A stretch of DNA of 64,000 nucleotides. Source: Chloroflexota bacterium (GTDB lineage Bacteria; Chloroflexota; Anaerolineae; Anaerolineales; Villigracilaceae). Below, one piece after another: positions 1 through 64,000 of the stretch. The notes beneath the pieces are model-generated. The model ran no database searches, was not told where the DNA came from, and worked only from the letters and a program-made list of their open reading frames with translations. Within the stretch, counting starts at the first letter, position 1. Each line of letters opens with the position of its first letter. The stretch is taken from the NCBI GenBank assembly GCA_016191845.1, contig JACPVF010000014.1, positions 1 through 64,000 on the forward strand, given 5' to 3'. Position numbers and translations under genes: made by a program.

Positions 1-1
1 C

Positions 2-322
2 GCGGCCTGGATCGAGCAATTGGCCAGGGAAGGCATTACAGGCGGGTGTGGGGGTGGAAAATATTGCCCCGCTACGGTTGTTACTCGTGACCAAATGGCA
101 GTTTTTCTCCTGCGAGGTAAATACGGAGGGGATTACACTCCTCCAGCCGTTACAGGAGTTTTTGGCGACGTGCCTGCAAACTACTGGGCGGCTGCCTGGA
201 TCGAGCAACTGGCAGCCGAGGGCATCACAGGCGGATGCGGTGGAGGGAATTATTGTCCGACTATACCTGTTAGTCGCGACCAAATGGCTGTATTTCTTGT
301 CAGGGCCTTCAGTCTGCCATAA
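2..322 (+). CDS. SLH-repeat surface protein, C-terminal end (partial)
   Basis: The reading frame is open at the left edge of the window, so only the last ~106 residues are seen. It contains two copies of an S-layer-homology-like unit. Each unit has an 'AAWIEQLA.EGITGGCGGG.YCP' segment followed by 'VSRDQMAVFL', and a 'GVFGDVP...W' start is visible in the second. SLH repeats normally anchor proteins to secondary cell wall polymers, and Anaerolineae often end long secreted proteins with this Cys-containing variant. The stop is followed directly by a strong hairpin. What the rest of the protein does cannot be seen. It probably belongs to the chromosome left of the mobile element. Confidence 0.8.
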   Translation, partial: AAWIEQLAREGITGGCGGGKYCPATVVTRDQMAVFLLRGKYGGDYTPPAVTGVFGDVPANYWAAAWIEQLAAEGITGGCGGGNYCPTIPVSRDQMAVFLVRAFSLP

Positions 323-377
323 CCTGTCCTAGAATGAGACAGCTCCTGTTAAGTAGGAGCTGTCTCATTCTAACAGG
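323..377 (+). terminator. Strong hairpin terminator after the SLH gene
   Basis: An 18-bp perfect stem (330-347 pairs with 355-372) with a 7-nt loop starts 8 bases after the stop codon. Five further pairs, CCTGT with ACAGG, lie outside a small bulge. No long U-tract follows, so termination is inferred from stem strength and position. It could act in both directions, between the SLH gene and the converging minus-strand operon. Confidence 0.65.
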
Positions 378-483
378 TACAACGATTCATAGATCCACAT
401 AGAATCTTCCCTTTGGTCATCAAGAATATTTTTCTTCTCATCCATATCGACCGCATACTCATGTCCCATCCAAGCCGCATATT

Positions 484-1551
484 TCATTCAACCACCCTCC
501 CCCATTCCGCCATCGGCAACTCACCGAATCTTTTCCAATGCCCCAATACCACCGCGACATCCTCCGATAAATTCATGCACCCCCAGCGCACAGCGTCATG
601 GACCCAGGGAGTGCTGAGTTGTGTATAGACCAGCCGCATCCCGCTGCGTCCAGATAACTTCAATGCCTGCTTCAGCCGCCTGGCAGTCAATTCTGTGATC
701 TCTGCACGGCTTTTGTGTCCATCCCCCACCTCCAGCCAGAAGAGGGTTTCATAGCCTTGGAGTCGCCCCCAGGCCAGACCATCTGGGATTACAGATACCT
801 CGGGGATGCCCACTTCGCTCCAACCCGACCAGACCTCCGCCTGGGGCCAAGCGGATTTCAACCAGAATGGCCAAAGTCGGGCGAGATGGCGGTGTTTGTT
901 GCCAACATCCTGGAGGTTTTCCTCTTCCCGGGCTATGAACTCCACACCTTTGGGTACCCCCCAGCTTCGTAGCGCCGCAGACAACCCTTTGTTCCTGGTT
1001 TGCCAAACCAGGTAGCCACTCTCCTTGAGTGCACGCTCCACCCATTTCTTTTGTTCCAAGTTGCATAGGAGTCTCTCCGTAACCTCACCCGGTAGACCTG
1101 CTAGCGAAGCGACCTCGGCCACATCCCCCACCTGCATTCTGGCCAGGGATTGCAGGCATTTCAATTCTGCGGGTGAGACTGACGGCGGTTGATCCGTCAC
1201 CTCGGGCGGCGTCTGGGAGCGTGAGTGGAGCAAAGCCGGGGCGCGGGAAAAATCCATATAAGCCAGTTCCGCACCCCCGTGGGTAACCGCAAATGGCAGG
1301 CGTAATCCCCGCAGACAGCGGCGTAGTTCAGCAATGAACCATTCGCCCGGGCCCCCCACCTGCACCCAAATCGAGGCGCTGGGACGCTTGCTGAGCGTAT
1401 GAGCGGCCATCCGTCGCAGGAGCGGGGCGTACTCAAAGGGTGGAATGCAGGCCAGGGGATCCACCCGAAAAATGAAAGTATCAGACCAGCCGCCCTCGAA
1501 GGATAGACTGGTCCAATCAGAAAAGGTCATCCTGCCGATCCGGACAGCCAT
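484..1551 (-). CDS. Replication-relaxation-like protein
   Basis: 355 aa from the ATG at 1551, two bases after the stop of the upstream peptidase gene. A central winged-helix-like stretch (SPAELKCLQSLARMQVGDVA and on, through the 'LLCNLEQKKWV' wing) precedes 'NKHRHLARLWPFWLKSAWP'. The C-terminal half has 'VIPDGLAWG...LFWLEVGDGHKS'. This PDG...EVD-like arrangement is what I know from plasmid replication-relaxation (Replic_Relax) proteins of mobile elements. It is the last gene of the leftmost element operon. The probable role is in replication or DNA processing of the element. The family call rests on motif layout only. Confidence 0.5.
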   Translation of the reverse strand: MAVRIGRMTFSDWTSLSFEGGWSDTFIFRVDPLACIPPFEYAPLLRRMAAHTLSKRPSASIWVQVGGPGEWFIAELRRCLRGLRLPFAVTHGGAELAYMDFSRAPALLHSRSQTPPEVTDQPPSVSPAELKCLQSLARMQVGDVAEVASLAGLPGEVTERLLCNLEQKKWVERALKESGYLVWQTRNKGLSAALRSWGVPKGVEFIAREEENLQDVGNKHRHLARLWPFWLKSAWPQAEVWSGWSEVGIPEVSVIPDGLAWGRLQGYETLFWLEVGDGHKSRAEITELTARRLKQALKLSGRSGMRLVYTQLSTPWVHDAVRWGCMNLSEDVAVVLGHWKRFGELPMAEWGRVVE

Positions 1552-1553
1552 TC

Positions 1554-2255
1554 TTAACTTGAACAACCAATGTTGATGTATTCGTCCTCGGCAAAGAACA
1601 ACTGGGGATTGAGCCAGACATAGGTATCCTCCGCGGTCTTTTGCTTGATGCCGTAATGCAAATGTGCGCCTGTGCTGTTGCCTGTATTCCCACTCAGGCC
1701 CACCACATCGCCATCGTTCAGGATCTGTCCCTCGGAGACCTGGATACTGCTCAGGTGCGCCAGCCAGACCTGGTACCCGTTGTTTTCCACCACCACCAGG
1801 TTGCCCCACGGGCCGTTCTCGGCTGCCCACACCACCTTGCCACCCATTGTGGTATGGACCGGCGTGCCTTCATCCACGGGGAAGTCGCTGCCGGTATGGG
1901 TCTGATAATTGGGGTCATGAAAGAGGCAGCCCAGTAAGGGCTTGTCATACCAGGTGCCCCAATGCTGGATCGGGCCTACCAGCGGCAAGCCGTGGATCCC
2001 GGCTTCCGGGCCGCTGTATCCATCCCAGGGTACGGCGCTTGGACCAGCCGGGGTGGAATCATCCCCCGAGCCGTTGTCCGAGATCTCCGCGTCCTGAGGG
2101 ATGTCGAACAACCATTGATAGACTGCTGGTTGCGCCCAGGCAGGCAATTGGGGAATGGTCAGGACCACCAGCATCACGTATCCCACCACCAAAGCCGCCC
2201 CGCATAACAGGGGGGCGGCCATGAGAAAGATCGAAAAACGAAGAAACCCCTTCAC
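1554..2255 (-). CDS. M23 family peptidoglycan endopeptidase, membrane-anchored
   Basis: 233 aa. An N-terminal hydrophobic segment (about residues 8-32) anchors or exports the protein. The M23/LytM zinc-peptidase motifs are present: HTGSDFPV (HxxxD), 'WLAHLS' and 'GAHLHYGI' (HxH). The enzyme would cleave peptide cross-links in peptidoglycan outside the membrane. Its start overlaps the stop of the TadB-like gene (ATGA), and it sits among VirB2/PrgI-like genes. The likely job is local wall opening for a secretion or conjugation apparatus, the role of VirB1-type hydrolases in other systems. Confidence 0.85.
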   Translation of the reverse strand: MKGFLRFSIFLMAAPLLCGAALVVGYVMLVVLTIPQLPAWAQPAVYQWLFDIPQDAEISDNGSGDDSTPAGPSAVPWDGYSGPEAGIHGLPLVGPIQHWGTWYDKPLLGCLFHDPNYQTHTGSDFPVDEGTPVHTTMGGKVVWAAENGPWGNLVVVENNGYQVWLAHLSSIQVSEGQILNDGDVVGLSGNTGNSTGAHLHYGIKQKTAEDTYVWLNPQLFFAEDEYINIGCSS

Positions 2256-3184
2256 AGCACCCGCCCCAGGCGGTCCAGGCGGATCTCACCCTGGCCTCCC
2301 GCTTGCAGGCCCATGGAGGATTCGATGGACAGGCCGTTGCGGATCATGCGCATCGAAAGCCAATAGGAGAGGCCCGAGCCCAGAAGGACAGGGGTGAGCA
2401 GCAAGGGGTTGGCTGAATACAATTGTCCGGTCTCGGGTGTAGTGATAGCGATCACCACCAACACGGCCGGGGGAAACAACGCCAGAAAACGGGCCTGCCA
2501 TTCCATGCCTTTGGCGGCGGCGCGCGCACGGGACAACACCTCCACCACCATCCCCAGGGTCTTGCGCAGGGAGGCCACCAAGGGCCCGATCTCGATGCGC
2601 CCTTCGATGGAGGCCAGGAGACAGGTTGCCACGATATCCACGGCCGGGTTGTCCCAGGCTGTGGTCCACTCTCGCACCGCCCGGGCCGTCTCGTCTGCAG
2701 GCGCAGTGCGCATGCGGACGACCAGATCACCCAGCACCTTTCGGCCATCCGGTCCCACTGCCTGGGAAGCATCATCCAGTGCGTCGCCCAGGGGGCGGCC
2801 TTGAGAGAGCAGGGTTTCCACCACGCCCAATCCGCGCAGGATGTCCCTGGCCTGTTTCAGGCGGAACTCCTGGCGCTTGTCCGAAAGTGTGCTGGCATAC
2901 AACAGGCCGCCCGCAACCGAAAACAGAAGGGATGGGAAAACTCCAAGGAAGAAACCGCCTGCCAGTCCACCGCCCATCCAGGCCAGGAATCCAAAGGTGA
3001 TCTGGGAAAAGGTCAGGCCGGTACCGGTTTGCAGGGCGAATTTTTCGGGATCGAAGCGTTTCCTCGGCTCCGCCACACCCATGGCGCGTGCCATGCCAGC
3101 CTCGCCCACGCTGCGCCGCCATCCAATGGAGATGGGTAGGGCTGCCAGGGCCAGCGCAGCGATCAGGGAGATCAAAGTGATCAT
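2252..3184 (-). CDS. Type II secretion F-domain (TadB-like) membrane protein
   Basis: 310 aa from the ATG at 3184, which has a GGAG 7-8 bases upstream; the longer open frame overlaps the previous gene and is rejected. There is an N-terminal TM segment, a pair of TM segments around residues 75-115 and another pair near the C-terminus. Between them a helical cytoplasmic region reads 'ARDILRGLGVVETLLSQGRPLGDALDDA', typical of T2SSF proteins. TadB/TadC proteins form the inner-membrane platform of Tad pili. A second, TadC-like protein is at 25165-26049, so the pair may work together although far apart. Confidence 0.7.
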   Translation of the reverse strand: MITLISLIAALALAALPISIGWRRSVGEAGMARAMGVAEPRKRFDPEKFALQTGTGLTFSQITFGFLAWMGGGLAGGFFLGVFPSLLFSVAGGLLYASTLSDKRQEFRLKQARDILRGLGVVETLLSQGRPLGDALDDASQAVGPDGRKVLGDLVVRMRTAPADETARAVREWTTAWDNPAVDIVATCLLASIEGRIEIGPLVASLRKTLGMVVEVLSRARAAAKGMEWQARFLALFPPAVLVVIAITTPETGQLYSANPLLLTPVLLGSGLSYWLSMRMIRNGLSIESSMGLQAGGQGEIRLDRLGRVL

Positions 3185-3194
3185 GATGATTCTC

Positions 3195-3695
3195 CTAACG
3201 AAACCAAAGCGAAATATCCTGCGCCCCACTGCCAGCCAGCCAGACCACAACATAGACGCCCAATACGCCGAGTACCGCGGTCAGCAGGGGGTAGATGCCA
3301 ATTTCGTCCCAGGCCAAGTCCATGGGATGTAGAACCACTTGGGAGGGTGCAGGAGCCACGGATGGGGCAGCCTCAGGAGCAGGCCCAGGTTTTTGGGGCT
3401 TGGGAGCGGGTTCCGGGGTTTGCCTGGCAGCCTGCCCGGACGGCTCCACTCTTCGACTGGGAGCCTGTTGGTTGACATAGCGGCGGGCCTGGACGGCAAA
3501 ACGATAACGCCGCATCAACCAGACCTCGGGCGGCACACGGTCCGGACCCAGGCGGAGCAGGGCTAGGATCATGAATCCCACCAACACCAGAAAACCTGTC
3601 ACCACCTTCCCAATAAATGAGAAAGGGAGAAAGAGGGAAAGAACGGCCAGCAACGCACCACCGCCCAGGATACCCAGGTCACGATTGTTGAACAT
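3195..3695 (-). CDS. PrgI/VirB3-like membrane protein
   Basis: 166 aa. Two close N-terminal TM segments (residues ~8-25 and 30-47) are followed by 'DRVPPEVWLMRRYRFAVQARRYV', the layout of PrgI/VirB3-type T4SS proteins. A Pro/Ala-rich linker (about 80-120) and a third TM segment (about 136-155) follow. It lies directly upstream of the TadB-like gene and downstream of two VirB2-like genes. A structural role in a type IV secretion-like channel is inferred; sequence similarity alone is weak for such small proteins. Confidence 0.5.
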   Translation of the reverse strand: MFNNRDLGILGGGALLAVLSLFLPFSFIGKVVTGFLVLVGFMILALLRLGPDRVPPEVWLMRRYRFAVQARRYVNQQAPSRRVEPSGQAARQTPEPAPKPQKPGPAPEAAPSVAPAPSQVVLHPMDLAWDEIGIYPLLTAVLGVLGVYVVVWLAGSGAQDISLWFR

Positions 3696-3703
3696 TGGCT
3701 ATC

Positions 3704-3970
3704 CTAAAAGGGCGGTTGGGGCTGGAAGTTCTTCAACAGCTCGCCGATCTGGGGCAGGAACAGGAAGGCAAACAGCACTATGATCACCAATCCCACCACT
3801 CCGATGATGGCCATCGAGGTCATGCGGCTGCCGCCAAAGGCCGCGCCTGCCGTGCCCTGCAGGATATAGTACATGCCTCCCAACAGGGCCACCACGATTA
3901 GCAACCCGGCCATGAAGGCCCAGGCGTCGCGGGCCAGGGAGAGGATTTGGTCCATGATGGGTTGAAACAT
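3704..3970 (-). CDS. VirB2/TrbC-like small two-TM protein
   Basis: 88 aa. The ATG at 3970 has GGAG 6 bases upstream; the much longer open frame to 4702 overlaps the neighbouring gene and is a shadow. Two hydrophobic helices (about 18-38 and 53-73) are joined by a small Gly/Ser loop, the VirB2/TrbC pilin-like topology. No cleavable signal peptide is clear. It is similar in sequence and spacing to the N-terminal half of the next gene upstream (3985-4467), which suggests a duplication. Confidence 0.55.
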   Translation of the reverse strand: MFQPIMDQILSLARDAWAFMAGLLIVVALLGGMYYILQGTAGAAFGGSRMTSMAIIGVVGLVIIVLFAFLFLPQIGELLKNFQPQPPF

Positions 3971-3984
3971 CGAATACTCCTTGA

Positions 3985-4467
3985 TCAACAGGCGCCCAGA
4001 AAGCGGGCAGCCAGCGGGATGGCGGCGGCGGCCAACAGCATGCCGAAGAACGCCTCCGCAGTTTCGGTCAGCGCGCTCGCCAGGGAGGCAGGCGCACCAA
4101 GGGATGTGGACAGGATTGAGGTCAGGGTTGCCTTGAGCATGCGCAGGGCGGCCAGCCCGCCGATCAGTTGAGAGGCAAACAGCCCCAGTTCGCTGATCGG
4201 TCCGCACCCGCCTCCGTTCGGCAGGGCGGACTGCAAAGCCTCGACAATCTTTGGTATGCCCAGGAAGGCAAACAATCCCAGGGTCAGGAGGGATAGTAGA
4301 GCAGTAAGCGCCTCCCCAACCCAGCGACTGGAGCCTAGAACGCCCGCCGAAGCGGTCCGCAACACTTGAGCCAGACCTGCCAGAAGGGCAAAAGCCAGGA
4401 CGACTCCGGCCAGAGCGACCCAGGCCTCGCGCAAAAATGTCAACAGGATGGATGTGATTTCGTTCAT
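3985..4467 (-). CDS. VirB2-like membrane protein with extra C-terminal domain
   Basis: 160 aa. Residues 1-80 align by eye with the 88-aa neighbour: shared 'AW...AG', 'ALL.G', 'GS' and 'LFAFL..P.I.E.L' positions. Two more hydrophobic stretches follow (about 95-115 and 140-155). The start overlaps the stop of the upstream ATPase gene (ATGA), so the two are probably translationally coupled. A pilin-like or channel role is inferred from context. Confidence 0.5.
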   Translation of the reverse strand: MNEITSILLTFLREAWVALAGVVLAFALLAGLAQVLRTASAGVLGSSRWVGEALTALLSLLTLGLFAFLGIPKIVEALQSALPNGGGCGPISELGLFASQLIGGLAALRMLKATLTSILSTSLGAPASLASALTETAEAFFGMLLAAAAIPLAARFLGAC

Positions 4468-5273
4468 GTGGAAAGGGGCGGGATGTGCTTGTGGAATTCG
4501 TTGGAAAGGGCAGGATAGAAGTTCTCGCCCCAAAACTGCATGGGCCAGAGGCGAGGAGGCGCCGTACGATCCTTGAGCGTAATGACTTCCAAAGAGACAC
4601 ATCCGCACGCCTGTACTTCGCAATGCCTGCGGACAAACAGCACGCGGTCCGCCTCGTATGGGACACGCTCATCCCCAAGCAGGGCGGAAAGATCCTCCCC
4701 ATCTTGAAAACTATCTGATTTCAAGGCTGCAGCGGCGATCACAGCCCAATCATGTCTGCGCGCCATCTCACGTAGCGAGGCGGCGGCCTCTCCGCTGCGG
4801 CCCTCCTCATTCATGCGGCCCGACAGGCCCACGACCGGCACACGGTTGAGGTAGTCCACCGCCACCAAGGCGGGACCTTTGACGGGAAAGGCATACTCAT
4901 GGAGGAGTGCATCTTCCAGGGCGCGGACGGTATCTTCTTGTGAGTTCAAGCTGAGCAGTACGGCCTCGCTGGCATCCGCCAGGATGGCCTCGACTTGGTT
5001 TCGGGCGGATTGGCCGTGCGGTCCGCCCACCTTCGCCTCCGCTTGTAGGAAGAGGCGGAAGCGCAGTTCCTGCGGAGTATGTTCGTAGCAACCAATGACC
5101 GCAGGGTGGCGGGAGACGCAGGCTTCGTATACCATCCGCAGCAGCCAGGAAGTCTTACCGATTCCTGGCGCTGCGGCAAGCAGGGTCAGGCCGCCACCCC
5201 AGAAGGACAGGCCAGCAAAGGTACCAAAAGGGAGGTAGGGTTGGGGATTGCCCAGGGTTCCGGAGCGCGGCAT
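4464..5273 (-). CDS. DnaB/RecA-type P-loop ATPase
   Basis: 269 aa if started at the ATG at 5273; the frame stays open to 5555, so the start is uncertain. Walker A is 'AAAPGIGKTSW' near residue 31. A Walker B-like 'ALVAVDYLNRVPV' follows, then 'HDWAVIAAAALKSD', as in the RecA-like core of DnaB C-terminal domains and KaiC-like ATPases. The DnaB N-terminal primase-binding domain is absent. It is the first gene of the leftmost operon and the only NTPase there. It could be a helicase-like replication factor or an atypical motor for the membrane proteins downstream. The fold call is good; the role is unknown. Confidence 0.7.
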   Translation of the reverse strand: MPRSGTLGNPQPYLPFGTFAGLSFWGGGLTLLAAAPGIGKTSWLLRMVYEACVSRHPAVIGCYEHTPQELRFRLFLQAEAKVGGPHGQSARNQVEAILADASEAVLLSLNSQEDTVRALEDALLHEYAFPVKGPALVAVDYLNRVPVVGLSGRMNEEGRSGEAAASLREMARRHDWAVIAAAALKSDSFQDGEDLSALLGDERVPYEADRVLFVRRHCEVQACGCVSLEVITLKDRTAPPRLWPMQFWGENFYPALSNEFHKHIPPLST

Positions 5274-5329
5274 AGGAGCATGATAGCCAATTACAAAAAA
5301 GGGAGGACGGGATGTGTCGCTATAAGTTG

Positions 5330-5335
5330 TATAAT
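5330..5335 (+). promoter_or_regulatory. Candidate -10 box (TATAAT) for the xylanase gene
   Basis: A consensus TATAAT lies 30 bases upstream of the GH10 gene start, in the divergent gap with the ATPase gene. No good -35 hexamer is visible at the standard spacing. Confidence 0.4.
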
Positions 5336-5364
5336 TTTGATCATCATCCCCCTGGGAGAGAAAA

Positions 5365-7341
5365 ATGAAACTTCCCTTTCGCTTCATCATGTGTGTAGTC
5401 GTTCTTCTATCAGCCTGCACACCCGCGCAGCAGATCACCCCAACGAAAGCAGCAACCACTGTATCCCCCGCACCCACAGCGACCATCCCACCCACGCTCG
5501 TTCCCAGTGCGGTAATCCAGGTACAGACCCTGCTTTCCGATTTTCCCGGCGACAACTATTGCAAACTCGGTGCGCTCATCCCCGCAGGGACGGAGGTGGA
5601 TATGCTTGGCGCCTACCAGGATTATGTTGCGGTGGCTTGGAATGACGGTGCTGGCCGAAAACAAGGCTTTGTTCCCAAGTCGAAACTTGCCACCATGCCC
5701 CCAAACGTCCCGCAACTGGCAGCCGACGCGGTGCCGTGGCAGCCGTTGCTGGAGTTCAGCACGTGGACCTATTACTCGCCCAACAACGGGGGCGAACTGG
5801 TGATCCAGCCCGCCTCGGAAGAACAGAGCGACTGGGCTGTTGATCCCGGCCATCATCCTGTTCAGGTTCCGCTGCGCATGCACTTCGGCCTGCAGCGCAC
5901 GTATGAGAACTGGGCTGGCGTCCGCATCTATGGCACGTCCGATGTCGCTAATCCGTGGTGGAAGGGCATCAACCGCATGGACGTCACCGTGGACAGGGAA
6001 CACTACCGCCTGTGCGTGCGCGACGGGTCGAGCGAAGGCTGCACCGCCGATATTCCGCTGACAGTCGCCGCCGATCAGGAACTCACGCTGCAATTCATGG
6101 ATGTGAACGGCAAACAGATTCAGGTGCTCGATCAAGATAACAACACTCTCCAGGAGATTGATCTCACGAAACTTCGCGGCCTGAACCTGCCCAACGGCCT
6201 CTTCCCCGAAGGCTGGTTCCAATTCGGCACCACGGTCGGCGCTCCCGAGAAGCTCAGGGTCATTCACCCCTCCGTCACCACACTGCCGATGGGGACGTAT
6301 CAGCCTTCTTGGCTGGAGGCGCCGGGTTTGAAGGACCTGGCGGCGCCGCACGGTATCCAGATCGGAACCGAGTTCAATCCGGACCAACTGGTGGACGCGC
6401 GCCTGTGCGCGGTCTATAAGCACGACTACAATGTCGCCGTTATCAGCGCGTTCAGCGATCCGAAACTGTGGACCGGACCCGGCCAGTATGATTTCGCCAC
6501 ACTGGACCAGATCGTCAACCAGACCGCGCAACTCGGTGTAACCCTGTATGCATCCCACCTGGTATGGGGAACCTCCGATGAGGAAGGTGGTATTCCCGCC
6601 TGGATCCGCAACGGCAACTATTCGAAGGACCAGCTGTTGGACATCCTGCATCAGCACATCACAACCCTCATGACCCGTTACCGCGGCAAGGTAAAAATCT
6701 ACAGCATTGCCAACGAGGCCCCACAGCGCGACCGCTACCCTGGGGCGGATTTCTGGTTCGACCACATCGGATCGGATTACATTGATAAGGCCTTCCAGTG
6801 GGCGCGCGAAGCCGATCCCGATGCAATTCTGATCCTGAACACAGACAACAACGAAAGCCCGCGCGATGCGGATACCTACTATAACATCGATGTGCAATAC
6901 CGTATCGTCAAGCGTCTCAAGGACAAGGGCATCATTGACGCAGTTGGCATGCAGATGCACCTGTTCCTGCCGTGGAACAGCCGTGTCGTTCCGAAGGAGG
7001 CAGACGTGGAGGCAACCATGAAGAAGTTCGGCGATCTGGGCGTGCAGGTTATGATCACCGAGATGGATGTGAACCAGCACGAGATGAGCGGCACGCCGGA
7101 GGAGCGGGCTGCCCTTCAGAAACAACTATATGTCGATATGATGACCGCTTGTATTAAGTCTAAGGTTTGCACATTATTTGCCACCTGGGGCATAAGCGAC
7201 GCGACCAGCTGGGTTGCCGCACGCGATATCCAGGCGGTCTATCCGACCTACACACCGGATGCGGCGCCGCTGCTCTTTGACGTAGACTACAATCCCAAGC
7301 CGCCCTACTTTGCCCTAGTTCAGGTTCTGAGCGGGCCCTAA
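5365..7341 (+). CDS. Lipoprotein endo-1,4-beta-xylanase, GH10
   Basis: 658 aa. A signal peptide ends in the lipobox LSAC (Cys18), so the protein should be tethered outside the membrane. A Thr/Pro-rich linker follows, then a possible SH3-like segment (about 60-110), a concanavalin-like region (about 130-310) and a C-terminal GH10 barrel. The acid/base Glu is in 'IANEA' (E451) and the nucleophile Glu is in 'ITEMDVN' (E566). 'WGISDATSW' matches the late GH10 Trp loop. It would hydrolyse xylan or related beta-1,4 glycans. GGGAGAG precedes the ATG. It is the only plus-strand gene among the element's minus-strand operons, which marks it as cargo. Confidence 0.88.
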   Translation: MKLPFRFIMCVVVLLSACTPAQQITPTKAATTVSPAPTATIPPTLVPSAVIQVQTLLSDFPGDNYCKLGALIPAGTEVDMLGAYQDYVAVAWNDGAGRKQGFVPKSKLATMPPNVPQLAADAVPWQPLLEFSTWTYYSPNNGGELVIQPASEEQSDWAVDPGHHPVQVPLRMHFGLQRTYENWAGVRIYGTSDVANPWWKGINRMDVTVDREHYRLCVRDGSSEGCTADIPLTVAADQELTLQFMDVNGKQIQVLDQDNNTLQEIDLTKLRGLNLPNGLFPEGWFQFGTTVGAPEKLRVIHPSVTTLPMGTYQPSWLEAPGLKDLAAPHGIQIGTEFNPDQLVDARLCAVYKHDYNVAVISAFSDPKLWTGPGQYDFATLDQIVNQTAQLGVTLYASHLVWGTSDEEGGIPAWIRNGNYSKDQLLDILHQHITTLMTRYRGKVKIYSIANEAPQRDRYPGADFWFDHIGSDYIDKAFQWAREADPDAILILNTDNNESPRDADTYYNIDVQYRIVKRLKDKGIIDAVGMQMHLFLPWNSRVVPKEADVEATMKKFGDLGVQVMITEMDVNQHEMSGTPEERAALQKQLYVDMMTACIKSKVCTLFATWGISDATSWVAARDIQAVYPTYTPDAAPLLFDVDYNPKPPYFALVQVLSGP

Positions 7342-7478
7342 CCTGACGCAATACATCATGAATTGTGTTCAAGAGTAGGTGGAACTGGGATTCGGTCCGA
7401 ATTTACGCGATGTCACATCTTGGATTCTGCCCGTTCGGACATCGGCAGACAAGCTATTTTTCACGATTGCCCACCTGA

Positions 7479-7946
7479 TCAGTGCAGAAAAAACTGCAAC
7501 ATGAGATGGAGACCCACTCCCAACAATAACCCTGGCAAGGCCGGGATCGATCCATTTTGCCTGTAGGTCCAATACCTGCGCCATATCTCCAGTCCAAACA
7601 GGGACAACAGCACCGCAGGCAGGGGGAGGAGACAGGCCAGACCGCCAATGGCCAGGAGATCGGCGCGCCCGATTAGGCCCTTGCGATATCCGTAGGCGGC
7701 CAGCAGGACCGGCCAGGCAGGCGGAACGAAAAGGAGCAACAGACTCAGCCAGCCAGGCCAGTTGCGCAAGACGCCCCAGATGCAGGCTAGGAAAATGATC
7801 CCTACCTGCAACGGGGCGGCAGGCCAGCCCAGGAAAAGGGCACCCAGGAAAAACAATTCAACACCAGGCACGAGGTGGTAGCGCAGGTCTGCCAGGCTGA
7901 ACAGGGCCAAGGAACCCAGCGCAAAGGCCTCATTGAGGGTCAGCAT
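7479..7946 (-). CDS. Prepilin peptidase, A24-type (first of two)
   Basis: 155 aa from the ATG at 7946, inside the 3' end of the VirB6-like gene (17-bp overlap). It is almost wholly hydrophobic. The first catalytic Asp is in 'SLADLRYHLVPG' (D-x-R-x3-x-P) and the second in 'GLIGRADLLAIGG', a variant of the GxGD motif. Such enzymes cleave the leader of type IV and Flp prepilins. A second, more canonical copy is at 10507-10914. The two may serve the Flp pilin and the TadE-like pseudopilins separately. Confidence 0.7.
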   Translation of the reverse strand: MLTLNEAFALGSLALFSLADLRYHLVPGVELFFLGALFLGWPAAPLQVGIIFLACIWGVLRNWPGWLSLLLLFVPPAWPVLLAAYGYRKGLIGRADLLAIGGLACLLPLPAVLLSLFGLEIWRRYWTYRQNGSIPALPGLLLGVGLHLMLQFFLH

Positions 7947-9621
7947 GGCGGGAGTCAGAATCCTTCCTGTTCTCAGCTGTGAAGGTGAGCATCCCCTGAA
8001 TTTGACTGGCATGTCCAAGTTCAGCGGCATGACGCAGGGGATCCGGGGCCTGGTCAATCTCCAGTGGATGCTCGTTATAGGCCTGGACCATCTGTGCAGT
8101 CTCCTGCGGGTATTGTGCGGCCAGGGTTTGTAAATCCAGTCCGTGGCGGGCGATATGGGGGGACAATCCCTGGAACCCTCGTTGAAAATCCTCGGTCGAG
8201 CCCTGGAAACTGGACCCGATGGCAGCGTTTACGGATGTCGAGAACCCGAAGTCCTGTACTGCATCGGACGGCTGGGTGGGTTCATCACCAAAGCGCTCCA
8301 TCCGTTCCCCCAATTCCGACTGACGGGCGGCCAGTTCGTGTTCATGCGCCAGCGTGCGGTTATATGTTGCCGGGGCGCGCAACCCCAAGGCCTCGAAGAC
8401 GCCAGCGCGCTGGGTTAACTGCTGGGCGGCATTAAGGTGACCTAGGGCTGCCTCTGTCCCACTCATCCCGGCGGCTGTTGAAGTTGCGCTTGAGGCTCCC
8501 GCACCAGTGGCAACGGCCCCTGCGCCTGCTGCACCCACTCCACTGGCTGCCAGAGCCCCAATGGAGACAATCTGTTGGACGGCCTTGAGCATTTGTCCGA
8601 AGGCCTCCGCCGAGGTGGAGAGGGTCATCTTGCTCAGGATACCCGCCATGGAGATGAGCAGTCCGGTCGCCCCCCACAGCCAGATCACCCGAATCACAGC
8701 GGACAACAGGCCCTGAATATCGAACAGATAGCTGGCGGCTAGACCGGCCTTGAAGACTCCGCCCGCCACGACCGGCAGCAGCGCGATCAGCAGGACAGCC
8801 TTCAACCACAGTGCACGCAGCCAGCGCGCCTGGGGCAGGACGCTGGCAATCGCAAGCGGGGGTGCCAATACAGCCAGGATGAAGAGAACCGCATTGGCGG
8901 AGGCAAAGGCAAACAACAATCCGCCGATGGCCAACAGCGAGCCCACCGCCAGGCAGATCGAAAGCAGGCTGCCTAGGAAGGTCAGGTTGGCCAGACCCAG
9001 CACCACCGAGGTGGCCGTGGTCGAACGGACAAAATCCATTGCCAGTGCCCCCGCCTCCCCAATCACCCTCCCTACCATCCACCATCCCAGGCGGACGATC
9101 AGATCTAGGAAGGGACCGGAGGCAACTGCCAGCACGCCAGCCGTGACCCAGTCCCCAACCACCCTTATCCCGCTATCCTCCTCCCCTAGCAGACGGCCCC
9201 AGTGATAGAGGGCCAACCGCACCAAAAAGAGCGCCGGGGCCAGGGCGGCGGCCACGGGCAGGCTGGATTGCGCCACCTGGTTGTAATCTCCGACACTGGG
9301 GGCCTGTACGATCTCACCGATCACCTGGGTCCAGCGCGCCACCTCCTCGCTCATGGCGTTGACTTCCTTTTCCGCTGCACGGTTGAAGATGCCTGCCAAC
9401 GCCTCGGAGATGGTCTCGGCGGGGAAGACTAGGTGATGGAAGATCTGAGTGATGCTGGTACCGGGAGGGTTGTCATCGCCGGGTGGAGGTGGCGTGGGGG
9501 TCGCGGTTGGCGTGGGAGTACCGTCCACAGCGGGCGAAGGTGCAATGGTCATGGCCAGGCTGCTGAGGGAGATCAAGGCTAGGAACAGCGAAAGCACAAT
9601 GAATGGGCGAGCTTTTTTCAT
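7930..9621 (-). CDS. VirB6/TrbL-like polytopic membrane protein
   Basis: 563 aa. The ATG at 9621 overlaps the upstream stop (ATGA), which fixes the start despite a longer open frame. It has a signal sequence (residues 5-25), a Thr/Pro-rich segment, then about six to eight TM segments between residues ~125 and 370. A Gly/Ala/Ser-rich stretch ('AASGVGAAGAGAVATG') and a charged C-terminal tail of about 170 residues follow. This layout is that of TrbL/VirB6 proteins, the polytopic inner-membrane core of T4SS channels. Its location among other T4SS-like genes agrees. Confidence 0.6.
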   Translation of the reverse strand: MKKARPFIVLSLFLALISLSSLAMTIAPSPAVDGTPTPTATPTPPPPGDDNPPGTSITQIFHHLVFPAETISEALAGIFNRAAEKEVNAMSEEVARWTQVIGEIVQAPSVGDYNQVAQSSLPVAAALAPALFLVRLALYHWGRLLGEEDSGIRVVGDWVTAGVLAVASGPFLDLIVRLGWWMVGRVIGEAGALAMDFVRSTTATSVVLGLANLTFLGSLLSICLAVGSLLAIGGLLFAFASANAVLFILAVLAPPLAIASVLPQARWLRALWLKAVLLIALLPVVAGGVFKAGLAASYLFDIQGLLSAVIRVIWLWGATGLLISMAGILSKMTLSTSAEAFGQMLKAVQQIVSIGALAASGVGAAGAGAVATGAGASSATSTAAGMSGTEAALGHLNAAQQLTQRAGVFEALGLRAPATYNRTLAHEHELAARQSELGERMERFGDEPTQPSDAVQDFGFSTSVNAAIGSSFQGSTEDFQRGFQGLSPHIARHGLDLQTLAAQYPQETAQMVQAYNEHPLEIDQAPDPLRHAAELGHASQIQGMLTFTAENRKDSDSRHADPQ

Positions 9622-10517
9622 AGGGAGAGGGCGTATTGGGAGATGAAGTGTTTTTCGAAGCATAGGGAGTGATACCCGCAATTCCTGCAGGTGGAAGACT
9701 GGCGGAGGGCATTCAGGGGCGGATAAGGTCCCTCCTTGGCCAGGGTCGACAAGGATTGAACCGTACGCTCCAGGTCGCGCTCAGGGAGGGCTTGTTCGAA
9801 ATGCTGCGCCTCCCCATTATCCCGGTCCAGGGCAAAGACAGTGGGACGATTTGGCCAGGGCTTTTTCCCAGGCGGGCTGCAACGGTCCAACAGGCACAGT
9901 CTCAATTGGTCCTGTTCCCCGCGCTGGACGAGCACCCCGATCCTGATCTCTGTTACCTGGCCCACAGATACCCGCCAGACCAGCGCGCCAAATTGGACCG
10001 GCAGGCGGGTGAAATTCAATGTCAACGCCACTTTTTCGATTGACACAGAGTGGTCTGTATTGCGCTCGATCCCCATCCCGCTCCGCCAATCCTGGCAAAG
10101 GAAGGCCCAGGTACGGACGTAGACAAAGAGGTTGCGCCAATCCCCGCCCAGGTTGTTGATTGCATTTTGTGACCCGAAGCGGCGGGCCACGGGAAGTTTC
10201 CCGCCACGAAACAATGGCAGGGTCTCGGGCGCCTGGACGGGATGCTGGGAACGGTAGGCCTGCACCTCCTGCACATAGGTCTTGATCTCCTCCGTGAGAT
10301 CCTCGAACCCATAGCGTTTCAAATGCTCCAGGAGCGTTCCGCCCGATGAAAGATCCTGCAGGGATTGCCAGACCGGATCGAAAGGGGGAATCGGGTCAGC
10401 GCCTGCCAGCCACCAACGGGCTGCGGTCGGACAAAATGCATAGGCCAGTGCAGACAGGATTGGATGTCCGCGGGCGTTCTCGCGGTTGAGCAGGGCTTGA
10501 AACAGATCAGTGTACAT
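9618..10517 (-). CDS. Unknown protein with Cas4-like cysteine arrangement
   Basis: 299 aa; it starts inside the 3' end of the prepilin peptidase gene. Near the N-terminus 'ALAYAFCPTAARWW' and near the C-terminus 'STCRNCGYHSLCF' place one Cys early and three late. This is the spacing of the Fe-S cluster of Cas4/AddB-type PD-(D/E)XK nucleases. The nuclease catalytic motif itself is not clear to me. It is soluble, with no signal peptide. It is sandwiched between a prepilin peptidase and the VirB6-like gene in one overlapping operon. Function is unknown. Confidence 0.45.
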   Translation of the reverse strand: MYTDLFQALLNRENARGHPILSALAYAFCPTAARWWLAGADPIPPFDPVWQSLQDLSSGGTLLEHLKRYGFEDLTEEIKTYVQEVQAYRSQHPVQAPETLPLFRGGKLPVARRFGSQNAINNLGGDWRNLFVYVRTWAFLCQDWRSGMGIERNTDHSVSIEKVALTLNFTRLPVQFGALVWRVSVGQVTEIRIGVLVQRGEQDQLRLCLLDRCSPPGKKPWPNRPTVFALDRDNGEAQHFEQALPERDLERTVQSLSTLAKEGPYPPLNALRQSSTCRNCGYHSLCFEKHFISQYALSL

Positions 10518-10914
10518 ACCAGCACAACAGCAGGAAGGGAATGGTGCGCCAGGCGGCCGGAGCCAGGGTGCCGGTCTGCGCTTGCCCCTGCACGGCCCGC
10601 CAGAGGATTTGAAGCAAGCCCGTACCCAGGTAGGATGCAAACAGGAAGACCAACAGATGGGAGGAAGACTCGGCAGGTAGCATCCACATCAGGGCCAACC
10701 ACAGCTTGACATCTCCGGCTCCCATCCACTCTCCGCTCCAGGCGAACAATAGGATCCAGGTAGCCAACCATAGATCCAGGTTGCCCGGCCAATGGGTAAT
10801 TAACCCGGTCAGGAGCAGGGGCAGGGTGCACCAGTTCGGGATGCGATGGGTGTGCAGGTCGTAAATGCTGACGGTGACAGCCAGGAGAAACAACAGAGTC
10901 ATCGCACTGATCAT
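10507..10914 (-). CDS. Prepilin peptidase, A24-type (second, canonical)
   Basis: 135 aa with about five TM segments. Both catalytic aspartates are visible: 'IYDLHTHRIPNW' (D-x3-RIPN) and 'GEWMGAGDVKLW' (GxGD followed by K). This is the small CpaA/TadV form without the methylase domain. It should process Flp-type prepilins at the cytoplasmic membrane face. It is the first gene of the operon that runs to 7479. No strong ribosome site precedes the ATG at 10914; the ATG at 10902 is a possible alternative. Confidence 0.85.
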   Translation of the reverse strand: MISAMTLLFLLAVTVSIYDLHTHRIPNWCTLPLLLTGLITHWPGNLDLWLATWILLFAWSGEWMGAGDVKLWLALMWMLPAESSSHLLVFLFASYLGTGLLQILWRAVQGQAQTGTLAPAAWRTIPFLLLCWYVH

Positions 10915-10992
10915 ATTGGTTTTCGGTTCAGGGTGTACTCAAGCCGTCGGCTAGTGATTGGGCATGTCGGGCGTATTGCTTCGGGTACATCT

Positions 10993-11217
10993 TCAATCCA
11001 ACCGCCTACGCGTCTTCGAAGGTCGTGTTAGCTGAACATTGCCTGGGTTATCACTCACTCTCCCCCACACCTGGTTCCCCTTCTGCACATAAGTCTGATG
11101 GATAGTAAAACCCTCACCGTTGCTCATCTTCCGCTTGATGTTGAGCGCGTTGAGGGTGGTCATCTGCGAACGCACATACAGCCCGTCAGGATTAACGACG
11201 ATGTACTTCTGCGACAT
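10993..11217 (-). CDS. Small SH3b-like protein
   Basis: 74 aa with AGGAG 7 bases before the ATG. 'VVNPDGLYVRSQ' at the N-terminus and 'VWGRVSD' later are the typical start and end of a bacterial SH3 (SH3b) domain. It has no signal peptide. Standalone SH3b proteins of this size are common in Chloroflexota, with no established role. Confidence 0.65.
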   Translation of the reverse strand: MSQKYIVVNPDGLYVRSQMTTLNALNIKRKMSNGEGFTIHQTYVQKGNQVWGRVSDNPGNVQLTRPSKTRRRLD

Positions 11218-11663
11218 GGCTACTCCTTTGGTTGTGGCCAGCCGCCCACCCGTTTTTAAAACAAGCAGACACAGCCCGTCGGGGGGCGGCTGTGTCTGAC
11301 CGCGAATTTAAACCATAATCTTTACATTGTCAAGTTATTAGAACGCTCGAGCAAAGAAAAAGCCCGCCGAAAGGCGGACCATACTTCTCAATTTATTAAC
11401 GATATATCTCGAATTAAAATTATGTATTCACAGATGGCGGTGGTGCTTGGATTCTCCAAGACTTAAACGACCCCGATTAGAAAGCTAGAATACCTAAAGT
11501 GATCGGGGCTGCCCTGGAAAAGTCGAGGGGAAAAACCGCGTCGCTTTTCAAAAATAGACGTGCCGCCTTTTTGTGGTTTAGGTACTAGCGGTTTTCCTTA
11601 GAAACTCTCTTGAATTGTTTCTTAGAATGCATTGTTGGCTGGCTTTTAATTTCGCAAACTATC
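11218..11663 (-). other. Intergenic region with hairpins, AT-rich
   Basis: 446 bases without a convincing gene. It holds an 11-bp hairpin (11266-11276 with 11288-11298), a clear minus-strand terminator at 11351-11379, a weaker inverted pair (11471-11477 with 11502-11508), and a spaced pair AAAACCGC (11532-11539) / GCGGTTTT (11588-11595). Base composition becomes AT-rich here, the start of the low-GC cargo block. Confidence 0.6.
11351..11379 (-). terminator. Rho-independent terminator for the CHAP gene
   Basis: On the minus strand a CCGCC/GGCGG stem with a 4-nt loop is followed by a T-rich run (complement of CAAAGAAAAA). It lies downstream of the CHAP gene. Confidence 0.65.
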
Positions 11664-12995
11664 TCATTTGAAAAGGTCAATAATCCATTGGAATGGGTTA
11701 AACGGTTGCTCTGATGGAGTAGGTACTATAACGGGATTGGGGGGAGTAATAGGGGTTGGAGTAAATGTTGAGACAGGGGCGGGATTACTAATAAAATCCA
11801 TACAATCTGCAATATCAATAGTTCTATGCCCATTACCAATACTCCAATTCATTTCGTCTATATCTATTGTTTTCCCATTTGAAGAAATCCCTGTTACCAA
11901 AGCTACATGACCATACTCTAACGATCCTGCACAGTATGGACTCCATACTACAATATCTCCTATTTCACTTGGGTTTTTATTTACAGATACTCCAAAAGGG
12001 CTGCCGTTCTGTTGGGCTTGACTCGTCCATTGATAAGCATTCCCTTGACCTGGCTGTATCCATTGACACACATCGGGTCTTTTATCAGCCACAAACCATG
12101 TACAGTTGTTAACGGTAAATTTTGACTGACAATCAGTGGGGCTATAAGACGCTTCTACAGGCGGAGCAAAAATTTGGAGGATTTTTTCTAGCCAACTAGG
12201 ACTTGGCTCATACCCATCGCCAGAAAGTGCACCGTCATAAGATGGATTAGTTGGTATCGGCGAAGGCGGAATTGATGTTACAGATGGTGGAATCTTAGTT
12301 CTTGTTGGCGGTAAAGGTGTTGCTGTAGGAGGAACGGGAGTATTGGTAGGATAAAGAACATTGATTGTAACGACAGATGATTGATTCCCCTGAGAAGAAT
12401 ACACTAAAAGCGTATATGTTGTGCTAGATGATAAACATATGTTTGCATTGCCAATTGGAGAAAACGCTTGGTCACCTATATAGACTCCAGTTATCCCTGA
12501 TCCAGTTACAGACCAATTTAAATTGGTGCACTGTCCTGCCATTAGTGTTGTGTTGTCTGCCCAAAAAATGACAGACAAAGGCACAATAGGCTCGGGTGTG
12601 TTAGTTGGAGGTACAGCTGGATTGCAGTTAGTAACCCACTGATAATCGCTGACACTCATCAAGTATGGGGCTGAGTAGTATTCAATATCTGGATTCCAGA
12701 TTTGAAGATATTGTCCATAATGATCTATTGGGTCAATCTCTTCACCCGTAGAAGTGACAAAAAGATTGCCATGGTGGTCCAAGTTTTCAACGATCCACCA
12801 ACCACTTTGATCATTCTCGAAGCCATAAGGTACAAAAGCAGGAAATCCGCGGGTACCTGCATCTAACCGCTGAAATGATCCGCAAGTGTACCCTTCTCCT
12901 GTTTGAGAATATACAACAGATGTCGGTGTTCTTACTAAAAGCAAGGCAAATATAATAAGGATTCCAGAAACTTTGAATCCAAATTGCATATTCAT
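11664..12995 (-). CDS. Secreted CHAP-domain protein with Ig-like domain
   Basis: 443 aa from the ATG at 12995 (AAGGAG upstream; the in-frame codon six bases on is also ATG). It has a signal peptide (about 8-30), an N-terminal 'YGFENDQSGWW' region and an Ig-like module (about 140-225, 'LMAGQCTNLNWSVTGSG'). A Thr/Pro linker leads to a CHAP amidase/endopeptidase domain (about 290-405). The domain has the catalytic Cys in 'NNCTWFVADKRPDV', 'GDIVVW', His in 'EYGHVALVT' and 'IDEMNW'. It probably cleaves peptidoglycan outside the cell. It is much more AT-rich than its neighbours, which suggests separate acquisition. Confidence 0.75.
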   Translation of the reverse strand: MNMQFGFKVSGILIIFALLLVRTPTSVVYSQTGEGYTCGSFQRLDAGTRGFPAFVPYGFENDQSGWWIVENLDHHGNLFVTSTGEEIDPIDHYGQYLQIWNPDIEYYSAPYLMSVSDYQWVTNCNPAVPPTNTPEPIVPLSVIFWADNTTLMAGQCTNLNWSVTGSGITGVYIGDQAFSPIGNANICLSSSTTYTLLVYSSQGNQSSVVTINVLYPTNTPVPPTATPLPPTRTKIPPSVTSIPPSPIPTNPSYDGALSGDGYEPSPSWLEKILQIFAPPVEASYSPTDCQSKFTVNNCTWFVADKRPDVCQWIQPGQGNAYQWTSQAQQNGSPFGVSVNKNPSEIGDIVVWSPYCAGSLEYGHVALVTGISSNGKTIDIDEMNWSIGNGHRTIDIADCMDFISNPAPVSTFTPTPITPPNPVIVPTPSEQPFNPFQWIIDLFK

Positions 12996-13185
12996 AACTG
13001 TCTCCTTGTTTGATTTCTCATTGTACAACCAGCCAGTCAACGGCTTGCGTTACCTGCGCGTGGGCGGGCGTAGACAATGCTTGGGAGCAGAAAAAACTCG
13101 AAGTCAGAAATATGCTTGAAAACCGCGCAGATTGGGCAAGACAACGCCTCGACCACTTTGGAAATAGTCTCTTGCTTCCCAATTC

Positions 13186-13644
13186 TCACTTTGAATATCG
13201 ATCCGTGAAATCCTTCAGCATGGAATTCAAGACGTAGACTTCAATGGCTGGCTCAGGCAAAGAGATTCCTTCTGCAAGATCCATGTACTCACCTGCCCCA
13301 ACCGTTTGGACCTGACTTGCAAAACGGATACCGATCTTTCCAAAATCTTTCGTCTCGATATATCCGTCGGTGATCGTATCGCTCGTAAGTTCCACAGCTT
13401 TCCCGTTGCATTCGAACGCAGTGACGGTACCACTGGTAGGCTTGGTGACGCCTGGGGCAACCACGGTCCCTCTCCAGCTGGAATGGGAAACAATGCAATC
13501 GATCGGCGCGAGTACATACTCATCGGCCGCGCCAGGCTGTTCACTTGAACTCGAATTGCCAGCCGCTGGCGCGCCGCACCCAACCAGGAATAAGACAATC
13601 AGCGCAACACTTGTTGCCCGTCGCAAAAATCCCTTCGATTTCAT
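13186..13644 (-). CDS. Small lipoprotein, unknown
   Basis: 152 aa from the ATG at 13644 (AAGGAG upstream). Signal peptide 'ATSVALIVLFLVGC' ends in a lipobox Cys. The mature part starts with a Gly/Ser spacer. Later stretches include 'DCIVSHSSWRGTVVAPG' and 'DFGKIGIRFASQVQ'; two further Cys could form a disulfide. I do not recognise a family. It sits between the CHAP protein and another lipoprotein, in an AT-richer cargo block. Confidence 0.7.
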   Translation of the reverse strand: MKSKGFLRRATSVALIVLFLVGCGAPAAGNSSSSEQPGAADEYVLAPIDCIVSHSSWRGTVVAPGVTKPTSGTVTAFECNGKAVELTSDTITDGYIETKDFGKIGIRFASQVQTVGAGEYMDLAEGISLPEPAIEVYVLNSMLKDFTDRYSK

Positions 13645-13675
13645 CCTGACTCCTTCTTCACACAAAGCCCTTTAG

Positions 13676-14725
13676 TTATGGGCCAGGTGTGTATAAAACT
13701 TCGAAAACTACTGCTCCTGGGTTGTCAGAATAATGGGGCAATTCATCCACGGCAACAAAGATCAGATAATCGCCTTGAAGAAGTGAGACCGTTAAAACAG
13801 AACCTTTTGCAAGGTTTTCAACTTCACTTGGGCTTGAGTAATAAGAAAAATCCACTACGCTATAGTCAGGATCATCGCTAATGGCAATCCCATTCCATGC
13901 AATTGGGCGATTCTTGAACACTCTAATTGATGTCAACCATGTAAGTGTCCCTACGGGTGGTTTTTTATTTTCTGGATAGGTGGAATAAGAACCGCTTATA
14001 TATTTGAACGAATAAGTACCTGCTTGAGTTGCTGTAAATCTTATGCCCTCGCTTGAATTTCCTGGAACGGAAATTTGCCCAATAGAAACTGGTGTAGGGG
14101 TGGGTGCTATTGTGGGAATTTCTGGAGTAGATATTTGTGTTATTGATCCGTCTTCTACAATTTCCCCAGTCGCACAAACAATGGTTTTAGAGTCTAACTG
14201 TTCCAGTGTCAATGAATTAAGCGCCGAAAAGGGCAGGACATCAACATAAGTTCCATCTGGGCGAGTAACTGAAATTGTTCCAGAAGTCCACACCTCTTCC
14301 CATTGTAGATGCGCCACCGTTTTGTCTCCAGGTGGGGTGATAATTTTAACAGATGATTTAGCCTCTGTTTCAGTCCCTATCCGTATACGAAGGGCAAGCC
14401 CTATTTCTTCGCTTAACATTGCCTTGGCTACTTCTACACTCCCTCCAACTTCAGCCGCTACTTTTTCCGATACTTCTATATCTATTTCTGTTAAGTAAGT
14501 TTTTGAACGTTCTTCCATCTTCTCCGAATCTCGCGCTCCATCACAATTATCTATAGCAATTTCGTATGGTACACCAACAGCCTTAACTAATTGTTTATCT
14601 TGTCTAACCGTAAATTGCAAATTAGATTCAGGTTTATGACCTTGCGCGTCTATTGGCTGAGTTGCACATCCATTCAAGCCCAGGATTAAGACCATAACAG
14701 CAGCAAATGCGACTCTGATGTTCAT
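13676..14725 (-). CDS. Lipoprotein, unknown
   Basis: 349 aa. Lipobox 'LNGCATQ' (Cys20). The first half contains an amphipathic helical region 'EIDIEVSEKVAAEVGGSVEV'. A Thr/Pro linker at about 200 ('TPEIPTIAPTPTPVS') leads to a C-terminal beta-rich domain (about 215-349) with 'GIRFTATQAGTYSFKYISG', resembling bacterial pre-peptidase/Ig-like folds. GAGAGGA precedes the ATG. A promoter with TATAAT lies about 105 bases upstream. Likely surface-exposed cargo of unknown function. Confidence 0.7.
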   Translation of the reverse strand: MNIRVAFAAVMVLILGLNGCATQPIDAQGHKPESNLQFTVRQDKQLVKAVGVPYEIAIDNCDGARDSEKMEERSKTYLTEIDIEVSEKVAAEVGGSVEVAKAMLSEEIGLALRIRIGTETEAKSSVKIITPPGDKTVAHLQWEEVWTSGTISVTRPDGTYVDVLPFSALNSLTLEQLDSKTIVCATGEIVEDGSITQISTPEIPTIAPTPTPVSIGQISVPGNSSEGIRFTATQAGTYSFKYISGSYSTYPENKKPPVGTLTWLTSIRVFKNRPIAWNGIAISDDPDYSVVDFSYYSSPSEVENLAKGSVLTVSLLQGDYLIFVAVDELPHYSDNPGAVVFEVLYTPGP

Positions 14726-14829
14726 GAATCCTCTCTTTCATTAACTTACTAGACACATACCCACGCATATTATGTGCCATTACTTTCCCGCTAAAATATT
14801 TTCCACGCGCAAAATCGTTTGCTTAATAA

Positions 14830-14858
14830 ATTATACGTCTGACCCATCCTAAAAACAA
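14830..14858 (-). promoter_or_regulatory. Sigma-70-type promoter, TTGTTT-N17-TATAAT
   Basis: On the minus strand TTGTTT (14858-14853), a 17-base spacer ending CAGACG, and TATAAT (14835-14830) precede the lipoprotein gene at 14725 by about 100 bases. The same CAGACGTATAAT block occurs before the PLAT gene. Confidence 0.65.
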
Positions 14859-14897
14859 CAACCTGCTCTGACGGATAATTTTCAACCCTACCCTCAA

Positions 14898-17147
14898 TCA
14901 CCACAGCCTCAACTGCACTTCCTCCCCCAAAGTCGGCGCACTTCCCGCATTTGGGGGACACTGTACCCGAGCGGAGCGAGTGGTAGGTGCCCCGCCAGGG
15001 GCAGAGGGGGTCCCGAACGGCCCTAACACCGTCTCTCCTGCCCGCACCAGCAGCCGTGCATACCGCTCCACGTCCACTTCGCGCGGATCCATCTCCTCGG
15101 GCAAGTCCCACGCCCGCGCGCGGACCTTCCCCCGCGTGTAGATCAACTTCACATGCTGGCCAGGCCGCAGACTCTTGCCCGCCGCCTCCAACTGGCGCAG
15201 CGCCGCCGCAGTCGGCGTGGGCGCGCGGAACTCCTCCAGCCTTCGGCTCACTGTCATCCGCACGATCAACTGCTCGGGCGGCACCCGCCCGCTTCGTAAC
15301 TCGGCCAGCCTGCGCCGCAGGACGGCCCCTGCCTCGTTCACCTGCTCCCGCGCCAGGCATTCCAGCATTTCCTTTTGGGTGTCCGTTACAAAGACGGGCG
15401 TATCGTGGCGGCGCGTCTCGATGCCCCGCGTCTTGATCTCCCCACTCTGGAACACCCCGAAATAGCGGTTCGGCACCGCGATGCGCGCATCCATGCGCGA
15501 GGGCAGGAAGGCCACCCACCGAAAGACCCCATCCAGTGCGATCGGTAATCCCGTGCGTGTCGTGATGTCATCCAGCAGCGGCTGGAATTGCTCGGGCGTG
15601 GAGTGGCCCGCCTGTTGCACCCACAGCCCATCTACATACAGATGCAGCACCCGATAGCCTCTGTCCTCCGCCGCTTCCTTCGCCCGCAGCAGGATCTCGC
15701 GCCCGTAGGCCGTCACCGCCTCGTGCGCTTCGATTCGCCCAAAGCGGGCGGTGCGATAGCCCAGATATCCGAAGCAGGTCACCAGCAGCCATTTGTGCGC
15801 CGCCGCCTGCGCCTGATACCCCTGGGTGCGGCAATCCCATTTCGAGAGTCCCAACAGACTGTGTTTGAGACGGATGCGTTTCTCCAACAGCGGCCCCAGC
15901 GTCTGCGGGATCAACCCTGGGTTGGTTCGGTCCACGATCATATCTAGTTCGGGCACCGCTTCCGCCGTCGGGCGCCGTGTCCCCACCGTCTCGGGCGAGA
16001 CGTTGAAATGCACCATGATGCTCGGGTACATCGAGATGAAGTCGATCTCGGCCACGTCCCGATGCAGCCCCACGATCGGGTCATACACCATCCCGCCCAT
16101 ATCCATTTGCAGCAGTTCTGCGGGGTTCTTGGGCCGCTCCACCTGTTCCTTGCGCAGCGGTACCAGCGTGCCCTGCTTCAGCGCGGTCACGATCTGCATG
16201 GCCGAGATGCCCGTTCCAGGCGAGACGCGCGCCGCGGTCTGGATCGGCAGCGAGGTCACCCGCGCCATTTCCATCACACCATACAGGCCGTAGTCGTGAT
16301 ACATCACCGTGTTCTCTGCGTCGATGTGCAGCCGTCCCGCCAGGTGGAACTGTCTGCCGCGGTAGATGACCTGGTTGTACGCGAAGTAACTGCGTTCCTC
16401 CTTCTGGCGGATCGGCCCATCGGGGTCGCGGTTGAGCGGCAGCGCCCGCCCCTCCGCCATCTGCAACAATTTGGGGAACAGCCACGTGTCTCCGCGCGAG
16501 GTCACCAGCAGGTCGGGGTCGTGTTCCTTGATCATCAGCCCCAGCACCGCCAGCAGGGACGGGTTATCCTCCAGCGCCAGCGCCGAGGTGCCGCGCTTCG
16601 AGCTCACCAGCAGTCGGCGCGGCGCGGCATGGAACGGGTCCCCTTCGGGTTCGAGCGTCAGGAGGCGCAGCGGCGGCGGCTCGGGATCCAGTTTCCAGCG
16701 CGAGTCCAGCACCGCCAATTCCTGCACCTGGTCCTGATCATCCACGCTCAGCCCCATCCTCGCCATTGGGTAAGTCCCGTAGCGCGCCGCGTGCCGCAGC
16801 GCGACGTGCAGATCGGCATCGTAGAAGGTCAGGTCGGGGAAGGCCTGGCTCACCTGGCGGTACAGCCTCGGCAGCGCGGCGGGGTCGTCCAGCTGGGCAG
16901 AGAGCACCACCGTCTCTCCGCGAAAGAGATCCCGCCGTTCGCTCCGCGCCAAATGGATTCGCAGCGGCTGACTCTGCAGGTAGACCCACAGTGCGCGCAA
17001 TCGCGCCGAGGGTCCCGCCGCGTAGAAGGTCACGGGGAAGGGCCGATACACACACCGCCGCTGGCCATCGTCGCACAAAATCCACAGCGCCAGCCCGCGC
17101 TCGGGGTGCGCATACAGGTCCAGCAGCCAGCCTGTGATCTCACGCAT
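14898..17147 (-). CDS. Family-B DNA polymerase, divergent
   Basis: 749 aa from the ATG at 17147 (GGAGG upstream; it overlaps the previous gene by 8 bases). Motif A is intact, 'EIDFISMYPSI' (~367). Motif B is 'KWLLVTCFGYLG' (~450), keeping the Lys and Gly but not the usual Asn-Ser. Motif C is 'HLYVDGLWV' (~502), with only one Asp where YxDTDS is usual. If that Asp aligns with the second, catalytic Asp, the enzyme may still polymerise; this is inference. Canonical DIET exonuclease residues are not evident in the N-terminal half. It is transcribed with two small genes upstream and probably replicates or repairs the element. Confidence 0.85.
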   Translation of the reverse strand: MREITGWLLDLYAHPERGLALWILCDDGQRRCVYRPFPVTFYAAGPSARLRALWVYLQSQPLRIHLARSERRDLFRGETVVLSAQLDDPAALPRLYRQVSQAFPDLTFYDADLHVALRHAARYGTYPMARMGLSVDDQDQVQELAVLDSRWKLDPEPPPLRLLTLEPEGDPFHAAPRRLLVSSKRGTSALALEDNPSLLAVLGLMIKEHDPDLLVTSRGDTWLFPKLLQMAEGRALPLNRDPDGPIRQKEERSYFAYNQVIYRGRQFHLAGRLHIDAENTVMYHDYGLYGVMEMARVTSLPIQTAARVSPGTGISAMQIVTALKQGTLVPLRKEQVERPKNPAELLQMDMGGMVYDPIVGLHRDVAEIDFISMYPSIMVHFNVSPETVGTRRPTAEAVPELDMIVDRTNPGLIPQTLGPLLEKRIRLKHSLLGLSKWDCRTQGYQAQAAAHKWLLVTCFGYLGYRTARFGRIEAHEAVTAYGREILLRAKEAAEDRGYRVLHLYVDGLWVQQAGHSTPEQFQPLLDDITTRTGLPIALDGVFRWVAFLPSRMDARIAVPNRYFGVFQSGEIKTRGIETRRHDTPVFVTDTQKEMLECLAREQVNEAGAVLRRRLAELRSGRVPPEQLIVRMTVSRRLEEFRAPTPTAAALRQLEAAGKSLRPGQHVKLIYTRGKVRARAWDLPEEMDPREVDVERYARLLVRAGETVLGPFGTPSAPGGAPTTRSARVQCPPNAGSAPTLGEEVQLRLW

Positions 17148-17424
17148 CTCCTCCCTCCAGTCTCTCCAATCGCCTGCGCAGGGACTCCACTTCCTCGCGC
17201 AACCGCAGGGTCTCCTTGTGGTTCTCCAGTTGCATCGAGAGCAGGAAGGTCTCGAACGGCAGCAGGTGACCCGCATGGGCGGCAGCCGCGCGATGCTTGT
17301 AGGCCGCCGTGAACATCGAGTCGAACACCACCTGGTCCTCCCGCCGTAATGCGCGGCGGAAGCGGGCCAGGTTCTCCTGCTCGCGGTGCAGCAGATCGGT
17401 GATGGTCGGGGTGACGTTGCCCAT
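17140..17424 (-). CDS. Small coiled-coil protein upstream of the polymerase
   Basis: 94 aa. An N-terminal helical part ('TPTITDLLHREQENLARFRRAL') is followed by a Lys/Arg/Glu-rich C-terminal coiled coil ('LRLREEVESLRRRLERLEGG'). It overlaps the polymerase start by 8 bases and the upstream stop by one, so the three genes form a unit. An accessory subunit for the polymerase is a reasonable guess. No family is recognised. Confidence 0.6.
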   Translation of the reverse strand: MGNVTPTITDLLHREQENLARFRRALRREDQVVFDSMFTAAYKHRAAAAHAGHLLPFETFLLSMQLENHKETLRLREEVESLRRRLERLEGGDA

Positions 17425-17942
17425 CAGAACAATCCTGGCTGGGATGCCGTCGGCGCGGGCGTTTCGTAGGCCAGCACCTGCGAGGCGGCGGCGCGCAGCT
17501 GGTCCAGCATCCAGCGCGCTTCGGGCGTGTCAGGCGGTGGGTGGATGCTCACCGCCAGTCCCGCCCCACGGTTCAGGGCTTGGAAGGCCTGCACCGTTCC
17601 CGCCAGCAAATGCCGTCTCTGCTCGAAGGGCACGTTCTCATCCTGGAAGGTGGCCAGCAGGTCCAGCACCAGCACGGGCAGCGGACTGGAGGCGTGCAAC
17701 TCGATCAGCCGTGCGGCTTCGAAGCAGGTGAAGGCGCGCTGCACCTGGAGTCTCTCCAGCACCTCCAGCCTGCCCCGTGCGGCTCGTGCCACCACCGTGG
17801 CGTCGAATTGCCGCCCGCAGTCCAGCACGGACAGCGGTTGCTCGTGGGCCACCTGCGCGGCGGCAATTAGCAATCGATGGCGCATCGGGCGCGGCAGAAT
17901 CCACAAAGTCCATCCATGGGGGCGCAGGTCCAGGTCATTCAT
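17424..17942 (-). CDS. RecA-like fold protein lacking a P-loop (putative)
   Basis: 172 aa from the ATG at 17942. The middle 'RAFTCFEAARLIEL...LPVLVLDLLATFQDENV...QRRHLL' resembles the second half of RadA/RecA cores (Walker B strand, then a FxxE-like loop and Arg-rich helix). The expected GxxxxGKT near the N-terminus is absent; 'LSVLDCGRQFD' stands there instead. It could be a structural paralogue that partners the downstream polymerase. The fold assignment is by eye and tentative. Confidence 0.45.
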   Translation of the reverse strand: MNDLDLRPHGWTLWILPRPMRHRLLIAAAQVAHEQPLSVLDCGRQFDATVVARAARGRLEVLERLQVQRAFTCFEAARLIELHASSPLPVLVLDLLATFQDENVPFEQRRHLLAGTVQAFQALNRGAGLAVSIHPPPDTPEARWMLDQLRAAASQVLAYETPAPTASQPGLF

Positions 17943-17961
17943 TCCGCCAGCATAGCCCAGG

Positions 17962-17994
17962 CGCGGAAAATAAAAAATCACCCGACGGGTGATT
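17962..17994 (-). terminator. Rho-independent terminator after the LuxR-type gene
   Basis: AATCACCC (17976-17983) pairs with GGGTGATT (17987-17994) across a 3-nt loop. On the minus strand this is followed by a run of T (complement of 17966-17977). It separates the regulator from the polymerase operon. Confidence 0.8.
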
Positions 17995-18055
17995 CAGGGG
18001 GTACCCCACATGGGGGAGGCACGGCTGGCGGGTTAACCTGCTTTGCCGTCCAGAT

Positions 18056-18463
18056 TTAGGGGTTCCAGGCGCTGAAATCCCACTCCTTCAACAGCAGGCG
18101 CAATTCGGCGCGGTTCTCCACGCCAAACTTGATCAACGCTTTCTTGAAATGTGTCTTGACTGTCTCGGGCGAGATCCTCAATCTGCCCGCGATCTGGCGG
18201 TTGGTGAGCCCCAGGCACGCCAGCGCCACCACCTCCTGTTCGCGCGGCGAGAGCGCGTTCCATTTCGGCAGGACGTCGTCCACGGAATAATAATGGGTCA
18301 GGCCAGCGGCCAGCAGGTCTTGGAGGAAAACTTGTTCAGGTCGGCCCTCATGCTGTGCAAGGGTGGCCAGCGTGGTCTGCATGCTTTCGCTGAGCTCATA
18401 GGTACGGGGGCTGGATTTCGGACGCAAGCCTATCAGGCGCAGCACGCGCTCCCAGATAGACAT
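18056..18463 (-). CDS. LuxR/GerE-type HTH transcription regulator
   Basis: 135 aa. The C-terminal LuxR HTH (about residues 68-125) is clear: 'NALSPREQEVVALACLGLTN', 'QIAGRLRISPETVKTHFKKA'. The N-terminus ('TYELSESMQTTLATLAQHEG') has no receiver or autoinducer domain and may mediate dimerisation. The gene is monocistronic, bounded by a terminator at 17962-17994 and a divergent/bidirectional hairpin at 18515-18553. Its promoter has near-consensus hexamers, contains a LexA-like box in the spacer, and places the transcript start at or next to the ATG, so the mRNA may be leaderless. It probably switches element genes. Confidence 0.85.
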   Translation of the reverse strand: MSIWERVLRLIGLRPKSSPRTYELSESMQTTLATLAQHEGRPEQVFLQDLLAAGLTHYYSVDDVLPKWNALSPREQEVVALACLGLTNRQIAGRLRISPETVKTHFKKALIKFGVENRAELRLLLKEWDFSAWNP

Positions 18464-18469
18464 GCAGGC

Positions 18470-18498
18470 ATTATAGTAGAACGTGTGTTCTAAGTCAA
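18470..18498 (-). promoter_or_regulatory. Promoter TTGACT-N17-TATAAT containing a LexA-like box
   Basis: On the minus strand TTGACT (18498-18493) and TATAAT (18475-18470) are 17 bases apart. The spacer holds the dyad AGAACACACGTTCT (18491-18478). This matches the Gram-positive-type SOS box core GAAC-N4-GTTC, with RNRY in the middle. LexA binding here would cover the promoter. The ATG of the LuxR-type gene starts 6 bases after the -10 box. Confidence 0.75.
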
Positions 18499-18514
18499 TC
18501 CAGGCACAACAAAC

Positions 18515-18553
18515 GGCCCGCCCTTATAAATATCAAATACTGAAAGGCGGGCC
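18515..18553. terminator. Hairpin terminator between regulator and PLAT gene
   Basis: GGCCCGCC (18515-18522) pairs with GGCGGGCC (18546-18553) over a 23-base AT-rich loop, with AATTTTT on the plus side and GTTTGTTG on the minus side. It lies just downstream of the PLAT gene. Confidence 0.6.
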
Positions 18554-18587
18554 AATTTTTACAAGCGCTTGAGCCTGAATATTGGTA

Positions 18588-18947
18588 CTACGTTCTGTCT
18601 AATACGCGATCGGTTTGCCCGTCATCCTCATCCACGGCAAGCCATCTGCCACATGGGAATGTCCATTCCTCATCGGTGTCTTCCTTGTGGATGATTATTC
18701 GATCCAGGAACCAACCAGGCTTTTTGTGTGAATTATCATGCCTAATCCTGACCTGGGTAATTTCCCCAATGTCTCCCATCTCGAGGCTGAAGACATCGGT
18801 GTGGCCTCTTTCGAAATTGTCGGCGGAATTATCGAGAAATCTTTCCCCGCTGGTCCCACTCGTTCCGTACAATGTGATGTACACATTTGCATCTGTGCCT
18901 GCATCTTCAACTGAACCAGTCACCACTACGATCCGATAGGTTGCCAT
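18588..18947 (-). CDS. Single-domain PLAT/LH2 protein
   Basis: 119 aa, all of it one PLAT domain. It has 'YRIVVVTGSVEDAGTDANVY' at the start, then 'ITLYGTSGTSG', 'FERGHTDVFSLE', 'DIGEITQVRIRHDNS', 'KPGWFLDRIIIH' and 'FPCGRWLA'. PLAT domains are beta-sandwiches that bind lipids or proteins, usually as part of lipoxygenases or lipases; here it stands alone. There is no signal peptide. AAGGAG precedes the ATG. A promoter with a CAGACGTATAAT block lies about 160 bases upstream. Role in the element unknown. Confidence 0.85.
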   Translation of the reverse strand: MATYRIVVVTGSVEDAGTDANVYITLYGTSGTSGERFLDNSADNFERGHTDVFSLEMGDIGEITQVRIRHDNSHKKPGWFLDRIIIHKEDTDEEWTFPCGRWLAVDEDDGQTDRVLDRT

Positions 18948-19105
18948 TTTCGGTCTCCTTTTACTGTTTCAAGTCTTTGGCGGTTGGAGAGTACTGAGGC
19001 TGTTTTTTGGTATGGACCTCCTTCTTCAGACGATCGCAGTTCAAATTGTGCTATCGGATACCTGGCTCGCTTGAAAACACGATTAAGGTCGAAATTACAA
19101 TAAAG

Positions 19106-19134
19106 ATTATACGTCTGCCTCTTTTGGAATACAA
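19106..19134 (-). promoter_or_regulatory. Sigma-70-type promoter, TTGTAT-N17-TATAAT
   Basis: On the minus strand TTGTAT (19134-19129), a 17-base spacer ending CAGACG, and TATAAT (19111-19106). It drives the PLAT gene with a leader of about 150 bases. It shares the 12-base CAGACGTATAAT block with the promoter at 14830-14858. Confidence 0.65.
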
Positions 19135-19165
19135 CAATAGCCATAATTCGAATGACTGTTGTTAA

Positions 19166-19206
19166 ATTATCAGCGGCGCAGCCTGAGGAAACCAGGTTGC
19201 GCCGCC
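19166..19206 (-). terminator. Hairpin, copy 1 of a repeated terminator-like element
   Basis: A GC-rich stem (GGCGCAGCCTG with CAGGTTGCGCC) lies downstream of the 59-aa membrane protein gene. It is nearly the same sequence as the hairpin at 19426-19466. Confidence 0.55.
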
Positions 19207-19221
19207 AATTACTCCCACGAC

Positions 19222-19401
19222 CTACTTCTGCCCCGTTTGATCCTGATCAGAAGGAACACCGAACACCTTGACCATCAGCAATCCAATCGGGAGCAGCAGG
19301 AAAAGGGTGATGAAACCGTATCCCAACTCATTTGAAGTCACGGCCGCAATGATCAGAACCATAAGGAGTAATAATCCCCAAATGCTTTTCAGGACTTTCA
19401 T
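19222..19401 (-). CDS. 59-aa two-TM membrane protein
   Basis: Begins MKVLKSIWGLLLLMV and ends DQDQTGQK. The ATG at 19401 is preceded by AGAGG at a good distance. Two hydrophobic segments (residues ~7-22 and 28-45) are joined by a short 'SNELGYG' loop. It is bracketed by two copies of the same hairpin, so it is probably its own transcription unit. No family is recognised. It is a likely real short gene because of ribosome site, membrane pattern and flanking terminators. Confidence 0.6.
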   Translation of the reverse strand: MKVLKSIWGLLLLMVLIIAAVTSNELGYGFITLFLLLPIGLLMVKVFGVPSDQDQTGQK

Positions 19402-19425
19402 CTTGACCTCTGATCTGGAAAAATA

Positions 19426-19466
19426 TCAGCGACGCGGCCTGAGGGGGGCAGGTCGCGCCGCTGACA
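19426..19466 (-). terminator. Hairpin terminator, copy 2 of the repeated element
   Basis: The stem GCGACGCGGCCTG pairs with CAGGTCGCGCCGC (with mismatches), and on the minus strand it is followed by ATATTTTT. It ends the operon upstream (19573 and above). Confidence 0.65.
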
Positions 19467-19572
19467 ATCATAGTATATCACACCCTTTCAACCTTGATTT
19501 TTCATGCTTCACCAGCCAGGTTGAGAGTTCCCTCCCCAACTTTGAAGCCCTTGCGTCCAGGCGGTGCTTCTC

Positions 19573-19884
19573 TCACAGTAGCATGGGCCGCGGCCCCACC
19601 CAGCCTTGTAGACAGGGTGGCCGTTCCACGCCGGACTCACTGGCTGTTGCACTTGTCATCCAGGGCCAGGCCTTGCGAACAGCCTCCCACTCTGCATAAC
19701 TGGGCAGAGAGTCTTTCCGCTTCAAGACCAGGTGGTACATCGGCTCCCTATCCGTGATCGTAATGATCAGACCGTGCTTCAGTCTACGTTCAATTGGCTG
19801 GCATGGGCGGCAATCGGCCTCCTCCACCATCTCCAGCAACAGGTCAGACAAGCCAAACTTTTTTCCAGAGATCTTAGATTGCAT
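19573..19884 (-). CDS. Unknown small protein with a CxxC pair
   Basis: 103 aa from the ATG at 19884 (GTGAG upstream). It has 'EEADCRPCQPIE', a CxxC pair that could bind metal, and 'YHLVLKRKDSLPSYAEWEAVRKAWPW'. No signal peptide or TM segment. It is downstream of the secreted-protein gene at 19968 in the Tad region. Function is not recognised; the upper part of the longer open frame overlaps its neighbour and is rejected. Confidence 0.55.
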   Translation of the reverse strand: MQSKISGKKFGLSDLLLEMVEEADCRPCQPIERRLKHGLIITITDREPMYHLVLKRKDSLPSYAEWEAVRKAWPWMTSATASESGVERPPCLQGWVGPRPMLL

Positions 19885-19967
19885 GTTTTTCTCACTATAT
19901 TGAATAGGGATGGAACCATCGCGCAAAATCCAAGCGGGGACCACCCGTTGAAGAAACTTTCCCAGGG

Positions 19968-21170
19968 TTATTGCCCCGGCCAGCCGATCTGTCCCTGGCC
20001 CTCCCGCACGGCCCAATAGATGAGTCCGCCCCAATTCCAGGAATGTTGGTATTGGGGATTGTCCACATGATTGGCATCATCCATGCGCCGCAAGGTCAGG
20101 TTGTGATCCCAATAGGCATCTGGTGTTCCATCGCCATTGGTATCCGCGGCGGTGGCTGGTGGCAGGCCATTGACCTCGGAGGGCGGAATCTCCCCTCCGT
20201 TGGAATGAGGCCGCCATTCATAGCCTACAATCTCCTTGTGGCCGGTACCGCCGCCGCAGTTATATCCACCGCCTCCAGCGGGTCCCGGCACGCATTCCTT
20301 GATGGCCTCATATTCAAGGTAATGCACCTCCCAAAACAGTTTATACGGGGTACGCCCATCCCCAACGAACAGGGGCATGTCTGTAGGCAATTCCTCCAGG
20401 CCGGCAATGGTCCCCGCCAATGGACCGGCTCCCACGCTTGGGTGGGAGGGAACCTCCCATTGCACCAGGGTCGGGGTGCCGCTGTCTCCCTGATTGGACA
20501 GGGATAAACTGCCCACCTTCGGCAGGGTGATCATCATCGGACCGGACGGCCGCAGGGTCAGGGTCAGACGCAAATCCTGCCAGTCTCCCTCCTGCGGATT
20601 GCCCGGCGACCCACCTCCATAGGGTAGATAGTCCACCTCGCCCGAACCGGAGGAAGTCGGAGTGCCGCCATTGCGCAATGCCGTCGGCCAGCGCACCAGG
20701 GTCACGGGGTAAGGCCGCACATCCAGGAAGGTCTCCGGAAAGGAGACACGCGCGCTGACCTCCCATTCGGTGTTGGTGCAGGTGATCCCACCCCCGCCCA
20801 CGGAGAAGATGGTGCAGGGATGCTGCGGCCCCGATGCCTCCAGGGTGCAAGGCATGTCATCCACCGCATCCCCACCGGATTCAACTGCCTGCCCGGTGCA
20901 GTTATCAACCCAAATCGGGATGGCATCGCAGGTGCCGGCCTCCGGGTCATAGGCGGTGACCTGATAGACCAGGTGCTCTCCTGGCGTGCAGGTTCCGCCC
21001 TCGCCGCTGCCACCACCCTCCCCGCCCCCTCCTCCTCCCATCGTGCACACGATGCTTCCGTCCGGTTGAAAATTGCAGGTAGGTGCCCCCGATTGGGCCC
21101 GTGCATTCCTGAATTGGAACAGGATCAGGGTCAATAGAATGCCCAGGGCAAGGATCAGGGAGCGCTTCAC
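19968..21170 (-). CDS. Secreted Gly/Cys-rich protein of the pilus region
   Basis: 400 aa. A signal peptide (residues 1-25, ending 'NARA') leads to a Cys-containing mature protein. It has a poly-Gly stretch at ~45-60 ('GGGGGGEGGGSGEGG') and a late 'ADTNGDGTPDAYWDHN', which looks like a calcium-binding DxNGDGxxD loop. The start overlaps the stop of the upstream gene (ATGA). It is the last but one gene of the unit with three TadE-like proteins. It may be an extracellular adhesin or pilus-associated protein; no known family is recognised. Confidence 0.65.
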   Translation of the reverse strand: MKRSLILALGILLTLILFQFRNARAQSGAPTCNFQPDGSIVCTMGGGGGGEGGGSGEGGTCTPGEHLVYQVTAYDPEAGTCDAIPIWVDNCTGQAVESGGDAVDDMPCTLEASGPQHPCTIFSVGGGGITCTNTEWEVSARVSFPETFLDVRPYPVTLVRWPTALRNGGTPTSSGSGEVDYLPYGGGSPGNPQEGDWQDLRLTLTLRPSGPMMITLPKVGSLSLSNQGDSGTPTLVQWEVPSHPSVGAGPLAGTIAGLEELPTDMPLFVGDGRTPYKLFWEVHYLEYEAIKECVPGPAGGGGYNCGGGTGHKEIVGYEWRPHSNGGEIPPSEVNGLPPATAADTNGDGTPDAYWDHNLTLRRMDDANHVDNPQYQHSWNWGGLIYWAVREGQGQIGWPGQ

Positions 21171-22174
21171 GGCTGGCCTCCTTCGGCGCCGTCAGACAGC
21201 CCATCCAGAATGGTCTGTTTCTCGTATTCGCTGGTCATGTCCTGCCAGCCCTGCGGCGGAGGTTGCATGGTCAGGCCATAGGTGTTTTGCAGCCAAATTG
21301 CATCCCAGGGACGAGAGTCATACAGGCTGGCCATGGTCAGGCGGTCACGCGCGTTGGCAGTCAGGTCCGTGATCGGTTGCCAGGGATCCGTTTGTGTTCC
21401 CAGCCAGACCCATTCCCCCTCGCCCAGATATCCAAACAGCAGGAAGGAACGCATGGGAACGGCGGAGGCTGTATACACGTGATCGAAGAGAGAGTAGACG
21501 ATGCGCGTGTTGATGGCGTCCTCGGCCACCAGGCACACCACGGGATAATCACCTCCCCAGGTGTTCAGGCGGTTGCCCACCACGGTCGAGGTGCGGAAAC
21601 AACCGCGCAGACCATATGCCACGGCCGGCTTGCCCTCCTCCGTCAGACGCCACTCGGTGAAATAGGGGTTGGTGGGGATGAAGCTGACCGGCACCCCCAG
21701 GGGCCCCTGGTCGGATGGAATATTCACTTCCTGCAGGGCCCGCATGGGCATTCGCGAGAAACCCAGCATCTCTGTCGCCTCAGCGCGACTATAACCCTCG
21801 CGGACTGCCAGGGCCCAGGCGACTGTTTTCTCCAGTCCCTGGTAGACGCAGGCGGGCTGAATGATCTGATAGGTCTCGCTCACATAAGATGGGACAAGCG
21901 TCCAATCGCCTGAGTCGGTTGGGCAGCCTGCGGGGATTTGCTCCTCCACCAGCGAGGGAGTCGGTGGGATGACCTCCGTTGGAAGTGAGACGGCCAGGGG
22001 AGCCGCATGCACGTCTCGCCACAACCACCATTGATTGGACAGGGCGATGAATACAGCCAGGAGCAGCATGGCCAGGATGGCGCCAGCCAGGACCGCATAG
22101 GCGCGCGGCTGGCGGCGACCGGCCAGGTCCCGAAAGGTAAGATTTTCCAGGACTATGGTCCAAATTTTTTTCAT
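21167..22174 (-). CDS. Membrane-anchored extracellular protein of the pilus region
   Basis: 335 aa from the ATG at 22174 (GGAG upstream). One TM segment (residues ~28-48) follows a short cytoplasmic basic stretch. The remaining ~285 residues would be outside. They contain several Cys and 'AVREGYSRAEATEMLGFSRM', and no recognised domain. It lies 13 bases downstream of a TadE-like gene and overlaps the next gene by ATGA, so it belongs to the Tad-like operon. Confidence 0.6.
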   Translation of the reverse strand: MKKIWTIVLENLTFRDLAGRRQPRAYAVLAGAILAMLLLAVFIALSNQWWLWRDVHAAPLAVSLPTEVIPPTPSLVEEQIPAGCPTDSGDWTLVPSYVSETYQIIQPACVYQGLEKTVAWALAVREGYSRAEATEMLGFSRMPMRALQEVNIPSDQGPLGVPVSFIPTNPYFTEWRLTEEGKPAVAYGLRGCFRTSTVVGNRLNTWGGDYPVVCLVAEDAINTRIVYSLFDHVYTASAVPMRSFLLFGYLGEGEWVWLGTQTDPWQPITDLTANARDRLTMASLYDSRPWDAIWLQNTYGLTMQPPPQGWQDMTSEYEKQTILDGLSDGAEGGQP

Positions 22175-22187
22175 CGAAGACTCCACT

Positions 22188-22604
22188 TCATTGATCGCCG
22201 CGGGTGACGCCATGCGCCAGATAGCCAATGGCGCGCACCGTGACCCAGCGGGCGGGTAGCAGGTAACCGGCGGAACGGGTCTCGGCCGTCACCAGGCAGG
22301 CCGGTCTTCCCTGATGGCGTCCACAGGAGACCGAGAGCAGCCGGGCCTGGGCCGGTCGTTGGGTGTTGAAATAATCTGCGGCAATGACATCGCCACCCGC
22401 GGTGGCCGTGATCGTCCCGTCCGGGAGGACGGTGATCTCCTGCGCCCCGGCGTGGGCGGCCAGATCCGCGGCCGCCACGGTCTCCATAACGCGGGCATTG
22501 GTCAGCATGTAGTCCAGGATGCCCAGCAGGAACACGGCCATCAGGGGCAGCAGGATGGCAAAGAGCAGGATGGATTGTCCGCGTTCACTGCGTCGAGCTT
22601 TCAT
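22188..22604 (-). CDS. TadE/TadG-like pseudopilin
   Basis: 138 aa. The N-terminal motif 'SERGQSILLFAILLPLMAVF' is the TadE signature: a basic start, then RGQ followed by a long hydrophobic helix. TadE/F proteins are minor pilins or pseudopilins processed by a TadV-type peptidase, and two such peptidases are encoded at 7479 and 10507. The start overlaps the stop of the next TadE-like gene (ATGA). Confidence 0.75.
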   Translation of the reverse strand: MKARRSERGQSILLFAILLPLMAVFLLGILDYMLTNARVMETVAAADLAAHAGAQEITVLPDGTITATAGGDVIAADYFNTQRPAQARLLSVSCGRHQGRPACLVTAETRSAGYLLPARWVTVRAIGYLAHGVTRGDQ

Positions 22605-23020
22605 TGCCACCTGGCCTTCCAGGTTTCGGAGCGGGAGACGAACCATTCATGCCCCCAATCCGCCTGTTCCGATCCCAGTAGAGCCTGGAACAGGGAGGGA
22701 ACCCAATAAGAGACCTGACATGCCCCCGCCAGGCCGGGTCCTGCAGGCGGCGAGACCTGCACACGATATTGCACGCCATAGGTTCCGGACCAGTCCGCAT
22801 CCAGGGTCTGCCAGGCGGCGCGGAGCGCGTTTTGCCGGGCGTGGGCCGGGTCAGGGGATTGGGACAGGAACTGCGAACAGGCATAGGCTGCCGCCGTGGA
22901 TGCAGTACGCGCGCGGTGCATGGGAATCCAGGACAACAGGCCAAAGGCCATCAAGACCGCGAGCAGGGCAAACAGGGCGGTTTCGGGCATGGCCTGTCCG
23001 CGTTCGTACCTGCGCTTCAT
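22601..23020 (-). CDS. TadE-like pseudopilin
   Basis: 139 aa from the ATG at 23020 (GGAGG upstream), overlapping the upstream gene by ATGA. The N-terminus 'YERGQAMPETALFALLAVLM' shows RGQ..xE and a hydrophobic helix, as in TadE. The Glu shortly after the processing site is the classical +5-type pilin Glu. The longer open frame on this strand is an artefact of overlapping reading frames. Confidence 0.75.
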   Translation of the reverse strand: MKRRYERGQAMPETALFALLAVLMAFGLLSWIPMHRARTASTAAAYACSQFLSQSPDPAHARQNALRAAWQTLDADWSGTYGVQYRVQVSPPAGPGLAGACQVSYWVPSLFQALLGSEQADWGHEWFVSRSETWKARWQ

Positions 23021-23409
23021 TCGATGCCTCCTGCCGCGGGCGGACCGGGGTAGAAGCGCCACAAGCGGAAAAAGACCGCGGCGCGCTGGGCCTCCGCCAG
23101 GCGGATCCCGAACACCCAGGCGCGCGAGTCCTCCACCGAGATCCGGGAACGGACCTGGCGCGGGCCTTCTTGCCCGGTTTGAATGCGGTCGGTGAGATCC
23201 GGCCACAGATTGGAGGCGTGCGCGGTTTCGACCATCGGGCGGTTGTACGATCCGCCGGCCACCCCGCTGACGAACACCCCCCAGTCCACAGCGGCAGCTC
23301 GGAAGGCATAGAAGGCGGCCAGGGTCATCCCAAACAACAGCAGGATCAGGGGTGGGATCATCAGGGCGAACTCGGCCATGGCCTGTCCACGCTCCCTTCG
23401 GCGGGACAT
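23017..23409 (-). CDS. TadE-like pseudopilin
   Basis: 130 aa. 'RERGQAMAEFALMIPPLILL' is a canonical TadE N-terminus with Glu. A globular C-terminal part follows ('DLTDRIQTGQEGPRQV'). It directly abuts the Flp pilin stop, overlaps the next TadE-like gene and forms part of the pilus operon. Confidence 0.8.
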   Translation of the reverse strand: MSRRRERGQAMAEFALMIPPLILLLFGMTLAAFYAFRAAAVDWGVFVSGVAGGSYNRPMVETAHASNLWPDLTDRIQTGQEGPRQVRSRISVEDSRAWVFGIRLAEAQRAAVFFRLWRFYPGPPAAGGIE

Positions 23410-23589
23410 CTAGCCACCCCGCGCGAGGCGCAGCGCTTCGATGCCGGCCTCGAAGGCAGCCTGTAGTTCGTTGCGGTAGCGGGAGATCACAGCAATGGCC
23501 ACCACCCCCACCGCCCCCAGGATCAGGGCGTACTCGGCAAAGTCCTGGCCGTCCTCCTCGCAAATGAAACGTTTCAACAACTTGAGCAT
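23410..23589 (-). CDS. Flp/TadA-type major pilin
   Basis: 59 aa with AAGGAG before the ATG at 23589. 'EEDGQDFAEYALILGAVGVV' is the Flp pilin processing and helix motif (G followed by Q-D-F-AEYAL). It is the usual size for an unprocessed Flp subunit. Cleavage after Gly is expected from the A24 peptidases of this element. A hairpin upstream (23617-23638) separates it from the LCP gene, allowing independent high expression. Confidence 0.88.
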   Translation of the reverse strand: MLKLLKRFICEEDGQDFAEYALILGAVGVVAIAVISRYRNELQAAFEAGIEALRLARGG

Positions 23590-23610
23590 GGGTTTCTCCT
23601 TGTTCGAATC

Positions 23611-23638
23611 AAAATCGGCTGGCAGTGTTCTGCCAGCC
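23611..23638 (-). terminator. Hairpin between LCP and Flp genes
   Basis: GGCTGGCA (23617-23624) pairs with TGCCAGCC (23631-23638), followed on the minus strand by GATTTTGATT. It is a likely terminator or attenuator after the LCP gene. Confidence 0.65.
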
Positions 23639-23704
23639 GGGATGATACAAAACCGCCTGTCCGGGTGTGAAGGCCGTGTCGCTTGCAACAAAACAGTGGG
23701 GAGG

Positions 23705-25156
23705 TTATGGCAACCTATCGGCCCAGTCCAACCCAATTCGAATCTCGATGTCCACCCCCTCCTCCCCGCCGGTCTGCAGGACCAGGTGGTCCCCTGTCAC
23801 CCCGAACAGTTCGATCAGATAGCGCCAGGCATATATCTTGGGCGCATACAAGACCAATTTGCTCCGTTCCAGCACCTCATTTGAGGAGGCAACCTCCACC
23901 ACCTGCAGGCCTCGGGAGGACAGGGTTTCAGCAGTCCGCTGACCCAGCCCGGGGAGGCCGGTGGTGTTGACCACCCGCAGGCGCGCCCCATCGGCCAGGG
24001 CCAGGGAGAGGGGTTCCCCCTGAGCTTGTGGGTGCAGCGGTCCACCGGGCAGGAAGAGTTCATCCCGCAGGATGCGGATCGCATCCGGGTGGGGCCTCAA
24101 CACGCTGGAGGGAATTCCGTTCAGGGGAACCGTGGCAAAGGAGACCATGCCCTCATCGATGACACCCTGGCGAATGTTTCCTGCAGGGATTTCCTGCGCC
24201 AGTGCGGCCAGCTTCACGGCCTCCTCCAGGGACAGATTGGTGTGGATGCCGGCTGAAAAGGCTTGATACAACTGCGGGGCCTGCAACAAGAGTTGGGGAA
24301 AGTAGGCCGGGTCGAGCACCTTGTCCCGCACGGCCCAGACCACCTTCTGCTGGCGTCTGGCGCGGCCGAAGTCCCCACCGCTGCACCCCTGGGACTCATC
24401 CCGGCAGCGTGCATATGCCAGGGCGCGCCTTCCATCCAGATGGCGCATGCCGCAGCAGGTCAGCACGAAATGGTCCTTTCCCGAGCCGAGCGGATCCAGT
24501 TTCAACTTTTCATCGGAATAGAGGTCGATCCCGCCGATCCGGTCGATGACGGAGACAAAGGTGTCGAAATCAACCTGGACATAGTAGTGGATCGGCAGGC
24601 CGATCAACTGGGTCACCGCCTGCATGGCCAGGCCGGGGCCGCCGCCCGGCAAGCGGGCAGCCTCCCCAAGGGTCCAGGCCGTGTTGATACGGCTGTAGCC
24701 AAAGCCGGGGATGTTCACCCACAGATCGCGCGGGATGGACAGCATCCCTGCCGTCCGGGTCAGTGGATCAACACTGAGCAGCAGGATCGTATCGGTGCAG
24801 TTCGGGCACCCCTCGCCGCTGTTCTCCCCACCCCGCAGTCCGAAGAAGACGAAGGTAATGCGGCTGGCCCCATCCCAGGAAGGAGGCGTTGCCTCTGGCA
24901 GGGCAGGCATGGCCTCGTCTTCTTCTATTATTCCCGGTATCCCTGCCATAGGGGGTGGGTACGGAGCCTCCAGGAGGTCCGGCCTCTCTCTGCTGCAATA
25001 GGCGGGCGGAATGCCCGGCAAGGCGGTTACCTGCCAGCAGGCCACACCCCAACGCGTCAGCAGGAACAGGGCTATGGCAACAGCCAACGCACATCCCCAA
25101 AAGAGGAACATCCCTTGGAGATGTCCTGTCTGCTTCTTATCGGATGTCTGCATCAT
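23705..25156 (-). CDS. LytR-CpsA-Psr (LCP) family protein with LytR_C domain
   Basis: 483 aa. An N-terminal TM segment (about 17-37) is followed by an extracellular LCP core (about 90-330). The core shows 'SIPRDLWVNIPGFGYSRINT', 'YYVQVDFDTFVSVIDRIGGID', 'HLDGRRALAYARCRDES' and 'GDFGRARRQQKVV'. The Arg/Asp pattern fits the polyprenyl-phosphate binding site. A LytR_C domain (~395-480, 'LRVVNTTGLPGLGQRTAETL') ends the protein. LCP enzymes attach glycopolymers to peptidoglycan from undecaprenyl carriers. In this operon it may attach a surface polymer for the pilus. Confidence 0.85.
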   Translation of the reverse strand: MMQTSDKKQTGHLQGMFLFWGCALAVAIALFLLTRWGVACWQVTALPGIPPAYCSRERPDLLEAPYPPPMAGIPGIIEEDEAMPALPEATPPSWDGASRITFVFFGLRGGENSGEGCPNCTDTILLLSVDPLTRTAGMLSIPRDLWVNIPGFGYSRINTAWTLGEAARLPGGGPGLAMQAVTQLIGLPIHYYVQVDFDTFVSVIDRIGGIDLYSDEKLKLDPLGSGKDHFVLTCCGMRHLDGRRALAYARCRDESQGCSGGDFGRARRQQKVVWAVRDKVLDPAYFPQLLLQAPQLYQAFSAGIHTNLSLEEAVKLAALAQEIPAGNIRQGVIDEGMVSFATVPLNGIPSSVLRPHPDAIRILRDELFLPGGPLHPQAQGEPLSLALADGARLRVVNTTGLPGLGQRTAETLSSRGLQVVEVASSNEVLERSKLVLYAPKIYAWRYLIELFGVTGDHLVLQTGGEEGVDIEIRIGLDWADRLP

Positions 25157-25164
25157 GTCCCCGC

Positions 25165-26049
25165 CTACATCAAGCCCGCGCCCAGGAAGGGAGCCAGGAT
25201 GGACAGTACCAGCCCCAGCACCGCCATCACCCCGAACAGTCCGGCCCGCTGGCGCACCAGGGCGGCGCGGGCTTCGGTCAGTTCCACCACCGTGCGGTGA
25301 ACGGATTCCTGCAGGCTTTGCACGCTGGCCAGGATGGGGCGGTTATTGGCGAAGAAATCCTGGATGTCGCGCAGGAAGAGTGTGGCTTCCACGTCGGCGG
25401 GATCCGGCAGGTGGGCGCGCGTGACCTCCACGGCCTTGGAGAAGTCATCCACTTCCATGCGCGCCACCAACAGACCCAGCAGGTTGCAAAACGGTCCGCC
25501 CACAGCCGAGGTACGACGCAGCGCCTCCTGCACCCCCACTCCGGAGGAAAGCAGCGCGCCCAGCACGGACAGGCCGGTCAGCATGTTGTTGCGCAAGGCT
25601 TCGGCCCGTTTGCGAGCCAGGCTCCGCAGGCGCGCATGGGGACGGCGCAGACCCAACAGGATGAAGATCGCAGCCACCACAGGTGCAGCCGCGATCATGT
25701 TCAGGGCCGCCAGGGCGCCGGCCAGGAGGCCGCCCACCAGCAGAAAGGCGGAGAAATCGCGCAGGGCGGCGGCGTAGAAATCCCCGGGCGTGTCATACGG
25801 ATACCCCGCCCGGCGGAGTCCCCCCACCACATCCGCCAGATCGCGCGCCCGGGCCGCGTCGAAGCGCGCCGGCCAGATCGCCACAAGCAGCGCTTCCCAG
25901 GTCGAACGCTGTTTCCCGCCGGTCCCTTCGGAAGGGAAGGACATCAATCGCTGGCGGCCGATATCTCCCAACGCAGACTGGAAGGCGGTCATCAGTTCAA
26001 AGCCCAGCACACTCAGGCTGAGCGCGCCGAGGAAAGCCAGAAGGGTCAT
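25165..26049 (-). CDS. Type II secretion F-domain (TadC-like) membrane protein
   Basis: 294 aa from the ATG at 26049 (AGGAG upstream; ATGA overlap with the gene above). TM segments lie near residues 2-20, 100-135 and at the C-terminus. The cytoplasmic helices include 'VGVQEALRRTSAVGGPFCNL' and 'LPDPADVEATLFLRDIQDFF'. With the TadB-like protein at 2252-3184 it could form the pilus inner-membrane platform. No TadA ATPase gene accompanies it, which is unusual for a Tad operon. Confidence 0.65.
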   Translation of the reverse strand: MTLLAFLGALSLSVLGFELMTAFQSALGDIGRQRLMSFPSEGTGGKQRSTWEALLVAIWPARFDAARARDLADVVGGLRRAGYPYDTPGDFYAAALRDFSAFLLVGGLLAGALAALNMIAAAPVVAAIFILLGLRRPHARLRSLARKRAEALRNNMLTGLSVLGALLSSGVGVQEALRRTSAVGGPFCNLLGLLVARMEVDDFSKAVEVTRAHLPDPADVEATLFLRDIQDFFANNRPILASVQSLQESVHRTVVELTEARAALVRQRAGLFGVMAVLGLVLSILAPFLGAGLM

Positions 26050-27173
26050 GAAGGGTCTCCTGTGGAAAGATCGAACTGGAAGTCTAGCAGCTTCTGAAGC
26101 TGGGTTTCGCCGGGCTGTCGCCCGCGAAAACGCTTGCTGAACAGGGCCCGTCGCAGGGCGGCCATGTGCTGCTCGGAGCGCAGGACGCCATGCGGTGGGC
26201 GCGGCTCGGCATGGGACAGCGCGCCGCTGCCGGACTCCCAGGCGGTCCCGCCGAATTGCGGCGGCCATAGAGGGTACGCACAGGGATCCCAGTCCGGCAG
26301 GCGGCCCGTCTTCCAGGCGCGATGCCAGCGCCAGAGCGCCTCGAACCTCGGCCCCCACAGACCCCAGACCAGATCCAATTGCAAAGGTTCGTCCCGCAGC
26401 AGGTCCAGGGTCTCGGCACAGTGATGACAAACCGGGACAGCATTTTCGGGCCGCGCGTAGCGCCATTGAATCTCGGGCGGCGCCCCGTGCACAGGCTTCA
26501 GGATCGGGTGCCAGGAGGCCGGTTGCCCACAGCGCATGCAGTGGCTGGGAAATTCATGCCGCCAGGGAACGCCCGCCACCGAGGCCGCCACCAGTTCGTC
26601 CAGGTAGGGGGCTTCGGCCTGCAGCACCGAGTGGGAGAGCTTCACCGCCCCCTCGGGCAGGTTCCACTCGTCTGAAAAGTCCAGGAGGAAGCCGGCCGAG
26701 GAGACGATCTGCCCGCGTTCCCAGACGGAAAACCGTTTGCGCTGAACCTCGGGCCGCACCTCCGCGCCGTGCGCCTCGCGGATGCGGCGGAGGTCGGCCA
26801 CGGCCTCGGCCAGCAGGGCGAACAACAGATTGTCCATGCGCAGGCTGTCATCCAGCATCCCCTGCTGCGGCAGATCAGGGGAAACGGAGAGGATGGGCTG
26901 CAGGCAGGGTCGATAATCCACCGTCGGCCCGCACTCGACCACATAACGGCAGGCCGGCAGATTCACGAACTTCCAGGGGGAGAGCACCTGATCGAAGCGC
27001 ACCTGCCCTTTGCCATCCAGGGCGACCATCCGCATGGGGGGACAGAAGGCGGTATGGAAGGTGCGGGGTGCGTCGTTCGGATAAATAAAAGCCAGGAGGT
27101 CTTCGTCCAACTTGTGCATGAACATGGCGCCCAGGGCGCGTTGTCCGGATGTAATCAGCAAGTGCAGTCTCAT
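26046..27173 (-). CDS. Unknown protein with a zinc-ribbon
   Basis: 375 aa, soluble. A CxxC...CxxC pair, 'HCMRCGQ' (about 217) and 'VCHHCAE' (about 250), is a likely zinc ribbon. A helical segment 'NLLFALLAEAVADLRRIREA' lies at ~115-135, and Trp-rich stretches follow ('LWGPRFEALWRWHRAWKTG'). It overlaps both neighbours by ATGA, tying it to the TadC-like protein downstream and the initiator-like protein upstream. Role unknown. Confidence 0.6.
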   Translation of the reverse strand: MRLHLLITSGQRALGAMFMHKLDEDLLAFIYPNDAPRTFHTAFCPPMRMVALDGKGQVRFDQVLSPWKFVNLPACRYVVECGPTVDYRPCLQPILSVSPDLPQQGMLDDSLRMDNLLFALLAEAVADLRRIREAHGAEVRPEVQRKRFSVWERGQIVSSAGFLLDFSDEWNLPEGAVKLSHSVLQAEAPYLDELVAASVAGVPWRHEFPSHCMRCGQPASWHPILKPVHGAPPEIQWRYARPENAVPVCHHCAETLDLLRDEPLQLDLVWGLWGPRFEALWRWHRAWKTGRLPDWDPCAYPLWPPQFGGTAWESGSGALSHAEPRPPHGVLRSEQHMAALRRALFSKRFRGRQPGETQLQKLLDFQFDLSTGDPS

Positions 27174-28552
27174 GATGGTTCACAGGCTCCTTCGCCAAAG
27201 AGGATGGCCCGCACGATCGGCAGGCGTAAATTGCCGGCCCCCATAACCTTATTCCAAGCGGGAGCCAGCGGATGATTTAACGAGAGAGGCAGGGCATAGC
27301 CCTGTTTGGGGGTGGCATCGATCAACTCCAGCAGTTCGGCCGGCGGCAGGTCGGCCAGCTGGCGGAAGATCCCGCGCGCTTCGCGCAGCGGGTGTTCGCG
27401 CAGGCGACTAAGGGCATAGCCCAGCGGGTCGGACAGGTTCCCACTCCTGGGACTGGCCGCATACAACACCCAGGAGACCAGGGCATGCACGGAAGCCTGC
27501 GCCTCCAGAAGTTCACGCTGCACCCGGGGGTGCACCTCGTTTTGCTGCAGGAGAGCCTCGAGTTCCCAGAAGGGCGGCGCCGCCTCCGCCACCTGAACAG
27601 CGTGTTGGGGGGCGGAAGTGTTTTTTCGATTGGTGTTTACGGGGTGTTTAAAAGAGTTAAAACCGGTCCCATCCGCGTCCGCCATACGACTCCCACCTGC
27701 GCCCGCTATGCCTTCCACCCGCGTCCGTATATGAATTCCAGGCGCGTCTGCCATATGCGTCCCATCCGCGTCCGTTGTATGGCTTCCATCCGCGTCCAGC
27801 GGCTCGTCCAGAAGGACGCGAAAGACGCGCGGCATGCTGTCCACGCGCAAATCGAGATCCAGGCCGGAATCGGGCACATCCACCTCCTGCAGAAAACGGG
27901 CCAGATCCCCGCCGCGTTGCTGGGTGGTCCACTGAGGATGCAGCCAGGCCTGCACGGTCTTGTAACGATTGGAACCGGCCAGTTCCGCCATCTCACGGTA
28001 GCCTCCCCGAAAGGTCACCCGCTCGCGCCGTTCCCCGGTGCGTGCATTCACGAAGGCCATGTCGCGCGCCACGGTAATCAGCCAGGCCTGGGCGGGGGTC
28101 AGGCCGAAGGCGGGGATGGTGTGGGTGATGAAGAAGTGCGGGATGTGGATGTCGCCCAGCGAGTCGATCACCCGCCGATGCAGGGACTGGGCCAGAGAGT
28201 CCAGGTTCGCAGAGTAAGCCGGTCCGGCCGCAACGCGCACGATGTCCATGACCGTATTCAAGGGCAAGGCCTGTGGAGTGAGCCCGGTGGAATCAAGCAA
28301 GGATCCCAGGTCCATATTCAGGAGTTCCTGCAGGGCTGCGGCCAAAGTCAATCCTTCCGCAAGCCTGCCTTGAAGATGGGATTGGATCGCGGCAGAGTCC
28401 ATGCGGGTCAGGCGGGGTGTCATATGCACCCGATAGCGAATCGGCGCCTGATGGGGACGCCCATCGCGGCCGCGCCGAAACCGGCGGTAACCGATTGGAT
28501 CGACGCGTTGCACCAGACCGTCCAGGCAATTTTGGGTGGCCGCGTCTTTCAA
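27170..28552 (-). CDS. Initiator-like protein, downstream part after an in-frame amber codon
   Basis: 460 aa if read from the TTG at 28552; the first ATG (28423) would remove a conserved-looking wing. It is in the same frame as the upstream DnaA-domain-I gene, separated by one TAG (28561-28559) and two sense codons. 'VQRVDPIGYRRFRRGRDGRP' and 'IRYRVHMTPRLT' read like the continuation of the winged helix that begins just before the stop. Later parts include a helical region (~90-180), a repetitive Asp/Gly/His linker (~250-300) and a C-terminal helical domain. There is no ribosome site before the TTG. It is either a pseudogene part or a readthrough product. Confidence 0.6.
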   Translation of the reverse strand: MKDAATQNCLDGLVQRVDPIGYRRFRRGRDGRPHQAPIRYRVHMTPRLTRMDSAAIQSHLQGRLAEGLTLAAALQELLNMDLGSLLDSTGLTPQALPLNTVMDIVRVAAGPAYSANLDSLAQSLHRRVIDSLGDIHIPHFFITHTIPAFGLTPAQAWLITVARDMAFVNARTGERRERVTFRGGYREMAELAGSNRYKTVQAWLHPQWTTQQRGGDLARFLQEVDVPDSGLDLDLRVDSMPRVFRVLLDEPLDADGSHTTDADGTHMADAPGIHIRTRVEGIAGAGGSRMADADGTGFNSFKHPVNTNRKNTSAPQHAVQVAEAAPPFWELEALLQQNEVHPRVQRELLEAQASVHALVSWVLYAASPRSGNLSDPLGYALSRLREHPLREARGIFRQLADLPPAELLELIDATPKQGYALPLSLNHPLAPAWNKVMGAGNLRLPIVRAILFGEGACEPS

Positions 28553-28558
28553 CAGACG

Positions 28559-29074
28559 CTAGAAGGCGCCATGACTCAGGGCGCTGAAACGCAGCACCTC
28601 CCGGCTGTGCAGGGGCTGTCCCTCATTGCCCTTTTGATCCTGTCTTCTCCAGGCTGCCTGGTGAAAGCCGATATACAGCCAGATGGCCTTGGGACCGATC
28701 TCCCGGCCCAGCCGCCTCAGATAACCCTTCACCACCACCTGCCTGTGCGGCTGGACGATGCGGTCGTAGTCCAGCCAGGCCACCGGCTCAACAGACAATT
28801 GTGGCTCCTCCTCCTCAGGCTCCTCCGTTTCAGCGCCGGAGACGAACCGCACGGTCACCGCCCGCTCCAGGTGATCGTTTAGCCAATCTTGAATCGGTGC
28901 AGTCAATCGCGCCTCAAGCCAGTCACGGGCATAGGCGTTTTGCGCGCGCACGGTGAGGAGCCCCCCTTCCAGGGAGAGGGCCTGTGTATCCCGCACCCAG
29001 GTTTCGAAGGCGGCACGCGGCAGGTCCGACTGAAGATGGGCCAGGACCGGCTGCCAAATCTGCCCGGTGGTCAT
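28559..29074 (-). CDS. DnaA domain I fused to a winged-helix, ending at a premature amber stop
   Basis: 171 aa from the ATG at 29074 (GGGAGG upstream). Residues ~5-78 are a DnaA domain I: 'WQPVLAHLQSDLPRAAFETW' and 'NAYARDWLEARL'. They are close to residues 7-76 of the host DnaA at 52504 ('NAYARDWLESRL'). An acidic linker ('ETEEPEEEEPQL') is followed by a wHTH beginning 'IGPKAIWLYIGFHQAAW'. The frame ends in TAG at 28559-28561 and simply continues in the next ORF. DnaA domain I binds DnaB and other partners, so the full protein would be a replication initiator or helicase recruiter without an AAA+ domain. Confidence 0.8.
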   Translation of the reverse strand: MTTGQIWQPVLAHLQSDLPRAAFETWVRDTQALSLEGGLLTVRAQNAYARDWLEARLTAPIQDWLNDHLERAVTVRFVSGAETEEPEEEEPQLSVEPVAWLDYDRIVQPHRQVVVKGYLRRLGREIGPKAIWLYIGFHQAAWRRQDQKGNEGQPLHSREVLRFSALSHGAF

Positions 29075-29264
29075 GCTCGCACCTCCCCGAAGCAAATTAG
29101 TGGGTCCATGCAAGGAGATGCGCCCCATCGTGCCTCCATCTTGAGGAGCTCATCTATCCTTCCCGTTTCTCGGATGCAGGCGGCTGCATGTGGAGGATTC
29201 GTAAGCGGCATGGAACCTGCAGTGCAACGGATCTCAAGGATCCCAATTGGCTTCTGGCAGACTC

Positions 29265-29792
29265 TCATTGGGCTCCCTCCCGTGATGGCGGGAGGGGGAG
29301 TTCGTGGCTCGCCGGGGTAAGCCGCAGCCGCCCCTCGCGATACTCCTGCAATCCAAAATCCAACAGGGCGGAGACCAGTTCCCCGATTGGCACGTTCAGG
29401 CCCTCCTCGCCGGCCAGGGCAGATAATTCCCCTTTGAGTTCCTGTGGAAAACGACGCCAGGTGGTGATCACCCGCCAGCGCGCTTCGGGGCGCTTGATTC
29501 TGGATGGGCCGGGATCATTCCCAATGGGAAGCAGGGTCATGTGCAGGCGACGCGGGTGAGGACGCGGATGGAGGTCAAAGTCTCCGCGCGCATAACAGTC
29601 CAGGGCGTGTTCGATCAACCTGCGCGCCACCTCGCCCACAGGGACGAGCAGGTCGGCTGCTAAGGTCTTCACCTCCAAGGCCAGGTTCGGATTCACCCCA
29701 CGGTACACGGCCTTGTCCTTCCCGTGCCGCTTCTCCCAACGGCGGTTTCGTCGGCGCGGCATGGCTTCGATAGGATCTCGCCTGCGTTTCAT
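29265..29792 (-). CDS. ParA partner with two RHH-like units (putative)
   Basis: 175 aa; the start overlaps the ParA stop (ATGA). A basic N-terminus ('KRRRDPIEAMPRRRNRRWEK') leads to two similar segments: 'LALEVKTLAADLLVPVGEVA...ALDCYARGDFDL' and 'LKGELSALAGEEGLNVPIGE...LLDFGLQEYREGRLRL'. Each has the strand-helix-helix spacing of ribbon-helix-helix proteins. RHH proteins often serve as the centromere-binding partner of ParA in plasmids. The partition role is inferred from operon position. Confidence 0.5.
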   Translation of the reverse strand: MKRRRDPIEAMPRRRNRRWEKRHGKDKAVYRGVNPNLALEVKTLAADLLVPVGEVARRLIEHALDCYARGDFDLHPRPHPRRLHMTLLPIGNDPGPSRIKRPEARWRVITTWRRFPQELKGELSALAGEEGLNVPIGELVSALLDFGLQEYREGRLRLTPASHELPLPPSREGAQ

Positions 29793-30571
29793 CCCGCCCC
29801 CTCGAACTTCAATACATGTTTCGTCAGGGCCTGGTATTCCTTGGCGGCGCGGCAGAGGGGATCCACCTCGAAGATGGTCCGGCCCAGCGCAGCGCTTTCC
29901 CGGAGCAGGGTGGCGCGGTGGATGGGCGGCAGCAGGCTGGCTTCGAAGCGTTCGCGCAGATTCTCCAGGGTGGCCTGGCTCTCGCGGGCCTGCTCGTCAT
30001 AGAAGGTGGGCAGGATGCCCAACAGGCTGCCGCGCCATTTCTTTTGCTCCTGCAGGGCACTCAGCTGCCGCAGCATCTTGCCGAGGCCATCCACGGAAAG
30101 GAACTCCGTGGCAGTCGGCACGATCACCAGGTCCGCCGCCCAAACTGCCCGTTCCTGGATGCCGCCCACGCTGGGGGCCGTGTCGAAGAGCATGTAATCC
30201 AGACCATCTTTGAAAAAGCGACTGATCGACTGGCGGATGGCGGAAATGGGCTTATCCTGTGCGTTCAGGACCGTTTGGGCAGACAGGGTCTGCCGGTCGC
30301 CGGGCAGCAGGTACAGCCCATCCCGCCCGGTAAACCGCACCCAGGATTGGACAAAGCCGGCCTCCTGCGGAGATGAGCCCATGGTTAGCAGGTGGAAGGC
30401 GCCCGGTTCGGGGTTGCGTCCCAGGTCCGTCGCAGCTTGCCCCTGTGGGTCCAGGTCGATCAGCAGGACCCGCTTGCCCCTTTGACTCAAACCATGCGCC
30501 AGGGAGACGGCAGTGGTGGTCTTACCCACACCACCCTTCTGACTGGCGATGCAGATCACTTTGGCGGACAT
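29789..30571 (-). CDS. parA: ParA family partition ATPase
   Basis: 260 aa. The deviant Walker A 'KGGVGKTTTA' (residues ~12-21), 'LIDLDPQGQAATDLG' and 'YMLFDTAPSVGG' identify a ParA/Soj ATPase without an N-terminal HTH. It would move or segregate the element when it is extrachromosomal, or position the transfer machinery. It shares an operon with the RHH-like protein and a 49-aa membrane protein whose stop overlaps its start. Confidence 0.93.
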   Translation of the reverse strand: MSAKVICIASQKGGVGKTTTAVSLAHGLSQRGKRVLLIDLDPQGQAATDLGRNPEPGAFHLLTMGSSPQEAGFVQSWVRFTGRDGLYLLPGDRQTLSAQTVLNAQDKPISAIRQSISRFFKDGLDYMLFDTAPSVGGIQERAVWAADLVIVPTATEFLSVDGLGKMLRQLSALQEQKKWRGSLLGILPTFYDEQARESQATLENLRERFEASLLPPIHRATLLRESAALGRTIFEVDPLCRAAKEYQALTKHVLKFEGAG

Positions 30572-30705
30572 GCGGCCCCTCCCCCCTTACCCGGCATGTA
30601 TTTCTTCACGTAGCGCCTGCCCAGGATAACGAGGATCCCGCCGATCCCTAGGCTGCTCAGGAAGGTGAGAATGGTGAATGAAATGGCGAGGAGCATGTCC
30701 ATCAT
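30556..30705 (-). CDS. 49-aa membrane protein upstream of ParA
   Basis: Starts MMDMLLAISFTILTFLSSLG with GGAGG 7-8 bases upstream. One TM segment (about 4-28) is followed by a basic tail 'GRRYVKKYMPGKGGG'. Its stop lies 16 bases inside the parA gene, so translation is coupled. The membrane pattern and ribosome site make it a likely gene. A membrane anchor for the ParA system is possible but unproven. Confidence 0.6.
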   Translation of the reverse strand: MMDMLLAISFTILTFLSSLGIGGILVILGRRYVKKYMPGKGGGAACPPK

Positions 30706-30875
30706 GGCTGCACCTCCGGCAGGGGACCGCCTGTCGTGTCCAGGCTGTTCCTAAAATTGGGTGTCCTGCGCCGAGGTAAATGGAGATGGAATTGCGCTGC
30801 GCATGGATCCTGTCCGGCAGGTTGCCACCTGGCCCCTCGATTTGGATTGACTGTAGAGTGTATGTGTTTTGCCAT
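30702..30875 (-). CDS. 57-aa hypothetical protein
   Basis: An ATG at 30875 with AGGAA close upstream opens a frame MAKHIHSTVNPNRGARWQPA... that ends in an ATGA overlap with the 49-aa membrane protein. It is Pro/Arg/His-rich with no recognisable motif. The coupling to the next gene is its main support; it could also be an untranslated leader. Confidence 0.35.
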   Translation of the reverse strand: MAKHIHSTVNPNRGARWQPAGQDPCAAQFHLHLPRRRTPNFRNSLDTTGGPLPEVQP

Positions 30876-30896
30876 GCTTTCCTTCTGGTCCTGGAA

Positions 30897-30926
30897 ATGA
30901 AATGAGCCGCTTGTCGGCGGCTCATT
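30897..30926 (-). terminator. Terminator after the two-TM/HTH gene
   Basis: AATGAGCCGC (30901-30910) pairs with GCGGCTCATT (30917-30926), followed on the minus strand by CATTTCC. It lies about 25 bases beyond the stop at 30952. Confidence 0.7.
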
Positions 30927-30951
30927 CATAGCAGGGGCGGGTACGGTTTCT

Positions 30952-31647
30952 CTACGGTTTGGACTCCGAACTACGGTACGATTTGGGCGCTCTCTTTCCA
31001 GAGGATATCTCCGACAGGGACGGGTTCAGGGATTCTTCTGCGTGGGACAGGGGGCCAAATTCGAGTTGCAGTTCCCGCAGGATGCGGTGGCGCCAGTCAT
31101 AAAAGGTGGAGGGCGCCATCAACAACACCCCGTCCGCGCCGTACCCGAACTTGCGTCCCAGGAACTCCTCCAGGGTCTCGGCGGAAAAGAACGGATCCCG
31201 CTGCTCCCATTCCAAAACCGCCGCGCGAATCTCGATCAGGGGGAAGCGCGCCTGCTTGCCCCGTCTCTTTTTCGGGGTGCGGAGCAGATCCTGCATCTCC
31301 TGACGGGTGTGCTCTTTCTCCAATTCGGGCACCGACTTCGGATGAGGATTCAGATCGATATCGAGGACCCTGAATAGCAAGTGCCTGTGCTTTTCATTTA
31401 AAAGAAGGGAAGGATCGACTGCATCCGCATATTCCCGCAGCAATCGGTAGATGCAATACGTGTGACGGGCGCCGCGAATCACCAGAATCAAGGTCCCCGT
31501 CAGGAACAGCACCAGGGCAACCAAAGCCGCCTCGGATCCATAGTGATTCCAAAAATATCGGTAGAACCAGGTCAGGGCAATCGCCAGGAGAGCAAGGAGC
31601 AGGAGCAGCGCCAGGCCATGCCCGCCTGCTCGTTTCAAATCGTTCAC
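30952..31647 (-). CDS. Two-TM protein with a C-terminal HTH-like region
   Basis: 231 aa. Two TM segments (about 10-32 and 38-58) are followed by a cytoplasmic part with 'RFPLIEIRAAVLEWEQRDPF' and 'MAPSTFYDWRHRILREL', which looks like a helix-turn-helix or effector-recognition fold. The C-terminus is Ser/Lys-rich. It may be a membrane-bound regulator of the ParA operon downstream. No family is recognised. Confidence 0.6.
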   Translation of the reverse strand: MNDLKRAGGHGLALLLLLALLAIALTWFYRYFWNHYGSEAALVALVLFLTGTLILVIRGARHTYCIYRLLREYADAVDPSLLLNEKHRHLLFRVLDIDLNPHPKSVPELEKEHTRQEMQDLLRTPKKRRGKQARFPLIEIRAAVLEWEQRDPFFSAETLEEFLGRKFGYGADGVLLMAPSTFYDWRHRILRELQLEFGPLSHAEESLNPSLSEISSGKRAPKSYRSSESKP

Positions 31648-31892
31648 GAACCAATCCTCTAGGGTGGGAATAATGGGCTGGTGATTTTAAGAGCGGGGAA
31701 GGGGATGGTAAAGGGATGAATGTCCCGAATGGGACGGACTCTCTTCGGCAGATTTTGTGACAGTTCACGAGAATTGCTTTCGGAATCTACCAATCGTGTG
31801 CACAGCGTCCATTCGTCACTGCAATATTTTCGGAGGGAATTTCGGACTTCAATCCGTAGGGAAACCGAAGTCCGGGATGCTACAAGTTGGTC
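31648..31892. other. Divergent intergenic region between element halves
   Basis: About 245 AT-richer bases separate the minus-strand operons from the plus-strand excision/integration block. Divergent promoters must lie here, but I see no strong pair of hexamers. This region and the flanks of 32.2 kb are the likely switch region of the element. Confidence 0.4.
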
Positions 31893-32132
31893 ATGAAGAT
31901 CCCACAACGAAAGCACGTCCCGTCCGCCTCTGAATCGGCCCCCATCCACTCCAACACCCATGGCGACTTGAATCCACCCAATCCAACAGATGCAGATCGG
32001 ATTGCATTAAACAACATGTTCAAGGCCATCGCGGAGTATGGGAGGAGAGTCCGCTTGCACCGCCAGTCGAAAGGGACTTTGCCGGTCACGGAAACTCCGC
32101 AGGTTGATGAAGGATCATCTACCGGAAAGTGA
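31893..32132 (+). CDS. 79-aa hypothetical protein
   Basis: Starts MKIPQRKHVPSASESAPIHS and contains 'ADRIALNNMFKAIAEYGRRVRLHR', a plausible amphipathic helix with a basic end. There is no strong ribosome site. It precedes the excisionase-like gene on the same strand. A small DNA-binding or accessory role is possible. Confidence 0.45.
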   Translation: MKIPQRKHVPSASESAPIHSNTHGDLNPPNPTDADRIALNNMFKAIAEYGRRVRLHRQSKGTLPVTETPQVDEGSSTGK

Positions 32133-32207
32133 CAACCTTCCTTCTGGAAATGAAGACTTAACCACCTGTAAGATCCGATTCATCGGTCTTCCCCCTTCTT
32201 GCAAAGG

Positions 32208-32213
32208 TATAAT
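32208..32213 (+). promoter_or_regulatory. TATAAT -10 box for the excisionase-like gene
   Basis: A consensus TATAAT lies 18 bases before the ATG at 32232, with GGAG between. No obvious -35 is visible. Confidence 0.45.
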
Positions 32214-32231
32214 TTCCCCAGGAGATAATGC

Positions 32232-32441
32232 ATGGCAAATGATGAATGGTTGACCATCCAGCAGGCCGCACAATTAAGCGGGTATCACCCCGAGTATTTG
32301 CGCATTATCGTCCGGGCGGGGAAATTGGACGCTCACAAGTTCGGATCCGTGTGGGCGATCAACAAGAAATCCCTGTTGTCCTATCTGCAGGCGGCTGAAA
32401 AGTCGTCGGATGGGCGGCAGGGGCCCAAACTCGTCAAGTAA
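32232..32441 (+). CDS. Excisionase-like MerR-type HTH protein
   Basis: 69 aa, one HTH domain: 'EWLTIQQAAQLSGYHPEYLR', 'IIVRAGKLDAHKFGSVWAIN', 'KKSLLSYLQ'. This is the helix_turn_helix_17 (excisionase) pattern. It has GGAG 7 bases before the ATG. It is upstream of two serine recombinases. The likely role is a recombination directionality factor or transcription control of the recombinase block. Confidence 0.8.
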   Translation: MANDEWLTIQQAAQLSGYHPEYLRIIVRAGKLDAHKFGSVWAINKKSLLSYLQAAEKSSDGRQGPKLVK

Positions 32442-32603
32442 ACGGTTTTTGACCCATCCCTGGATGTCCTTGCTTTAAATATATTTTATTAGTAAAATGT
32501 ATTTATACTGAATAACGGGCGTATACCGTGCTGCCACACAATACACGCCCTGACCCAACCCACCGGCATAGGCGGTAGGCGGGCTGTTCGTATTATAGCC
32601 CGA

Positions 32604-32636
32604 GCAGACGCCCTGGTGGGATTCCATCGGGGCGTC
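32604..32636 (+). other. Hairpin in the leader of the recombinase block
   Basis: GACGCCC and GGGCGTC pair across about 15 bases, some 50 bases before the next ATG. It could be a terminator or a leader structure; there is no T-run. Confidence 0.35.
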
Positions 32637-32683
32637 CTGCTTTCCGTCTCGGGAAGGGGGAGGCCCACACAAGGAGACCGTCC

Positions 32684-32947
32684 ATGAAGGTTCAATTTGT
32701 AGATCGCCAATCCACTTCCCCTGCACTTTTGGATCGGGCAGCGACGCTCGAAACCCTTTCCGCCTTTCGACGGGAATGGGAGACGGTGGCGGAAGGAGAC
32801 AGCCTCCTCGATGTCTGCGCCTCGGTCGGGCTGGTGCTTTTCGATCTCACCACCCGCCTGAGCCTGAGCCCGCAGGAGCAGGCGCATGTCCTTGGCGATC
32901 CGCTCCTTTTTGATGCCCAGCGAAAGGTGAACGGAAATTCCATCTGA
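32684..32947 (+). CDS. 87-aa hypothetical protein upstream of recombinases
   Basis: AAGGAG lies 8 bases before the ATG. It is mostly helical: 'ATLETLSAFRREWETVAEGD', 'LLDVCASVGLVLFDLTTRLS'. No motif is recognised. It sits between the excisionase-like gene and the recombinases on the same strand, so it may be a recombination accessory protein. Confidence 0.6.
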   Translation: MKVQFVDRQSTSPALLDRAATLETLSAFRREWETVAEGDSLLDVCASVGLVLFDLTTRLSLSPQEQAHVLGDPLLFDAQRKVNGNSI

Positions 32948-33032
32948 TACGGACTCTGGCGGGCCGGGCGGGCCCCGGCCCGAACCAAGAGAGCCGACCC
33001 GGGAACAAGACAGAAAACAAAGGATTGAAACA

Positions 33033-34736
33033 ATGGCAAAGAGAGCCGTGATCTACGTTCGAACTTCCTCCGAACAACAAGGGGAAAAGAGCAGTCCTGC
33101 CGAGCAGGAGGCAGATTGCCGCTGGTTTGCAGAAAGACAGGGCCTGGTCGTTGTAAACGTGTATCGCGACATCGAACGATATCGTGTCGGAAAAAAATGG
33201 GTGGAACCGTCCGGCGTACGGTATGACCGTCCCGGATTAACGGCGATGCTGCGGGATGCCGCCGATGATCAATTTGATGTCATTCTTGCCTGGCGGGAGG
33301 ATCGTTTGTATCGCGGCATGCGTGCCATGCTCCTGGTATTGGAAACAATCCAGCAACACAACCTTACCATCCTGCTTGCCCAGGAGACGTTCGACCCTGC
33401 CTTGGCCCCGCTCAAAGCCTGGCTGGCGCAGGTGGAATTGGAGAACATCAAGGAACGCATGACCATGGGGGTCAAGGCACGCCTCAAGGCCGGCAAGGCG
33501 AATTCGGGACAGGATCGGTATGGCTACCGCCGGGTAGGGGAGCGCATTGAAGTGGTCCCGGAAGAAGCAGAATGGGTACGGCAGATTTTTGCCTGGTACA
33601 ACGAACGTATTCCCTTCAAGGAAATGCGCCAACGGTTGATTGCAGCAAATGCTCCTCAGAAGATTGCTACAAAACCGCGAAAGATCACCTGGGCAATCAG
33701 CAGTATTTTAGGCATCCTGCAAGGAGCCGAAGAATATGCAATGGGCAAGAAGTTCCAAAGTAGGGAAGGGGATCGGTTCGAAATGGATATTAAGCCAATT
33801 TTGGACGTTCAAACATATCAAGAGTATTTGCGGGTCAAACCAAAGCCGCCAGTGCCGGCACCGGCAAGCATCAAACAATATGCCCTAATTCAAGGCTTGC
33901 TTTATTGCGCTTGTGAGTATCGATGGCAACCTCGCGGTACGACCAGCCATTATCGAATGCCCGATGGGAATTGGTTGAAAAGGCGGACTATCAAAGGCGT
34001 CTATTTTTGTCCATGCAAACATGAAGAAATCCGCTCCCCGGAATGTCCTCGTACCATCCCGCGAATCGATGCAGATCGTGAAGTTTGGAGACAGGTTTGC
34101 AACGCCATAAATCATCCTGAAATTCTATTGGATAGAGCCCGGGATTTGGTTGCTGAACTCATGAACGAAGTAGGCAACCAAGATGTAAATCGTGAACATA
34201 TCCAAAAGGAATTGGAGAACCTTTTTTTGAATAGGCAATGGATTATCACCCAGGCTCGCATTGGCAACATTTCAGAAGATGAAATGGAACGCACACTCAA
34301 TGCATACTCCCAGCAGGAGGTGGATCTGAAAAGCGAATTATCTGCCATGCAAAAAAGAATCGATGAACAGCTGTTGGTGGACTGGGAAGCCAAAGTGATG
34401 GAATTTCTTGCTGACTTACAGGTTGGTATCCAGGCATTGAGTGATATGTCTGTGAACGAAGAGGAGTGGGTTAAATCGTTTGAACTGAAAAAACATATCG
34501 TTCAATTGCTGGTGGAGAGGGTAACGATTGATATTAACCGGCAGTTGACCGTGACCATCCATTTGGACCTGATGGAATTGCTTGAAGAAAGTCTGAAGAA
34601 AAGCGGGGGTTCTGGCTCCTCAGGCTCATGGCCTGCCAGTGGCCGCCCTGCAAAATCGGATTCTCATCGCAAGCCGGCAATGTTTGCCGGTCGAGCAAGA
34701 TACATATCGATTAGCACAATTTGGAATAACAAATAA
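33033..34736 (+). CDS. Large serine recombinase 1
   Basis: 567 aa. The N-terminal resolvase/invertase catalytic domain (1-150) has 'AVIYVRTSSEQQ' with the nucleophile Ser in RxS (S12 of VRTS) and 'AWREDRLYRG' with the conserved Arg residues. A recombinase domain follows (about 160-260). A zinc-ribbon has Cys pairs 'CAC' (~291) and 'CPC' plus 'CPR'. A coiled-coil (380-440) is of the kind that controls directionality in phage integrases. It should catalyse att-site recombination of the element. It is followed 15 bases later by a paralogue. Confidence 0.93.
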   Translation: MAKRAVIYVRTSSEQQGEKSSPAEQEADCRWFAERQGLVVVNVYRDIERYRVGKKWVEPSGVRYDRPGLTAMLRDAADDQFDVILAWREDRLYRGMRAMLLVLETIQQHNLTILLAQETFDPALAPLKAWLAQVELENIKERMTMGVKARLKAGKANSGQDRYGYRRVGERIEVVPEEAEWVRQIFAWYNERIPFKEMRQRLIAANAPQKIATKPRKITWAISSILGILQGAEEYAMGKKFQSREGDRFEMDIKPILDVQTYQEYLRVKPKPPVPAPASIKQYALIQGLLYCACEYRWQPRGTTSHYRMPDGNWLKRRTIKGVYFCPCKHEEIRSPECPRTIPRIDADREVWRQVCNAINHPEILLDRARDLVAELMNEVGNQDVNREHIQKELENLFLNRQWIITQARIGNISEDEMERTLNAYSQQEVDLKSELSAMQKRIDEQLLVDWEAKVMEFLADLQVGIQALSDMSVNEEEWVKSFELKKHIVQLLVERVTIDINRQLTVTIHLDLMELLEESLKKSGGSGSSGSWPASGRPAKSDSHRKPAMFAGRARYISISTIWNNK

Positions 34737-34751
34737 TCTGAGGAGACAACA

Positions 34752-36380
34752 ATGAATAACCGTGCGGTCATTTACGTTCGTACCTCGTCCGAACATCAAG
34801 GAGAAAAATCAAGCCCGACCGAACAGGAGGCGGATTGCCGGCAATTGGCGGCGGATAAGGGTTTGGTGATTGTCAATGTCTATCGTGACATTGAGAAGTA
34901 TCGTGTACGGACCAAATTAGTCGAACCTTCTGGTACACGTTCTGATCGTCCCGGGTTGCTTGATATGTTGAGTGCTGCTGCGCGAAATGAGTTCGATATC
35001 ATCCTGGCTTGGCGTGAAGACAGACTTTATCGCGGAATGCGTGCCATGCTACTTGTATTGGAAACAATTCAAGAGCACAAGGTGACAGTCATGCTAGCTA
35101 GAGAAACCTTTGACCCCAAAATTGCCCCCTTACGCGCGTGGGTGGCTCAAATGGAATTGGATGGCATGAAAGAGCGAATGACGATGGGTGTGAAAGCTCG
35201 TTTAAAATCAGGAAAGGCAAATACGGGACAGGACCGTTATGGTTATCAGCGTATTGACGACCATATTGTGATAGTCGAGGAAGAGGCATATTGGGTTCGG
35301 AAGATATTTGAGTGGTATCTTAATGGTTGTCGTCTCATGGAAATTCGTGATCGATTGATTGCCGGTGGCGCACCCCAAAAAGGGAGCAGCATTCCAAGAA
35401 AGATCCATTGGGCCCGATCCAGTATTCAGGCAATTCTTAAATCAGCAAAGGAATATGCATATGGATTGAAAATTCAGTCCAGAAAAGGGGAACTTTTTGA
35501 AATACCGGTGGATCCAATTATCGATGTTACAACTTTTGAGAGTTTCACAGAATTGAGAACTCGGAAGAAAACTTATCCTGCGCGTCGTGTACACCACGAT
35601 TACCTGCTTGGTGGAATACTCAAATGTGAATGTGGCAATAAGTGGGGCGCAAGAACTCAAAAGACCAGAAAGAATCGGAAAGGTGTGCTGGTCGAGCGAA
35701 AAACATTAACGGGCGTTTACTATTGTCGTCAGAATCACAAAGACCTTGTTTCGCCCGATTGTCCAAGACATATTGGTGCCAAGAAGGCTGATGAAGAAGC
35801 CTGGGGGAAGATTTGTCGCGCTCTCGACAAGCCTGAATACCTGCTTTCACAAGCAATAAGTTTAGTTAATCAACTTCGTGCCAATGCATCTAATCTTCAT
35901 GAAGAAAGAGACAGAATCGAAAAACAGCTTCAGAGGATCAATCATGACCGCCAATGGGTAATTACACAAGCAAGAGAGGGAAAATTTACAAACAATGATA
36001 TGGAACAACAATTGGCAACTTTGACGTTGCAGGAGATCAGCTATAAGCACAACCTGTCTGCATTGGGTCAGACAATAAACATCAACGCGCTCGATAACTG
36101 GGAAGAGAAATTTGAGGAGTACCTTGCGGATTTACAAGCCGGCGTCGTGGAGTTAAAAGAATCCGCTCCTCAAAATGAAGAGGAGCGGCATAGATTGTTC
36201 TTACTTAAAAAGCAGGTTGTGGATACCTTGGTTGAGGAAGTAAAGATCAAAAGAAACCGAGAACTTGAAGTTGTGATGCGTTTAGATTTACTAAAGATCC
36301 TCGATCAAGATGCAGGTTTAGAGAACCTTACCCCTGCGGCATATTCCAGGCGGGGCGAAATTTATACCCGTAAACGATAA
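34752..36380 (+). CDS. Large serine recombinase 2
   Basis: 542 aa, paralogue of recombinase 1. It has the same 'AVIYVRTSSEHQGEKSS' catalytic start, 'AWREDRLYRG', a recombinase domain and a Cys-containing ribbon ('CECGNKW', 'YYCRQNH', 'CPRHI'). A coiled coil lies near 370-430. It has AGGAG before the ATG at 34752 and lies in the same operon. Its 3' end overlaps the 3' end of the DUF35 gene by 53 bases on the other strand, so the right junction of the element is probably here. Tandem pairs may divide integration and excision, or act as a heteromer. Confidence 0.93.
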   Translation: MNNRAVIYVRTSSEHQGEKSSPTEQEADCRQLAADKGLVIVNVYRDIEKYRVRTKLVEPSGTRSDRPGLLDMLSAAARNEFDIILAWREDRLYRGMRAMLLVLETIQEHKVTVMLARETFDPKIAPLRAWVAQMELDGMKERMTMGVKARLKSGKANTGQDRYGYQRIDDHIVIVEEEAYWVRKIFEWYLNGCRLMEIRDRLIAGGAPQKGSSIPRKIHWARSSIQAILKSAKEYAYGLKIQSRKGELFEIPVDPIIDVTTFESFTELRTRKKTYPARRVHHDYLLGGILKCECGNKWGARTQKTRKNRKGVLVERKTLTGVYYCRQNHKDLVSPDCPRHIGAKKADEEAWGKICRALDKPEYLLSQAISLVNQLRANASNLHEERDRIEKQLQRINHDRQWVITQAREGKFTNNDMEQQLATLTLQEISYKHNLSALGQTININALDNWEEKFEEYLADLQAGVVELKESAPQNEEERHRLFLLKKQVVDTLVEEVKIKRNRELEVVMRLDLLKILDQDAGLENLTPAAYSRRGEIYTRKR

Positions 36381-36738
36381 GCCCTCTCTCATCGCCATCA
36401 TTACGCATCTTGCGAGTGACCATTTCCACAGGCATGCCAATCTCGACGGGCTGTTCGCCCAGGTCGGTCAGTTGGGCAGTGATCATGGGGCCCTCTTCGA
36501 GCTTTACCAGAGCCACGGTGTAGGGAGCATTGCTGTCGAATCCGCTTGGGGCCTCGTAAATAGTAGTGTAGGAAAAGACCTCGCCCTTACCGCTAAAGGT
36601 GTACAGGGTCTTGGCTTCGTCGCCACAGTTTGGGCAAACGTCACGCGGGGGGAAGATCTTGGCATCACAGTGCGGGCAGACCTCCCCAACCAAACCATAT
36701 CGTTGTTGTTTGAGACGCCAGTGGCGCGGAATTTCCAT
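36328..36738 (-). CDS. DUF35 zinc-ribbon/OB-fold protein (acyl-CoA thiolase partner)
   Basis: 136 aa. A rubredoxin-like zinc ribbon 'CPHCDAKIFPPRDVCPNCG' is followed by an OB-fold ('GEVFSYTTIYEAPSGF', 'APYTVALVKLEEGPMITAQL'). In archaea such proteins bridge acetoacetyl-CoA thiolase and HMG-CoA synthase. Candidates for both partners are at 45552 and 47769. AAGGAG precedes the ATG. Its last codons ('AWNMPQG') overlap the serine recombinase end, suggesting the element inserted at its 3' end and supplied the final residues. Confidence 0.85.
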   Translation of the reverse strand: MEIPRHWRLKQQRYGLVGEVCPHCDAKIFPPRDVCPNCGDEAKTLYTFSGKGEVFSYTTIYEAPSGFDSNAPYTVALVKLEEGPMITAQLTDLGEQPVEIGMPVEMVTRKMRNDGDERGLIVYGYKFRPAWNMPQG

Positions 36739-37047
36739 GGAATATCTCCTTTTTTCTTTCGTCTGAGCGTATTCTATCCTTCCCCACTATCAAGAACTAT
36801 CAGGAAGGCAAAAAACGAACTGCAAAAAACTATCAGGCGGAGGGATGTTGCCTCGACCAAAACGGAAGGCCAGGCCTATTAGATGAAACAGGTGCAAAAT
36901 CCAGGAGGAGGACTAGACAATCGACAAATCACCCAATCGGTTGTCTAAACATTCATGACATTATACAGAGTTGTAATGAATTTCGAAATGTTGTACAACA
37001 ATATTTGACAATTGGATATCGCCTACCTACTTAATTAAGGAGGCCAC
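36739..37047 (+). other. Intergenic region upstream of the Hdr/Mvh operon
   Basis: About 310 bases, AT-rich near 36900-37030. It holds an inverted pair AGACAA/TTGTCT around 36915-36950, an 8-bp palindrome TTGTACAA near 36991, a TTGACA at 37005-37010, and AAGGAGG just before hdrC. A redox-responsive operator is conceivable but no match to a named site is clear. Confidence 0.4.
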
Positions 37048-37644
37048 ATGCAGACTCTGGATCAGGAGCGCGCCTCAGCGCCCCCCAAGCAGATCGAGGA
37101 CCTCTCCCTGCTTGGTGAAGTCTCTCACCGAACCGCGGGCGTCTCGCGGCTGGAGATGTGCATCCAATGCGGATGCTGCGGCGGGTCCTGTCCTTCTGAA
37201 GCGGACATGGACCACACGCCGCGCATGTTATTCGCCATGCTCCGGGCAGGCATGCGTCATGCCGCGCTGATGAGCAACACACCATGGATCTGCGTCTCCT
37301 GCTACCACTGTGTGGTGCGCTGTCCACAGAACGTGCACATCGCCGACGTGATGTACACCCTAAAAAGTATGGCCATCGAAGCCAAGCTCTACCAGGACTC
37401 GACTGCGCCCGACTTCTCACAGACCTTTGTAGACATGGTCGAGGAGTACGGACGCAGTTTTGAATTGGGGTTGGCCACACGACATTACCTCAAGCACTTC
37501 CCACTACGGTTGCCCAACATGGCACCCATGGGCATTGGCATGTTGAGCAAGCAACGCATGAGTATCATGCCTACGCGCATCAAGGGGATTGCCCAACTGA
37601 AGGCCATCCTCAAGCGGGCCAAGGAAGTGGAGGCGTCTTCATGA
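37048..37644 (+). CDS. hdrC: Heterodisulfide reductase subunit C-like
   Basis: 198 aa. Two [4Fe-4S] motifs are present: 'CIQCGCCGGSCP' (~48) and 'CVSCYHCVVRCP' (~91). HdrC passes electrons between HdrA and HdrB. AAGGAGG precedes the ATG at 37048. The stop overlaps the hdrB start (ATGA). It is the first gene of the hydrogenase/Hdr operon. Confidence 0.92.
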   Translation: MQTLDQERASAPPKQIEDLSLLGEVSHRTAGVSRLEMCIQCGCCGGSCPSEADMDHTPRMLFAMLRAGMRHAALMSNTPWICVSCYHCVVRCPQNVHIADVMYTLKSMAIEAKLYQDSTAPDFSQTFVDMVEEYGRSFELGLATRHYLKHFPLRLPNMAPMGIGMLSKQRMSIMPTRIKGIAQLKAILKRAKEVEASS

Positions 37645-38648
37645 ACAAGTACATCCTCTACCCTGGCTGCTCAATGGAGTCCAGCGCCCGCGCCTACTAC
37701 GACTCGCTCAAGGCCATCACCGACATCATCGGCCTGGACCTGCAGGAGATCGAGGACTGGAATTGCTGCGGCGCGACCGAATATCTCGGCATCAAGTTGA
37801 CCCCCGCCTACGCATTGATCTCGCGCAATCTGGCGCTGGCCGCCCAACAGGCGGATGGCACACGGACGGTGGTCGCGCCATGTTCGGCCTGCTACCTTAA
37901 CCTGGCCAAGGCGGACTACTACATGCAGGAACAGCCCGTGCTCGGACAGCACGTCAACGAGGCGTTGGCGGCGGGCGGACTCTCCTACACGCCTGGTTCA
38001 CTCGACATCCGCCACCTGCTCGACGTGCTGGTCTATGACGTGGGGCTGGATACCATTAAAAGCAAGGTGGTCCGCCCGCTGACGGGTCTGCGCGTGGCGC
38101 CCTACCTGGGCTGCATGGTGCCGCGTCCCGATTACGAGCATCGCTGGTCAGACTACGAATATCCCGTGGAACTGGACCTGCTGCTCAACGCCCTCGGCGC
38201 AGAAGTGATCGAATTCCCGCTCAAAACCGAATGCTGTGGCGGGCACATGACACAGATCAGCCCCGACACAGCCTTCGAGTTGATCCGTCGCCTGGTCTCC
38301 GCCGCCGATGCACATCAAGCCGACCTGATGGCCACACTCTGCCCGATGTGCCAGATGAATCTGGATGCCTACCAGAGCGAGACCAACAAATATTTCGGCA
38401 CCAGTTTTCGCATGCCTGTCATCTTCTTTACCCAGTTGATGGGTCTGGCCTTTGGGCTGGAAGCCAAAGACCTGGGCTTCGGGCTGGAGTTGGTCAGCGC
38501 GCGCAATGCGCTGGCGAAGATCGGCATCGAGCATCCCGCGGAAGTCCCTGCAGGAACGGCCCGTCCCAAGAAAGACGGCAGCCTGCCGATGCCCGCTCCC
38601 CTGCCGCCGCGCAACATGCCTGCCGAGAAGGGCAAGGTGGTGAAATGA
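37641..38648 (+). CDS. hdrB: Heterodisulfide reductase subunit B-like
   Basis: 335 aa. It has two CCG domains: 'YPGCS...WNCCGATE...APCSACY' and 'YLGCM...TECCGGH...TLCPMCQ'. These are the Cys-rich motifs that hold the non-cubane clusters at the disulfide active site in methanogens. A Pro-rich C-terminal tail follows. The physiological disulfide in this bacterium is unknown. It overlaps hdrC and hdrA by four bases each. Confidence 0.92.
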   Translation: MNKYILYPGCSMESSARAYYDSLKAITDIIGLDLQEIEDWNCCGATEYLGIKLTPAYALISRNLALAAQQADGTRTVVAPCSACYLNLAKADYYMQEQPVLGQHVNEALAAGGLSYTPGSLDIRHLLDVLVYDVGLDTIKSKVVRPLTGLRVAPYLGCMVPRPDYEHRWSDYEYPVELDLLLNALGAEVIEFPLKTECCGGHMTQISPDTAFELIRRLVSAADAHQADLMATLCPMCQMNLDAYQSETNKYFGTSFRMPVIFFTQLMGLAFGLEAKDLGFGLELVSARNALAKIGIEHPAEVPAGTARPKKDGSLPMPAPLPPRNMPAEKGKVVK

Positions 38649-40696
38649 CTCAATATGGCGGGACCAACCCAAAGCTTGCCCTGAGCGAGTCGAAGGGTCA
38701 AGAAAGAATTGGTGTGTACGTCTGCCACTGCGGTACGAACATCGCAGGCGTGGTGGACGTCCAGGATGTGGCAGAGTGGGCTGCCGCGCAGTTGGAACAT
38801 CGCGGGGTGGTGATCGGGCGCGACTACAAGTTCATGTGCTCCAGCCTCGGCCAGGAGTTGATCGAGAAGGACATCAAGGAGCTGGAGCTGACGCGCGTGG
38901 TGGTGGCGGCTTGTTCACCGCACCTACATGAAGCAACCTTCCGCACGGCCTGCAAGAACGCGGGATTGAATCCGTATCTATGCGAGCTGGTTTCCATCCG
39001 CGAGCAGGTCTCGTGGGTGCATACCGACAAGGAAATGGCCACAGCCAAGGCGAAGGCGATGGTCTCGGGCGGCGTGGAACGTGTCATCCGCCACGTGCCG
39101 TTGGAGCCGCTGCGCGTGCCGATTCACCCTGATACGATGGTGGTGGGCGGCGGCATTGCGGGCATTCAGTCGGCGCTGGAGATCGCGGACGCGGGTTATC
39201 ACGTCTACCTGGTCGAGCGCGAACCGTCGATCGGCGGGCACATGGCCCAGTTCGACAAGACCTTCCCCACCCTGGACTGCTCGGCCTGCATCCTGACCCC
39301 CAAGATGGTGCAGGTGGGCACGCATCCCAACATCACGATGCTGACCTGGAGCGAAGTCGAAAAGGTGGATGGCTTCGTGGGCAACTTCACCGTGACCGTG
39401 CGCAAGAAAGCGCGCAAGGTGATCGAGAACCTGTGCACGGGCTGCGGCATCTGTCAGGAGAAATGCCCAAAGAAAGTCATCGACGATGTGTATGAGGCAG
39501 GCCTGGGCTATCGCAAGGCCGTGTACACCCCCTTCCCGCAAGCCGTACCCAAATACCCCGTCATGGATGTGGAGAACTGTACCTATTTCCAGAAGGGCAC
39601 CTGCAAGGCCTGCGAAAAATTCTGCCCGACCAACGCCATCGACTTCAAACAGCAGGATGAGATATTGACCCTGCAAGTGGGCAACATCGTGCTGGCCACG
39701 GGCTATGACCTGTTCGATGCGCGCCGTGTGACCAACTACGGCTACGGACGCCTGCCGAACGTGTTCACCAGCCTGGAGTTCGAGCGCCTCAGCAACGCGG
39801 CAGGACCCACCAACGGCAACATCGTCCTGCGCGACGGCAAGACCACGCCCAAGGCGGTCGGCATCGTGCATTGCGTGGGCTCACGCGACCGCAACTTCAA
39901 CAACTACTGCTCGGTCATCTGCTGCATGCAGGGACTCAAGTTCGCGCATCTCGTCCACGAACGCACGGGCGCCATCGTCTACAACTTCTACATCGACATG
40001 CGCACGGCCTACAAGGCCTACGATGAGTTCTATCAGCGCGTGCTCGACGAAGGGACGCTCTTCGTGCGCGGCAAGGTGGCTGAGATCACCGATGTCCCGC
40101 GCCGACCTGACGAGGATGGTCATCTCATCGTCCAGGTGGAAGACACCCTGGCGGGCAAACAGCGCCGCATCCCTGTCGACATGGTCATCCTATCGACAGG
40201 CTTGCAGCCGCGCTACGACGCCAAGGAAACGGCCAAACGCTTCGGCCTGTCCTGCTCGTCGGACGGCTGGTTCATTGAGAAGCATCCCAAGCTGGATCCC
40301 ATCTCGACCATGACGGAGGGCATCTACATCGCGGGCTGTGTGCAAGGCCCCAAGGACATCCCTTCCAGCGTGACCCAGGGAGCGGCGGCAGCGGCGCGTG
40401 TGCTGGGCAAGATCCAGCAAAAGGAGATCGCCATCGAGCCCGTGCGCGCCAGCGTCAATCAGGACCAGTGCTCGGGCTGCCGAATCTGCAATACCCTGTG
40501 TCCATACAACGCCATCAGCTTCGACGAGGCCCGCGCGGTCAGCCTGGTCAACGCGGCGCTGTGTCAGGGCTGCGGAACCTGTGTGGCGGCCTGTCCCGCG
40601 GGTGCCATCAGCGGAACGGCCTTCAGCAACGACCAGATCCTCTCGCAGATCGAAGGCCTGTTGCTGCTCAACGTCGATGAGCCTGTGACGGCGTAG
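38645..40696 (+). CDS. hdrA: Heterodisulfide reductase subunit A-like, flavin-containing
   Basis: 683 aa from the ATG at 38645 overlapping the hdrB stop; the longer open frame to 38231 is a shadow of hdrB. It has an N-terminal 'IGVYVCHCGTNI', a FAD site ('VVGGGIAGIQSALEIADAGY', ~165), and four ferredoxin-type motifs: 'CTGCGICQEKCP', 'CKACEKFCP', 'CSGCRICNTLCP', 'CQGCGTCVAACP'. HdrA is the electron-bifurcating subunit, reducing ferredoxin and HdrB from MvhD. The N-terminus carries about 12 extra residues ('NPKLALSESKG') encoded by a dispersed repeat. Confidence 0.93.
   Translation: MTQYGGTNPKLALSESKGQERIGVYVCHCGTNIAGVVDVQDVAEWAAAQLEHRGVVIGRDYKFMCSSLGQELIEKDIKELELTRVVVAACSPHLHEATFRTACKNAGLNPYLCELVSIREQVSWVHTDKEMATAKAKAMVSGGVERVIRHVPLEPLRVPIHPDTMVVGGGIAGIQSALEIADAGYHVYLVEREPSIGGHMAQFDKTFPTLDCSACILTPKMVQVGTHPNITMLTWSEVEKVDGFVGNFTVTVRKKARKVIENLCTGCGICQEKCPKKVIDDVYEAGLGYRKAVYTPFPQAVPKYPVMDVENCTYFQKGTCKACEKFCPTNAIDFKQQDEILTLQVGNIVLATGYDLFDARRVTNYGYGRLPNVFTSLEFERLSNAAGPTNGNIVLRDGKTTPKAVGIVHCVGSRDRNFNNYCSVICCMQGLKFAHLVHERTGAIVYNFYIDMRTAYKAYDEFYQRVLDEGTLFVRGKVAEITDVPRRPDEDGHLIVQVEDTLAGKQRRIPVDMVILSTGLQPRYDAKETAKRFGLSCSSDGWFIEKHPKLDPISTMTEGIYIAGCVQGPKDIPSSVTQGAAAAARVLGKIQQKEIAIEPVRASVNQDQCSGCRICNTLCPYNAISFDEARAVSLVNAALCQGCGTCVAACPAGAISGTAFSNDQILSQIEGLLLLNVDEPVTA
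38671..38700 (+). repeat. Dispersed repeat within the 5' end of hdrA
   Basis: The 'GCTTGCCCTGAGCGAGTCGA' block followed by AGGGTC is one arm of a repeat related to 'CCTTCGACTGCG...CGCTCAGGAC' at 44227-44274. It is translated in frame as extra N-terminal residues. Confidence 0.55.
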
Positions 40697-40704
40697 GAGG
40701 AAAC

Positions 40705-41169
40705 ATGACCGACAAATTCGAACCCACCATCATCGGCTTCACCTGTAACTGGTGCTCCTACCGCGCCGCCGACCTGGCTGGCACGGCCCGCATCAAGTAT
40801 CCACCCAACGTGCGGCTGGTGCGGCTGATGTGTTCGGGCCGCCTCGACCCGACCTTCGTCTTCAAGGCCCTCTCCAGCGGCGCGGACGGCGTCATCATCA
40901 CGGGCTGCCACCCCGGAGAATGTCACTACCTCGAACAGAATTACAAGGCCCTGCGCCGCTTCCAGCTTATGCGGCGGACGTTGGTTGGGCTGGGGCTGGA
41001 GCCTGGGCGCGTGAAACTGGTCTGGGCCAGCGCCGCCGAGGGAGCCAGATTCGCCAGCGAGATCAACATCTTCGTCGAGGAGATCCGCGCGCTGGGCCCA
41101 CTGCACTGGGGCATTCCCAGTGACCTGTTGCCCGTTCCCAACGAACCGCTGGAGGAGGTGCCCGCATGA
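40705..41169 (+). CDS. mvhD: F420-non-reducing hydrogenase iron-sulfur subunit D-like
   Basis: 154 aa. 'TIIGFTCNWCSYRAADLAGT', 'LVRLMCSGRLDP' and 'GVIITGCHPGECHY' carry the Cys residues of the [2Fe-2S] MvhD family. MvhD links the hydrogenase to HdrA. It lies 8 bases after hdrA and overlaps mvhG by ATGA. The length is normal for the family. Confidence 0.92.
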   Translation: MTDKFEPTIIGFTCNWCSYRAADLAGTARIKYPPNVRLVRLMCSGRLDPTFVFKALSSGADGVIITGCHPGECHYLEQNYKALRRFQLMRRTLVGLGLEPGRVKLVWASAAEGARFASEINIFVEEIRALGPLHWGIPSDLLPVPNEPLEEVPA

Positions 41170-42158
41170 GCGGCAAGCCGAAATTTGCAATGTACTGGGC
41201 GGCCTCCTGCGGCGGTTGTGAGATCGCAGTGCTCAACACCAATGAGAAGATCCTGGATGTGGACGCCAACTTCGACGTCGTCTTCTGGCCCGTGGCAATG
41301 GACGCCAAGTACAAGGATGTGGAAGCCATGGAAGATGGCTCGATCCTGCTGACGCTTTTCAACGGCGGCATCCGCACGGACGAGAATGAGCACATCGCCA
41401 AACTGCTGCGCCAGAAGTCGAAGATTCTGGTCGCCTTTGGCTCGTGCGCCAACGAAGGCTGCGTGCCCGGGCTGGCCAATTTCTCGTCGATCAAAGACAT
41501 GGTCGACACAGCCTACTCGACCGTCAGCACCGATAACCCGACAGGCATCCGCCCTGTGACCGCGTACGACATGCCTGAAGGGACCATCCGCCTGCCTGCC
41601 CTGAGCCCGATCCTCAAGACCCTCGATCAGGTGGTAGATGTGGATTATTACATGCCTGGCTGCCCGCCCGAGAGTCACCAGATCGCGGCGGTGATCGACC
41701 TGGTCATTCAGGTGCTGCAGGGCAAGGCGGAACTGCCTCCCAAGGGATCGGTCATCGGCGCAGGCAATTCCACCGTATGCGACGAGTGCAAGCGCACGCG
41801 CAACGTCAAGACCATCACCTCCTTCAAGCGCATCTTCGGGCAGGAGCTCGACCCCGAGCTGTGCCTGCTCGAACAGGGCATCCCGTGCAACGGCATCGCC
41901 ACACGCTCGGGCTGCAATGCGCGCTGCCCATCAGCGGGAGCGCAGTGCATCGGCTGTTACGGCCCCGCTGAAGGCGTCGTCGATTACGGCGCGCGGTTGA
42001 TCTCCGCCTTTGCCTCGGTCATCGACGCCAAAGAACCCGACGAGATCGACCACATCCTGGACGGCATCCCCGACCCCGCGGGTCAGTTCTATCGCTTCAA
42101 CCTGGCAGGGTCACTGCTGCGGGCGAACAAATCCGCCTGGGAGAAGGAGAAGGCATAA
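41166..42158 (+). CDS. mvhG: [NiFe] hydrogenase small subunit, Mvh type
   Basis: 330 aa. 'WAASCGGCEIAVLN' binds the proximal cluster. 'GSCANEGCVPG', 'GCPPESHQI' and several C-terminal Cys ('CDECKRTRN', 'CNGIATRSGCNARCP') supply distal clusters. There is no Tat signal, so the enzyme is cytoplasmic. It ends one base into mvhA (TAATG). Confidence 0.92.
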   Translation: MSGKPKFAMYWAASCGGCEIAVLNTNEKILDVDANFDVVFWPVAMDAKYKDVEAMEDGSILLTLFNGGIRTDENEHIAKLLRQKSKILVAFGSCANEGCVPGLANFSSIKDMVDTAYSTVSTDNPTGIRPVTAYDMPEGTIRLPALSPILKTLDQVVDVDYYMPGCPPESHQIAAVIDLVIQVLQGKAELPPKGSVIGAGNSTVCDECKRTRNVKTITSFKRIFGQELDPELCLLEQGIPCNGIATRSGCNARCPSAGAQCIGCYGPAEGVVDYGARLISAFASVIDAKEPDEIDHILDGIPDPAGQFYRFNLAGSLLRANKSAWEKEKA

Positions 42159-43621
42159 TGGCACAACAGATCACCATCGACCCCATCACCCGCCTCGAAG
42201 GTCACGGCAAGATCGAGATCTTCCTCAACGACGAAGGCGATGTGGCCAATACCTACTTCCAGATCCCCGAACTGCGCGGATTCGAACGCTTCTGTGTCGG
42301 CCGCCCCGTCGAAGAGATGCCGCTGCTCACCAACCGCATCTGCGGCGTGTGCCCCGAGGCGCATCACATGGCCGCCGCCAAAGCCGCAGACATGGTCTAC
42401 CACGTCGATCCGCCGCGCACGGCCAAGTTGCTGCGCGAACTGCTCTACATGGCCTTCTACTGCACCGACCACACCACCCACTTCTACGCGCTGGGCGGCC
42501 CCGATTTCGTGATGGGGCCAGACGCGCCCGTCGCCGAGAGAAACATCCTGGGCGTGATCCACAAGGTGGGGCTGGAGATCGGCGGCAAGGTCATCCAGAT
42601 GCGCAAGTTCGGCCACGACACGGTCGAGATCATCGGCGGGCGCAAGGTGCATCCCTGTACCTCCATCCCTGGCGGTCTGACCAAGGGCATCACCGCCGAA
42701 CAGCGCGACCGCATCGAAGAGATGGGCAAGTACGCCGTCGAGTTCGCGCAGTTCTCGCTCAAGCTCTTCACCGACATCGTGCTGGGCAACAAACAATACG
42801 TCGACCTGATCCTGGGCGACGTGTACAACCACAAGACCTACTACATGGGTCTGGTGGACGAGCACAACAAGGTCAACTTCTACGACGGCAAGGTGCGCGT
42901 GGTGAACCCCGAGGGCAGGGAGTTCGTCAAGTATGCTCCCAACGAATACACCGAACACATCGCCGAGCACGTCGAGCCGTGGACCTATCTCAAGTTCCCG
43001 TACCTCAAGAAGGTCGGTTGGAAGGGTTTCGTCGACGGCATGGACTCGGGCGTCTACATGGCCACCCCGCTCTCACGCCTGAACGCCGCCGACGGCATGG
43101 CCACCCCGCTCGCCCAGGAGGAGTACGAACGCTTCTTCGGCACGCTGGATGGAAAACCCGTCCACCAGCGGCTGGCCATCCACTGGGCGCGACTGGTCGA
43201 ACTGCTCTATGCCGCCGAACGCTGGCTGGAACTGGTGCGCGACCCCGAGATCACTTCGCCGCACGTCCACGCCATCCCGACCGAGACGCCCACCGAAGGC
43301 ATCGGCATCGTCGAAGCCCCGCGCGGGACGCTCACCCATCACTACATCACCGACGAGCGCGGCCTGCTCAAGAAGGTCAACCTGATCGTCGGCACCACCA
43401 ACAACTACGCGCCCATCAGCATGTCGATCAACAAAGCCGCGCGCAGTCTGATCAAAAAGGGAAACGTGGTCACTGAGCCGATGCTCAACATGGTCGAGAT
43501 GGCCTTCCGCGCCTATGACCCGTGCTTCGGCTGCGCCACTCACGCCCTGCCTGGCCAGATGCCGCTGCAAGTGACCATTCACGACGCCAAAGGCGAGATC
43601 GTGGATGTGTTAAAACGATAG
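42158..43621 (+). CDS. mvhA: [NiFe] hydrogenase large subunit, group 3c type
   Basis: 487 aa. The Ni-Fe site motifs are L1 'RICGVCPEAHH' (~64) and L2 'DPCFGCATH' near the C-terminus, followed by about 25 residues that the protease would remove. It catalyses H2 oxidation or formation and, through MvhD-HdrABC, couples it to ferredoxin and heterodisulfide reduction. Two long antisense frames here are shadows. Confidence 0.93.
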   Translation: MAQQITIDPITRLEGHGKIEIFLNDEGDVANTYFQIPELRGFERFCVGRPVEEMPLLTNRICGVCPEAHHMAAAKAADMVYHVDPPRTAKLLRELLYMAFYCTDHTTHFYALGGPDFVMGPDAPVAERNILGVIHKVGLEIGGKVIQMRKFGHDTVEIIGGRKVHPCTSIPGGLTKGITAEQRDRIEEMGKYAVEFAQFSLKLFTDIVLGNKQYVDLILGDVYNHKTYYMGLVDEHNKVNFYDGKVRVVNPEGREFVKYAPNEYTEHIAEHVEPWTYLKFPYLKKVGWKGFVDGMDSGVYMATPLSRLNAADGMATPLAQEEYERFFGTLDGKPVHQRLAIHWARLVELLYAAERWLELVRDPEITSPHVHAIPTETPTEGIGIVEAPRGTLTHHYITDERGLLKKVNLIVGTTNNYAPISMSINKAARSLIKKGNVVTEPMLNMVEMAFRAYDPCFGCATHALPGQMPLQVTIHDAKGEIVDVLKR

Positions 43622-43624
43622 CCC

Positions 43625-43682
43625 GTAGGGGCACAGCGGAATATGAAAGATCACGTCCGTAACCGTCTCGCTGTGCCCCTAC
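43625..43682. repeat. Inverted repeat after mvhA
   Basis: GTAGGGGCACAGCG (43625-43638) pairs exactly with CGCTGTGCCCCTAC (43669-43682). It is one of a family of palindromic repeats here (others near 47736, 48872, 49472) and overlaps the leader of the protease gene. Confidence 0.6.
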
Positions 43683-43690
43683 CAGAAACC

Positions 43691-44149
43691 ATGAAAACCA
43701 TCATCATCGGCCTCGGCAATCCCATCCTCAGCGACGATGGCGTCGGCTGGAAGATCGCCGAGGCACTCACGCCCATGGTCCATCGTCCACCGTCCACGGT
43801 CGTGGAAACCGCCTCCCTTGGCGGACTCTCGCTCATGGAACGGCTGGAAGGCTATCAGCGCGCCATCCTGATCGACTCGATGCGAACGGGACTCCGCCCC
43901 ATCGGGACCGTCAGCCTGTTCCCGTTAAACGAGCTGCCCAACGCCGCTGAGAGTCACTCCGCCTCCGCGCACGACACGTCGCTGATGACCGCCCTCGAAA
44001 CAGGCCGCCGCATGGGTCTCGCCCTGCCCGATGAGGTCATGGTCGTCGCCATCGAAGCCAGGACCGTGCACGACTTCTCCGAGGAGCTTTCACCCGAAGT
44101 CGCGGACGCTGTGCCACGAGCAACACAGATGGTGATGGAACTGTTATAA
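43691..44149 (+). CDS. Hydrogenase maturation protease
   Basis: 152 aa from the ATG at 43691. 'GLGNPILSDDGVGW' (Asp/Glu metal site), 'ILIDSM' and 'SAHDTSL' are the HycI/HyaD family motifs that recognise nickel in the large subunit before C-terminal cleavage. The gene follows mvhA, whose tail is its expected substrate. The longer frame starting at 43643 crosses an inverted repeat, so the shorter start is preferred. Confidence 0.88.
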   Translation: MKTIIIGLGNPILSDDGVGWKIAEALTPMVHRPPSTVVETASLGGLSLMERLEGYQRAILIDSMRTGLRPIGTVSLFPLNELPNAAESHSASAHDTSLMTALETGRRMGLALPDEVMVVAIEARTVHDFSEELSPEVADAVPRATQMVMELL

Positions 44150-44151
44150 AG

Positions 44152-44182
44152 AAGTAGGTCACGCTTTCAGCGTGACCTACTT
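44152..44182. terminator. Bidirectional hairpin after the hydrogenase operon
   Basis: AAGTAGGTCACGC (44152-44164) pairs perfectly with GCGTGACCTACTT (44170-44182) over a 5-nt loop, two bases after the protease stop. Confidence 0.7.
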
Positions 44183-44226
44183 ATCCATTTTATCTGTGTT
44201 CATCTGTGGTTGATTGATACCCCGCG

Positions 44227-44274
44227 TCCTTCGACTGCGCCGCGCAAAGGGCGCGCGGCTCCGCTCAGGACGAA
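44227..44274. repeat. Dispersed intergenic repeat
   Basis: CCTTCGACTGCG and CGCTCAGGACGAAG arms flank a GC-rich core. It lies beside the BaiN-like gene's stop and is related to the repeat inside hdrA. Confidence 0.5.
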
Positions 44275-45509
44275 GTACCCAGCGCACTTCCCGCCAGCCA
44301 GCCCGTCGTCCACGCGGACTGGAAGTTAAATCCCCCCGTGATGCCATCGATATCGAGCACTTCGCCCGCGAAGAACAGGTTGGGCGCGATGCGGCTTTGC
44401 ATGGTCTTGAAGTCGACCTCGTCCAGGCGTACGCCACCGCAGGTAACGAACTCTTCCTTGAACTGCCCCTTGCCTTTGACCATGAACTCGCCTGCGGTCA
44501 ATTCGGTCGCCAGTTTGCGCAACTCGACCTTTGAAAGGTTAGCCCAATTCTTGTCACCGATGAATTCGACCAATTGCTTCCACAAGCGGATGGGGATCTG
44601 CGAAAAGGCGGGATGTGTGGAAATCTTCTTGCGCGCGTTGTCCTTCCAATCTTTGTTGCGCTGCAAAATTTCCAAGGCCTTGTCGAAGGTCATCTCGCCC
44701 AGCCAGTTGATCGTGATGGGCGTGTGATATTTCTTTGCATGCAACTCGCGCGCACCCCACGCGGACAGGCGCAGCACGGCAGGTCCGCTCAGACCCCAGT
44801 GCGTGATGAGCAGCGGACCGTGCTGAGTCAGGGCGTCCATCTTGACGGTCACATTTTCCACAGACACACCCGCCAGCCCGTCGATGCGCGGGTCTCTGAC
44901 ATTGAACGTGAACAGCGACGGCACAGGCTCTTCGATGGAATGTCCCAGCGATTGGACGATCTCACGCGTCTTTGAATCGCTGCCCGTGGCGAGCAGCACT
45001 TTTTCAGCCTGCAAGGTCAGCGTCTCTTTCTCCCTACGGACTTCCAGCCAGAAGCCGCCCACGCGCAGTTTCTTCACGCTCAACAAACTGGTCCCCGTCC
45101 AGACTTTGACGCCTGCTTCCTTCGCGCTATTGCGCAGGCAATTTGCGATGGTCTCCGACGAATCGCTGACGGGGAACATGCGCCCGTCGGCTTCGGTCTT
45201 AAGGGTCACATCGTGTGCAGCAAACCACTTGACCGTGTCCGCAGGCTGGAAGCGCGTGAACGCGCCACGCAGCGCCATGCCTCCACGCGGATAGTAGCTG
45301 ACCAGTTGCGCGGGCTCGAAGCAGGCGTGCGTCACGTTGCAGCGTCCGCCGCCCGAGATGAGCACCTTGCCCAGCGTCTGCTGCGCCTTTTCGAGGATCA
45401 GCACCCGCAGGCGCGGGTTCAGCTCCGCGCAACGGATGGCGGCAAAGAATCCCGCGGGCCCGCCGCCCGCCACAATCACGTCCCAGGTCAAAGAAGAGGA
45501 TTGGTTCAT
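44265..45509 (-). CDS. HI0933/BaiN-like flavoprotein
   Basis: 414 aa. The Rossmann motif 'VIVAGGGPAGFFAAI' (~13), 'GGGRCNVTHACF' and a C-terminal 'GEVLDIDGITGGFNFQSAW' are typical of the BaiN/HI0933 NAD(P)/FAD-dependent oxidoreductase family. Members reduce C=C bonds in some substrates, but the substrate here is unknown. It is the last gene of the mevalonate-associated minus-strand set. Confidence 0.88.
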   Translation of the reverse strand: MNQSSSLTWDVIVAGGGPAGFFAAIRCAELNPRLRVLILEKAQQTLGKVLISGGGRCNVTHACFEPAQLVSYYPRGGMALRGAFTRFQPADTVKWFAAHDVTLKTEADGRMFPVSDSSETIANCLRNSAKEAGVKVWTGTSLLSVKKLRVGGFWLEVRREKETLTLQAEKVLLATGSDSKTREIVQSLGHSIEEPVPSLFTFNVRDPRIDGLAGVSVENVTVKMDALTQHGPLLITHWGLSGPAVLRLSAWGARELHAKKYHTPITINWLGEMTFDKALEILQRNKDWKDNARKKISTHPAFSQIPIRLWKQLVEFIGDKNWANLSKVELRKLATELTAGEFMVKGKGQFKEEFVTCGGVRLDEVDFKTMQSRIAPNLFFAGEVLDIDGITGGFNFQSAWTTGWLAGSALGTSS

Positions 45510-45551
45510 ATCAAAAAGCCCTGCCAGTATAACCTGACAGGGCCATGCTCG

Positions 45552-46718
45552 CTACTCGATTCTCTCCAGGATGTGACTGACCGCCGTCGAGGCAGGACCG
45601 CCCAACGATTGGATCAATCCAAAGCGTGCCCCCTCGACTTGATTCTTCCCCGCCTGCCCCCGCAGTTGGATCGTCGCTTCGACGGCCTGATACACGCCCG
45701 CGGCTCCGCCGGGGAATCCGCGCGCCTTCATACCGCCCATTGTGGCACACGGGATGCGGCCTTTCAGGCCGATCGCACCCTCGGCGGCCAGTTTCCAGCC
45801 GCTGCCCTTGATCGCAAATCCGACCGCCTCGAGCTGCAGCGCGGCATAGATGCTGAACGCATCGTGGTACTCGAAGAAGTCGATCCCGTCGAGCGGCAGG
45901 CCGACCTGCTTCATGGCCTTGCCTGCCGAGATCTGGGCCGTGTCAAAGAAGAGCGGATCCTTGCGGTCGTGCAGGGCCAGCGTACCCGCAGCGGCAGCGG
46001 AGCCCGCCACCTTCACGAGTGGATGCGAAGCAGGCCAATTTGACGGGATCAAGTCGCGGCGGGTGAGCACCAGCGCCGCAGCGCCGTCGGCGTTGGGGGC
46101 CATGTCGAACATGTTGAGCGGGTCGCTGACCATCTCCGCCTTGGCATAAGTTTCAGGCTTGATGGCCTTCTGGAACATGGCGTACTGGTTGCCTGCGCCA
46201 TTGGCATGCGCGGTAAGCGCAAAGCCCGCAAAACCATCGGCAGGGACGTGGTATTCGTGCATGTAACGACGCATCAGCAGCGCCGCCTGCGCCGAGGCCG
46301 TCAGTCCCTGCACGGCCTCGTAATCCGAGTCGCCCGTGGTGGCAATGGCGGCGTCCACATCCGAGCCGACCTTGTCGGTGAATTTTTCCACACCGACGAC
46401 CAGCGCCACATCCACCAGGCCGCTCTTGACAGCCAGGTAGCCCTGTCGCAGCGCCGCCCCACCCGAGGCGCCCGCCGCCTCGACGGTCACCGCCTCGATG
46501 CCCGTCAGGCCTGCGTAATCTGTCAGGAGCGCGCCGAGATGCGCCTGGTTCGAGAGGTTCGGTGAAAGCATGTTGCCGACGAACAAAGCCTGCGGCGTCA
46601 GCCCGCCTGCGTCCTTGACGGCAGCCTGGATTGCGTGAAATGCCAGTTCACGCAGGCTGATATCCCAGTGTTCGCCGACTTCGGTTTGTCCGATCCCTGC
46701 AATAACGATATCTGTCAT
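45552..46718 (-). CDS. Thiolase-fold protein lacking catalytic Cys and His
   Basis: 388 aa from the ATG at 46718. It has the thiolase fold of the archaeal acetoacetyl-CoA thiolase type ('NMLSPNLSNQAHLGALLTDY', 'VVGVEKFTD', 'FFEYHDAF'). The usual nucleophile region reads 'VEAAGASGGAALRQG', with Gly (GGC) where Cys is expected. The C-terminal 'GGMKARGFPGGAAGVYQ' has Phe where His of the GHP motif is expected. The His of 'HDAF' is kept. With DUF35 and HMG-CoA synthase this could be a structural partner rather than an active thiolase. This is read directly from the DNA; loss of activity is inference. Confidence 0.8.
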   Translation of the reverse strand: MTDIVIAGIGQTEVGEHWDISLRELAFHAIQAAVKDAGGLTPQALFVGNMLSPNLSNQAHLGALLTDYAGLTGIEAVTVEAAGASGGAALRQGYLAVKSGLVDVALVVGVEKFTDKVGSDVDAAIATTGDSDYEAVQGLTASAQAALLMRRYMHEYHVPADGFAGFALTAHANGAGNQYAMFQKAIKPETYAKAEMVSDPLNMFDMAPNADGAAALVLTRRDLIPSNWPASHPLVKVAGSAAAAGTLALHDRKDPLFFDTAQISAGKAMKQVGLPLDGIDFFEYHDAFSIYAALQLEAVGFAIKGSGWKLAAEGAIGLKGRIPCATMGGMKARGFPGGAAGVYQAVEATIQLRGQAGKNQVEGARFGLIQSLGGPASTAVSHILERIE

Positions 46719-46753
46719 GATGGTTCCTCTATGAGGTCGGGAGGACCCCGTCC

Positions 46754-47722
46754 TTACCAAATACTCTTCAAAAATTTCAACTTCTCAGCCGTCTGATAAC
46801 TGCCACCACCTTCGTGACCGTTATACGGATAGACCTCGATGTCCTTCTCACCAGCCCAGTGATTGTAGGCCGCGAAGACCGTCGACGGCGGACAGACCTG
46901 GTCCATCAGTGCGGTCGAGAAGAGCGCCTTAGCATGAGAGCGCGCCGCAAAGTTGACGCCATCAAAATAGGACAATGTCTCGAAAACGGTCTCGATCTTG
47001 TTCCGATGCGTGTGGCAATATTCTGCGATCTCTTTGTACGGGAAGGTATCCACCAGTTCGGTGGCACGGCGATAGTGACACAGGAACGGCACATCAGGCA
47101 AGGCTGCCGTCACATCGGGGACCAGGCCTGCGGCGGCGATGGTGATGCCGCCTCCCTGCGAGCCGCCCGTCACGGCAATGCGCGAAGCATCCACGGCGGG
47201 GTGACTGCGAGCCGCGTCGATGGCGCGCGCGGCGTCAGTGAAGACGCGGCGGTAGTAGTAATGCTGCGGGTCGAGGATGCCCTTGGTCATACTGCCGGGA
47301 TAATGCGCGTTGCCGCCGTCGGCGTACAGGTCGGGCGTGTCGCCAGGGGACCAGGTGCTGCCCTGCCCGCGCGTGTCCATGATGAAGTGGGCATAGCCCG
47401 CGCTGGACCACAACAGCCAGTCAATGGGCAGGCTGCGTCCGCCGCCGTAGCCGATATATTCGACCACGCATGGGAGCGGATGTTTTGCCCCGGCAGGCAG
47501 GATCAGCCAGCCCTTGATGGGCTGCCCGCCGAAGCCTGAGTACGTCACATCGAACATTTCCTGCGCCGACAGGCCGTAGTCCACGCGTTCGAAGCTCGCA
47601 TTCAGCGGATGGGCACGCGCCTCCTCCAGTGTGGATTTCCAGAAGGCGTCGAAGTCCGCGGGCTCGGTGCGCGCGGGGCGATAGGTCTTGAGTTCGTCGA
47701 GGGAAAGGTCAAAGAAGGCCAT
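46754..47722 (-). CDS. CE7-type acetyl esterase (AXE1/cephalosporin-C deacetylase family)
   Basis: 322 aa from the ATG at 47722. It has an alpha/beta hydrolase core with '[12 protein letters not shown]' (nucleophile Ser), an N-terminal '[12 protein letters not shown]', 'DTRGQGST' and 'YNGHEGG' with the catalytic His. CE7 enzymes remove acetyl groups from xylo-oligosaccharides and cephalosporins. It is cytoplasmic (no signal peptide). Location between two mevalonate-type genes is probably accidental. A xylan link with the GH10 enzyme at 5365 is only suggestive. Confidence 0.88.
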
Positions 47723-47735
47723 GTGGATTCCAATC

Positions 47736-47764
47736 GTAGGGGGCGGACGGCCGTCCGCCCCTAC
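47736..47764. repeat. Palindromic repeat
   Basis: A 29-base near-perfect palindrome beginning GTAGGGGGCGGACGG, between the HMG-CoA synthase and esterase genes. Confidence 0.6.
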
Positions 47765-47768
47765 CAAA

Positions 47769-48848
47769 TTATCTCATCGCCAGCTTGCCGCGATAGCGGA
47801 CGTAGGTGGCGTAGTCGATCTCGGTGCGGCGCGCGATGTATTCCTGCGTCTTGGTCGCCAGGGATTGGCGCTCGGTGATCCTGTCGGTGACGGTAATGTC
47901 AAAGGCGTCGGAGCCAGCGCCCGAGCCGAAGGAAACCATCAGGATACGGTCACCAGGCTGGGCCAGGTCGAGGGTGGCGGTCAGACCGATGATGGCGGCG
48001 CCCGCGTAGGTGTTGCCGATAACGGGCACCAGCAGTCCAGGCGCGATCTGCTCGGGGGTGAATCCCAACTGTCCCGCCACGCGCTGGGGGAATTTGGTAT
48101 TCGGCTGGTGGAAGATGGCCCACTTGTAATCCTTGGCAGTGGTGCCCATGGCTTCCATCATGTGTGTGGCCGCTTCGGTGATGTGTTTGAAGTAGGCGGG
48201 TTCACCCGTGAAGCGCATGCCATGTTCAGGATACTTTTGATATTCACGGCGCCAGAAGTCGGGCGTGTCGGTGACGTAGGAGTACGAGGCGTTGATCACG
48301 GCCAGCGACTCTTCGGCGGGGCCGACGATGTACGCGCCGCCGCCCGCGCCCGCGGTGTATTCGAGCGCGTCGCCAGGCTTGCCCTGCGCGGTGTCCATGC
48401 CAATGGCCATGGCGTAATGTCCCATGCCCGAGCCGACCAGGCCCATCGCGGCGACCAGCGCTTCGGTGCCCGCTTTGCAGGCGAATTCCCAGTCGGCGGC
48501 CTGCGTGTTGGGCACTGCGCCGATGGCTTCCGCCACCAGTGTGGAGGTCGGCTTGACGGCGTACGGATGCGACTCCGAGCCAACCCAGACCGCGCGCAGT
48601 TCATGCGGGTCGATCTGGGCGCGGAGCATGGCATTGCGCGCCGCCTCGATGGACATGGTGATCACGTCCTCGTCGAGGCCAGGCACGGCCTTTTCCTTGA
48701 TTGGCAGGCCCGCGCCCTTGCCGCCCGTCCAAACACGGGCGACTTCCTTCGCAGGCAGACGATAACGCGGCACGTAGGCACCATAGCCGACGATGCCAAC
48801 AGGCTTGGCGGGTTTGAGTAAAGTGGGGGAGGTTTGAGGAGTTGTCAT
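47769..48848 (-). CDS. Hydroxymethylglutaryl-CoA synthase, archaeal type
   Basis: 359 aa. '[14 protein letters not shown]', the catalytic Cys in '[10 protein letters not shown]', the His in 'HQPNTKFP' and the acid in 'GLDEDVITM' are the HMGCS residues. It condenses acetoacetyl-CoA with acetyl-CoA. The short archaeal form normally works in a complex with a thiolase and DUF35 protein, both encoded in this window. It is followed by a class II HMG-CoA reductase gene upstream on the same strand. Confidence 0.9.
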
Positions 48849-48871
48849 TTCATTCCTTAATTTTTATCAGG

Positions 48872-48900
48872 GTAGGCGCGACCCGACGGGTCGCGCCTAC
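48872..48900. repeat. Palindromic repeat
   Basis: GTAGGCGCGACCC, a GAC centre, then GGGTCGCGCCTAC, in the HMGS-HMGR gap. It resembles the copy inside the HMG-CoA reductase gene. Confidence 0.65.
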
Positions 48901-48904
48901 AATA

Positions 48905-50203
48905 TTATGATTTCATTTCCTTTAAAATCTCTTCTGCCCGATCAATTCTAACCACCTTTTCCGCCACCATCTGCGCGGCGACCTTTTCGACCAGGTCCGC
49001 GCTGGCGCCTGCGGCGATGGCGACCTGACGCGCGTGCAGCGACATGTGTCCGCGCTGGATGCCTTCGGTGGCGAGGGCGCGCAGGGCAGCCATGTTCTGG
49101 GCCAGTCCAACTGAAACGATGATCTCGGCCAGTTCGCTGGCGGTTTTGACGCCCATCAGCTTGACGGCGGCCTGCGCGGCGGAATGCACCTTGGTCGCCC
49201 CGCCGACGATGCCCACCGCCATCGGCATTTCCAGCGTGCCAACCAGGTCCCCGTCCCTGTTCTTGCCCCAGGTGGAGAGCGAAGTGTAACGTCCCGAGCG
49301 CGCAGCATAAGCATGTGCGCCCGCTTCAATGGCGCGCCAGTCGTTGCCCGTGGCGATGACCACCGCGTCCACACCGTTCATAATGCCCTTGTTGTGCGTA
49401 GCCGCGCGGTACGGGTCGGAGGCGGCGAAGGCATACGCCTCAATGATCCCATCGCGGACACGCTCGCCCGTGTAAGGGCGACCCGACGGGTCGCCCCCAC
49501 CGAAGGCCAGTTCCTTGACAGGGATGACACAGCGCGCGCGCGCAATGCGGCGGTCCGCCAGATTGGAGAGGATGCGCAAGTGGACGCGTCCGCCCGTGAT
49601 GGCTTCGATGCGCGGAGCCAGCCGTTCGCAGGCCGTGTTGACCGCGTTCGCGCCCATCGCGTCGCGCACGTCATAAATGAGATGGACCACGAGAAACGCG
49701 CCGATGGGCGAATCGTCGATGACCCGCACTTCGAGGTCACGCGCGCCGCCGCCGAATTTCTTGAGGACGGGGTCGATGGAATCCGCTTCGGCCAACAGGT
49801 CCGCTTTATGCTCGTAAACTTTCAGCCGCGTCGCGTGGACATCGTCCACGTCCAGCAGTTGCATCTGGCCGATCATCTCGGGCGCCGAACAGGTGGCTTG
49901 GAATCCACCACCCGCACGAGCCAGTTTGGCCATGAACGAGGCGCCTGCCACCACCGATGGCTCCTCCAGCGTCATCGGCACCAGCACATCACGGCCATTG
50001 ACCTGGAAGTTGAGCCCGATCCCCAGCGGCAGGCTGAACATACCCACGGCATTCTCCACCATGTGGTCGGCGGCCTCGGGGGTGAGTCCGCCCGTGGTGA
50101 ACGGGGTCAGGCCATCGGTCGGGAAATCAGCGGAGGCGGCCACTTTGGCGAGGCGGTCATCCAGGCTTAGGTTATAAAATCCAGAAATGCGGGAATTGGT
50201 CAT
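48905..50203 (-). CDS. mvaA: HMG-CoA reductase, class II
   Basis: 432 aa. 'ENAVGMFSLPLGIGLNFQVN' (Glu), 'DAMGANAVNT', 'THNKGIMNGVDAVVIATGND' (Lys) and 'HMSLHARQVA' (His) give the HMG-CoA reductase active site of class II enzymes. It reduces HMG-CoA to mevalonate. AAAGG precedes the ATG at 50203. An unusual 'FGGGDPSGRPYT' stretch at about residue 235-245, encoded by a palindromic repeat, looks like an insertion of about 6-10 residues. Confidence 0.92.
   Translation of the reverse strand: MTNSRISGFYNLSLDDRLAKVAASADFPTDGLTPFTTGGLTPEAADHMVENAVGMFSLPLGIGLNFQVNGRDVLVPMTLEEPSVVAGASFMAKLARAGGGFQATCSAPEMIGQMQLLDVDDVHATRLKVYEHKADLLAEADSIDPVLKKFGGGARDLEVRVIDDSPIGAFLVVHLIYDVRDAMGANAVNTACERLAPRIEAITGGRVHLRILSNLADRRIARARCVIPVKELAFGGGDPSGRPYTGERVRDGIIEAYAFAASDPYRAATHNKGIMNGVDAVVIATGNDWRAIEAGAHAYAARSGRYTSLSTWGKNRDGDLVGTLEMPMAVGIVGGATKVHSAAQAAVKLMGVKTASELAEIIVSVGLAQNMAALRALATEGIQRGHMSLHARQVAIAAGASADLVEKVAAQMVAEKVVRIDRAEEILKEMKS
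49472..49500. repeat. Palindromic repeat inside the HMG-CoA reductase gene
   Basis: GTAAGGGCGACCC, a GAC centre and GGGTCGCCCCCAC. It is in frame on the minus strand and closely related to 48872-48900. Confidence 0.65.
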
Positions 50204-50303
50204 CAGTTTACCTTTTGCGCTATTATATTTCGTCGGCCCGCCAAAATCTATCAAAACCGACCCAAAACCAGCCTTGCAATGCCTCGACAAACACCTCGTC
50301 GTT

Positions 50304-50331
50304 TTGAATCCTGACAAAACTTGGATATAAT
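50304..50331 (+). promoter_or_regulatory. Promoter of the histidine kinase gene
   Basis: TTGAAT (50304-50309), a 16-base spacer and TATAAT (50326-50331), 18 bases before the ATG. Confidence 0.55.
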
Positions 50332-50349
50332 ACCGTTGAGGTGTCTTAA

Positions 50350-52026
50350 ATGCTATTAACGCGCGAACAGCTCCAAGACCGTCTGATCGCACTGCATCAG
50401 GCCAGCCTGGAATTGGTGAAGGATGTCTCGCTGGAGACGCTGCTCGAACGTATCGCCGCCCTGGCCTGCGACCAGGCAGGGGCGCGCTATGCCGCTTTGG
50501 GGGTGTTGGACGAGAACGGCAGCTTGAAGCAATTCGTCACTGTTGGAATGACCAAGGACGAGATCAATCGTGTTGTCCACCCGCCGCTGGGGCTTGGATT
50601 GATTGGCGAGTTGATGGATCGTCACGACCCGTTGCGCCTGCCCGTGCTGCAGGAACATCCCAGTTCGGTGGGATTTCCCGCCCATCATCCGCACATGGCT
50701 TCCTTCCTCGGGGTGCCCATCCGCGCGGGAGATCATCAACTCGGGCAGATCTATCTCACCGAGAAACTAGATGCCCCCGAATTCACCTCCGACGACGAGA
50801 TGATCATCCAGATGCTGGCGGCCTACGCCGCCGCCGCCATCCAAAACGCGAGCCTGTATGAACAGATGCGCGAACACGATGCCGCCGTCACCCGCCGCAA
50901 CGAAGACATGGCCCTGGTCAACGACATCGCCACGACGTTGACCGCCTCACTGGAACTGGACGAGATCTTGAACAAGTCGTTGGCGTTGGTGATGAACTAT
51001 ATGAAGGTGGAGGCGGGCGAAACCTTCCTGCTGGAAGAAGACAGCAAGACCCTGCGCATGGTCTTACATCGCGGCGAGGCCGCGGAAGCGTTTTGGAACC
51101 AAAATCTCTTCAAAATGGGGGAAGGGTATGTGGGCATGACTGCCCAAAAAGGCGAACCCCTGCTCAGCTCCAACCTGCTCACCGATGACCGCTTTGTCCG
51201 CCAGGCCGTGGTCAAGGCGGGATTCCGCCAAATAGCCTGCATTCCGCTGCGTTCGGGTGAGAACACGCTGGGCGTCTTGAGCATCGCCACCCGCCACACC
51301 ATGCCCTTTGACGATCGCAGCATTCAAATGCTCTCCGCCGTGGGAAACTGGGCAGGGCTGGCCATCGAGAATGCCCGCTTGCACAACAACGCCCGCCGCC
51401 TGGCCGTGCTCGAAGAGCGCGACCGCATCGGCATGGACCTGCATGATGGCATCATTCAGTCCATTTACGGGGTGGGATTAGCCCTCGAAAGCGCATACCA
51501 CACCATTGACGAAGATCCCGCCCAGGCCAAGATCCGCGTCCAGAAATCCATCGATGGACTGAACCAGGCCATTCGCGATATCCGTACCTACATCCTCGAC
51601 CTGCGCCCGCGCCAACTCGGCAACGACGGCTTGATGGCGGGCCTCAAACGCCTGGTGACCGAATACCGCGCCAATACCTTTGCCGAGGTCAACCTGACGG
51701 GTCCACGCTCGGACCTGAAAGAGATGCCCCACTCGCATTCGCTGGCGCTCTTCCATATTTGCCAGGAAGCGCTGGCCAATGCTGCCAAGCACGCGGGCGC
51801 CAAGAAGGTGCAAGTCTCGGTGTGGACAACCAAGGAGCGCGTGCTGCTGGAAATCCACGACGACGGACGCGGCTTCCACCTCGAGAAGATGGCCACCACT
51901 ATTGGCCACGGCCTCTCGAACATGCAGACTCGCGCCCGCGGCGTGGGCGGCGAAATGGACATCAACTCCACGCCAGGGGAGGGAACCACCATCCTGGCCT
52001 GGGTCCCACGCAACGTCAAATCATGA
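50350..52026 (+). CDS. GAF-domain sensor histidine kinase (NarL-type partner)
   Basis: 558 aa, no TM segment. There are two GAF domains (about 25-170 and 195-340), then HisKA_3 with 'ERDRIGMDLHDGIIQSIYGV' (His365). The HATPase_c domain (about 455-555) has 'EALANAAKHAG' and 'DDGRGFHLEK'. It would sense a cytoplasmic signal and phosphorylate a LuxR/NarL-type response regulator, which is not visible beside it. GAGGTG precedes the ATG. Confidence 0.92.
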   Translation: MLLTREQLQDRLIALHQASLELVKDVSLETLLERIAALACDQAGARYAALGVLDENGSLKQFVTVGMTKDEINRVVHPPLGLGLIGELMDRHDPLRLPVLQEHPSSVGFPAHHPHMASFLGVPIRAGDHQLGQIYLTEKLDAPEFTSDDEMIIQMLAAYAAAAIQNASLYEQMREHDAAVTRRNEDMALVNDIATTLTASLELDEILNKSLALVMNYMKVEAGETFLLEEDSKTLRMVLHRGEAAEAFWNQNLFKMGEGYVGMTAQKGEPLLSSNLLTDDRFVRQAVVKAGFRQIACIPLRSGENTLGVLSIATRHTMPFDDRSIQMLSAVGNWAGLAIENARLHNNARRLAVLEERDRIGMDLHDGIIQSIYGVGLALESAYHTIDEDPAQAKIRVQKSIDGLNQAIRDIRTYILDLRPRQLGNDGLMAGLKRLVTEYRANTFAEVNLTGPRSDLKEMPHSHSLALFHICQEALANAAKHAGAKKVQVSVWTTKERVLLEIHDDGRGFHLEKMATTIGHGLSNMQTRARGVGGEMDINSTPGEGTTILAWVPRNVKS

Positions 52027-52503
52027 ATCGGGAATGCCTGAACGATTCGCAAAATCGAATCACCGATTCCTGGGTTTCACGAACGAGCTTTAAAATCAGC
52101 TTTCACCCCCCATATTTTAAGGCAGATATACCCACTTATGGCATTTACGCTACACAATACCCATATATGGGGGTGTGGATAACTTTTTCAGACGCTTCTG
52201 GCTGAAACAGATGTTCCAAGCGCTGGGAATGTCCAACCCTTTCACCCGCATGATTCTTTAACATTGAATAACCTTAAAAAAACGGATGTTTTTAACGTAG
52301 CGTAGGCCAGCCGTGTTGGTAAACCTTCCTTTCTTCTGCTAGAATATGGGCACGCTGAAAGAGGATGCACGGCCCAACCAGAAGCATCCATGAACCCCTG
52401 AAGTTCGTTCGTCAAAAGTCCATAATTACAAAGTCACTAAGCCGCGGCAGGTTGGCGGGTTAGTTTTATCTACCCTATCCCCTCTCCAAGGGAGCGACCG
52501 TTT
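52027..52503 (+). other. dnaA upstream region, candidate oriC
   Basis: 476 non-coding bases. A perfect DnaA box (TTATCCACA on the minus strand) is at 52174-52182. An inverted pair CACCCCCCATAT (52104-52115) / ATATGGGGGTG (52165-52175) and AT-rich stretches around 52080-52160 and 52255-52310 fit an unwinding region. I find no cluster of further exact boxes, so origin status is tentative. Confidence 0.5.
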
Positions 52504-53850
52504 ATGAACGCAGAGCAGGCCTGGCAGTCCGTGCTCGGACAGCTTCAAATGGAAATGCCCCGGGCGTCCTTTGACACCTGGGTTCGTGATACACGCCCTG
52601 TCTCCTACGACAAGGGTGTTTTGACCGTGGGTGTGCGCAATGCGTACGCCCGTGATTGGTTGGAGAGCCGCCTGGCCGATACCGTTAGCCGTTTGTTGAT
52701 TGGAATCCTGAACGCGAACGTGACCGTCAACTTCGTGGTCGTCAACGCAGATGAACCCATCCCCACTGCAGCGGACCCCGAGCCTGTTCCTGCTTCGCCG
52801 GAGATGACTCCGCCCGAGCGCACCCGCAGCACCACCCTCAACCCCCGTTATATCTTCGATACCTTCGTGGTCGGCTCCGGCAACCGACTGGCGCACGCCG
52901 CCTGTCAGGCCGTGGCCGAAAAGCCCGCCCGTGCCTATAACCCGCTCTTCCTGTACGGCGGCGTAGGACTCGGCAAAACCCACCTGCTGCACGCCATTGG
53001 CAATTCCTGTATCGCGCGCGGATTGAATGTACTATATGTGTCGTCCGAAGAATTCACCAACGACATGATCAACGCCATCCGCACGCACACCACCCAGGCT
53101 TTCCGCGAGAAATATCGCTCCGCCGACGTGTTGCTGATCGACGACATCCAGTTCATCGCGGGCAAGGAATCCACGCAGGAAGAATTCTTCCACACCTTCA
53201 ACACCCTGCACGGGCAGGACAAGCAGATCATCGTCTCGTCTGATCGACCGCCTAAATCACTGGTCACGCTGGAGGAGCGCCTGCGCTCCCGCTTCGAGTG
53301 GGGCCTCACCGCCGACATCCAGCCGCCTGACCTCGAAACCCGCCTGGCCATCCTGCGCTCGAAGGCCGAGCGCACGGGCCGCCACATCCCCGACGAAGTG
53401 CTCGAGATCGTTGCCCGCCGCGTCCAGTCCAACATTCGCGAACTGGAAGGCGCGCTTAACCGCATCATCGCCTTTGCCGACCTGAGCGGCACCCCCCTGA
53501 CGCCCAAACTGGTCGATCTGGCCCTGGCGGACCTCCTGCCCCAGCGCAGCGACCTGGCCCCTGAGAAGATCATCGAATTGGTGGCCCGCGAATGGCAGAC
53601 CTCTGTCGAGGCTCTGCTCGGACGTGACCGCTCCCAGAAAATCGCCCAGCCGCGACAGGTGGCCATGTACCTCCTGCGCAAGAAAACCGACGCGTCCCTG
53701 CCCCAGATCGGCGAAGCGCTCGGCGGCCGCGACCACACCACGGTCATGTATGCCATTGAGAAGATCGACAACGAAATCAAGATCAAGACCGACCTGCAAA
53801 AACGCATCAGCATGATCGAACAGCAGCTCTACAGCGGAGCCGCAGCCTAA
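52504..53850 (+). CDS. dnaA: Chromosomal replication initiator DnaA
   Basis: 448 aa. Domain I ('AWQSVLGQLQMEMPRASFDTW', residues 6-76), a short linker, AAA+ with Walker A 'GGVGLGKTHLLHAIG' (~152) and 'LLIDDIQFIAGKES', and domain IV with 'GGRDHTTVMYAIEKI'. It opens the origin and loads the replicative helicase. Its domain I is a close relative of the element-borne protein at 28559-29074. GGGAG precedes the ATG. Confidence 0.97.
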   Translation: MNAEQAWQSVLGQLQMEMPRASFDTWVRDTRPVSYDKGVLTVGVRNAYARDWLESRLADTVSRLLIGILNANVTVNFVVVNADEPIPTAADPEPVPASPEMTPPERTRSTTLNPRYIFDTFVVGSGNRLAHAACQAVAEKPARAYNPLFLYGGVGLGKTHLLHAIGNSCIARGLNVLYVSSEEFTNDMINAIRTHTTQAFREKYRSADVLLIDDIQFIAGKESTQEEFFHTFNTLHGQDKQIIVSSDRPPKSLVTLEERLRSRFEWGLTADIQPPDLETRLAILRSKAERTGRHIPDEVLEIVARRVQSNIRELEGALNRIIAFADLSGTPLTPKLVDLALADLLPQRSDLAPEKIIELVAREWQTSVEALLGRDRSQKIAQPRQVAMYLLRKKTDASLPQIGEALGGRDHTTVMYAIEKIDNEIKIKTDLQKRISMIEQQLYSGAAA

Positions 53851-53861
53851 CCGAATTTTCA

Positions 53862-53886
53862 GCCCGCAGTTTTCTGCGGGCTTTTT
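53862..53886 (+). terminator. Rho-independent terminator after dnaA
   Basis: GCCCGCAG pairs with CTGCGGGC over TTTT, followed by TTTTT. Confidence 0.85.
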
Positions 53887-53928
53887 GTTGCCTGCCACCC
53901 ATAGCTGCGGCTATAATTCCCCCCTACC

Positions 53929-55056
53929 ATGAAATACATCAAAGGCTTGGATGGTCTGCGCGCGGTTGCCTTTCTACTCGTATTCCTCTTCCATGCAAAT
54001 TTCGGATACTTTGGCTGGGTGGGGGTGCAGCTTTTCTTTGTGTTGTCGGGATTCCTCATCACAGGCATCCTGCTTGACATGAAGCGCAGCCTGCCCACGC
54101 TGACATACTTCCTCAAGTTCTATGGACGGCGGTTCCTGCGCATTTTTCCACTGTATTACCTCTACTTGTTCCTGATCGCACAAGTGGCAGTGGTCCTTCT
54201 CCAAAACGGGATCCGCAGGAATTACGTGGAAGTCTTCTGGACCCAGTACCCATACGCGCTGGTCTATGCCTATAACTTCTTCATGGCCACCAGCAAATTC
54301 ACGCTGACCTCGCAGTTCCTCACCCACCTGTGGTCGCTGGCCGTGGAAGAACAGTTTTACATTCTCTGGCCGCTGGTGGTCTTTCTCACACCCGTGAAAC
54401 ATCTAAAGAAAGTCTTCCTGGCCGCCATCGGACTGGCTCCGCTCTTCCGTCTGGGAGTGCTACTGTTCTACCAACATGCCTCGTTCAAAATCCTCGGCGA
54501 CGCCAACACCGCCGTCTATGCCCTGCCCTTTTCTCATTTGGACGCCTTCGCCATCGGCGCGCTGCTCAACCTGGGCGTGATCTTCCCCAAGGCGCGGACC
54601 CAGTTCCTGGTCCTGCTGGTGGCCTTCCCCGCCCTGGGCATGTTGACCGATTTCCTGTCCACGGGTTTGTGGAACTACAACAACGGCTTCGGCTTGCCAC
54701 TCCTACTACCCAACGCCTACAAACCCGTCTGGGGTTATTCCATCCTGAATTACCTCTTCGTCCTGCTGATCTACGGGGTGGCACGTGAAGGGTGGATGGT
54801 GCGCATCCTCGAACATCGATGGATGCGCTACCTGGGCAAGATCTCCTATGGCTTATACGTATACCACTATGCCACACTATGGCTGACGGCCGAGGTGCTC
54901 TTCCCCAGCGTGAATCCGATCCTCGGGGCGGTCATTGCCCTGGCGCTGACGATCCTCATTGCCTCGGCCAGCTTCCGTTTCATCGAGAAACCCATCACTG
55001 ACCTCAAGGATCGCTGGTTCCCCTTCAAGGCGGAGCCAGCCCAAAGTCAGGCATGA
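53929..55056 (+). CDS. Acyltransferase 3 family membrane protein
   Basis: 375 aa with about ten TM segments. 'GLDGLRAVAFLLVFLFHANF' and 'VQLFFVLSGFLITG' are the conserved start of OafA/YrhL-type acyltransferases, which O-acylate exported polysaccharides or lipids. A late 'ISYGLYVYHYATLWL' is also typical. It is a single gene between the dnaA terminator and the rpsB leader. Confidence 0.88.
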   Translation: MKYIKGLDGLRAVAFLLVFLFHANFGYFGWVGVQLFFVLSGFLITGILLDMKRSLPTLTYFLKFYGRRFLRIFPLYYLYLFLIAQVAVVLLQNGIRRNYVEVFWTQYPYALVYAYNFFMATSKFTLTSQFLTHLWSLAVEEQFYILWPLVVFLTPVKHLKKVFLAAIGLAPLFRLGVLLFYQHASFKILGDANTAVYALPFSHLDAFAIGALLNLGVIFPKARTQFLVLLVAFPALGMLTDFLSTGLWNYNNGFGLPLLLPNAYKPVWGYSILNYLFVLLIYGVAREGWMVRILEHRWMRYLGKISYGLYVYHYATLWLTAEVLFPSVNPILGAVIALALTILIASASFRFIEKPITDLKDRWFPFKAEPAQSQA

Positions 55057-55250
55057 GGCCCAAGGGCCGCTCGGAATTTGTGATATACTTGCGTCCGCTC
55101 TCCGCAAGGAGGCACATTCTGCCAGGGCAGGCAACGTATGCCCAACTTCACACGCCTGCGGACCTTCCAGCGCGTGCTGCGGACCGAAATGGACGTAGTC
55201 GCTGGCGGGGATGAAACAGGCGGAGGCCAAACGCTAGGAGGTTCTTTCCC
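55057..55250 (+). other. rpsB leader region
   Basis: 194 bases with no gene. A 'CTTGCGTCCG...GCAAGGAGG' stretch starts it, and inverted segments can be found (such as CCTGCGG/CTGCGGA near 55155). S2 mRNA leaders often bind S2 for autoregulation; a structure is plausible here but I cannot fold it. GGAGG lies 11 bases before the ATG. Confidence 0.4.
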
Positions 55251-56147
55251 ATGGCCATTATCTCAATGAAGGCCCTGCTTGAGAGCGGCGTCCACTTCGG
55301 GCATCGCACCAACAAGTGGGACCCCCGCATGAAGCCGTACATCTTCACGGAGCGCAACGGCATTCACATCATCGACCTGCAGCAGACCGTCAAGTTGCTC
55401 ACGCAGTCCTATAACACCATCCGCGATACGGTCGCGAATGGCGGCACGGTCCTCTTCGTCGGCACCAAGCGTCAGGCGCAGGAAACCGTGCAGGAAGAGG
55501 CCGTCCGCTGCGGCATGCCCTACGTCACCGAACGCTGGCTGGGTGGCATGCTCACGAACTGGTCCACCATGTATCAGCGTATCCAGGAACTGGATCGCCT
55601 CGAGCAGCTGCGCGACAGCGGCGACATCAACCGCCTGACCAAGAAGGAAGGCCTGTTGATCCAGCGCGAGATCGATCGTCTGCACACCCGCCTCTCGGGC
55701 GTTCGCAGCATGAAGCGCCTGCCCGACCTGCTCTTCATCGTGGATGTCTGCCGCGAAGACGCCGCCGTCCACGAAGCCAACCTGCTCAACATCCCGATTG
55801 TGGCGCTGGTCGATACGAACTGCAACCCGCAGGGCATCGATTACGTCATCCCCTCCAACGATGACGCCATCCGCGCCATCAAGCTGCTGGTCGCCAAGAT
55901 GGCCGACGCCGTGCTCGAGGGTAAGGCCTCGCGCAAGGATGAGGAACCCGAAGAGGCTCCCGCCGAGGCCAAGTCCGAGACGCCCAGGCCGTCCCGCCGC
56001 CCTGCTCGCGCCGCTGAACAGGAAGAGGAAGTAAATGAAGACGCTCTGTTGGGCGCCTCCACCCTCGCCAAGTTGAACGTGACCCGCAACCCCGAAGCCG
56101 CTGAAGAAAAGCCAGCCGCCGCCGAAGAAACCAAAGACGAGGCCTAG
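55251..56147 (+). CDS. rpsB: 30S ribosomal protein S2
   Basis: 298 aa. '[20 protein letters not shown]', '[14 protein letters not shown]' and '[20 protein letters not shown]' are S2 hallmarks. A C-terminal tail of about 70 acidic/Ala/Pro-rich residues ('[20 protein letters not shown]') extends beyond the usual length. It is followed by tsf. Confidence 0.97.
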
Positions 56148-56178
56148 GCCTGGTTCTTTTCTGAAAGAGGAACGCAAC

Positions 56179-56781
56179 ATGGAAATTACGACCGAGATGA
56201 TTAAGCAACTGCGCGCCGCCACCAACGCGCCCATGCTGGACTGCCGCAAGGCGCTTCAGGAAGCGGACGGCGACTACCAGAAAGCCGTGGATTGGCTGCG
56301 CGAAAAGGGCATGGCTACCGCTGCCAAACGTGCCGACCGCGTCGCTTCCAACGGCATCGTCGAGATGTACTCGCACGGCGGCGGACGCGTGGGTGTGATG
56401 GTCGAAGTCAACTGCGAGACCGACTTCGTCGCCCGCTCCGAGCAGTTCCGTACCCTGGCTCATGAGATTGCCCTGCAGATCGCGGCCAGCAACCCCAAAT
56501 ACATCAAGGCGGAAGACATTCCCGCCGCAGAACTCGATCACGAAGCAGATATCGCCCGTGCCCGCGCCAAGGAAGAAGGCAAGCCCGAGAACATCCTTCC
56601 CAAGATTGTGGAAGGCCGCCTCGAGAAATACAAGGACGAAGTCTGCCTGCTGCGCCAGACCTACATCCGTGACGAGAGCATCACCATCGAAAAACTGATC
56701 CTGCAAAACGTGGCCGCCATCGGCGAAAACGTGCTCGTCCGCCGCTTCCAGCGATGGGAGTTGGGCGAGAGCCTCAGCTAG
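56179..56781 (+). CDS. tsf: Elongation factor Ts (short form)
   Basis: 200 aa. 'EMIKQLRAATNAPMLDCRKA' and 'VMVEVNCETDFVARSEQFR' are the EF-Ts motifs. It lacks the second dimerisation repeat of the longer enterobacterial form, as in Thermus-like EF-Ts. It recycles EF-Tu-GDP. AGGAA precedes the ATG and a terminator follows. Confidence 0.95.
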   Translation: MEITTEMIKQLRAATNAPMLDCRKALQEADGDYQKAVDWLREKGMATAAKRADRVASNGIVEMYSHGGGRVGVMVEVNCETDFVARSEQFRTLAHEIALQIAASNPKYIKAEDIPAAELDHEADIARARAKEEGKPENILPKIVEGRLEKYKDEVCLLRQTYIRDESITIEKLILQNVAAIGENVLVRRFQRWELGESLS

Positions 56782-56786
56782 TTTGG

Positions 56787-56814
56787 AAGGCCAACCTTCG
56801 GGTTGGCCTTTTTT
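56787..56814 (+). terminator. Rho-independent terminator after tsf
   Basis: AAGGCCAAC (56787-56795) pairs with GTTGGCCTT (56802-56810), followed by TTTT. Confidence 0.85.
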
Positions 56815-56818
56815 ATAA

Positions 56819-57562
<744 letters not shown>

Positions 57563-57573
57563 ACAGACCCAAG

Positions 57574-57628
57574 CAGGGCCTGGCGGGCATTCTTCAGGTT
57601 CCCCCAGGCCCTGTTGAGAGACTCTCAA
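57574..57628 (+). other. Hairpin and palindrome between pyrH and frr
   Basis: CAGGGCCTGG (57574-57583) pairs with CCAGGCCCTG (57604-57613). Right next to it is a perfect palindrome TTGAGAG-A-CTCTCAA (57614-57628). The first may terminate pyrH; the second could be an operator for frr. Confidence 0.5.
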
Positions 57629-57721
57629 TCCACCACAAATTCTATCGCAAACCCACCACCCCATAGCACAATTTACCGTTTTAAGGTATCCTTATGGCAA
57701 TGACCCTTACAGGAGGACGAG

Positions 57722-58279
57722 GTGATTAAAGACATCCTCAAAGACGCTGAAACCCGCATGAACGGGGCCATCCATGCCCTCACCGATGACCTGGCCACCA
57801 TCCGCACGGGACGCGCCAGCCCTGCCCTCGTGGAACGACTGCACGTGGAATATTATGGCGCCCCCACCCCGCTGATGCAGCTGGCCTCGATCAGCATTCC
57901 CGAACCGCGCTCGATCATGATCAAACCGTTCGACCCTTCCACCATGAAGGATATCGAACGGGCCATCCGCGCCTCGGACCTGGGATTGAATCCGAACAAT
58001 GACGGCAAGGCCATCCACCTCAACCTGCCTCCGTTGACGGAAGAGCGCCGTCGCGACCTGGTCAAGCACATGCACACGCGCCTCGAAGAGGCCCGTGTGG
58101 CCATTCGCAATATCCGCCGCGACCTGCACAACGATATGCGCGATTTCGAAAAGGAAAAACTCATCACCGAGGACGAACTGAAACGCGGCGAAGAGGACCT
58201 CCAGAAACTGACCGACCGCTTCGTGGAAGACATCAACAAGCACGGCCAGGCCAAAGAAAAAGAAATCATGGAAGTGTAA
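57722..58279 (+). CDS. frr: Ribosome recycling factor
   Basis: 185 aa with a GTG start and AGGAGG 6-7 bases upstream. 'RTGRASPALVERLHVEYYGA', 'RSIMIKPFDPSTMKDIERAI' and 'PPLTEERRRDLVKHMHTRLE' are the RRF family motifs. It splits post-termination ribosomes with EF-G. It begins the frr-uppS-cdsA-glpX block. Confidence 0.96.
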   Translation: MIKDILKDAETRMNGAIHALTDDLATIRTGRASPALVERLHVEYYGAPTPLMQLASISIPEPRSIMIKPFDPSTMKDIERAIRASDLGLNPNNDGKAIHLNLPPLTEERRRDLVKHMHTRLEEARVAIRNIRRDLHNDMRDFEKEKLITEDELKRGEEDLQKLTDRFVEDINKHGQAKEKEIMEV

Positions 58280-58309
58280 TAACGCGTCCTGTCGTTATTC
58301 CTGATCCCC

Positions 58310-59056
58310 ATGAGTAAATCCCCCCTCAATATTCCTGCCGAAAAGATTCCACGCCACGTTGCCATCATCATGGATGGCAATGGGCGTTGGGCCATCTCGC
58401 GTGGATTGCCCCGCCTGGCGGGCCACAAAGCGGGCACCGAGAATCTGCGCCGCATCATCCGCGCCACCGTGGAATTCGGCATCAAATACCTCACCATCTA
58501 CGCCTTCTCCACCGAAAACTGGGGACGCCCCACCGAGGAGGTGCAGGGGTTGATGGGCATCCTCCAGGATGTGATCGACCGCGAGCTCAATGAGCTGCAC
58601 CAGGAAGGCGTACAACTTCGCCACATCGGGCGGCTGGAACGCCTGGATCCCAAGATCCAGGCCAAGGTCCTGAAAGCCATCGACCTGACCAAGAACAACG
58701 ACAAACTGGTCCTCAATATCGCCTGGAATTACGGTGGCCGCGACGAGATCGTGTGCGCCATCCAGAAGATCATCAAGGATGGCATCCCGCCCGAGGACAT
58801 CACCGACGAACTGGTCAGCCGCTACATGTTCACGGCCGGCGTGCCCGACCCAGACCTGGTCATCCGCACCTCAGGCGAACTGCGCGTGAGCAACTTCCTC
58901 ATCTGGCAGGTGGCCTACTCAGAGTGGTACGTCACCCCCACCTACTGGCCCGACTTCGACCGCGAGGAATACCGCCGCGCGCTCGAAACCTATGCCAACC
59001 GCGAACGCCGTTTCGGCAAAGTCTCATCGCAGCAAATGCAGGAGACCAATGCTTAA
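58310..59056 (+). CDS. uppS: Undecaprenyl diphosphate synthase
   Basis: 248 aa. 'HVAIIMDGNGRWAISRGLPR' (catalytic Asp), 'LTIYAFSTENWGRP' and 'DLVIRTSGELRVSNFLIWQV' are cis-prenyltransferase motifs. It uses IPP and FPP, which the mevalonate genes of this window would help supply. Its stop overlaps the cdsA start. Confidence 0.95.
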   Translation: MSKSPLNIPAEKIPRHVAIIMDGNGRWAISRGLPRLAGHKAGTENLRRIIRATVEFGIKYLTIYAFSTENWGRPTEEVQGLMGILQDVIDRELNELHQEGVQLRHIGRLERLDPKIQAKVLKAIDLTKNNDKLVLNIAWNYGGRDEIVCAIQKIIKDGIPPEDITDELVSRYMFTAGVPDPDLVIRTSGELRVSNFLIWQVAYSEWYVTPTYWPDFDREEYRRALETYANRERRFGKVSSQQMQETNA

Positions 59057-59864
59057 GCGCTCCCTGACCGCACTGGCATTATTGCTGGTCGGGATGCCCA
59101 CCGTCATTTTTGGGGGACCGCTCTTCTTCGTGCTGATCGCCGTCTTCCTCTCGGGTGCCGCCTGGGAGTACACCCAGATGTTCAAGGCGGTGGGATACGA
59201 CGCCAACGAGTTCCTGACCGTCGGGGGGGTGTTTCTCATCCTGGCTGCGCGCGACTTCGCGCCAGATCTGGCGATTCCCGTCCTGGTGGCCTTGTTGTTG
59301 ACTGCCATGGCGGTTCATCTGTTTGCCTTTGAGCGCGGCCGCGACCAGGCCGCGCTCGATTTTGGAGTGACCGTGGGCGGGCTGGCCTATATCGGCTGGC
59401 TGGGCGCCTACCTGGTCGACATCCGTGGCTTGCCCGACGGCGGCTGGTATTTCATGATCGTGCTGCCCGCCGTCTGGCTGGCAGACACGGGCGCATATTC
59501 CATCGGCGCGGCTTACGGTAAACACAAGATGTCCCCGCGACTCAGTCCCAAAAAGAGTTGGGAAGGTTACGCGGCGGGTGTCTTTACGGCCACCATCGGC
59601 GGCGCCTTCTTCGTCTATGCGTATCAGACCTTTGGCTATCTGCCCCAGGGGATGACCCTCTGGCAGGGCGCGCTGCTGGGCCTCATTCTTGGGGTGCTCA
59701 CTCCGCTGGGTGACCTGGGCGAGAGCATGTTCAAGCGCCAGGCTCACATGAAGGACTCGAGCAACATCTTCCCCGGCCACGGCGGATTCTTCGACCGCCT
59801 CGACTCGTGGATCTGGGCCGTGGCGATCGGTTTTTACTTCATCCAATGGTTCGTTCTATCCTAA
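59049..59864 (+). CDS. cdsA: Phosphatidate cytidylyltransferase
   Basis: 271 aa from the ATG at 59049 (AGGAG upstream, 8-base overlap with uppS). It has about eight TM segments. The signature 'MKDSSNIFPGHGGFFDRLDS' at the C-terminus and 'SPKKSWEGYAAG' are present. It makes CDP-diacylglycerol for phospholipid synthesis. Confidence 0.93.
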   Translation: MLKRSLTALALLLVGMPTVIFGGPLFFVLIAVFLSGAAWEYTQMFKAVGYDANEFLTVGGVFLILAARDFAPDLAIPVLVALLLTAMAVHLFAFERGRDQAALDFGVTVGGLAYIGWLGAYLVDIRGLPDGGWYFMIVLPAVWLADTGAYSIGAAYGKHKMSPRLSPKKSWEGYAAGVFTATIGGAFFVYAYQTFGYLPQGMTLWQGALLGLILGVLTPLGDLGESMFKRQAHMKDSSNIFPGHGGFFDRLDSWIWAVAIGFYFIQWFVLS

Positions 59865-59876
59865 TGGAGGCTTGAT

Positions 59877-60872
59877 ATGGAATCCCTCGACATCTCTGCC
59901 CCCACCCGTAACCTGGCCCTCGACCTGGCCCGCGTGACCGAGGCCGCCGCCCTGGCGGCTGGCCGTTGGATGGGCCGCGGCGACAAGGAAGCCGCCGATC
60001 ATGCCGCCGTGGAGGCCATGCGCCTGGTGCTGAGCTCCATCTCGATCAATGGCGTCATCATCATCGGCGAAGGCGAAAAGGACAAGGCCCCGATGCTGTT
60101 CAACGGGGAGAAGGTCGGCAACGGGACAGGCATCAAAGTGGACGTGGCCGTGGACCCCATCGACGGGACCCGCCCGCTGGCGTTCGGCCGCTCGAACTCC
60201 ATCGCCACCGTGGCCATCGCCCCGCATGGCGCCATGTTTGACCCCGGTCCGTTCGTGTACATGAATAAGATCGCCGTCGGTCCCGAGGCGCGCGGCAAGA
60301 TCAACATCGAAGCACCCATCACCGACAACCTGCGCGCCATCGCCCGCGCCAAGGGCAAGGCCGTGGAAGACCTGACCACCATCATCCTCGACCGTCCACG
60401 CCACGAGAAGTTGATCGCCGAGATTCGCCAGGCGGGCGCACGCATCCGCCTGATCCCTGACGGCGACGTGGCCGCTGCCCTGATGACTGCCCAATCCGAT
60501 TCGGGCGTGGACGTGCTCTTCGGTATCGGCGGCACGCCTGAGGGCGTGATCTCGGCCTGTGCGCTGCGCGCCATGGGCGGCGAGATCCAGGGCAAACTCT
60601 ATGCCCGCGACGAGGACGAACTCCGCCGTGGACGCGACGCGGGCTACAACTTCGAGAAGATCCTGACCATGGATGACCTGGTCTCCTCAGAAGATGTTTT
60701 TTTCGCCGCCACCGGCATCACCGACGGCGAGTTGCTCAAGGGCGTGCGTTATTACGGCGACGGCGCCACCACCGACTCGCTCGTGGTGCGCGGCCTGACG
60801 GGCACAGTCCGCGAGATCACCGCCCACCATCGTCTCGACAAATTACACCACCTGAGTGCCATCCACTACTAA
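59877..60872 (+). CDS. glpX: Class II fructose-1,6-bisphosphatase
   Basis: 331 aa. 'GVIIIGEGEKDKAPMLFNGE', 'VDVAVDPIDGTRPLAFG' and 'GIGGTPEGVISACALRAMGG' match GlpX. It hydrolyses fructose 1,6-bisphosphate in gluconeogenesis. It is 12 bases after cdsA and ends at a strong terminator. Confidence 0.95.
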   Translation: MESLDISAPTRNLALDLARVTEAAALAAGRWMGRGDKEAADHAAVEAMRLVLSSISINGVIIIGEGEKDKAPMLFNGEKVGNGTGIKVDVAVDPIDGTRPLAFGRSNSIATVAIAPHGAMFDPGPFVYMNKIAVGPEARGKINIEAPITDNLRAIARAKGKAVEDLTTIILDRPRHEKLIAEIRQAGARIRLIPDGDVAAALMTAQSDSGVDVLFGIGGTPEGVISACALRAMGGEIQGKLYARDEDELRRGRDAGYNFEKILTMDDLVSSEDVFFAATGITDGELLKGVRYYGDGATTDSLVVRGLTGTVREITAHHRLDKLHHLSAIHY

Positions 60873-60880
60873 TTCCAAAT

Positions 60881-60908
60881 AAAAAGCCAGCGTGATGCTG
60901 GCTTTTTT
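60881..60908. terminator. Bidirectional terminator between glpX and the ABC-F gene
   Basis: AAAAAGCCAGC (60881-60891) pairs with GCTGGCTTTTT (60897-60907), with a T-run on both strands. It serves convergent genes. Confidence 0.88.
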
Positions 60909-60911
60909 GAT

Positions 60912-62729
60912 TCACAACTCCATTCCTTCCAATTCCTCCCAACGCGCATATGCGCGGGATAGTTCCTCTTGCAATTCCTTCAACCTGTCCACGGCGCGGG
61001 TGATCTCAGCCTCGGCCTGTTGATAGAAAGCAGGGTCGGCCATCGCGGCAGTCCGCTCGTGGATCTCGCTTTCGAGTGACTCGATGCGCTGCGGCAATTC
61101 AGCCAGTTCGCGCTGACGAGCCTCACGCTCACGTTTCTCTTTGTAGGTGGGTTTCTTCGGCGCTTCGACGGTTTCCTGCGGCACAGACTTGCGCGGCTTC
61201 TCCTCGACCTTGGGCTGATTCGCCGCCTGATTCTGATTCAACCAGTCATCGTAGCCGCCGACGGTTTCAATGACGCGGCCTGTTCCATCCAAAGCCAGGG
61301 TGCTGGTGACGATGTTGTTCAGGAAGGCGCGGTCGTGGCTGACCAGCAGCAACGTGCCTTCGTAATCGAGCAGCAGGTCTTCGAGAACCTCCAGCGTCTC
61401 CAGGTCGAGGTCGTTGGTCGGCTCGTCCATCACCAGCAGATTGGCAGGCCGCGCAAACAGACGCGCTAACAGCAAACGATTGCGTTCACCGCCCGAGAGG
61501 GCCGTGATGGGCGCCTGCACGCGCTCCTTCGAAAACAGGAAATCTTCCAGATAGCCGATCAGGTTGCGGGTGCGGCCGTTGATGGTGACGGCATCCCGCC
61601 CCTCCCCCACGTTGTCCAGAATGGACTTCGACTCGTCCAGTTGCGCGCGAAGCTGGTCGAAGTAGGCGATCTCCAGATTCGTCCCGTGCTCGATCCCGCC
61701 CGTTTGCGGCTGCAACTCACCGATCAGGAGCCGCAATAGGGTGGTCTTGCCCGAGCCGTTCGGGCCGATGATGCCGATCTTGTCGCCGCGCTGGATGGTG
61801 GTGGTGAGGTCCTTGACGATGGGCCTGTCGCCGATCGAATAGCTGACGTTCTCCGCTTCGATGACCAGCCGCCCCGAGCGCTTCTCGGCCTGTATCTGCA
61901 TGCGGACCTTGCCAGGCTGTTCGCGCCGCTCGAGCCGCAGTTCGCGCAGGCGCTTGAGCGCGCGGACGCGTCCCTCGTTGCGCGTGCGGCGCGCCTCGAT
62001 GCCTTTGCGGATCCAGACTTCCTCCTGGGCCAGCTTCTTGTCGAACAGCACGTTCTGTTGGGCCTCGGCAGCCAGCATGGACTCCTTGCGTTCGAGGAAG
62101 GTCTCGTAGCTGCAATTCCAGTCGAAGAGGCGGCCACGGTCGAGTTCGACGATGCGCGTGGTCAGGCGCTGCAGGAAGACGCGGTCGTGCGTGACGAATA
62201 GCAGCGTGCCGCCCCAGCGTTTGAGGAAGGTCTCCAGCCAGTCGATGGAAGCGATGTCGAGGTGGTTGGTCGGCTCGTCGAGCAGGAGCAGGTCGGGGTT
62301 CCGCACCAGGCCGCGCGCCAGCAGGACGCGGCGCTTCATCCCCGCTGAGAGGACGTCGAATTGGGCGTTCGGGTCGAGCTGCATGCGCGCGATGACCTGG
62401 TCCACGTGGAGCTGGCCGCGCCAGTGATGATCCTCATGCGCCGACTTGCGCGCCTCCAGCCCGCTGGCGACGATGTCGAGCACGTTGCCCTCGATGCCCG
62501 CAGGGACCTCCTGCGGCAGATAGGCCACGCGCAGATTCTGCTGACGGGCCAGCACACCGCTCTGCGGCAGGATATCGCCGTTCACCAGCTTGAGCAGCGT
62601 GGACTTGCCTGCGCCGTTGCGGCCCAGCAAGCCCACCCACTCGCCCTGCTCGATCTGTAAATTGATGTTGTCGAAAAGAAGCGGCCCGCCAAAACCGAGA
62701 CTCACTTCCTGCAAGCTGATCAATGCCAT
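60912..62729 (-). CDS. ABC-F family ATPase (Uup-like)
   Basis: 605 aa from the ATG at 62729. It has two ABC domains with Walker A 'GRNGAGKST' (~40) and 'GPNGSGKTT' (~323) and signature sequences 'LSAGMKRR' and 'LSGGERNR'. There is no TM domain. A C-terminal coiled coil ('ELPQRIESLESEIHERTAAM') follows a Lys/Pro-rich linker, as in Uup. ABC-F proteins act on ribosomes or nucleic acids rather than in transport. AAAGGA precedes the ATG. Confidence 0.93.
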   Translation of the reverse strand: MALISLQEVSLGFGGPLLFDNINLQIEQGEWVGLLGRNGAGKSTLLKLVNGDILPQSGVLARQQNLRVAYLPQEVPAGIEGNVLDIVASGLEARKSAHEDHHWRGQLHVDQVIARMQLDPNAQFDVLSAGMKRRVLLARGLVRNPDLLLLDEPTNHLDIASIDWLETFLKRWGGTLLFVTHDRVFLQRLTTRIVELDRGRLFDWNCSYETFLERKESMLAAEAQQNVLFDKKLAQEEVWIRKGIEARRTRNEGRVRALKRLRELRLERREQPGKVRMQIQAEKRSGRLVIEAENVSYSIGDRPIVKDLTTTIQRGDKIGIIGPNGSGKTTLLRLLIGELQPQTGGIEHGTNLEIAYFDQLRAQLDESKSILDNVGEGRDAVTINGRTRNLIGYLEDFLFSKERVQAPITALSGGERNRLLLARLFARPANLLVMDEPTNDLDLETLEVLEDLLLDYEGTLLLVSHDRAFLNNIVTSTLALDGTGRVIETVGGYDDWLNQNQAANQPKVEEKPRKSVPQETVEAPKKPTYKEKREREARQRELAELPQRIESLESEIHERTAAMADPAFYQQAEAEITRAVDRLKELQEELSRAYARWEELEGMEL

Positions 62730-62853
62730 GAATGATTTCCTTTGAAGGCACGAATATACTACAAAAGGCAAGAAGCAGAAGAATTTGTTCGTTTGGAACT
62801 TAAACTCGACAGGGCGCGTTTATGAAAGAAGACCATGGAGCAGGAGAATGAAT

Positions 62854-64000
62854 ATGATCAAGAAAGTACCAACGCAAAAAAGAAAAACATGGATCGTCCT
62901 TGTTTTTATATTGTTTTTTTCTGCCTGTTCATCTCAAACGCCAAATGAAGAAAGCACAAAACAAACTGTCGAACCTGTTACGAAAACTTCCGTGCCACAA
63001 ATAACGCCCACAACACCCTTCGTTTTCGATTTCGATTCCTCGTGTTGGCCAATTAGACCATTACAACCCGGCAACAATATCCCCGGAAGTTTGCTAATGG
63101 GCAGGGACCCAAGCGGAGGATATTACTGGGACATTAGTACTTTCCAAGCGAAGGAACTTTCAAATAACAATTGGATGGATCCGATTGTGGCGTTTGGTGG
63201 GGAGTTCTTGATATCCTTATCCAATGAGGCGGGCAACTTCACCCGACTCACTCTTACAGGTTCAGATCGGGTTATAACTGTTGATTTGCCGAGAGACAAC
63301 TATCGAATAAGTAATCTATCAAAAGGAAGAATTCTTTTAGCGTCGCAATCAAATCGTAGTTATGAAAGCAATAACTATCAGAGCGGCGTAGGGTTTACTG
63401 ATGTCTATTACATTTTCGATCCGGCAACGAACGCACTAACATTCCACTCGATTTTCTTGCCGAATATAGCTCCTTGGAGAGAAGAGAGTTTTTTTATTTT
63501 CTACAGCCCGGACGGACGCTATGTCTTGTATCGTTCACAAATGCCTGAACCACCCAGCGAATTCGGCTATGCCCTTATGGATATTCTGTCCAAAGAGATT
63601 CTATGGACGTTGCCAGATATTAGGACTCTCACGCTAGCTGTAGGAAACGCAGATGTACCAAACTGGAAACCTGATTCCCAATCCCTCTTATATTATTATG
63701 TATCCGGTAAAGGAAAAACGGATCAAAATCTGTATGAAATTTCCTTGGATGGCACACGCACACAATTTACTCGTTTGGAAAGTGTGCTAAAGCAAGGTTA
63801 TCGCATCGGTTCCGACGTAGAATGGGCTCCCAACATGGAATATGTAGCATTCCATATAGAATCTCCTTCCGAAGATCCCCAGTTATATATATGGGACGAC
63901 CATACTAAAACATTATTAAAACCCTGCTTGCCATTAATGAATGTTGCCAACTTAAAGGATGTTATTTCTCCGACTTTCGGTTGGGGGTGGTCGTTTGATG
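62854..64000 (+). CDS. Lipoprotein with beta-propeller repeats (partial)
   Basis: At least 382 residues; the frame runs off the right edge. AGGAG is 7 bases before the ATG at 62854 (an ATG six bases earlier is too close to it). The lipobox is 'FFSACSS'. A Thr/Pro linker follows, then TolB/PD40-like units 'YSPDGRYVLYRS', 'WKPDSQSLLYYYV' and 'WAPNMEYVAFHIES'. It is AT-rich like the lipoproteins of the element cargo. Function is unknown beyond a surface binding role. Confidence 0.75.
   Translation, partial: MIKKVPTQKRKTWIVLVFILFFSACSSQTPNEESTKQTVEPVTKTSVPQITPTTPFVFDFDSSCWPIRPLQPGNNIPGSLLMGRDPSGGYYWDISTFQAKELSNNNWMDPIVAFGGEFLISLSNEAGNFTRLTLTGSDRVITVDLPRDNYRISNLSKGRILLASQSNRSYESNNYQSGVGFTDVYYIFDPATNALTFHSIFLPNIAPWREESFFIFYSPDGRYVLYRSQMPEPPSEFGYALMDILSKEILWTLPDIRTLTLAVGNADVPNWKPDSQSLLYYYVSGKGKTDQNLYEISLDGTRTQFTRLESVLKQGYRIGSDVEWAPNMEYVAFHIESPSEDPQLYIWDDHTKTLLKPCLPLMNVANLKDVISPTFGWGWSFD

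Follow-up and report, generated by a model that had tools for sequence, protein, structure and literature searches.

Helicase recruitment in phage lambda goes via protein P. The lambda initiator gene O carries, in mid-gene, iterons followed by an A+T-rich tract (excerpts of PMC7466680). In RepA_N plasmids of the pSK41 family, the Rep boxes lie centrally in rep, where they code for a dispensable linker, and the initiators have DnaD-like domains (excerpts of PMC5703833). Rep_3 initiators, such as RepE of F and Pi of R6K, have tandem winged helices and direct repeats spaced by about 22 nt. The repeats of one such plasmid, pSK639, are located upstream of rep, according to the PMC5703833 excerpts. 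A plasmid-borne protein with a DnaA_N domain, DALP, is described from Rickettsia, with the domain at its C-terminus (excerpts of PMC4316617). Searches of an open-access library gave us no description of a DnaA domain I combined with winged helices and an intragenic origin.

Here we analyze a 64,000-nt stretch (the window) of a Chloroflexota bacterium (contig JACPVF010000014.1). Its rep gene likely encodes a theta-plasmid-type initiator and belongs to a plasmid-like element that has integrated, with the origin inside the gene and a DnaA domain I that would recruit the helicase pathway of the host.

Results

The rep-like gene is on the minus strand, with GGGGAGGT upstream of its start codon (ATG 29074, minus strand). 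A first-pass annotation of this DNA had given no strand. The features of the locus are as follows.

26046..27173, minus: conserved gene for a 375-aa protein, sharing 4 nt with the end of rep
27170..29074, minus: rep-like initiator gene, interrupted at codon 172
27197..27562, minus: helical C-terminal domain, residues 505-626 (model)
27613..27662, minus: A+T-rich stretch, a putative unwinding element, directly after the repeats; 64% A+T vs 37% for the gene
27666..27797, minus: six degenerate 15-nt repeat cores (putative iterons), in the family register of 24, 24, 23, 22 and 24 nt
27815..28210, minus: second winged helix, residues 289-420 (AlphaFold2 models)
28424..28741, minus: first winged helix, residues 112-217 (AlphaFold2 models), cut by the TAG
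28559..28561, minus: in-frame TAG at codon 172, private to the window copy
28838..29068, minus: DnaA domain I, residues 3-79 (model); Pfam PF11638 (DnaA_N) covers residues 5-66
29265..29792, minus: gene for a 175-aa protein, between parA and rep
29789..30571, minus: ParA ATPase gene (Pfam AAA_31/CbiA)
33033..34736, plus: large serine recombinase 1 (Pfam Resolvase and Recombinase)
34752..36380, plus: large serine recombinase 2 (Pfam Resolvase and Recombinase)
52504..53850, plus: host dnaA, with a related domain I (Pfam)

The first-pass annotation had proposed a DnaA domain I strikingly like that of the host, fused to a winged helix in place of AAA+ and domain IV, and the domain searches agree. 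DnaA_N matched window Rep at E 6.6e-11 (42.2 bits against a gathering cut-off of 24.6) and was matched by all 42 family members (Pfam, E up to 1). Rep domain I and host DnaA share 47% identity over residues 2-90 and 51% in the domain alignment, and the model of domain I matches that of B. subtilis DnaA (4tps_B) with Z 14.9 and an rmsd of 1.3 over 80 residues. By Pfam, AAA+ (Bac_DnaA) and domain IV (Bac_DnaA_C) are both present in host DnaA and both absent from window Rep, in which modeling places two winged helices. One relative (L225) has the winged helices and repeats, with no domain I in its frame.

Our first fold searches were filled by domain I matches. When the full-length model was searched, residues 88-222, around the first winged helix, resembled Geobacillus primosomal DnaB (5wtn_B, Z 6.8). 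With the winged-helix model, the best PDB matches were weak and tied within 1 Z: RepE54-iteron at 6.7, Pi-iteron at 6.1 and a pair of RepA_N entries at 6.0, followed by a further RepA_N entry and DnaD; every Z of the winged-helix core was below 8, with an rmsd of 4.2-4.4 for RepE and Pi, and plain Foldseek with this model gave no significant match. The Rep_3, RepA_N and phage O families were absent among the 22 Pfam families matched by the 42 members (E up to 1).

The initial annotation had recognized the domain fusion and missed the center of the gene, where the repeats and the A+T-rich stretch lie, and where the encoded protein is predicted to be disordered (residues 425-497). In the window copy, a strict scan found four repeats and a repeat finder five; TRF was also run. 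Relatives were sampled by keeping 80 of 475 loci, and their numbers are to be read throughout as "at least". Direct repeats in 4-9 copies occur in 56 of 66 distinct genes, the window included, and are spaced 22-24 nt apart in 263 of 269 cases. The ten genes with fewer than four copies are five partial genes, the short copy L048, L032 with three, and L112, L116 and L117, which are complete and have no array. Shown here are the domain architecture and, across relatives, the repeat register.

In 54 of the 56 array-bearing genes the repeat copies are distributed over at least two reading frames (in L037 and L099 all lie in one frame), with only one of six copies frame-shifted in the close clade. 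The repeat count exceeded that of all 60 synonymous shuffles in 46 of 66 genes, the window among them. The other 20 comprise 11 genes with at least four copies, for which 1 to 11 of the 60 shuffles reached the observed count (5/60 for the same-genus relative L013, 11/60 for L037), and nine with three or fewer, some of them partial. Across 19 close loci (400,558 bp), the consensus word, with up to two mismatches, had 105 occurrences within rep and a single one elsewhere. A+T content in the 40 nt that follow the array is 0.206 above that of the gene (n = 53; the next highest bin reaches 0.059), and the most A+T-rich 50-nt segment begins at the array end in 46 of 56 genes. Pooling 26 close genes in 253 overlapping pairs gave a codon identity at conserved residues of 0.52 for the winged helices, 0.80 for the repeats and 0.87 for the A+T element; the codons of these last two parts are conserved, in the close clade, beyond the need of the protein. 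Repeats at the protein level were rejected as the whole cause of the array because of the multiple frames, the shuffles (at most 11 of 60 in genes with four or more copies) and this excess codon conservation.

The window frame runs for 171 codons from the ATG to the TAG and then for 462 in-frame sense codons to the stop at 27170. The placement of the TAG inside a winged helix, the first of two in the model, and a continuation of some 460 codons had both been described correctly; a functional meaning of the TAG was not supported. Among the matches listed, 64 of 65 distinct relatives have a sense residue in this column, the remaining one being a partial gene that does not cover the codon, and no homologue split at the same place was found; in 31 of 31 close relatives the column holds one common sense residue. 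Close relatives (58-67% identical) read on past the codon, mostly at full length without a stop, and the long open frame is therefore not due to chance. L019 has a stop of its own near aligned residue 519, and some other close relatives end at contig edges. Of 54 complete distinct genes, 50 encode 618-718 aa, with the window counted as read through, and four are shorter (475-528 aa). No amber-suppressor tRNA with a CTA anticodon was seen among 43 tRNA places of the genome (99.17% complete), and TAG terminates 8 of 38 listed window genes.

Genes flanking rep recur in the family. ParA gave a hit in 39 of 42 flank loci, the 175-aa protein in 29 and the 375-aa protein in 26, with some places represented twice among these loci; neither the 175-aa nor the 375-aa protein has a Pfam match at E 0.01. 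The adjoining ParA, the intragenic iteron-like array and the structural resemblance to plasmid initiators uphold the replication-initiator context first suggested for the gene. The GC-skew minimum of the window, at 21 kb, was not informative.

In plasmid and phage records, a search for close relatives gave domain I matches only (6 plasmid and 2 phage records), and a search of viral contigs by one short pattern confirmed none with the winged-helix core. In a search seeded mainly in domain I, 19 viral contigs had domain I on proteins without the DnaA ATPase motif, which suggests that use of a built-in domain I is not confined to the rep family.

Discussion

Lambda O, RepA_N and Rickettsia DALP each parallel the rep family in part. 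This family shares with lambda O the order of repeats and A+T-rich tract in mid-gene and differs in its built-in DnaA domain I and in having no Pfam phage O match among 42 members. Like RepA_N plasmids, it has its repeats centrally in rep, and its second winged helix has RepA_N and DnaD domains among its fold matches; unlike them, it has two winged helices and an N-terminal DnaA domain I, and no Pfam RepA_N match. With Rep_3 it shares the repeat spacing, and its two predicted winged helices weakly resemble the tandem fold of RepE and Pi; its repeats, however, lie inside the gene, domain I is built in and Pfam Rep_3 is not matched. In contrast to the C-terminal placement excerpted for DALP, DnaA_N occupies residues 5-66 of 634 in window Rep, on a winged-helix, iteron-encoding gene. 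A putative initiator of Brevibacillus phage SecTim467 has a domain I-like module (a weak structural match, E 0.029). The profile phrog_26369 matches 39 of 42 members, but there the module is C-terminal: only residues 13-77 of window Rep match, at profile positions 278-344 of 347. The HRD-7 Leptolinea plasmid protein BCY19596.1 combines domain I with the second winged helix, to which that of rep is homologous (hhalign probability 97.5, E 7.4e-12, 74 columns), and is encoded on a circular plasmid that also has a Soj/ParA gene. Unlike Rep, it has 295 aa, a first winged helix was not recognized and no tandem-repeat array was found inside its gene. On the 212-kb plasmid, the gene of this distant relative maps about 6 kb away from the point at which cumulative GC skew is lowest.

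We infer that the repeats in the middle of rep are the origin, the DNA encoding the disordered linker serving as both iteron array and A+T-rich unwinding element. The winged helices would bind the iterons, as in RepE, Pi and lambda O, and the adjacent A+T-rich DNA would open. Domain I, a relative of the one in host DnaA, would then recruit the host helicase-loading pathway, most likely via DnaD. The surface of B. subtilis domain I that binds DnaD includes T26, W27 and F49 (excerpts of PMC10201431), and in the alignment of 65 genes T occupies the first equivalent position in 57, W the second in all 65 and Y the third in 64. The host genome has a DnaB_2-family (DnaD-type) gene adjoining the dnaB helicase gene; a search for DciA gave no match in the host. 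Helicase recruitment by domain I is plausible because of these conserved surface residues and this gene neighborhood.

The repeats could instead be a ParA partition centromere or an autoregulatory operator, as the ParA and 175-aa protein genes beside rep, and a 25-nt repeat array on the HRD-7 plasmid, which directly follows parA and a small gene next to it, might suggest. The close-clade array lies inside rep, however, and neither at parA nor at the promoter of rep, the A+T-rich peak of the gene begins at the array end in most genes, and the winged-helix core resembles, weakly, iteron-bound initiators; we regard this alternative as unlikely. Self-association of domain I with host DnaA, drawing DnaA to the element, is a more serious competitor to binding of DnaD or the helicase, and we give it a modest chance: E. 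coli domain I dimerizes, and Pi and pSC101 RepA contact DnaA (excerpts of PMC5448010 and PMC4980987). DnaA-box-like sites were not enriched near rep (0.20/kb vs 0.29/kb elsewhere, 30 loci), a count that speaks weakly against such pairing, as the same consensus found one box in 51900-54200 around the host dnaA start. That rep is a chromosomal regulator with a domesticated domain I, and no part of a replicon, seems very unlikely. The window copy is integrated 23 kb from dnaA, and of 14 tabulated close-clade copies with dnaA on the same contig, 6 are at a distance of 21.6-33.0 kb, but 7 of the 14 lie more than 800 kb away, several genomes have more than one copy, serine recombinases and ParA are alongside, and one relative is on a circular plasmid.

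Judged from the sequence, the TAG of the window copy is a nonsense mutation or a sequencing error and not a functional split. Programmed read-through, or two proteins from one locus, could draw on the length of the frame beyond the TAG and on a TTG as the third codon past it, ahead of which no Shine-Dalgarno-like stretch was seen by eye. Both were rejected, and a functional TAG is hardly credible, since the relatives (0 of 64 distinct covering genes among the matches listed with a stop there), the tRNAs and the ordinary terminator use of TAG are all against it. An error of sequencing or assembly at the TAG, with an intact, working initiator in the window, is a stronger contender, though we doubt it. 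ParA and both recombinases have open frames, and from the pN/pS values against L013 (0.40 before the TAG, 0.53 in residues 173-424, 0.28 in the C-terminal domain) the part of rep after the TAG is still constrained. Against an error, the window repeats are the worst of 32 close genes, with 22 mismatches to the consensus (then L015 with 20, its first copy missing, then 14), divergence within the array peaks in the window copy (3.4; next 2.87), and its repeat codon identity is 0.61 vs 0.80 among relatives. The window copy thus looks probably inactivated, its private TAG cutting the first winged helix and its repeats the most degenerate of the close genes. The iteron decay may come partly from a fast branch, private changes numbering 78-86 in the window copy vs 30-53 in L013 (four outgroups). 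No clear excess of them is confined to the part after the TAG in this comparison, and relaxed evolution only after the TAG was not clear from it.

Conclusions

We tentatively propose, at somewhat under an even chance, that rep represents a family of plasmid initiators in Chloroflexota, so far undescribed, whose single gene would be a complete replicon module, made up of a DNA-binding core, a linker origin and a helicase-recruiting domain I repeatedly re-captured from the DnaA of the current host, so tracking the replication machinery of each new host. In the domain I alignment, 26 of 36 comparisons place the DnaA of the own host closer than the mean of the others, the average difference being 1.84 points. 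No sign of a very recent capture was found in the codons: at conserved residues, those of L043 of G017 match the dnaA of its own host at 52% and that of another genome at 58%.

How a mobile replicon fits the helicase loader of a new host is usually hard to read from sequence. Here the part that likely does the recruiting can be recognized by its kinship with a domain of the host itself, and the question of matching could thus be tested by domain I swaps between relatives. To our knowledge, few replicating vectors are available for Chloroflexota, and the gene-internal origin is a candidate genetic tool for this group.

Results

The interrupted rep gene and its protein

The rep gene starts at an ATG that is preceded by GGGGAGGT and is broken by an in-frame TAG, past which 462 more codons follow in the same frame.

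27170-29074, minus strand: rep gene, interrupted (ATG at 29074, stop at 27170)
28559-28561, minus strand: in-frame TAG, codon 172 of rep, from reading of the frame

Read through the TAG, rep encodes a protein of 634 residues (P0001). The first-pass annotation had assigned its N-terminal part to a DnaA domain I, and Pfam placed DnaA_N at residues 5-66, with no other domain found in P0001 at E-values up to 1. Host DnaA, encoded at 52504-53850, carries DnaA_N, an AAA+ domain and domain IV; the DnaA_N domains of this protein and of rep were the only two detected across the genome.

The predicted structure of full-length P0001 (mean pLDDT 78.4) begins with domain I, followed by two winged helices and a disordered region (residues 425-497), which coincides with the repeat-coding part of the gene; it ends in a helical C-domain. 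The modelled domain I matched that of B. subtilis DnaA (Z 14.9), and residues 88-222 matched the primosomal DnaB of Geobacillus (Z 6.8). The winged-helix region modelled on its own (residues 92-424; pLDDT 87, pTM 0.85) had as its best matches the iteron-DNA complexes of RepE54 (Z 6.7) and Pi (Z 6.1), both covering both winged helices; RepA_N entries at Z 6.0, tied with RepE54 and Pi, match the second winged helix, and were followed by another RepA_N entry and then DnaD. Because Z-scores for this core lie below 8 and plain Foldseek gave no significant match with the winged-helix model, its predicted resemblance to iteron-bound initiators is suggestive only. None of the 42 members compared with Pfam matched the Rep_3, RepA_N or phage O families in sequence.

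Relatives of rep and the TAG

A search of 152 same-family genomes yielded, among the matches listed, full-length rep relatives sharing about 58-67% identity, further relatives sharing 27-44%, and many host dnaA genes. A second set was drawn from named GTDB contigs, mostly titled Anaerolineales or Chloroflexi MAGs, of which 80 of 475 loci were taken. The combined set comprises at least 112 rep-bearing loci, representing at least 66 distinct genes including that of the window. The codon-172 column holds a sense residue in 64 of the 65 distinct relatives, the remaining one being a partial gene that does not reach it, and one identical residue in all 31 close relatives. No CTA anticodon was found among 43 tRNA places in the host genome, and TAG is the terminator of 8 of the 38 listed window genes. 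Taken together, the sense codons of the relatives, the lack of a CTA tRNA and this TAG usage argue that the TAG is a nonsense mutation or an error confined to the window copy. Broken or short copies are also present elsewhere in the family: L019 has its own stop near aligned residue 519, and the frames of L036 and L048 span 275 and 475 codons, respectively.

A repeat array and A+T element inside rep

Direct repeats were seen in all nine rep genes examined first. A systematic scan of 66 genes (14-mer, at most 3 mismatches, spacing of 20-26 nt) identified 4 to 9 copies in 56, positioned within gene nt 1253-1627 except in one start-less gene. The 269 spacings were almost all 22-24 nt (263, with 21 nt in the other 6), and copies are spread over more than one reading frame in 54 of the 56 array-bearing genes, L037 and L099 being the exceptions. 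Nearly the whole close clade shares the register 24, 24, 23, 22, 24, where a single copy of the six lies in a different frame from the other five. Many distant genes have alternating 22/23 or constant 22 spacing, and repeat words differ between groups of them. Across 19 close loci, rep holds 105 occurrences of the consensus word, against one elsewhere in 400,558 bp. When each of the 66 genes was subjected to 60 synonymous shuffles, the repeat count lay above every shuffle in 46; among the other 20, 11 carry at least 4 copies, a count reached in 1-11 of their 60 shuffles, and the remaining 9 carry no more than 3.

The first 40 nt past the array exceed the gene mean in A+T by 0.206. For 46 of the 56 genes, the 50-nt stretch richest in A+T begins -10 to 80 nt from where the array ends. 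Codon choice is the strongest independent test of this region. At amino acids shared between close relatives, codon identity is 0.51-0.56 in domain I, the winged helices and the C-domain but rises to 0.80 across the repeats and to 0.87 across the A+T element; these values are pooled over 253 pairs from 26 genes and hence non-independent, and the A+T element contributes 17 codons only. Along with the repeat data, the raised codon identity in the repeats and A+T element leads us to conclude that the DNA itself is under selection.

Relatives on plasmids, in viruses and across the phylum

The HRD-7 Leptolinea plasmid AP024711 is circular (212 kb), has a Soj/ParA gene and also encodes a 295-aa protein in which domain I is combined with the second winged helix (hhalign E 7.4e-12). 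Its cumulative GC skew is lowest in the 191st 1-kb bin, which adjoins parA and lies some 6 kb from the domain I gene, and highest almost opposite, at 79 kb, with an amplitude reached by 0 of 5000 permutations. Within about 0.5 kb of the minimum bin lies a candidate origin or centromere:

AP024711 191453-191541 (L171 6423-6511): 25-nt repeat array beside parA

Viral contigs scanned with the family alignment gave 19 loci (L240-L258), every match falling within domain I; because two of the three search seeds lay within domain I, the scan is no unbiased census. All 19 viral frames lack the DnaA Walker (ATPase) motif. In 14 of them domain I lies towards the C-terminus and in 4, two of which are alike, towards the N-terminus, with a single mid-protein case; Pfam confirmed DnaA_N in each of the eight loci checked.

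Of 400 genomes sampled from the phylum, 26 matched the winged-helix core: 11 in the same family (own included), 3 in the same order and 12 elsewhere, these last being partial matches. Distant relatives in other Chloroflexota families, L229 (E 2e-9), L230 (2e-8) and L234 (2e-5), have a C-terminal domain I match, and DnaA_N is C-terminal in the Rickettsia plasmid DALP proteins (PMC4316617), whereas domain I is N-terminal in the window rep. In the other winged-helix relatives inspected (L225, L227, L228, L231, L232 and L233), no match to domain I was credible. L225 (1435-3342) has winged helices and repeats, yet its frame is without domain I.

Origin of domain I

The Rep and DnaA labels require four changes on the domain I tree (4-6 in bootstraps), at least three of them on well-supported branches, in a tree of few alignment columns and long branches. 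Domain I of L043 (genome G017) is 91% identical to that of its own host DnaA; in its nearest winged-helix relatives (60-68%), domain I stands at 51-69%, the lowest, L051, being a long branch itself. For each of three Reps in G068, the own host DnaA ranked first of 31. Own-host preference is small in most Reps, and codon identity gave no sign of recent domain I capture. The first-pass annotation had described domain I as borrowed; from these comparisons, occasional and old re-capture from host DnaA is likely, and regular re-capture is unproven.

The element and the window copy

The neighbours of rep (ParA and a 175-aa protein on one side, a 375-aa protein and Tad/LCP-like genes on the other) are found near it again in many of the 42 flank loci, some of which are one place counted twice. 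Other features of the window include:

33033-36380: two large serine recombinases
19971-26091, minus strand: LCP (Pfam), Flp pilin-like and Tad-like gene block (latter two named by eye)
14901-17276, minus strand: gene for a family B DNA polymerase, on rep's side of the contig

Genes of the 19971-26091 block are individually near rep in 9 to 26 of the 42 flank loci, and polymerase homologues in 4. Both sides of ~36.8-37.0 kb in the right flank find a match in the same-genus relative L064, so the two copies seem to share a chromosomal neighbourhood. In 14 tabulated close-clade copies with dnaA on the same contig (11 genomes), rep lies 21.6-33.0 kb from dnaA in six, 71.7 kb in one and more than 800 kb in seven; a region near dnaA may be a preferred site of attachment.

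The window repeats keep the family register with 22 mismatches to the consensus, the most among the 32 close genes (next are L015 with 20, its first copy missing, and then 14), and within-array divergence is also highest here. Codon identity of the window copy falls to 0.61 in the repeats and is still 0.92 in the A+T element. A faster branch overall may add to the repeat decay, and an excess of change limited to the part after the TAG was not clear.

Discussion

By analogy with lambda O, RepE and Pi (PMC7466680, PMC5703833 and PMC4980987), the winged helices would bind the repeat array and open the A+T stretch, and domain I would then provide the helicase step. The helicase-recruiting contact of B. 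subtilis DnaA with DnaD requires domain I residues T26, W27 and F49, and E. coli DnaA has been suggested to use this surface too (PMC10201431); an earlier review described such a role as not then known for B. subtilis domain I (PMC5448010). Among 65 aligned Rep genes, the window's included, the first equivalent residue is T in 57, the second W in all 65 and the third Y in 64; T, W and Y also occupy these positions in the 31 host DnaAs examined. A gene with a DnaB_2 domain, the domain of Firmicutes DnaD and DnaB, adjoins a DnaB helicase gene in the host genome, where DciA had no match. The main rival, which we consider unlikely, is that the helicase step comes about through docking of domain I onto DnaA itself; DnaA-box-like sites are not enriched near rep, although the same consensus gave only one box near host dnaA.

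Each single ingredient of rep has known parallels. No description of the combination, or of the Chloroflexota rep family, was found in the portion of the open-access literature covered, which omits most subscription journals. We regard it as fairly probable that rep is an integrated plasmid-like initiator with a putative origin of replication inside the gene and a domain I that recruits the host helicase pathway. In the window, the TAG and the state of the repeats indicate a replicon that has probably been inactivated and persists through integration.
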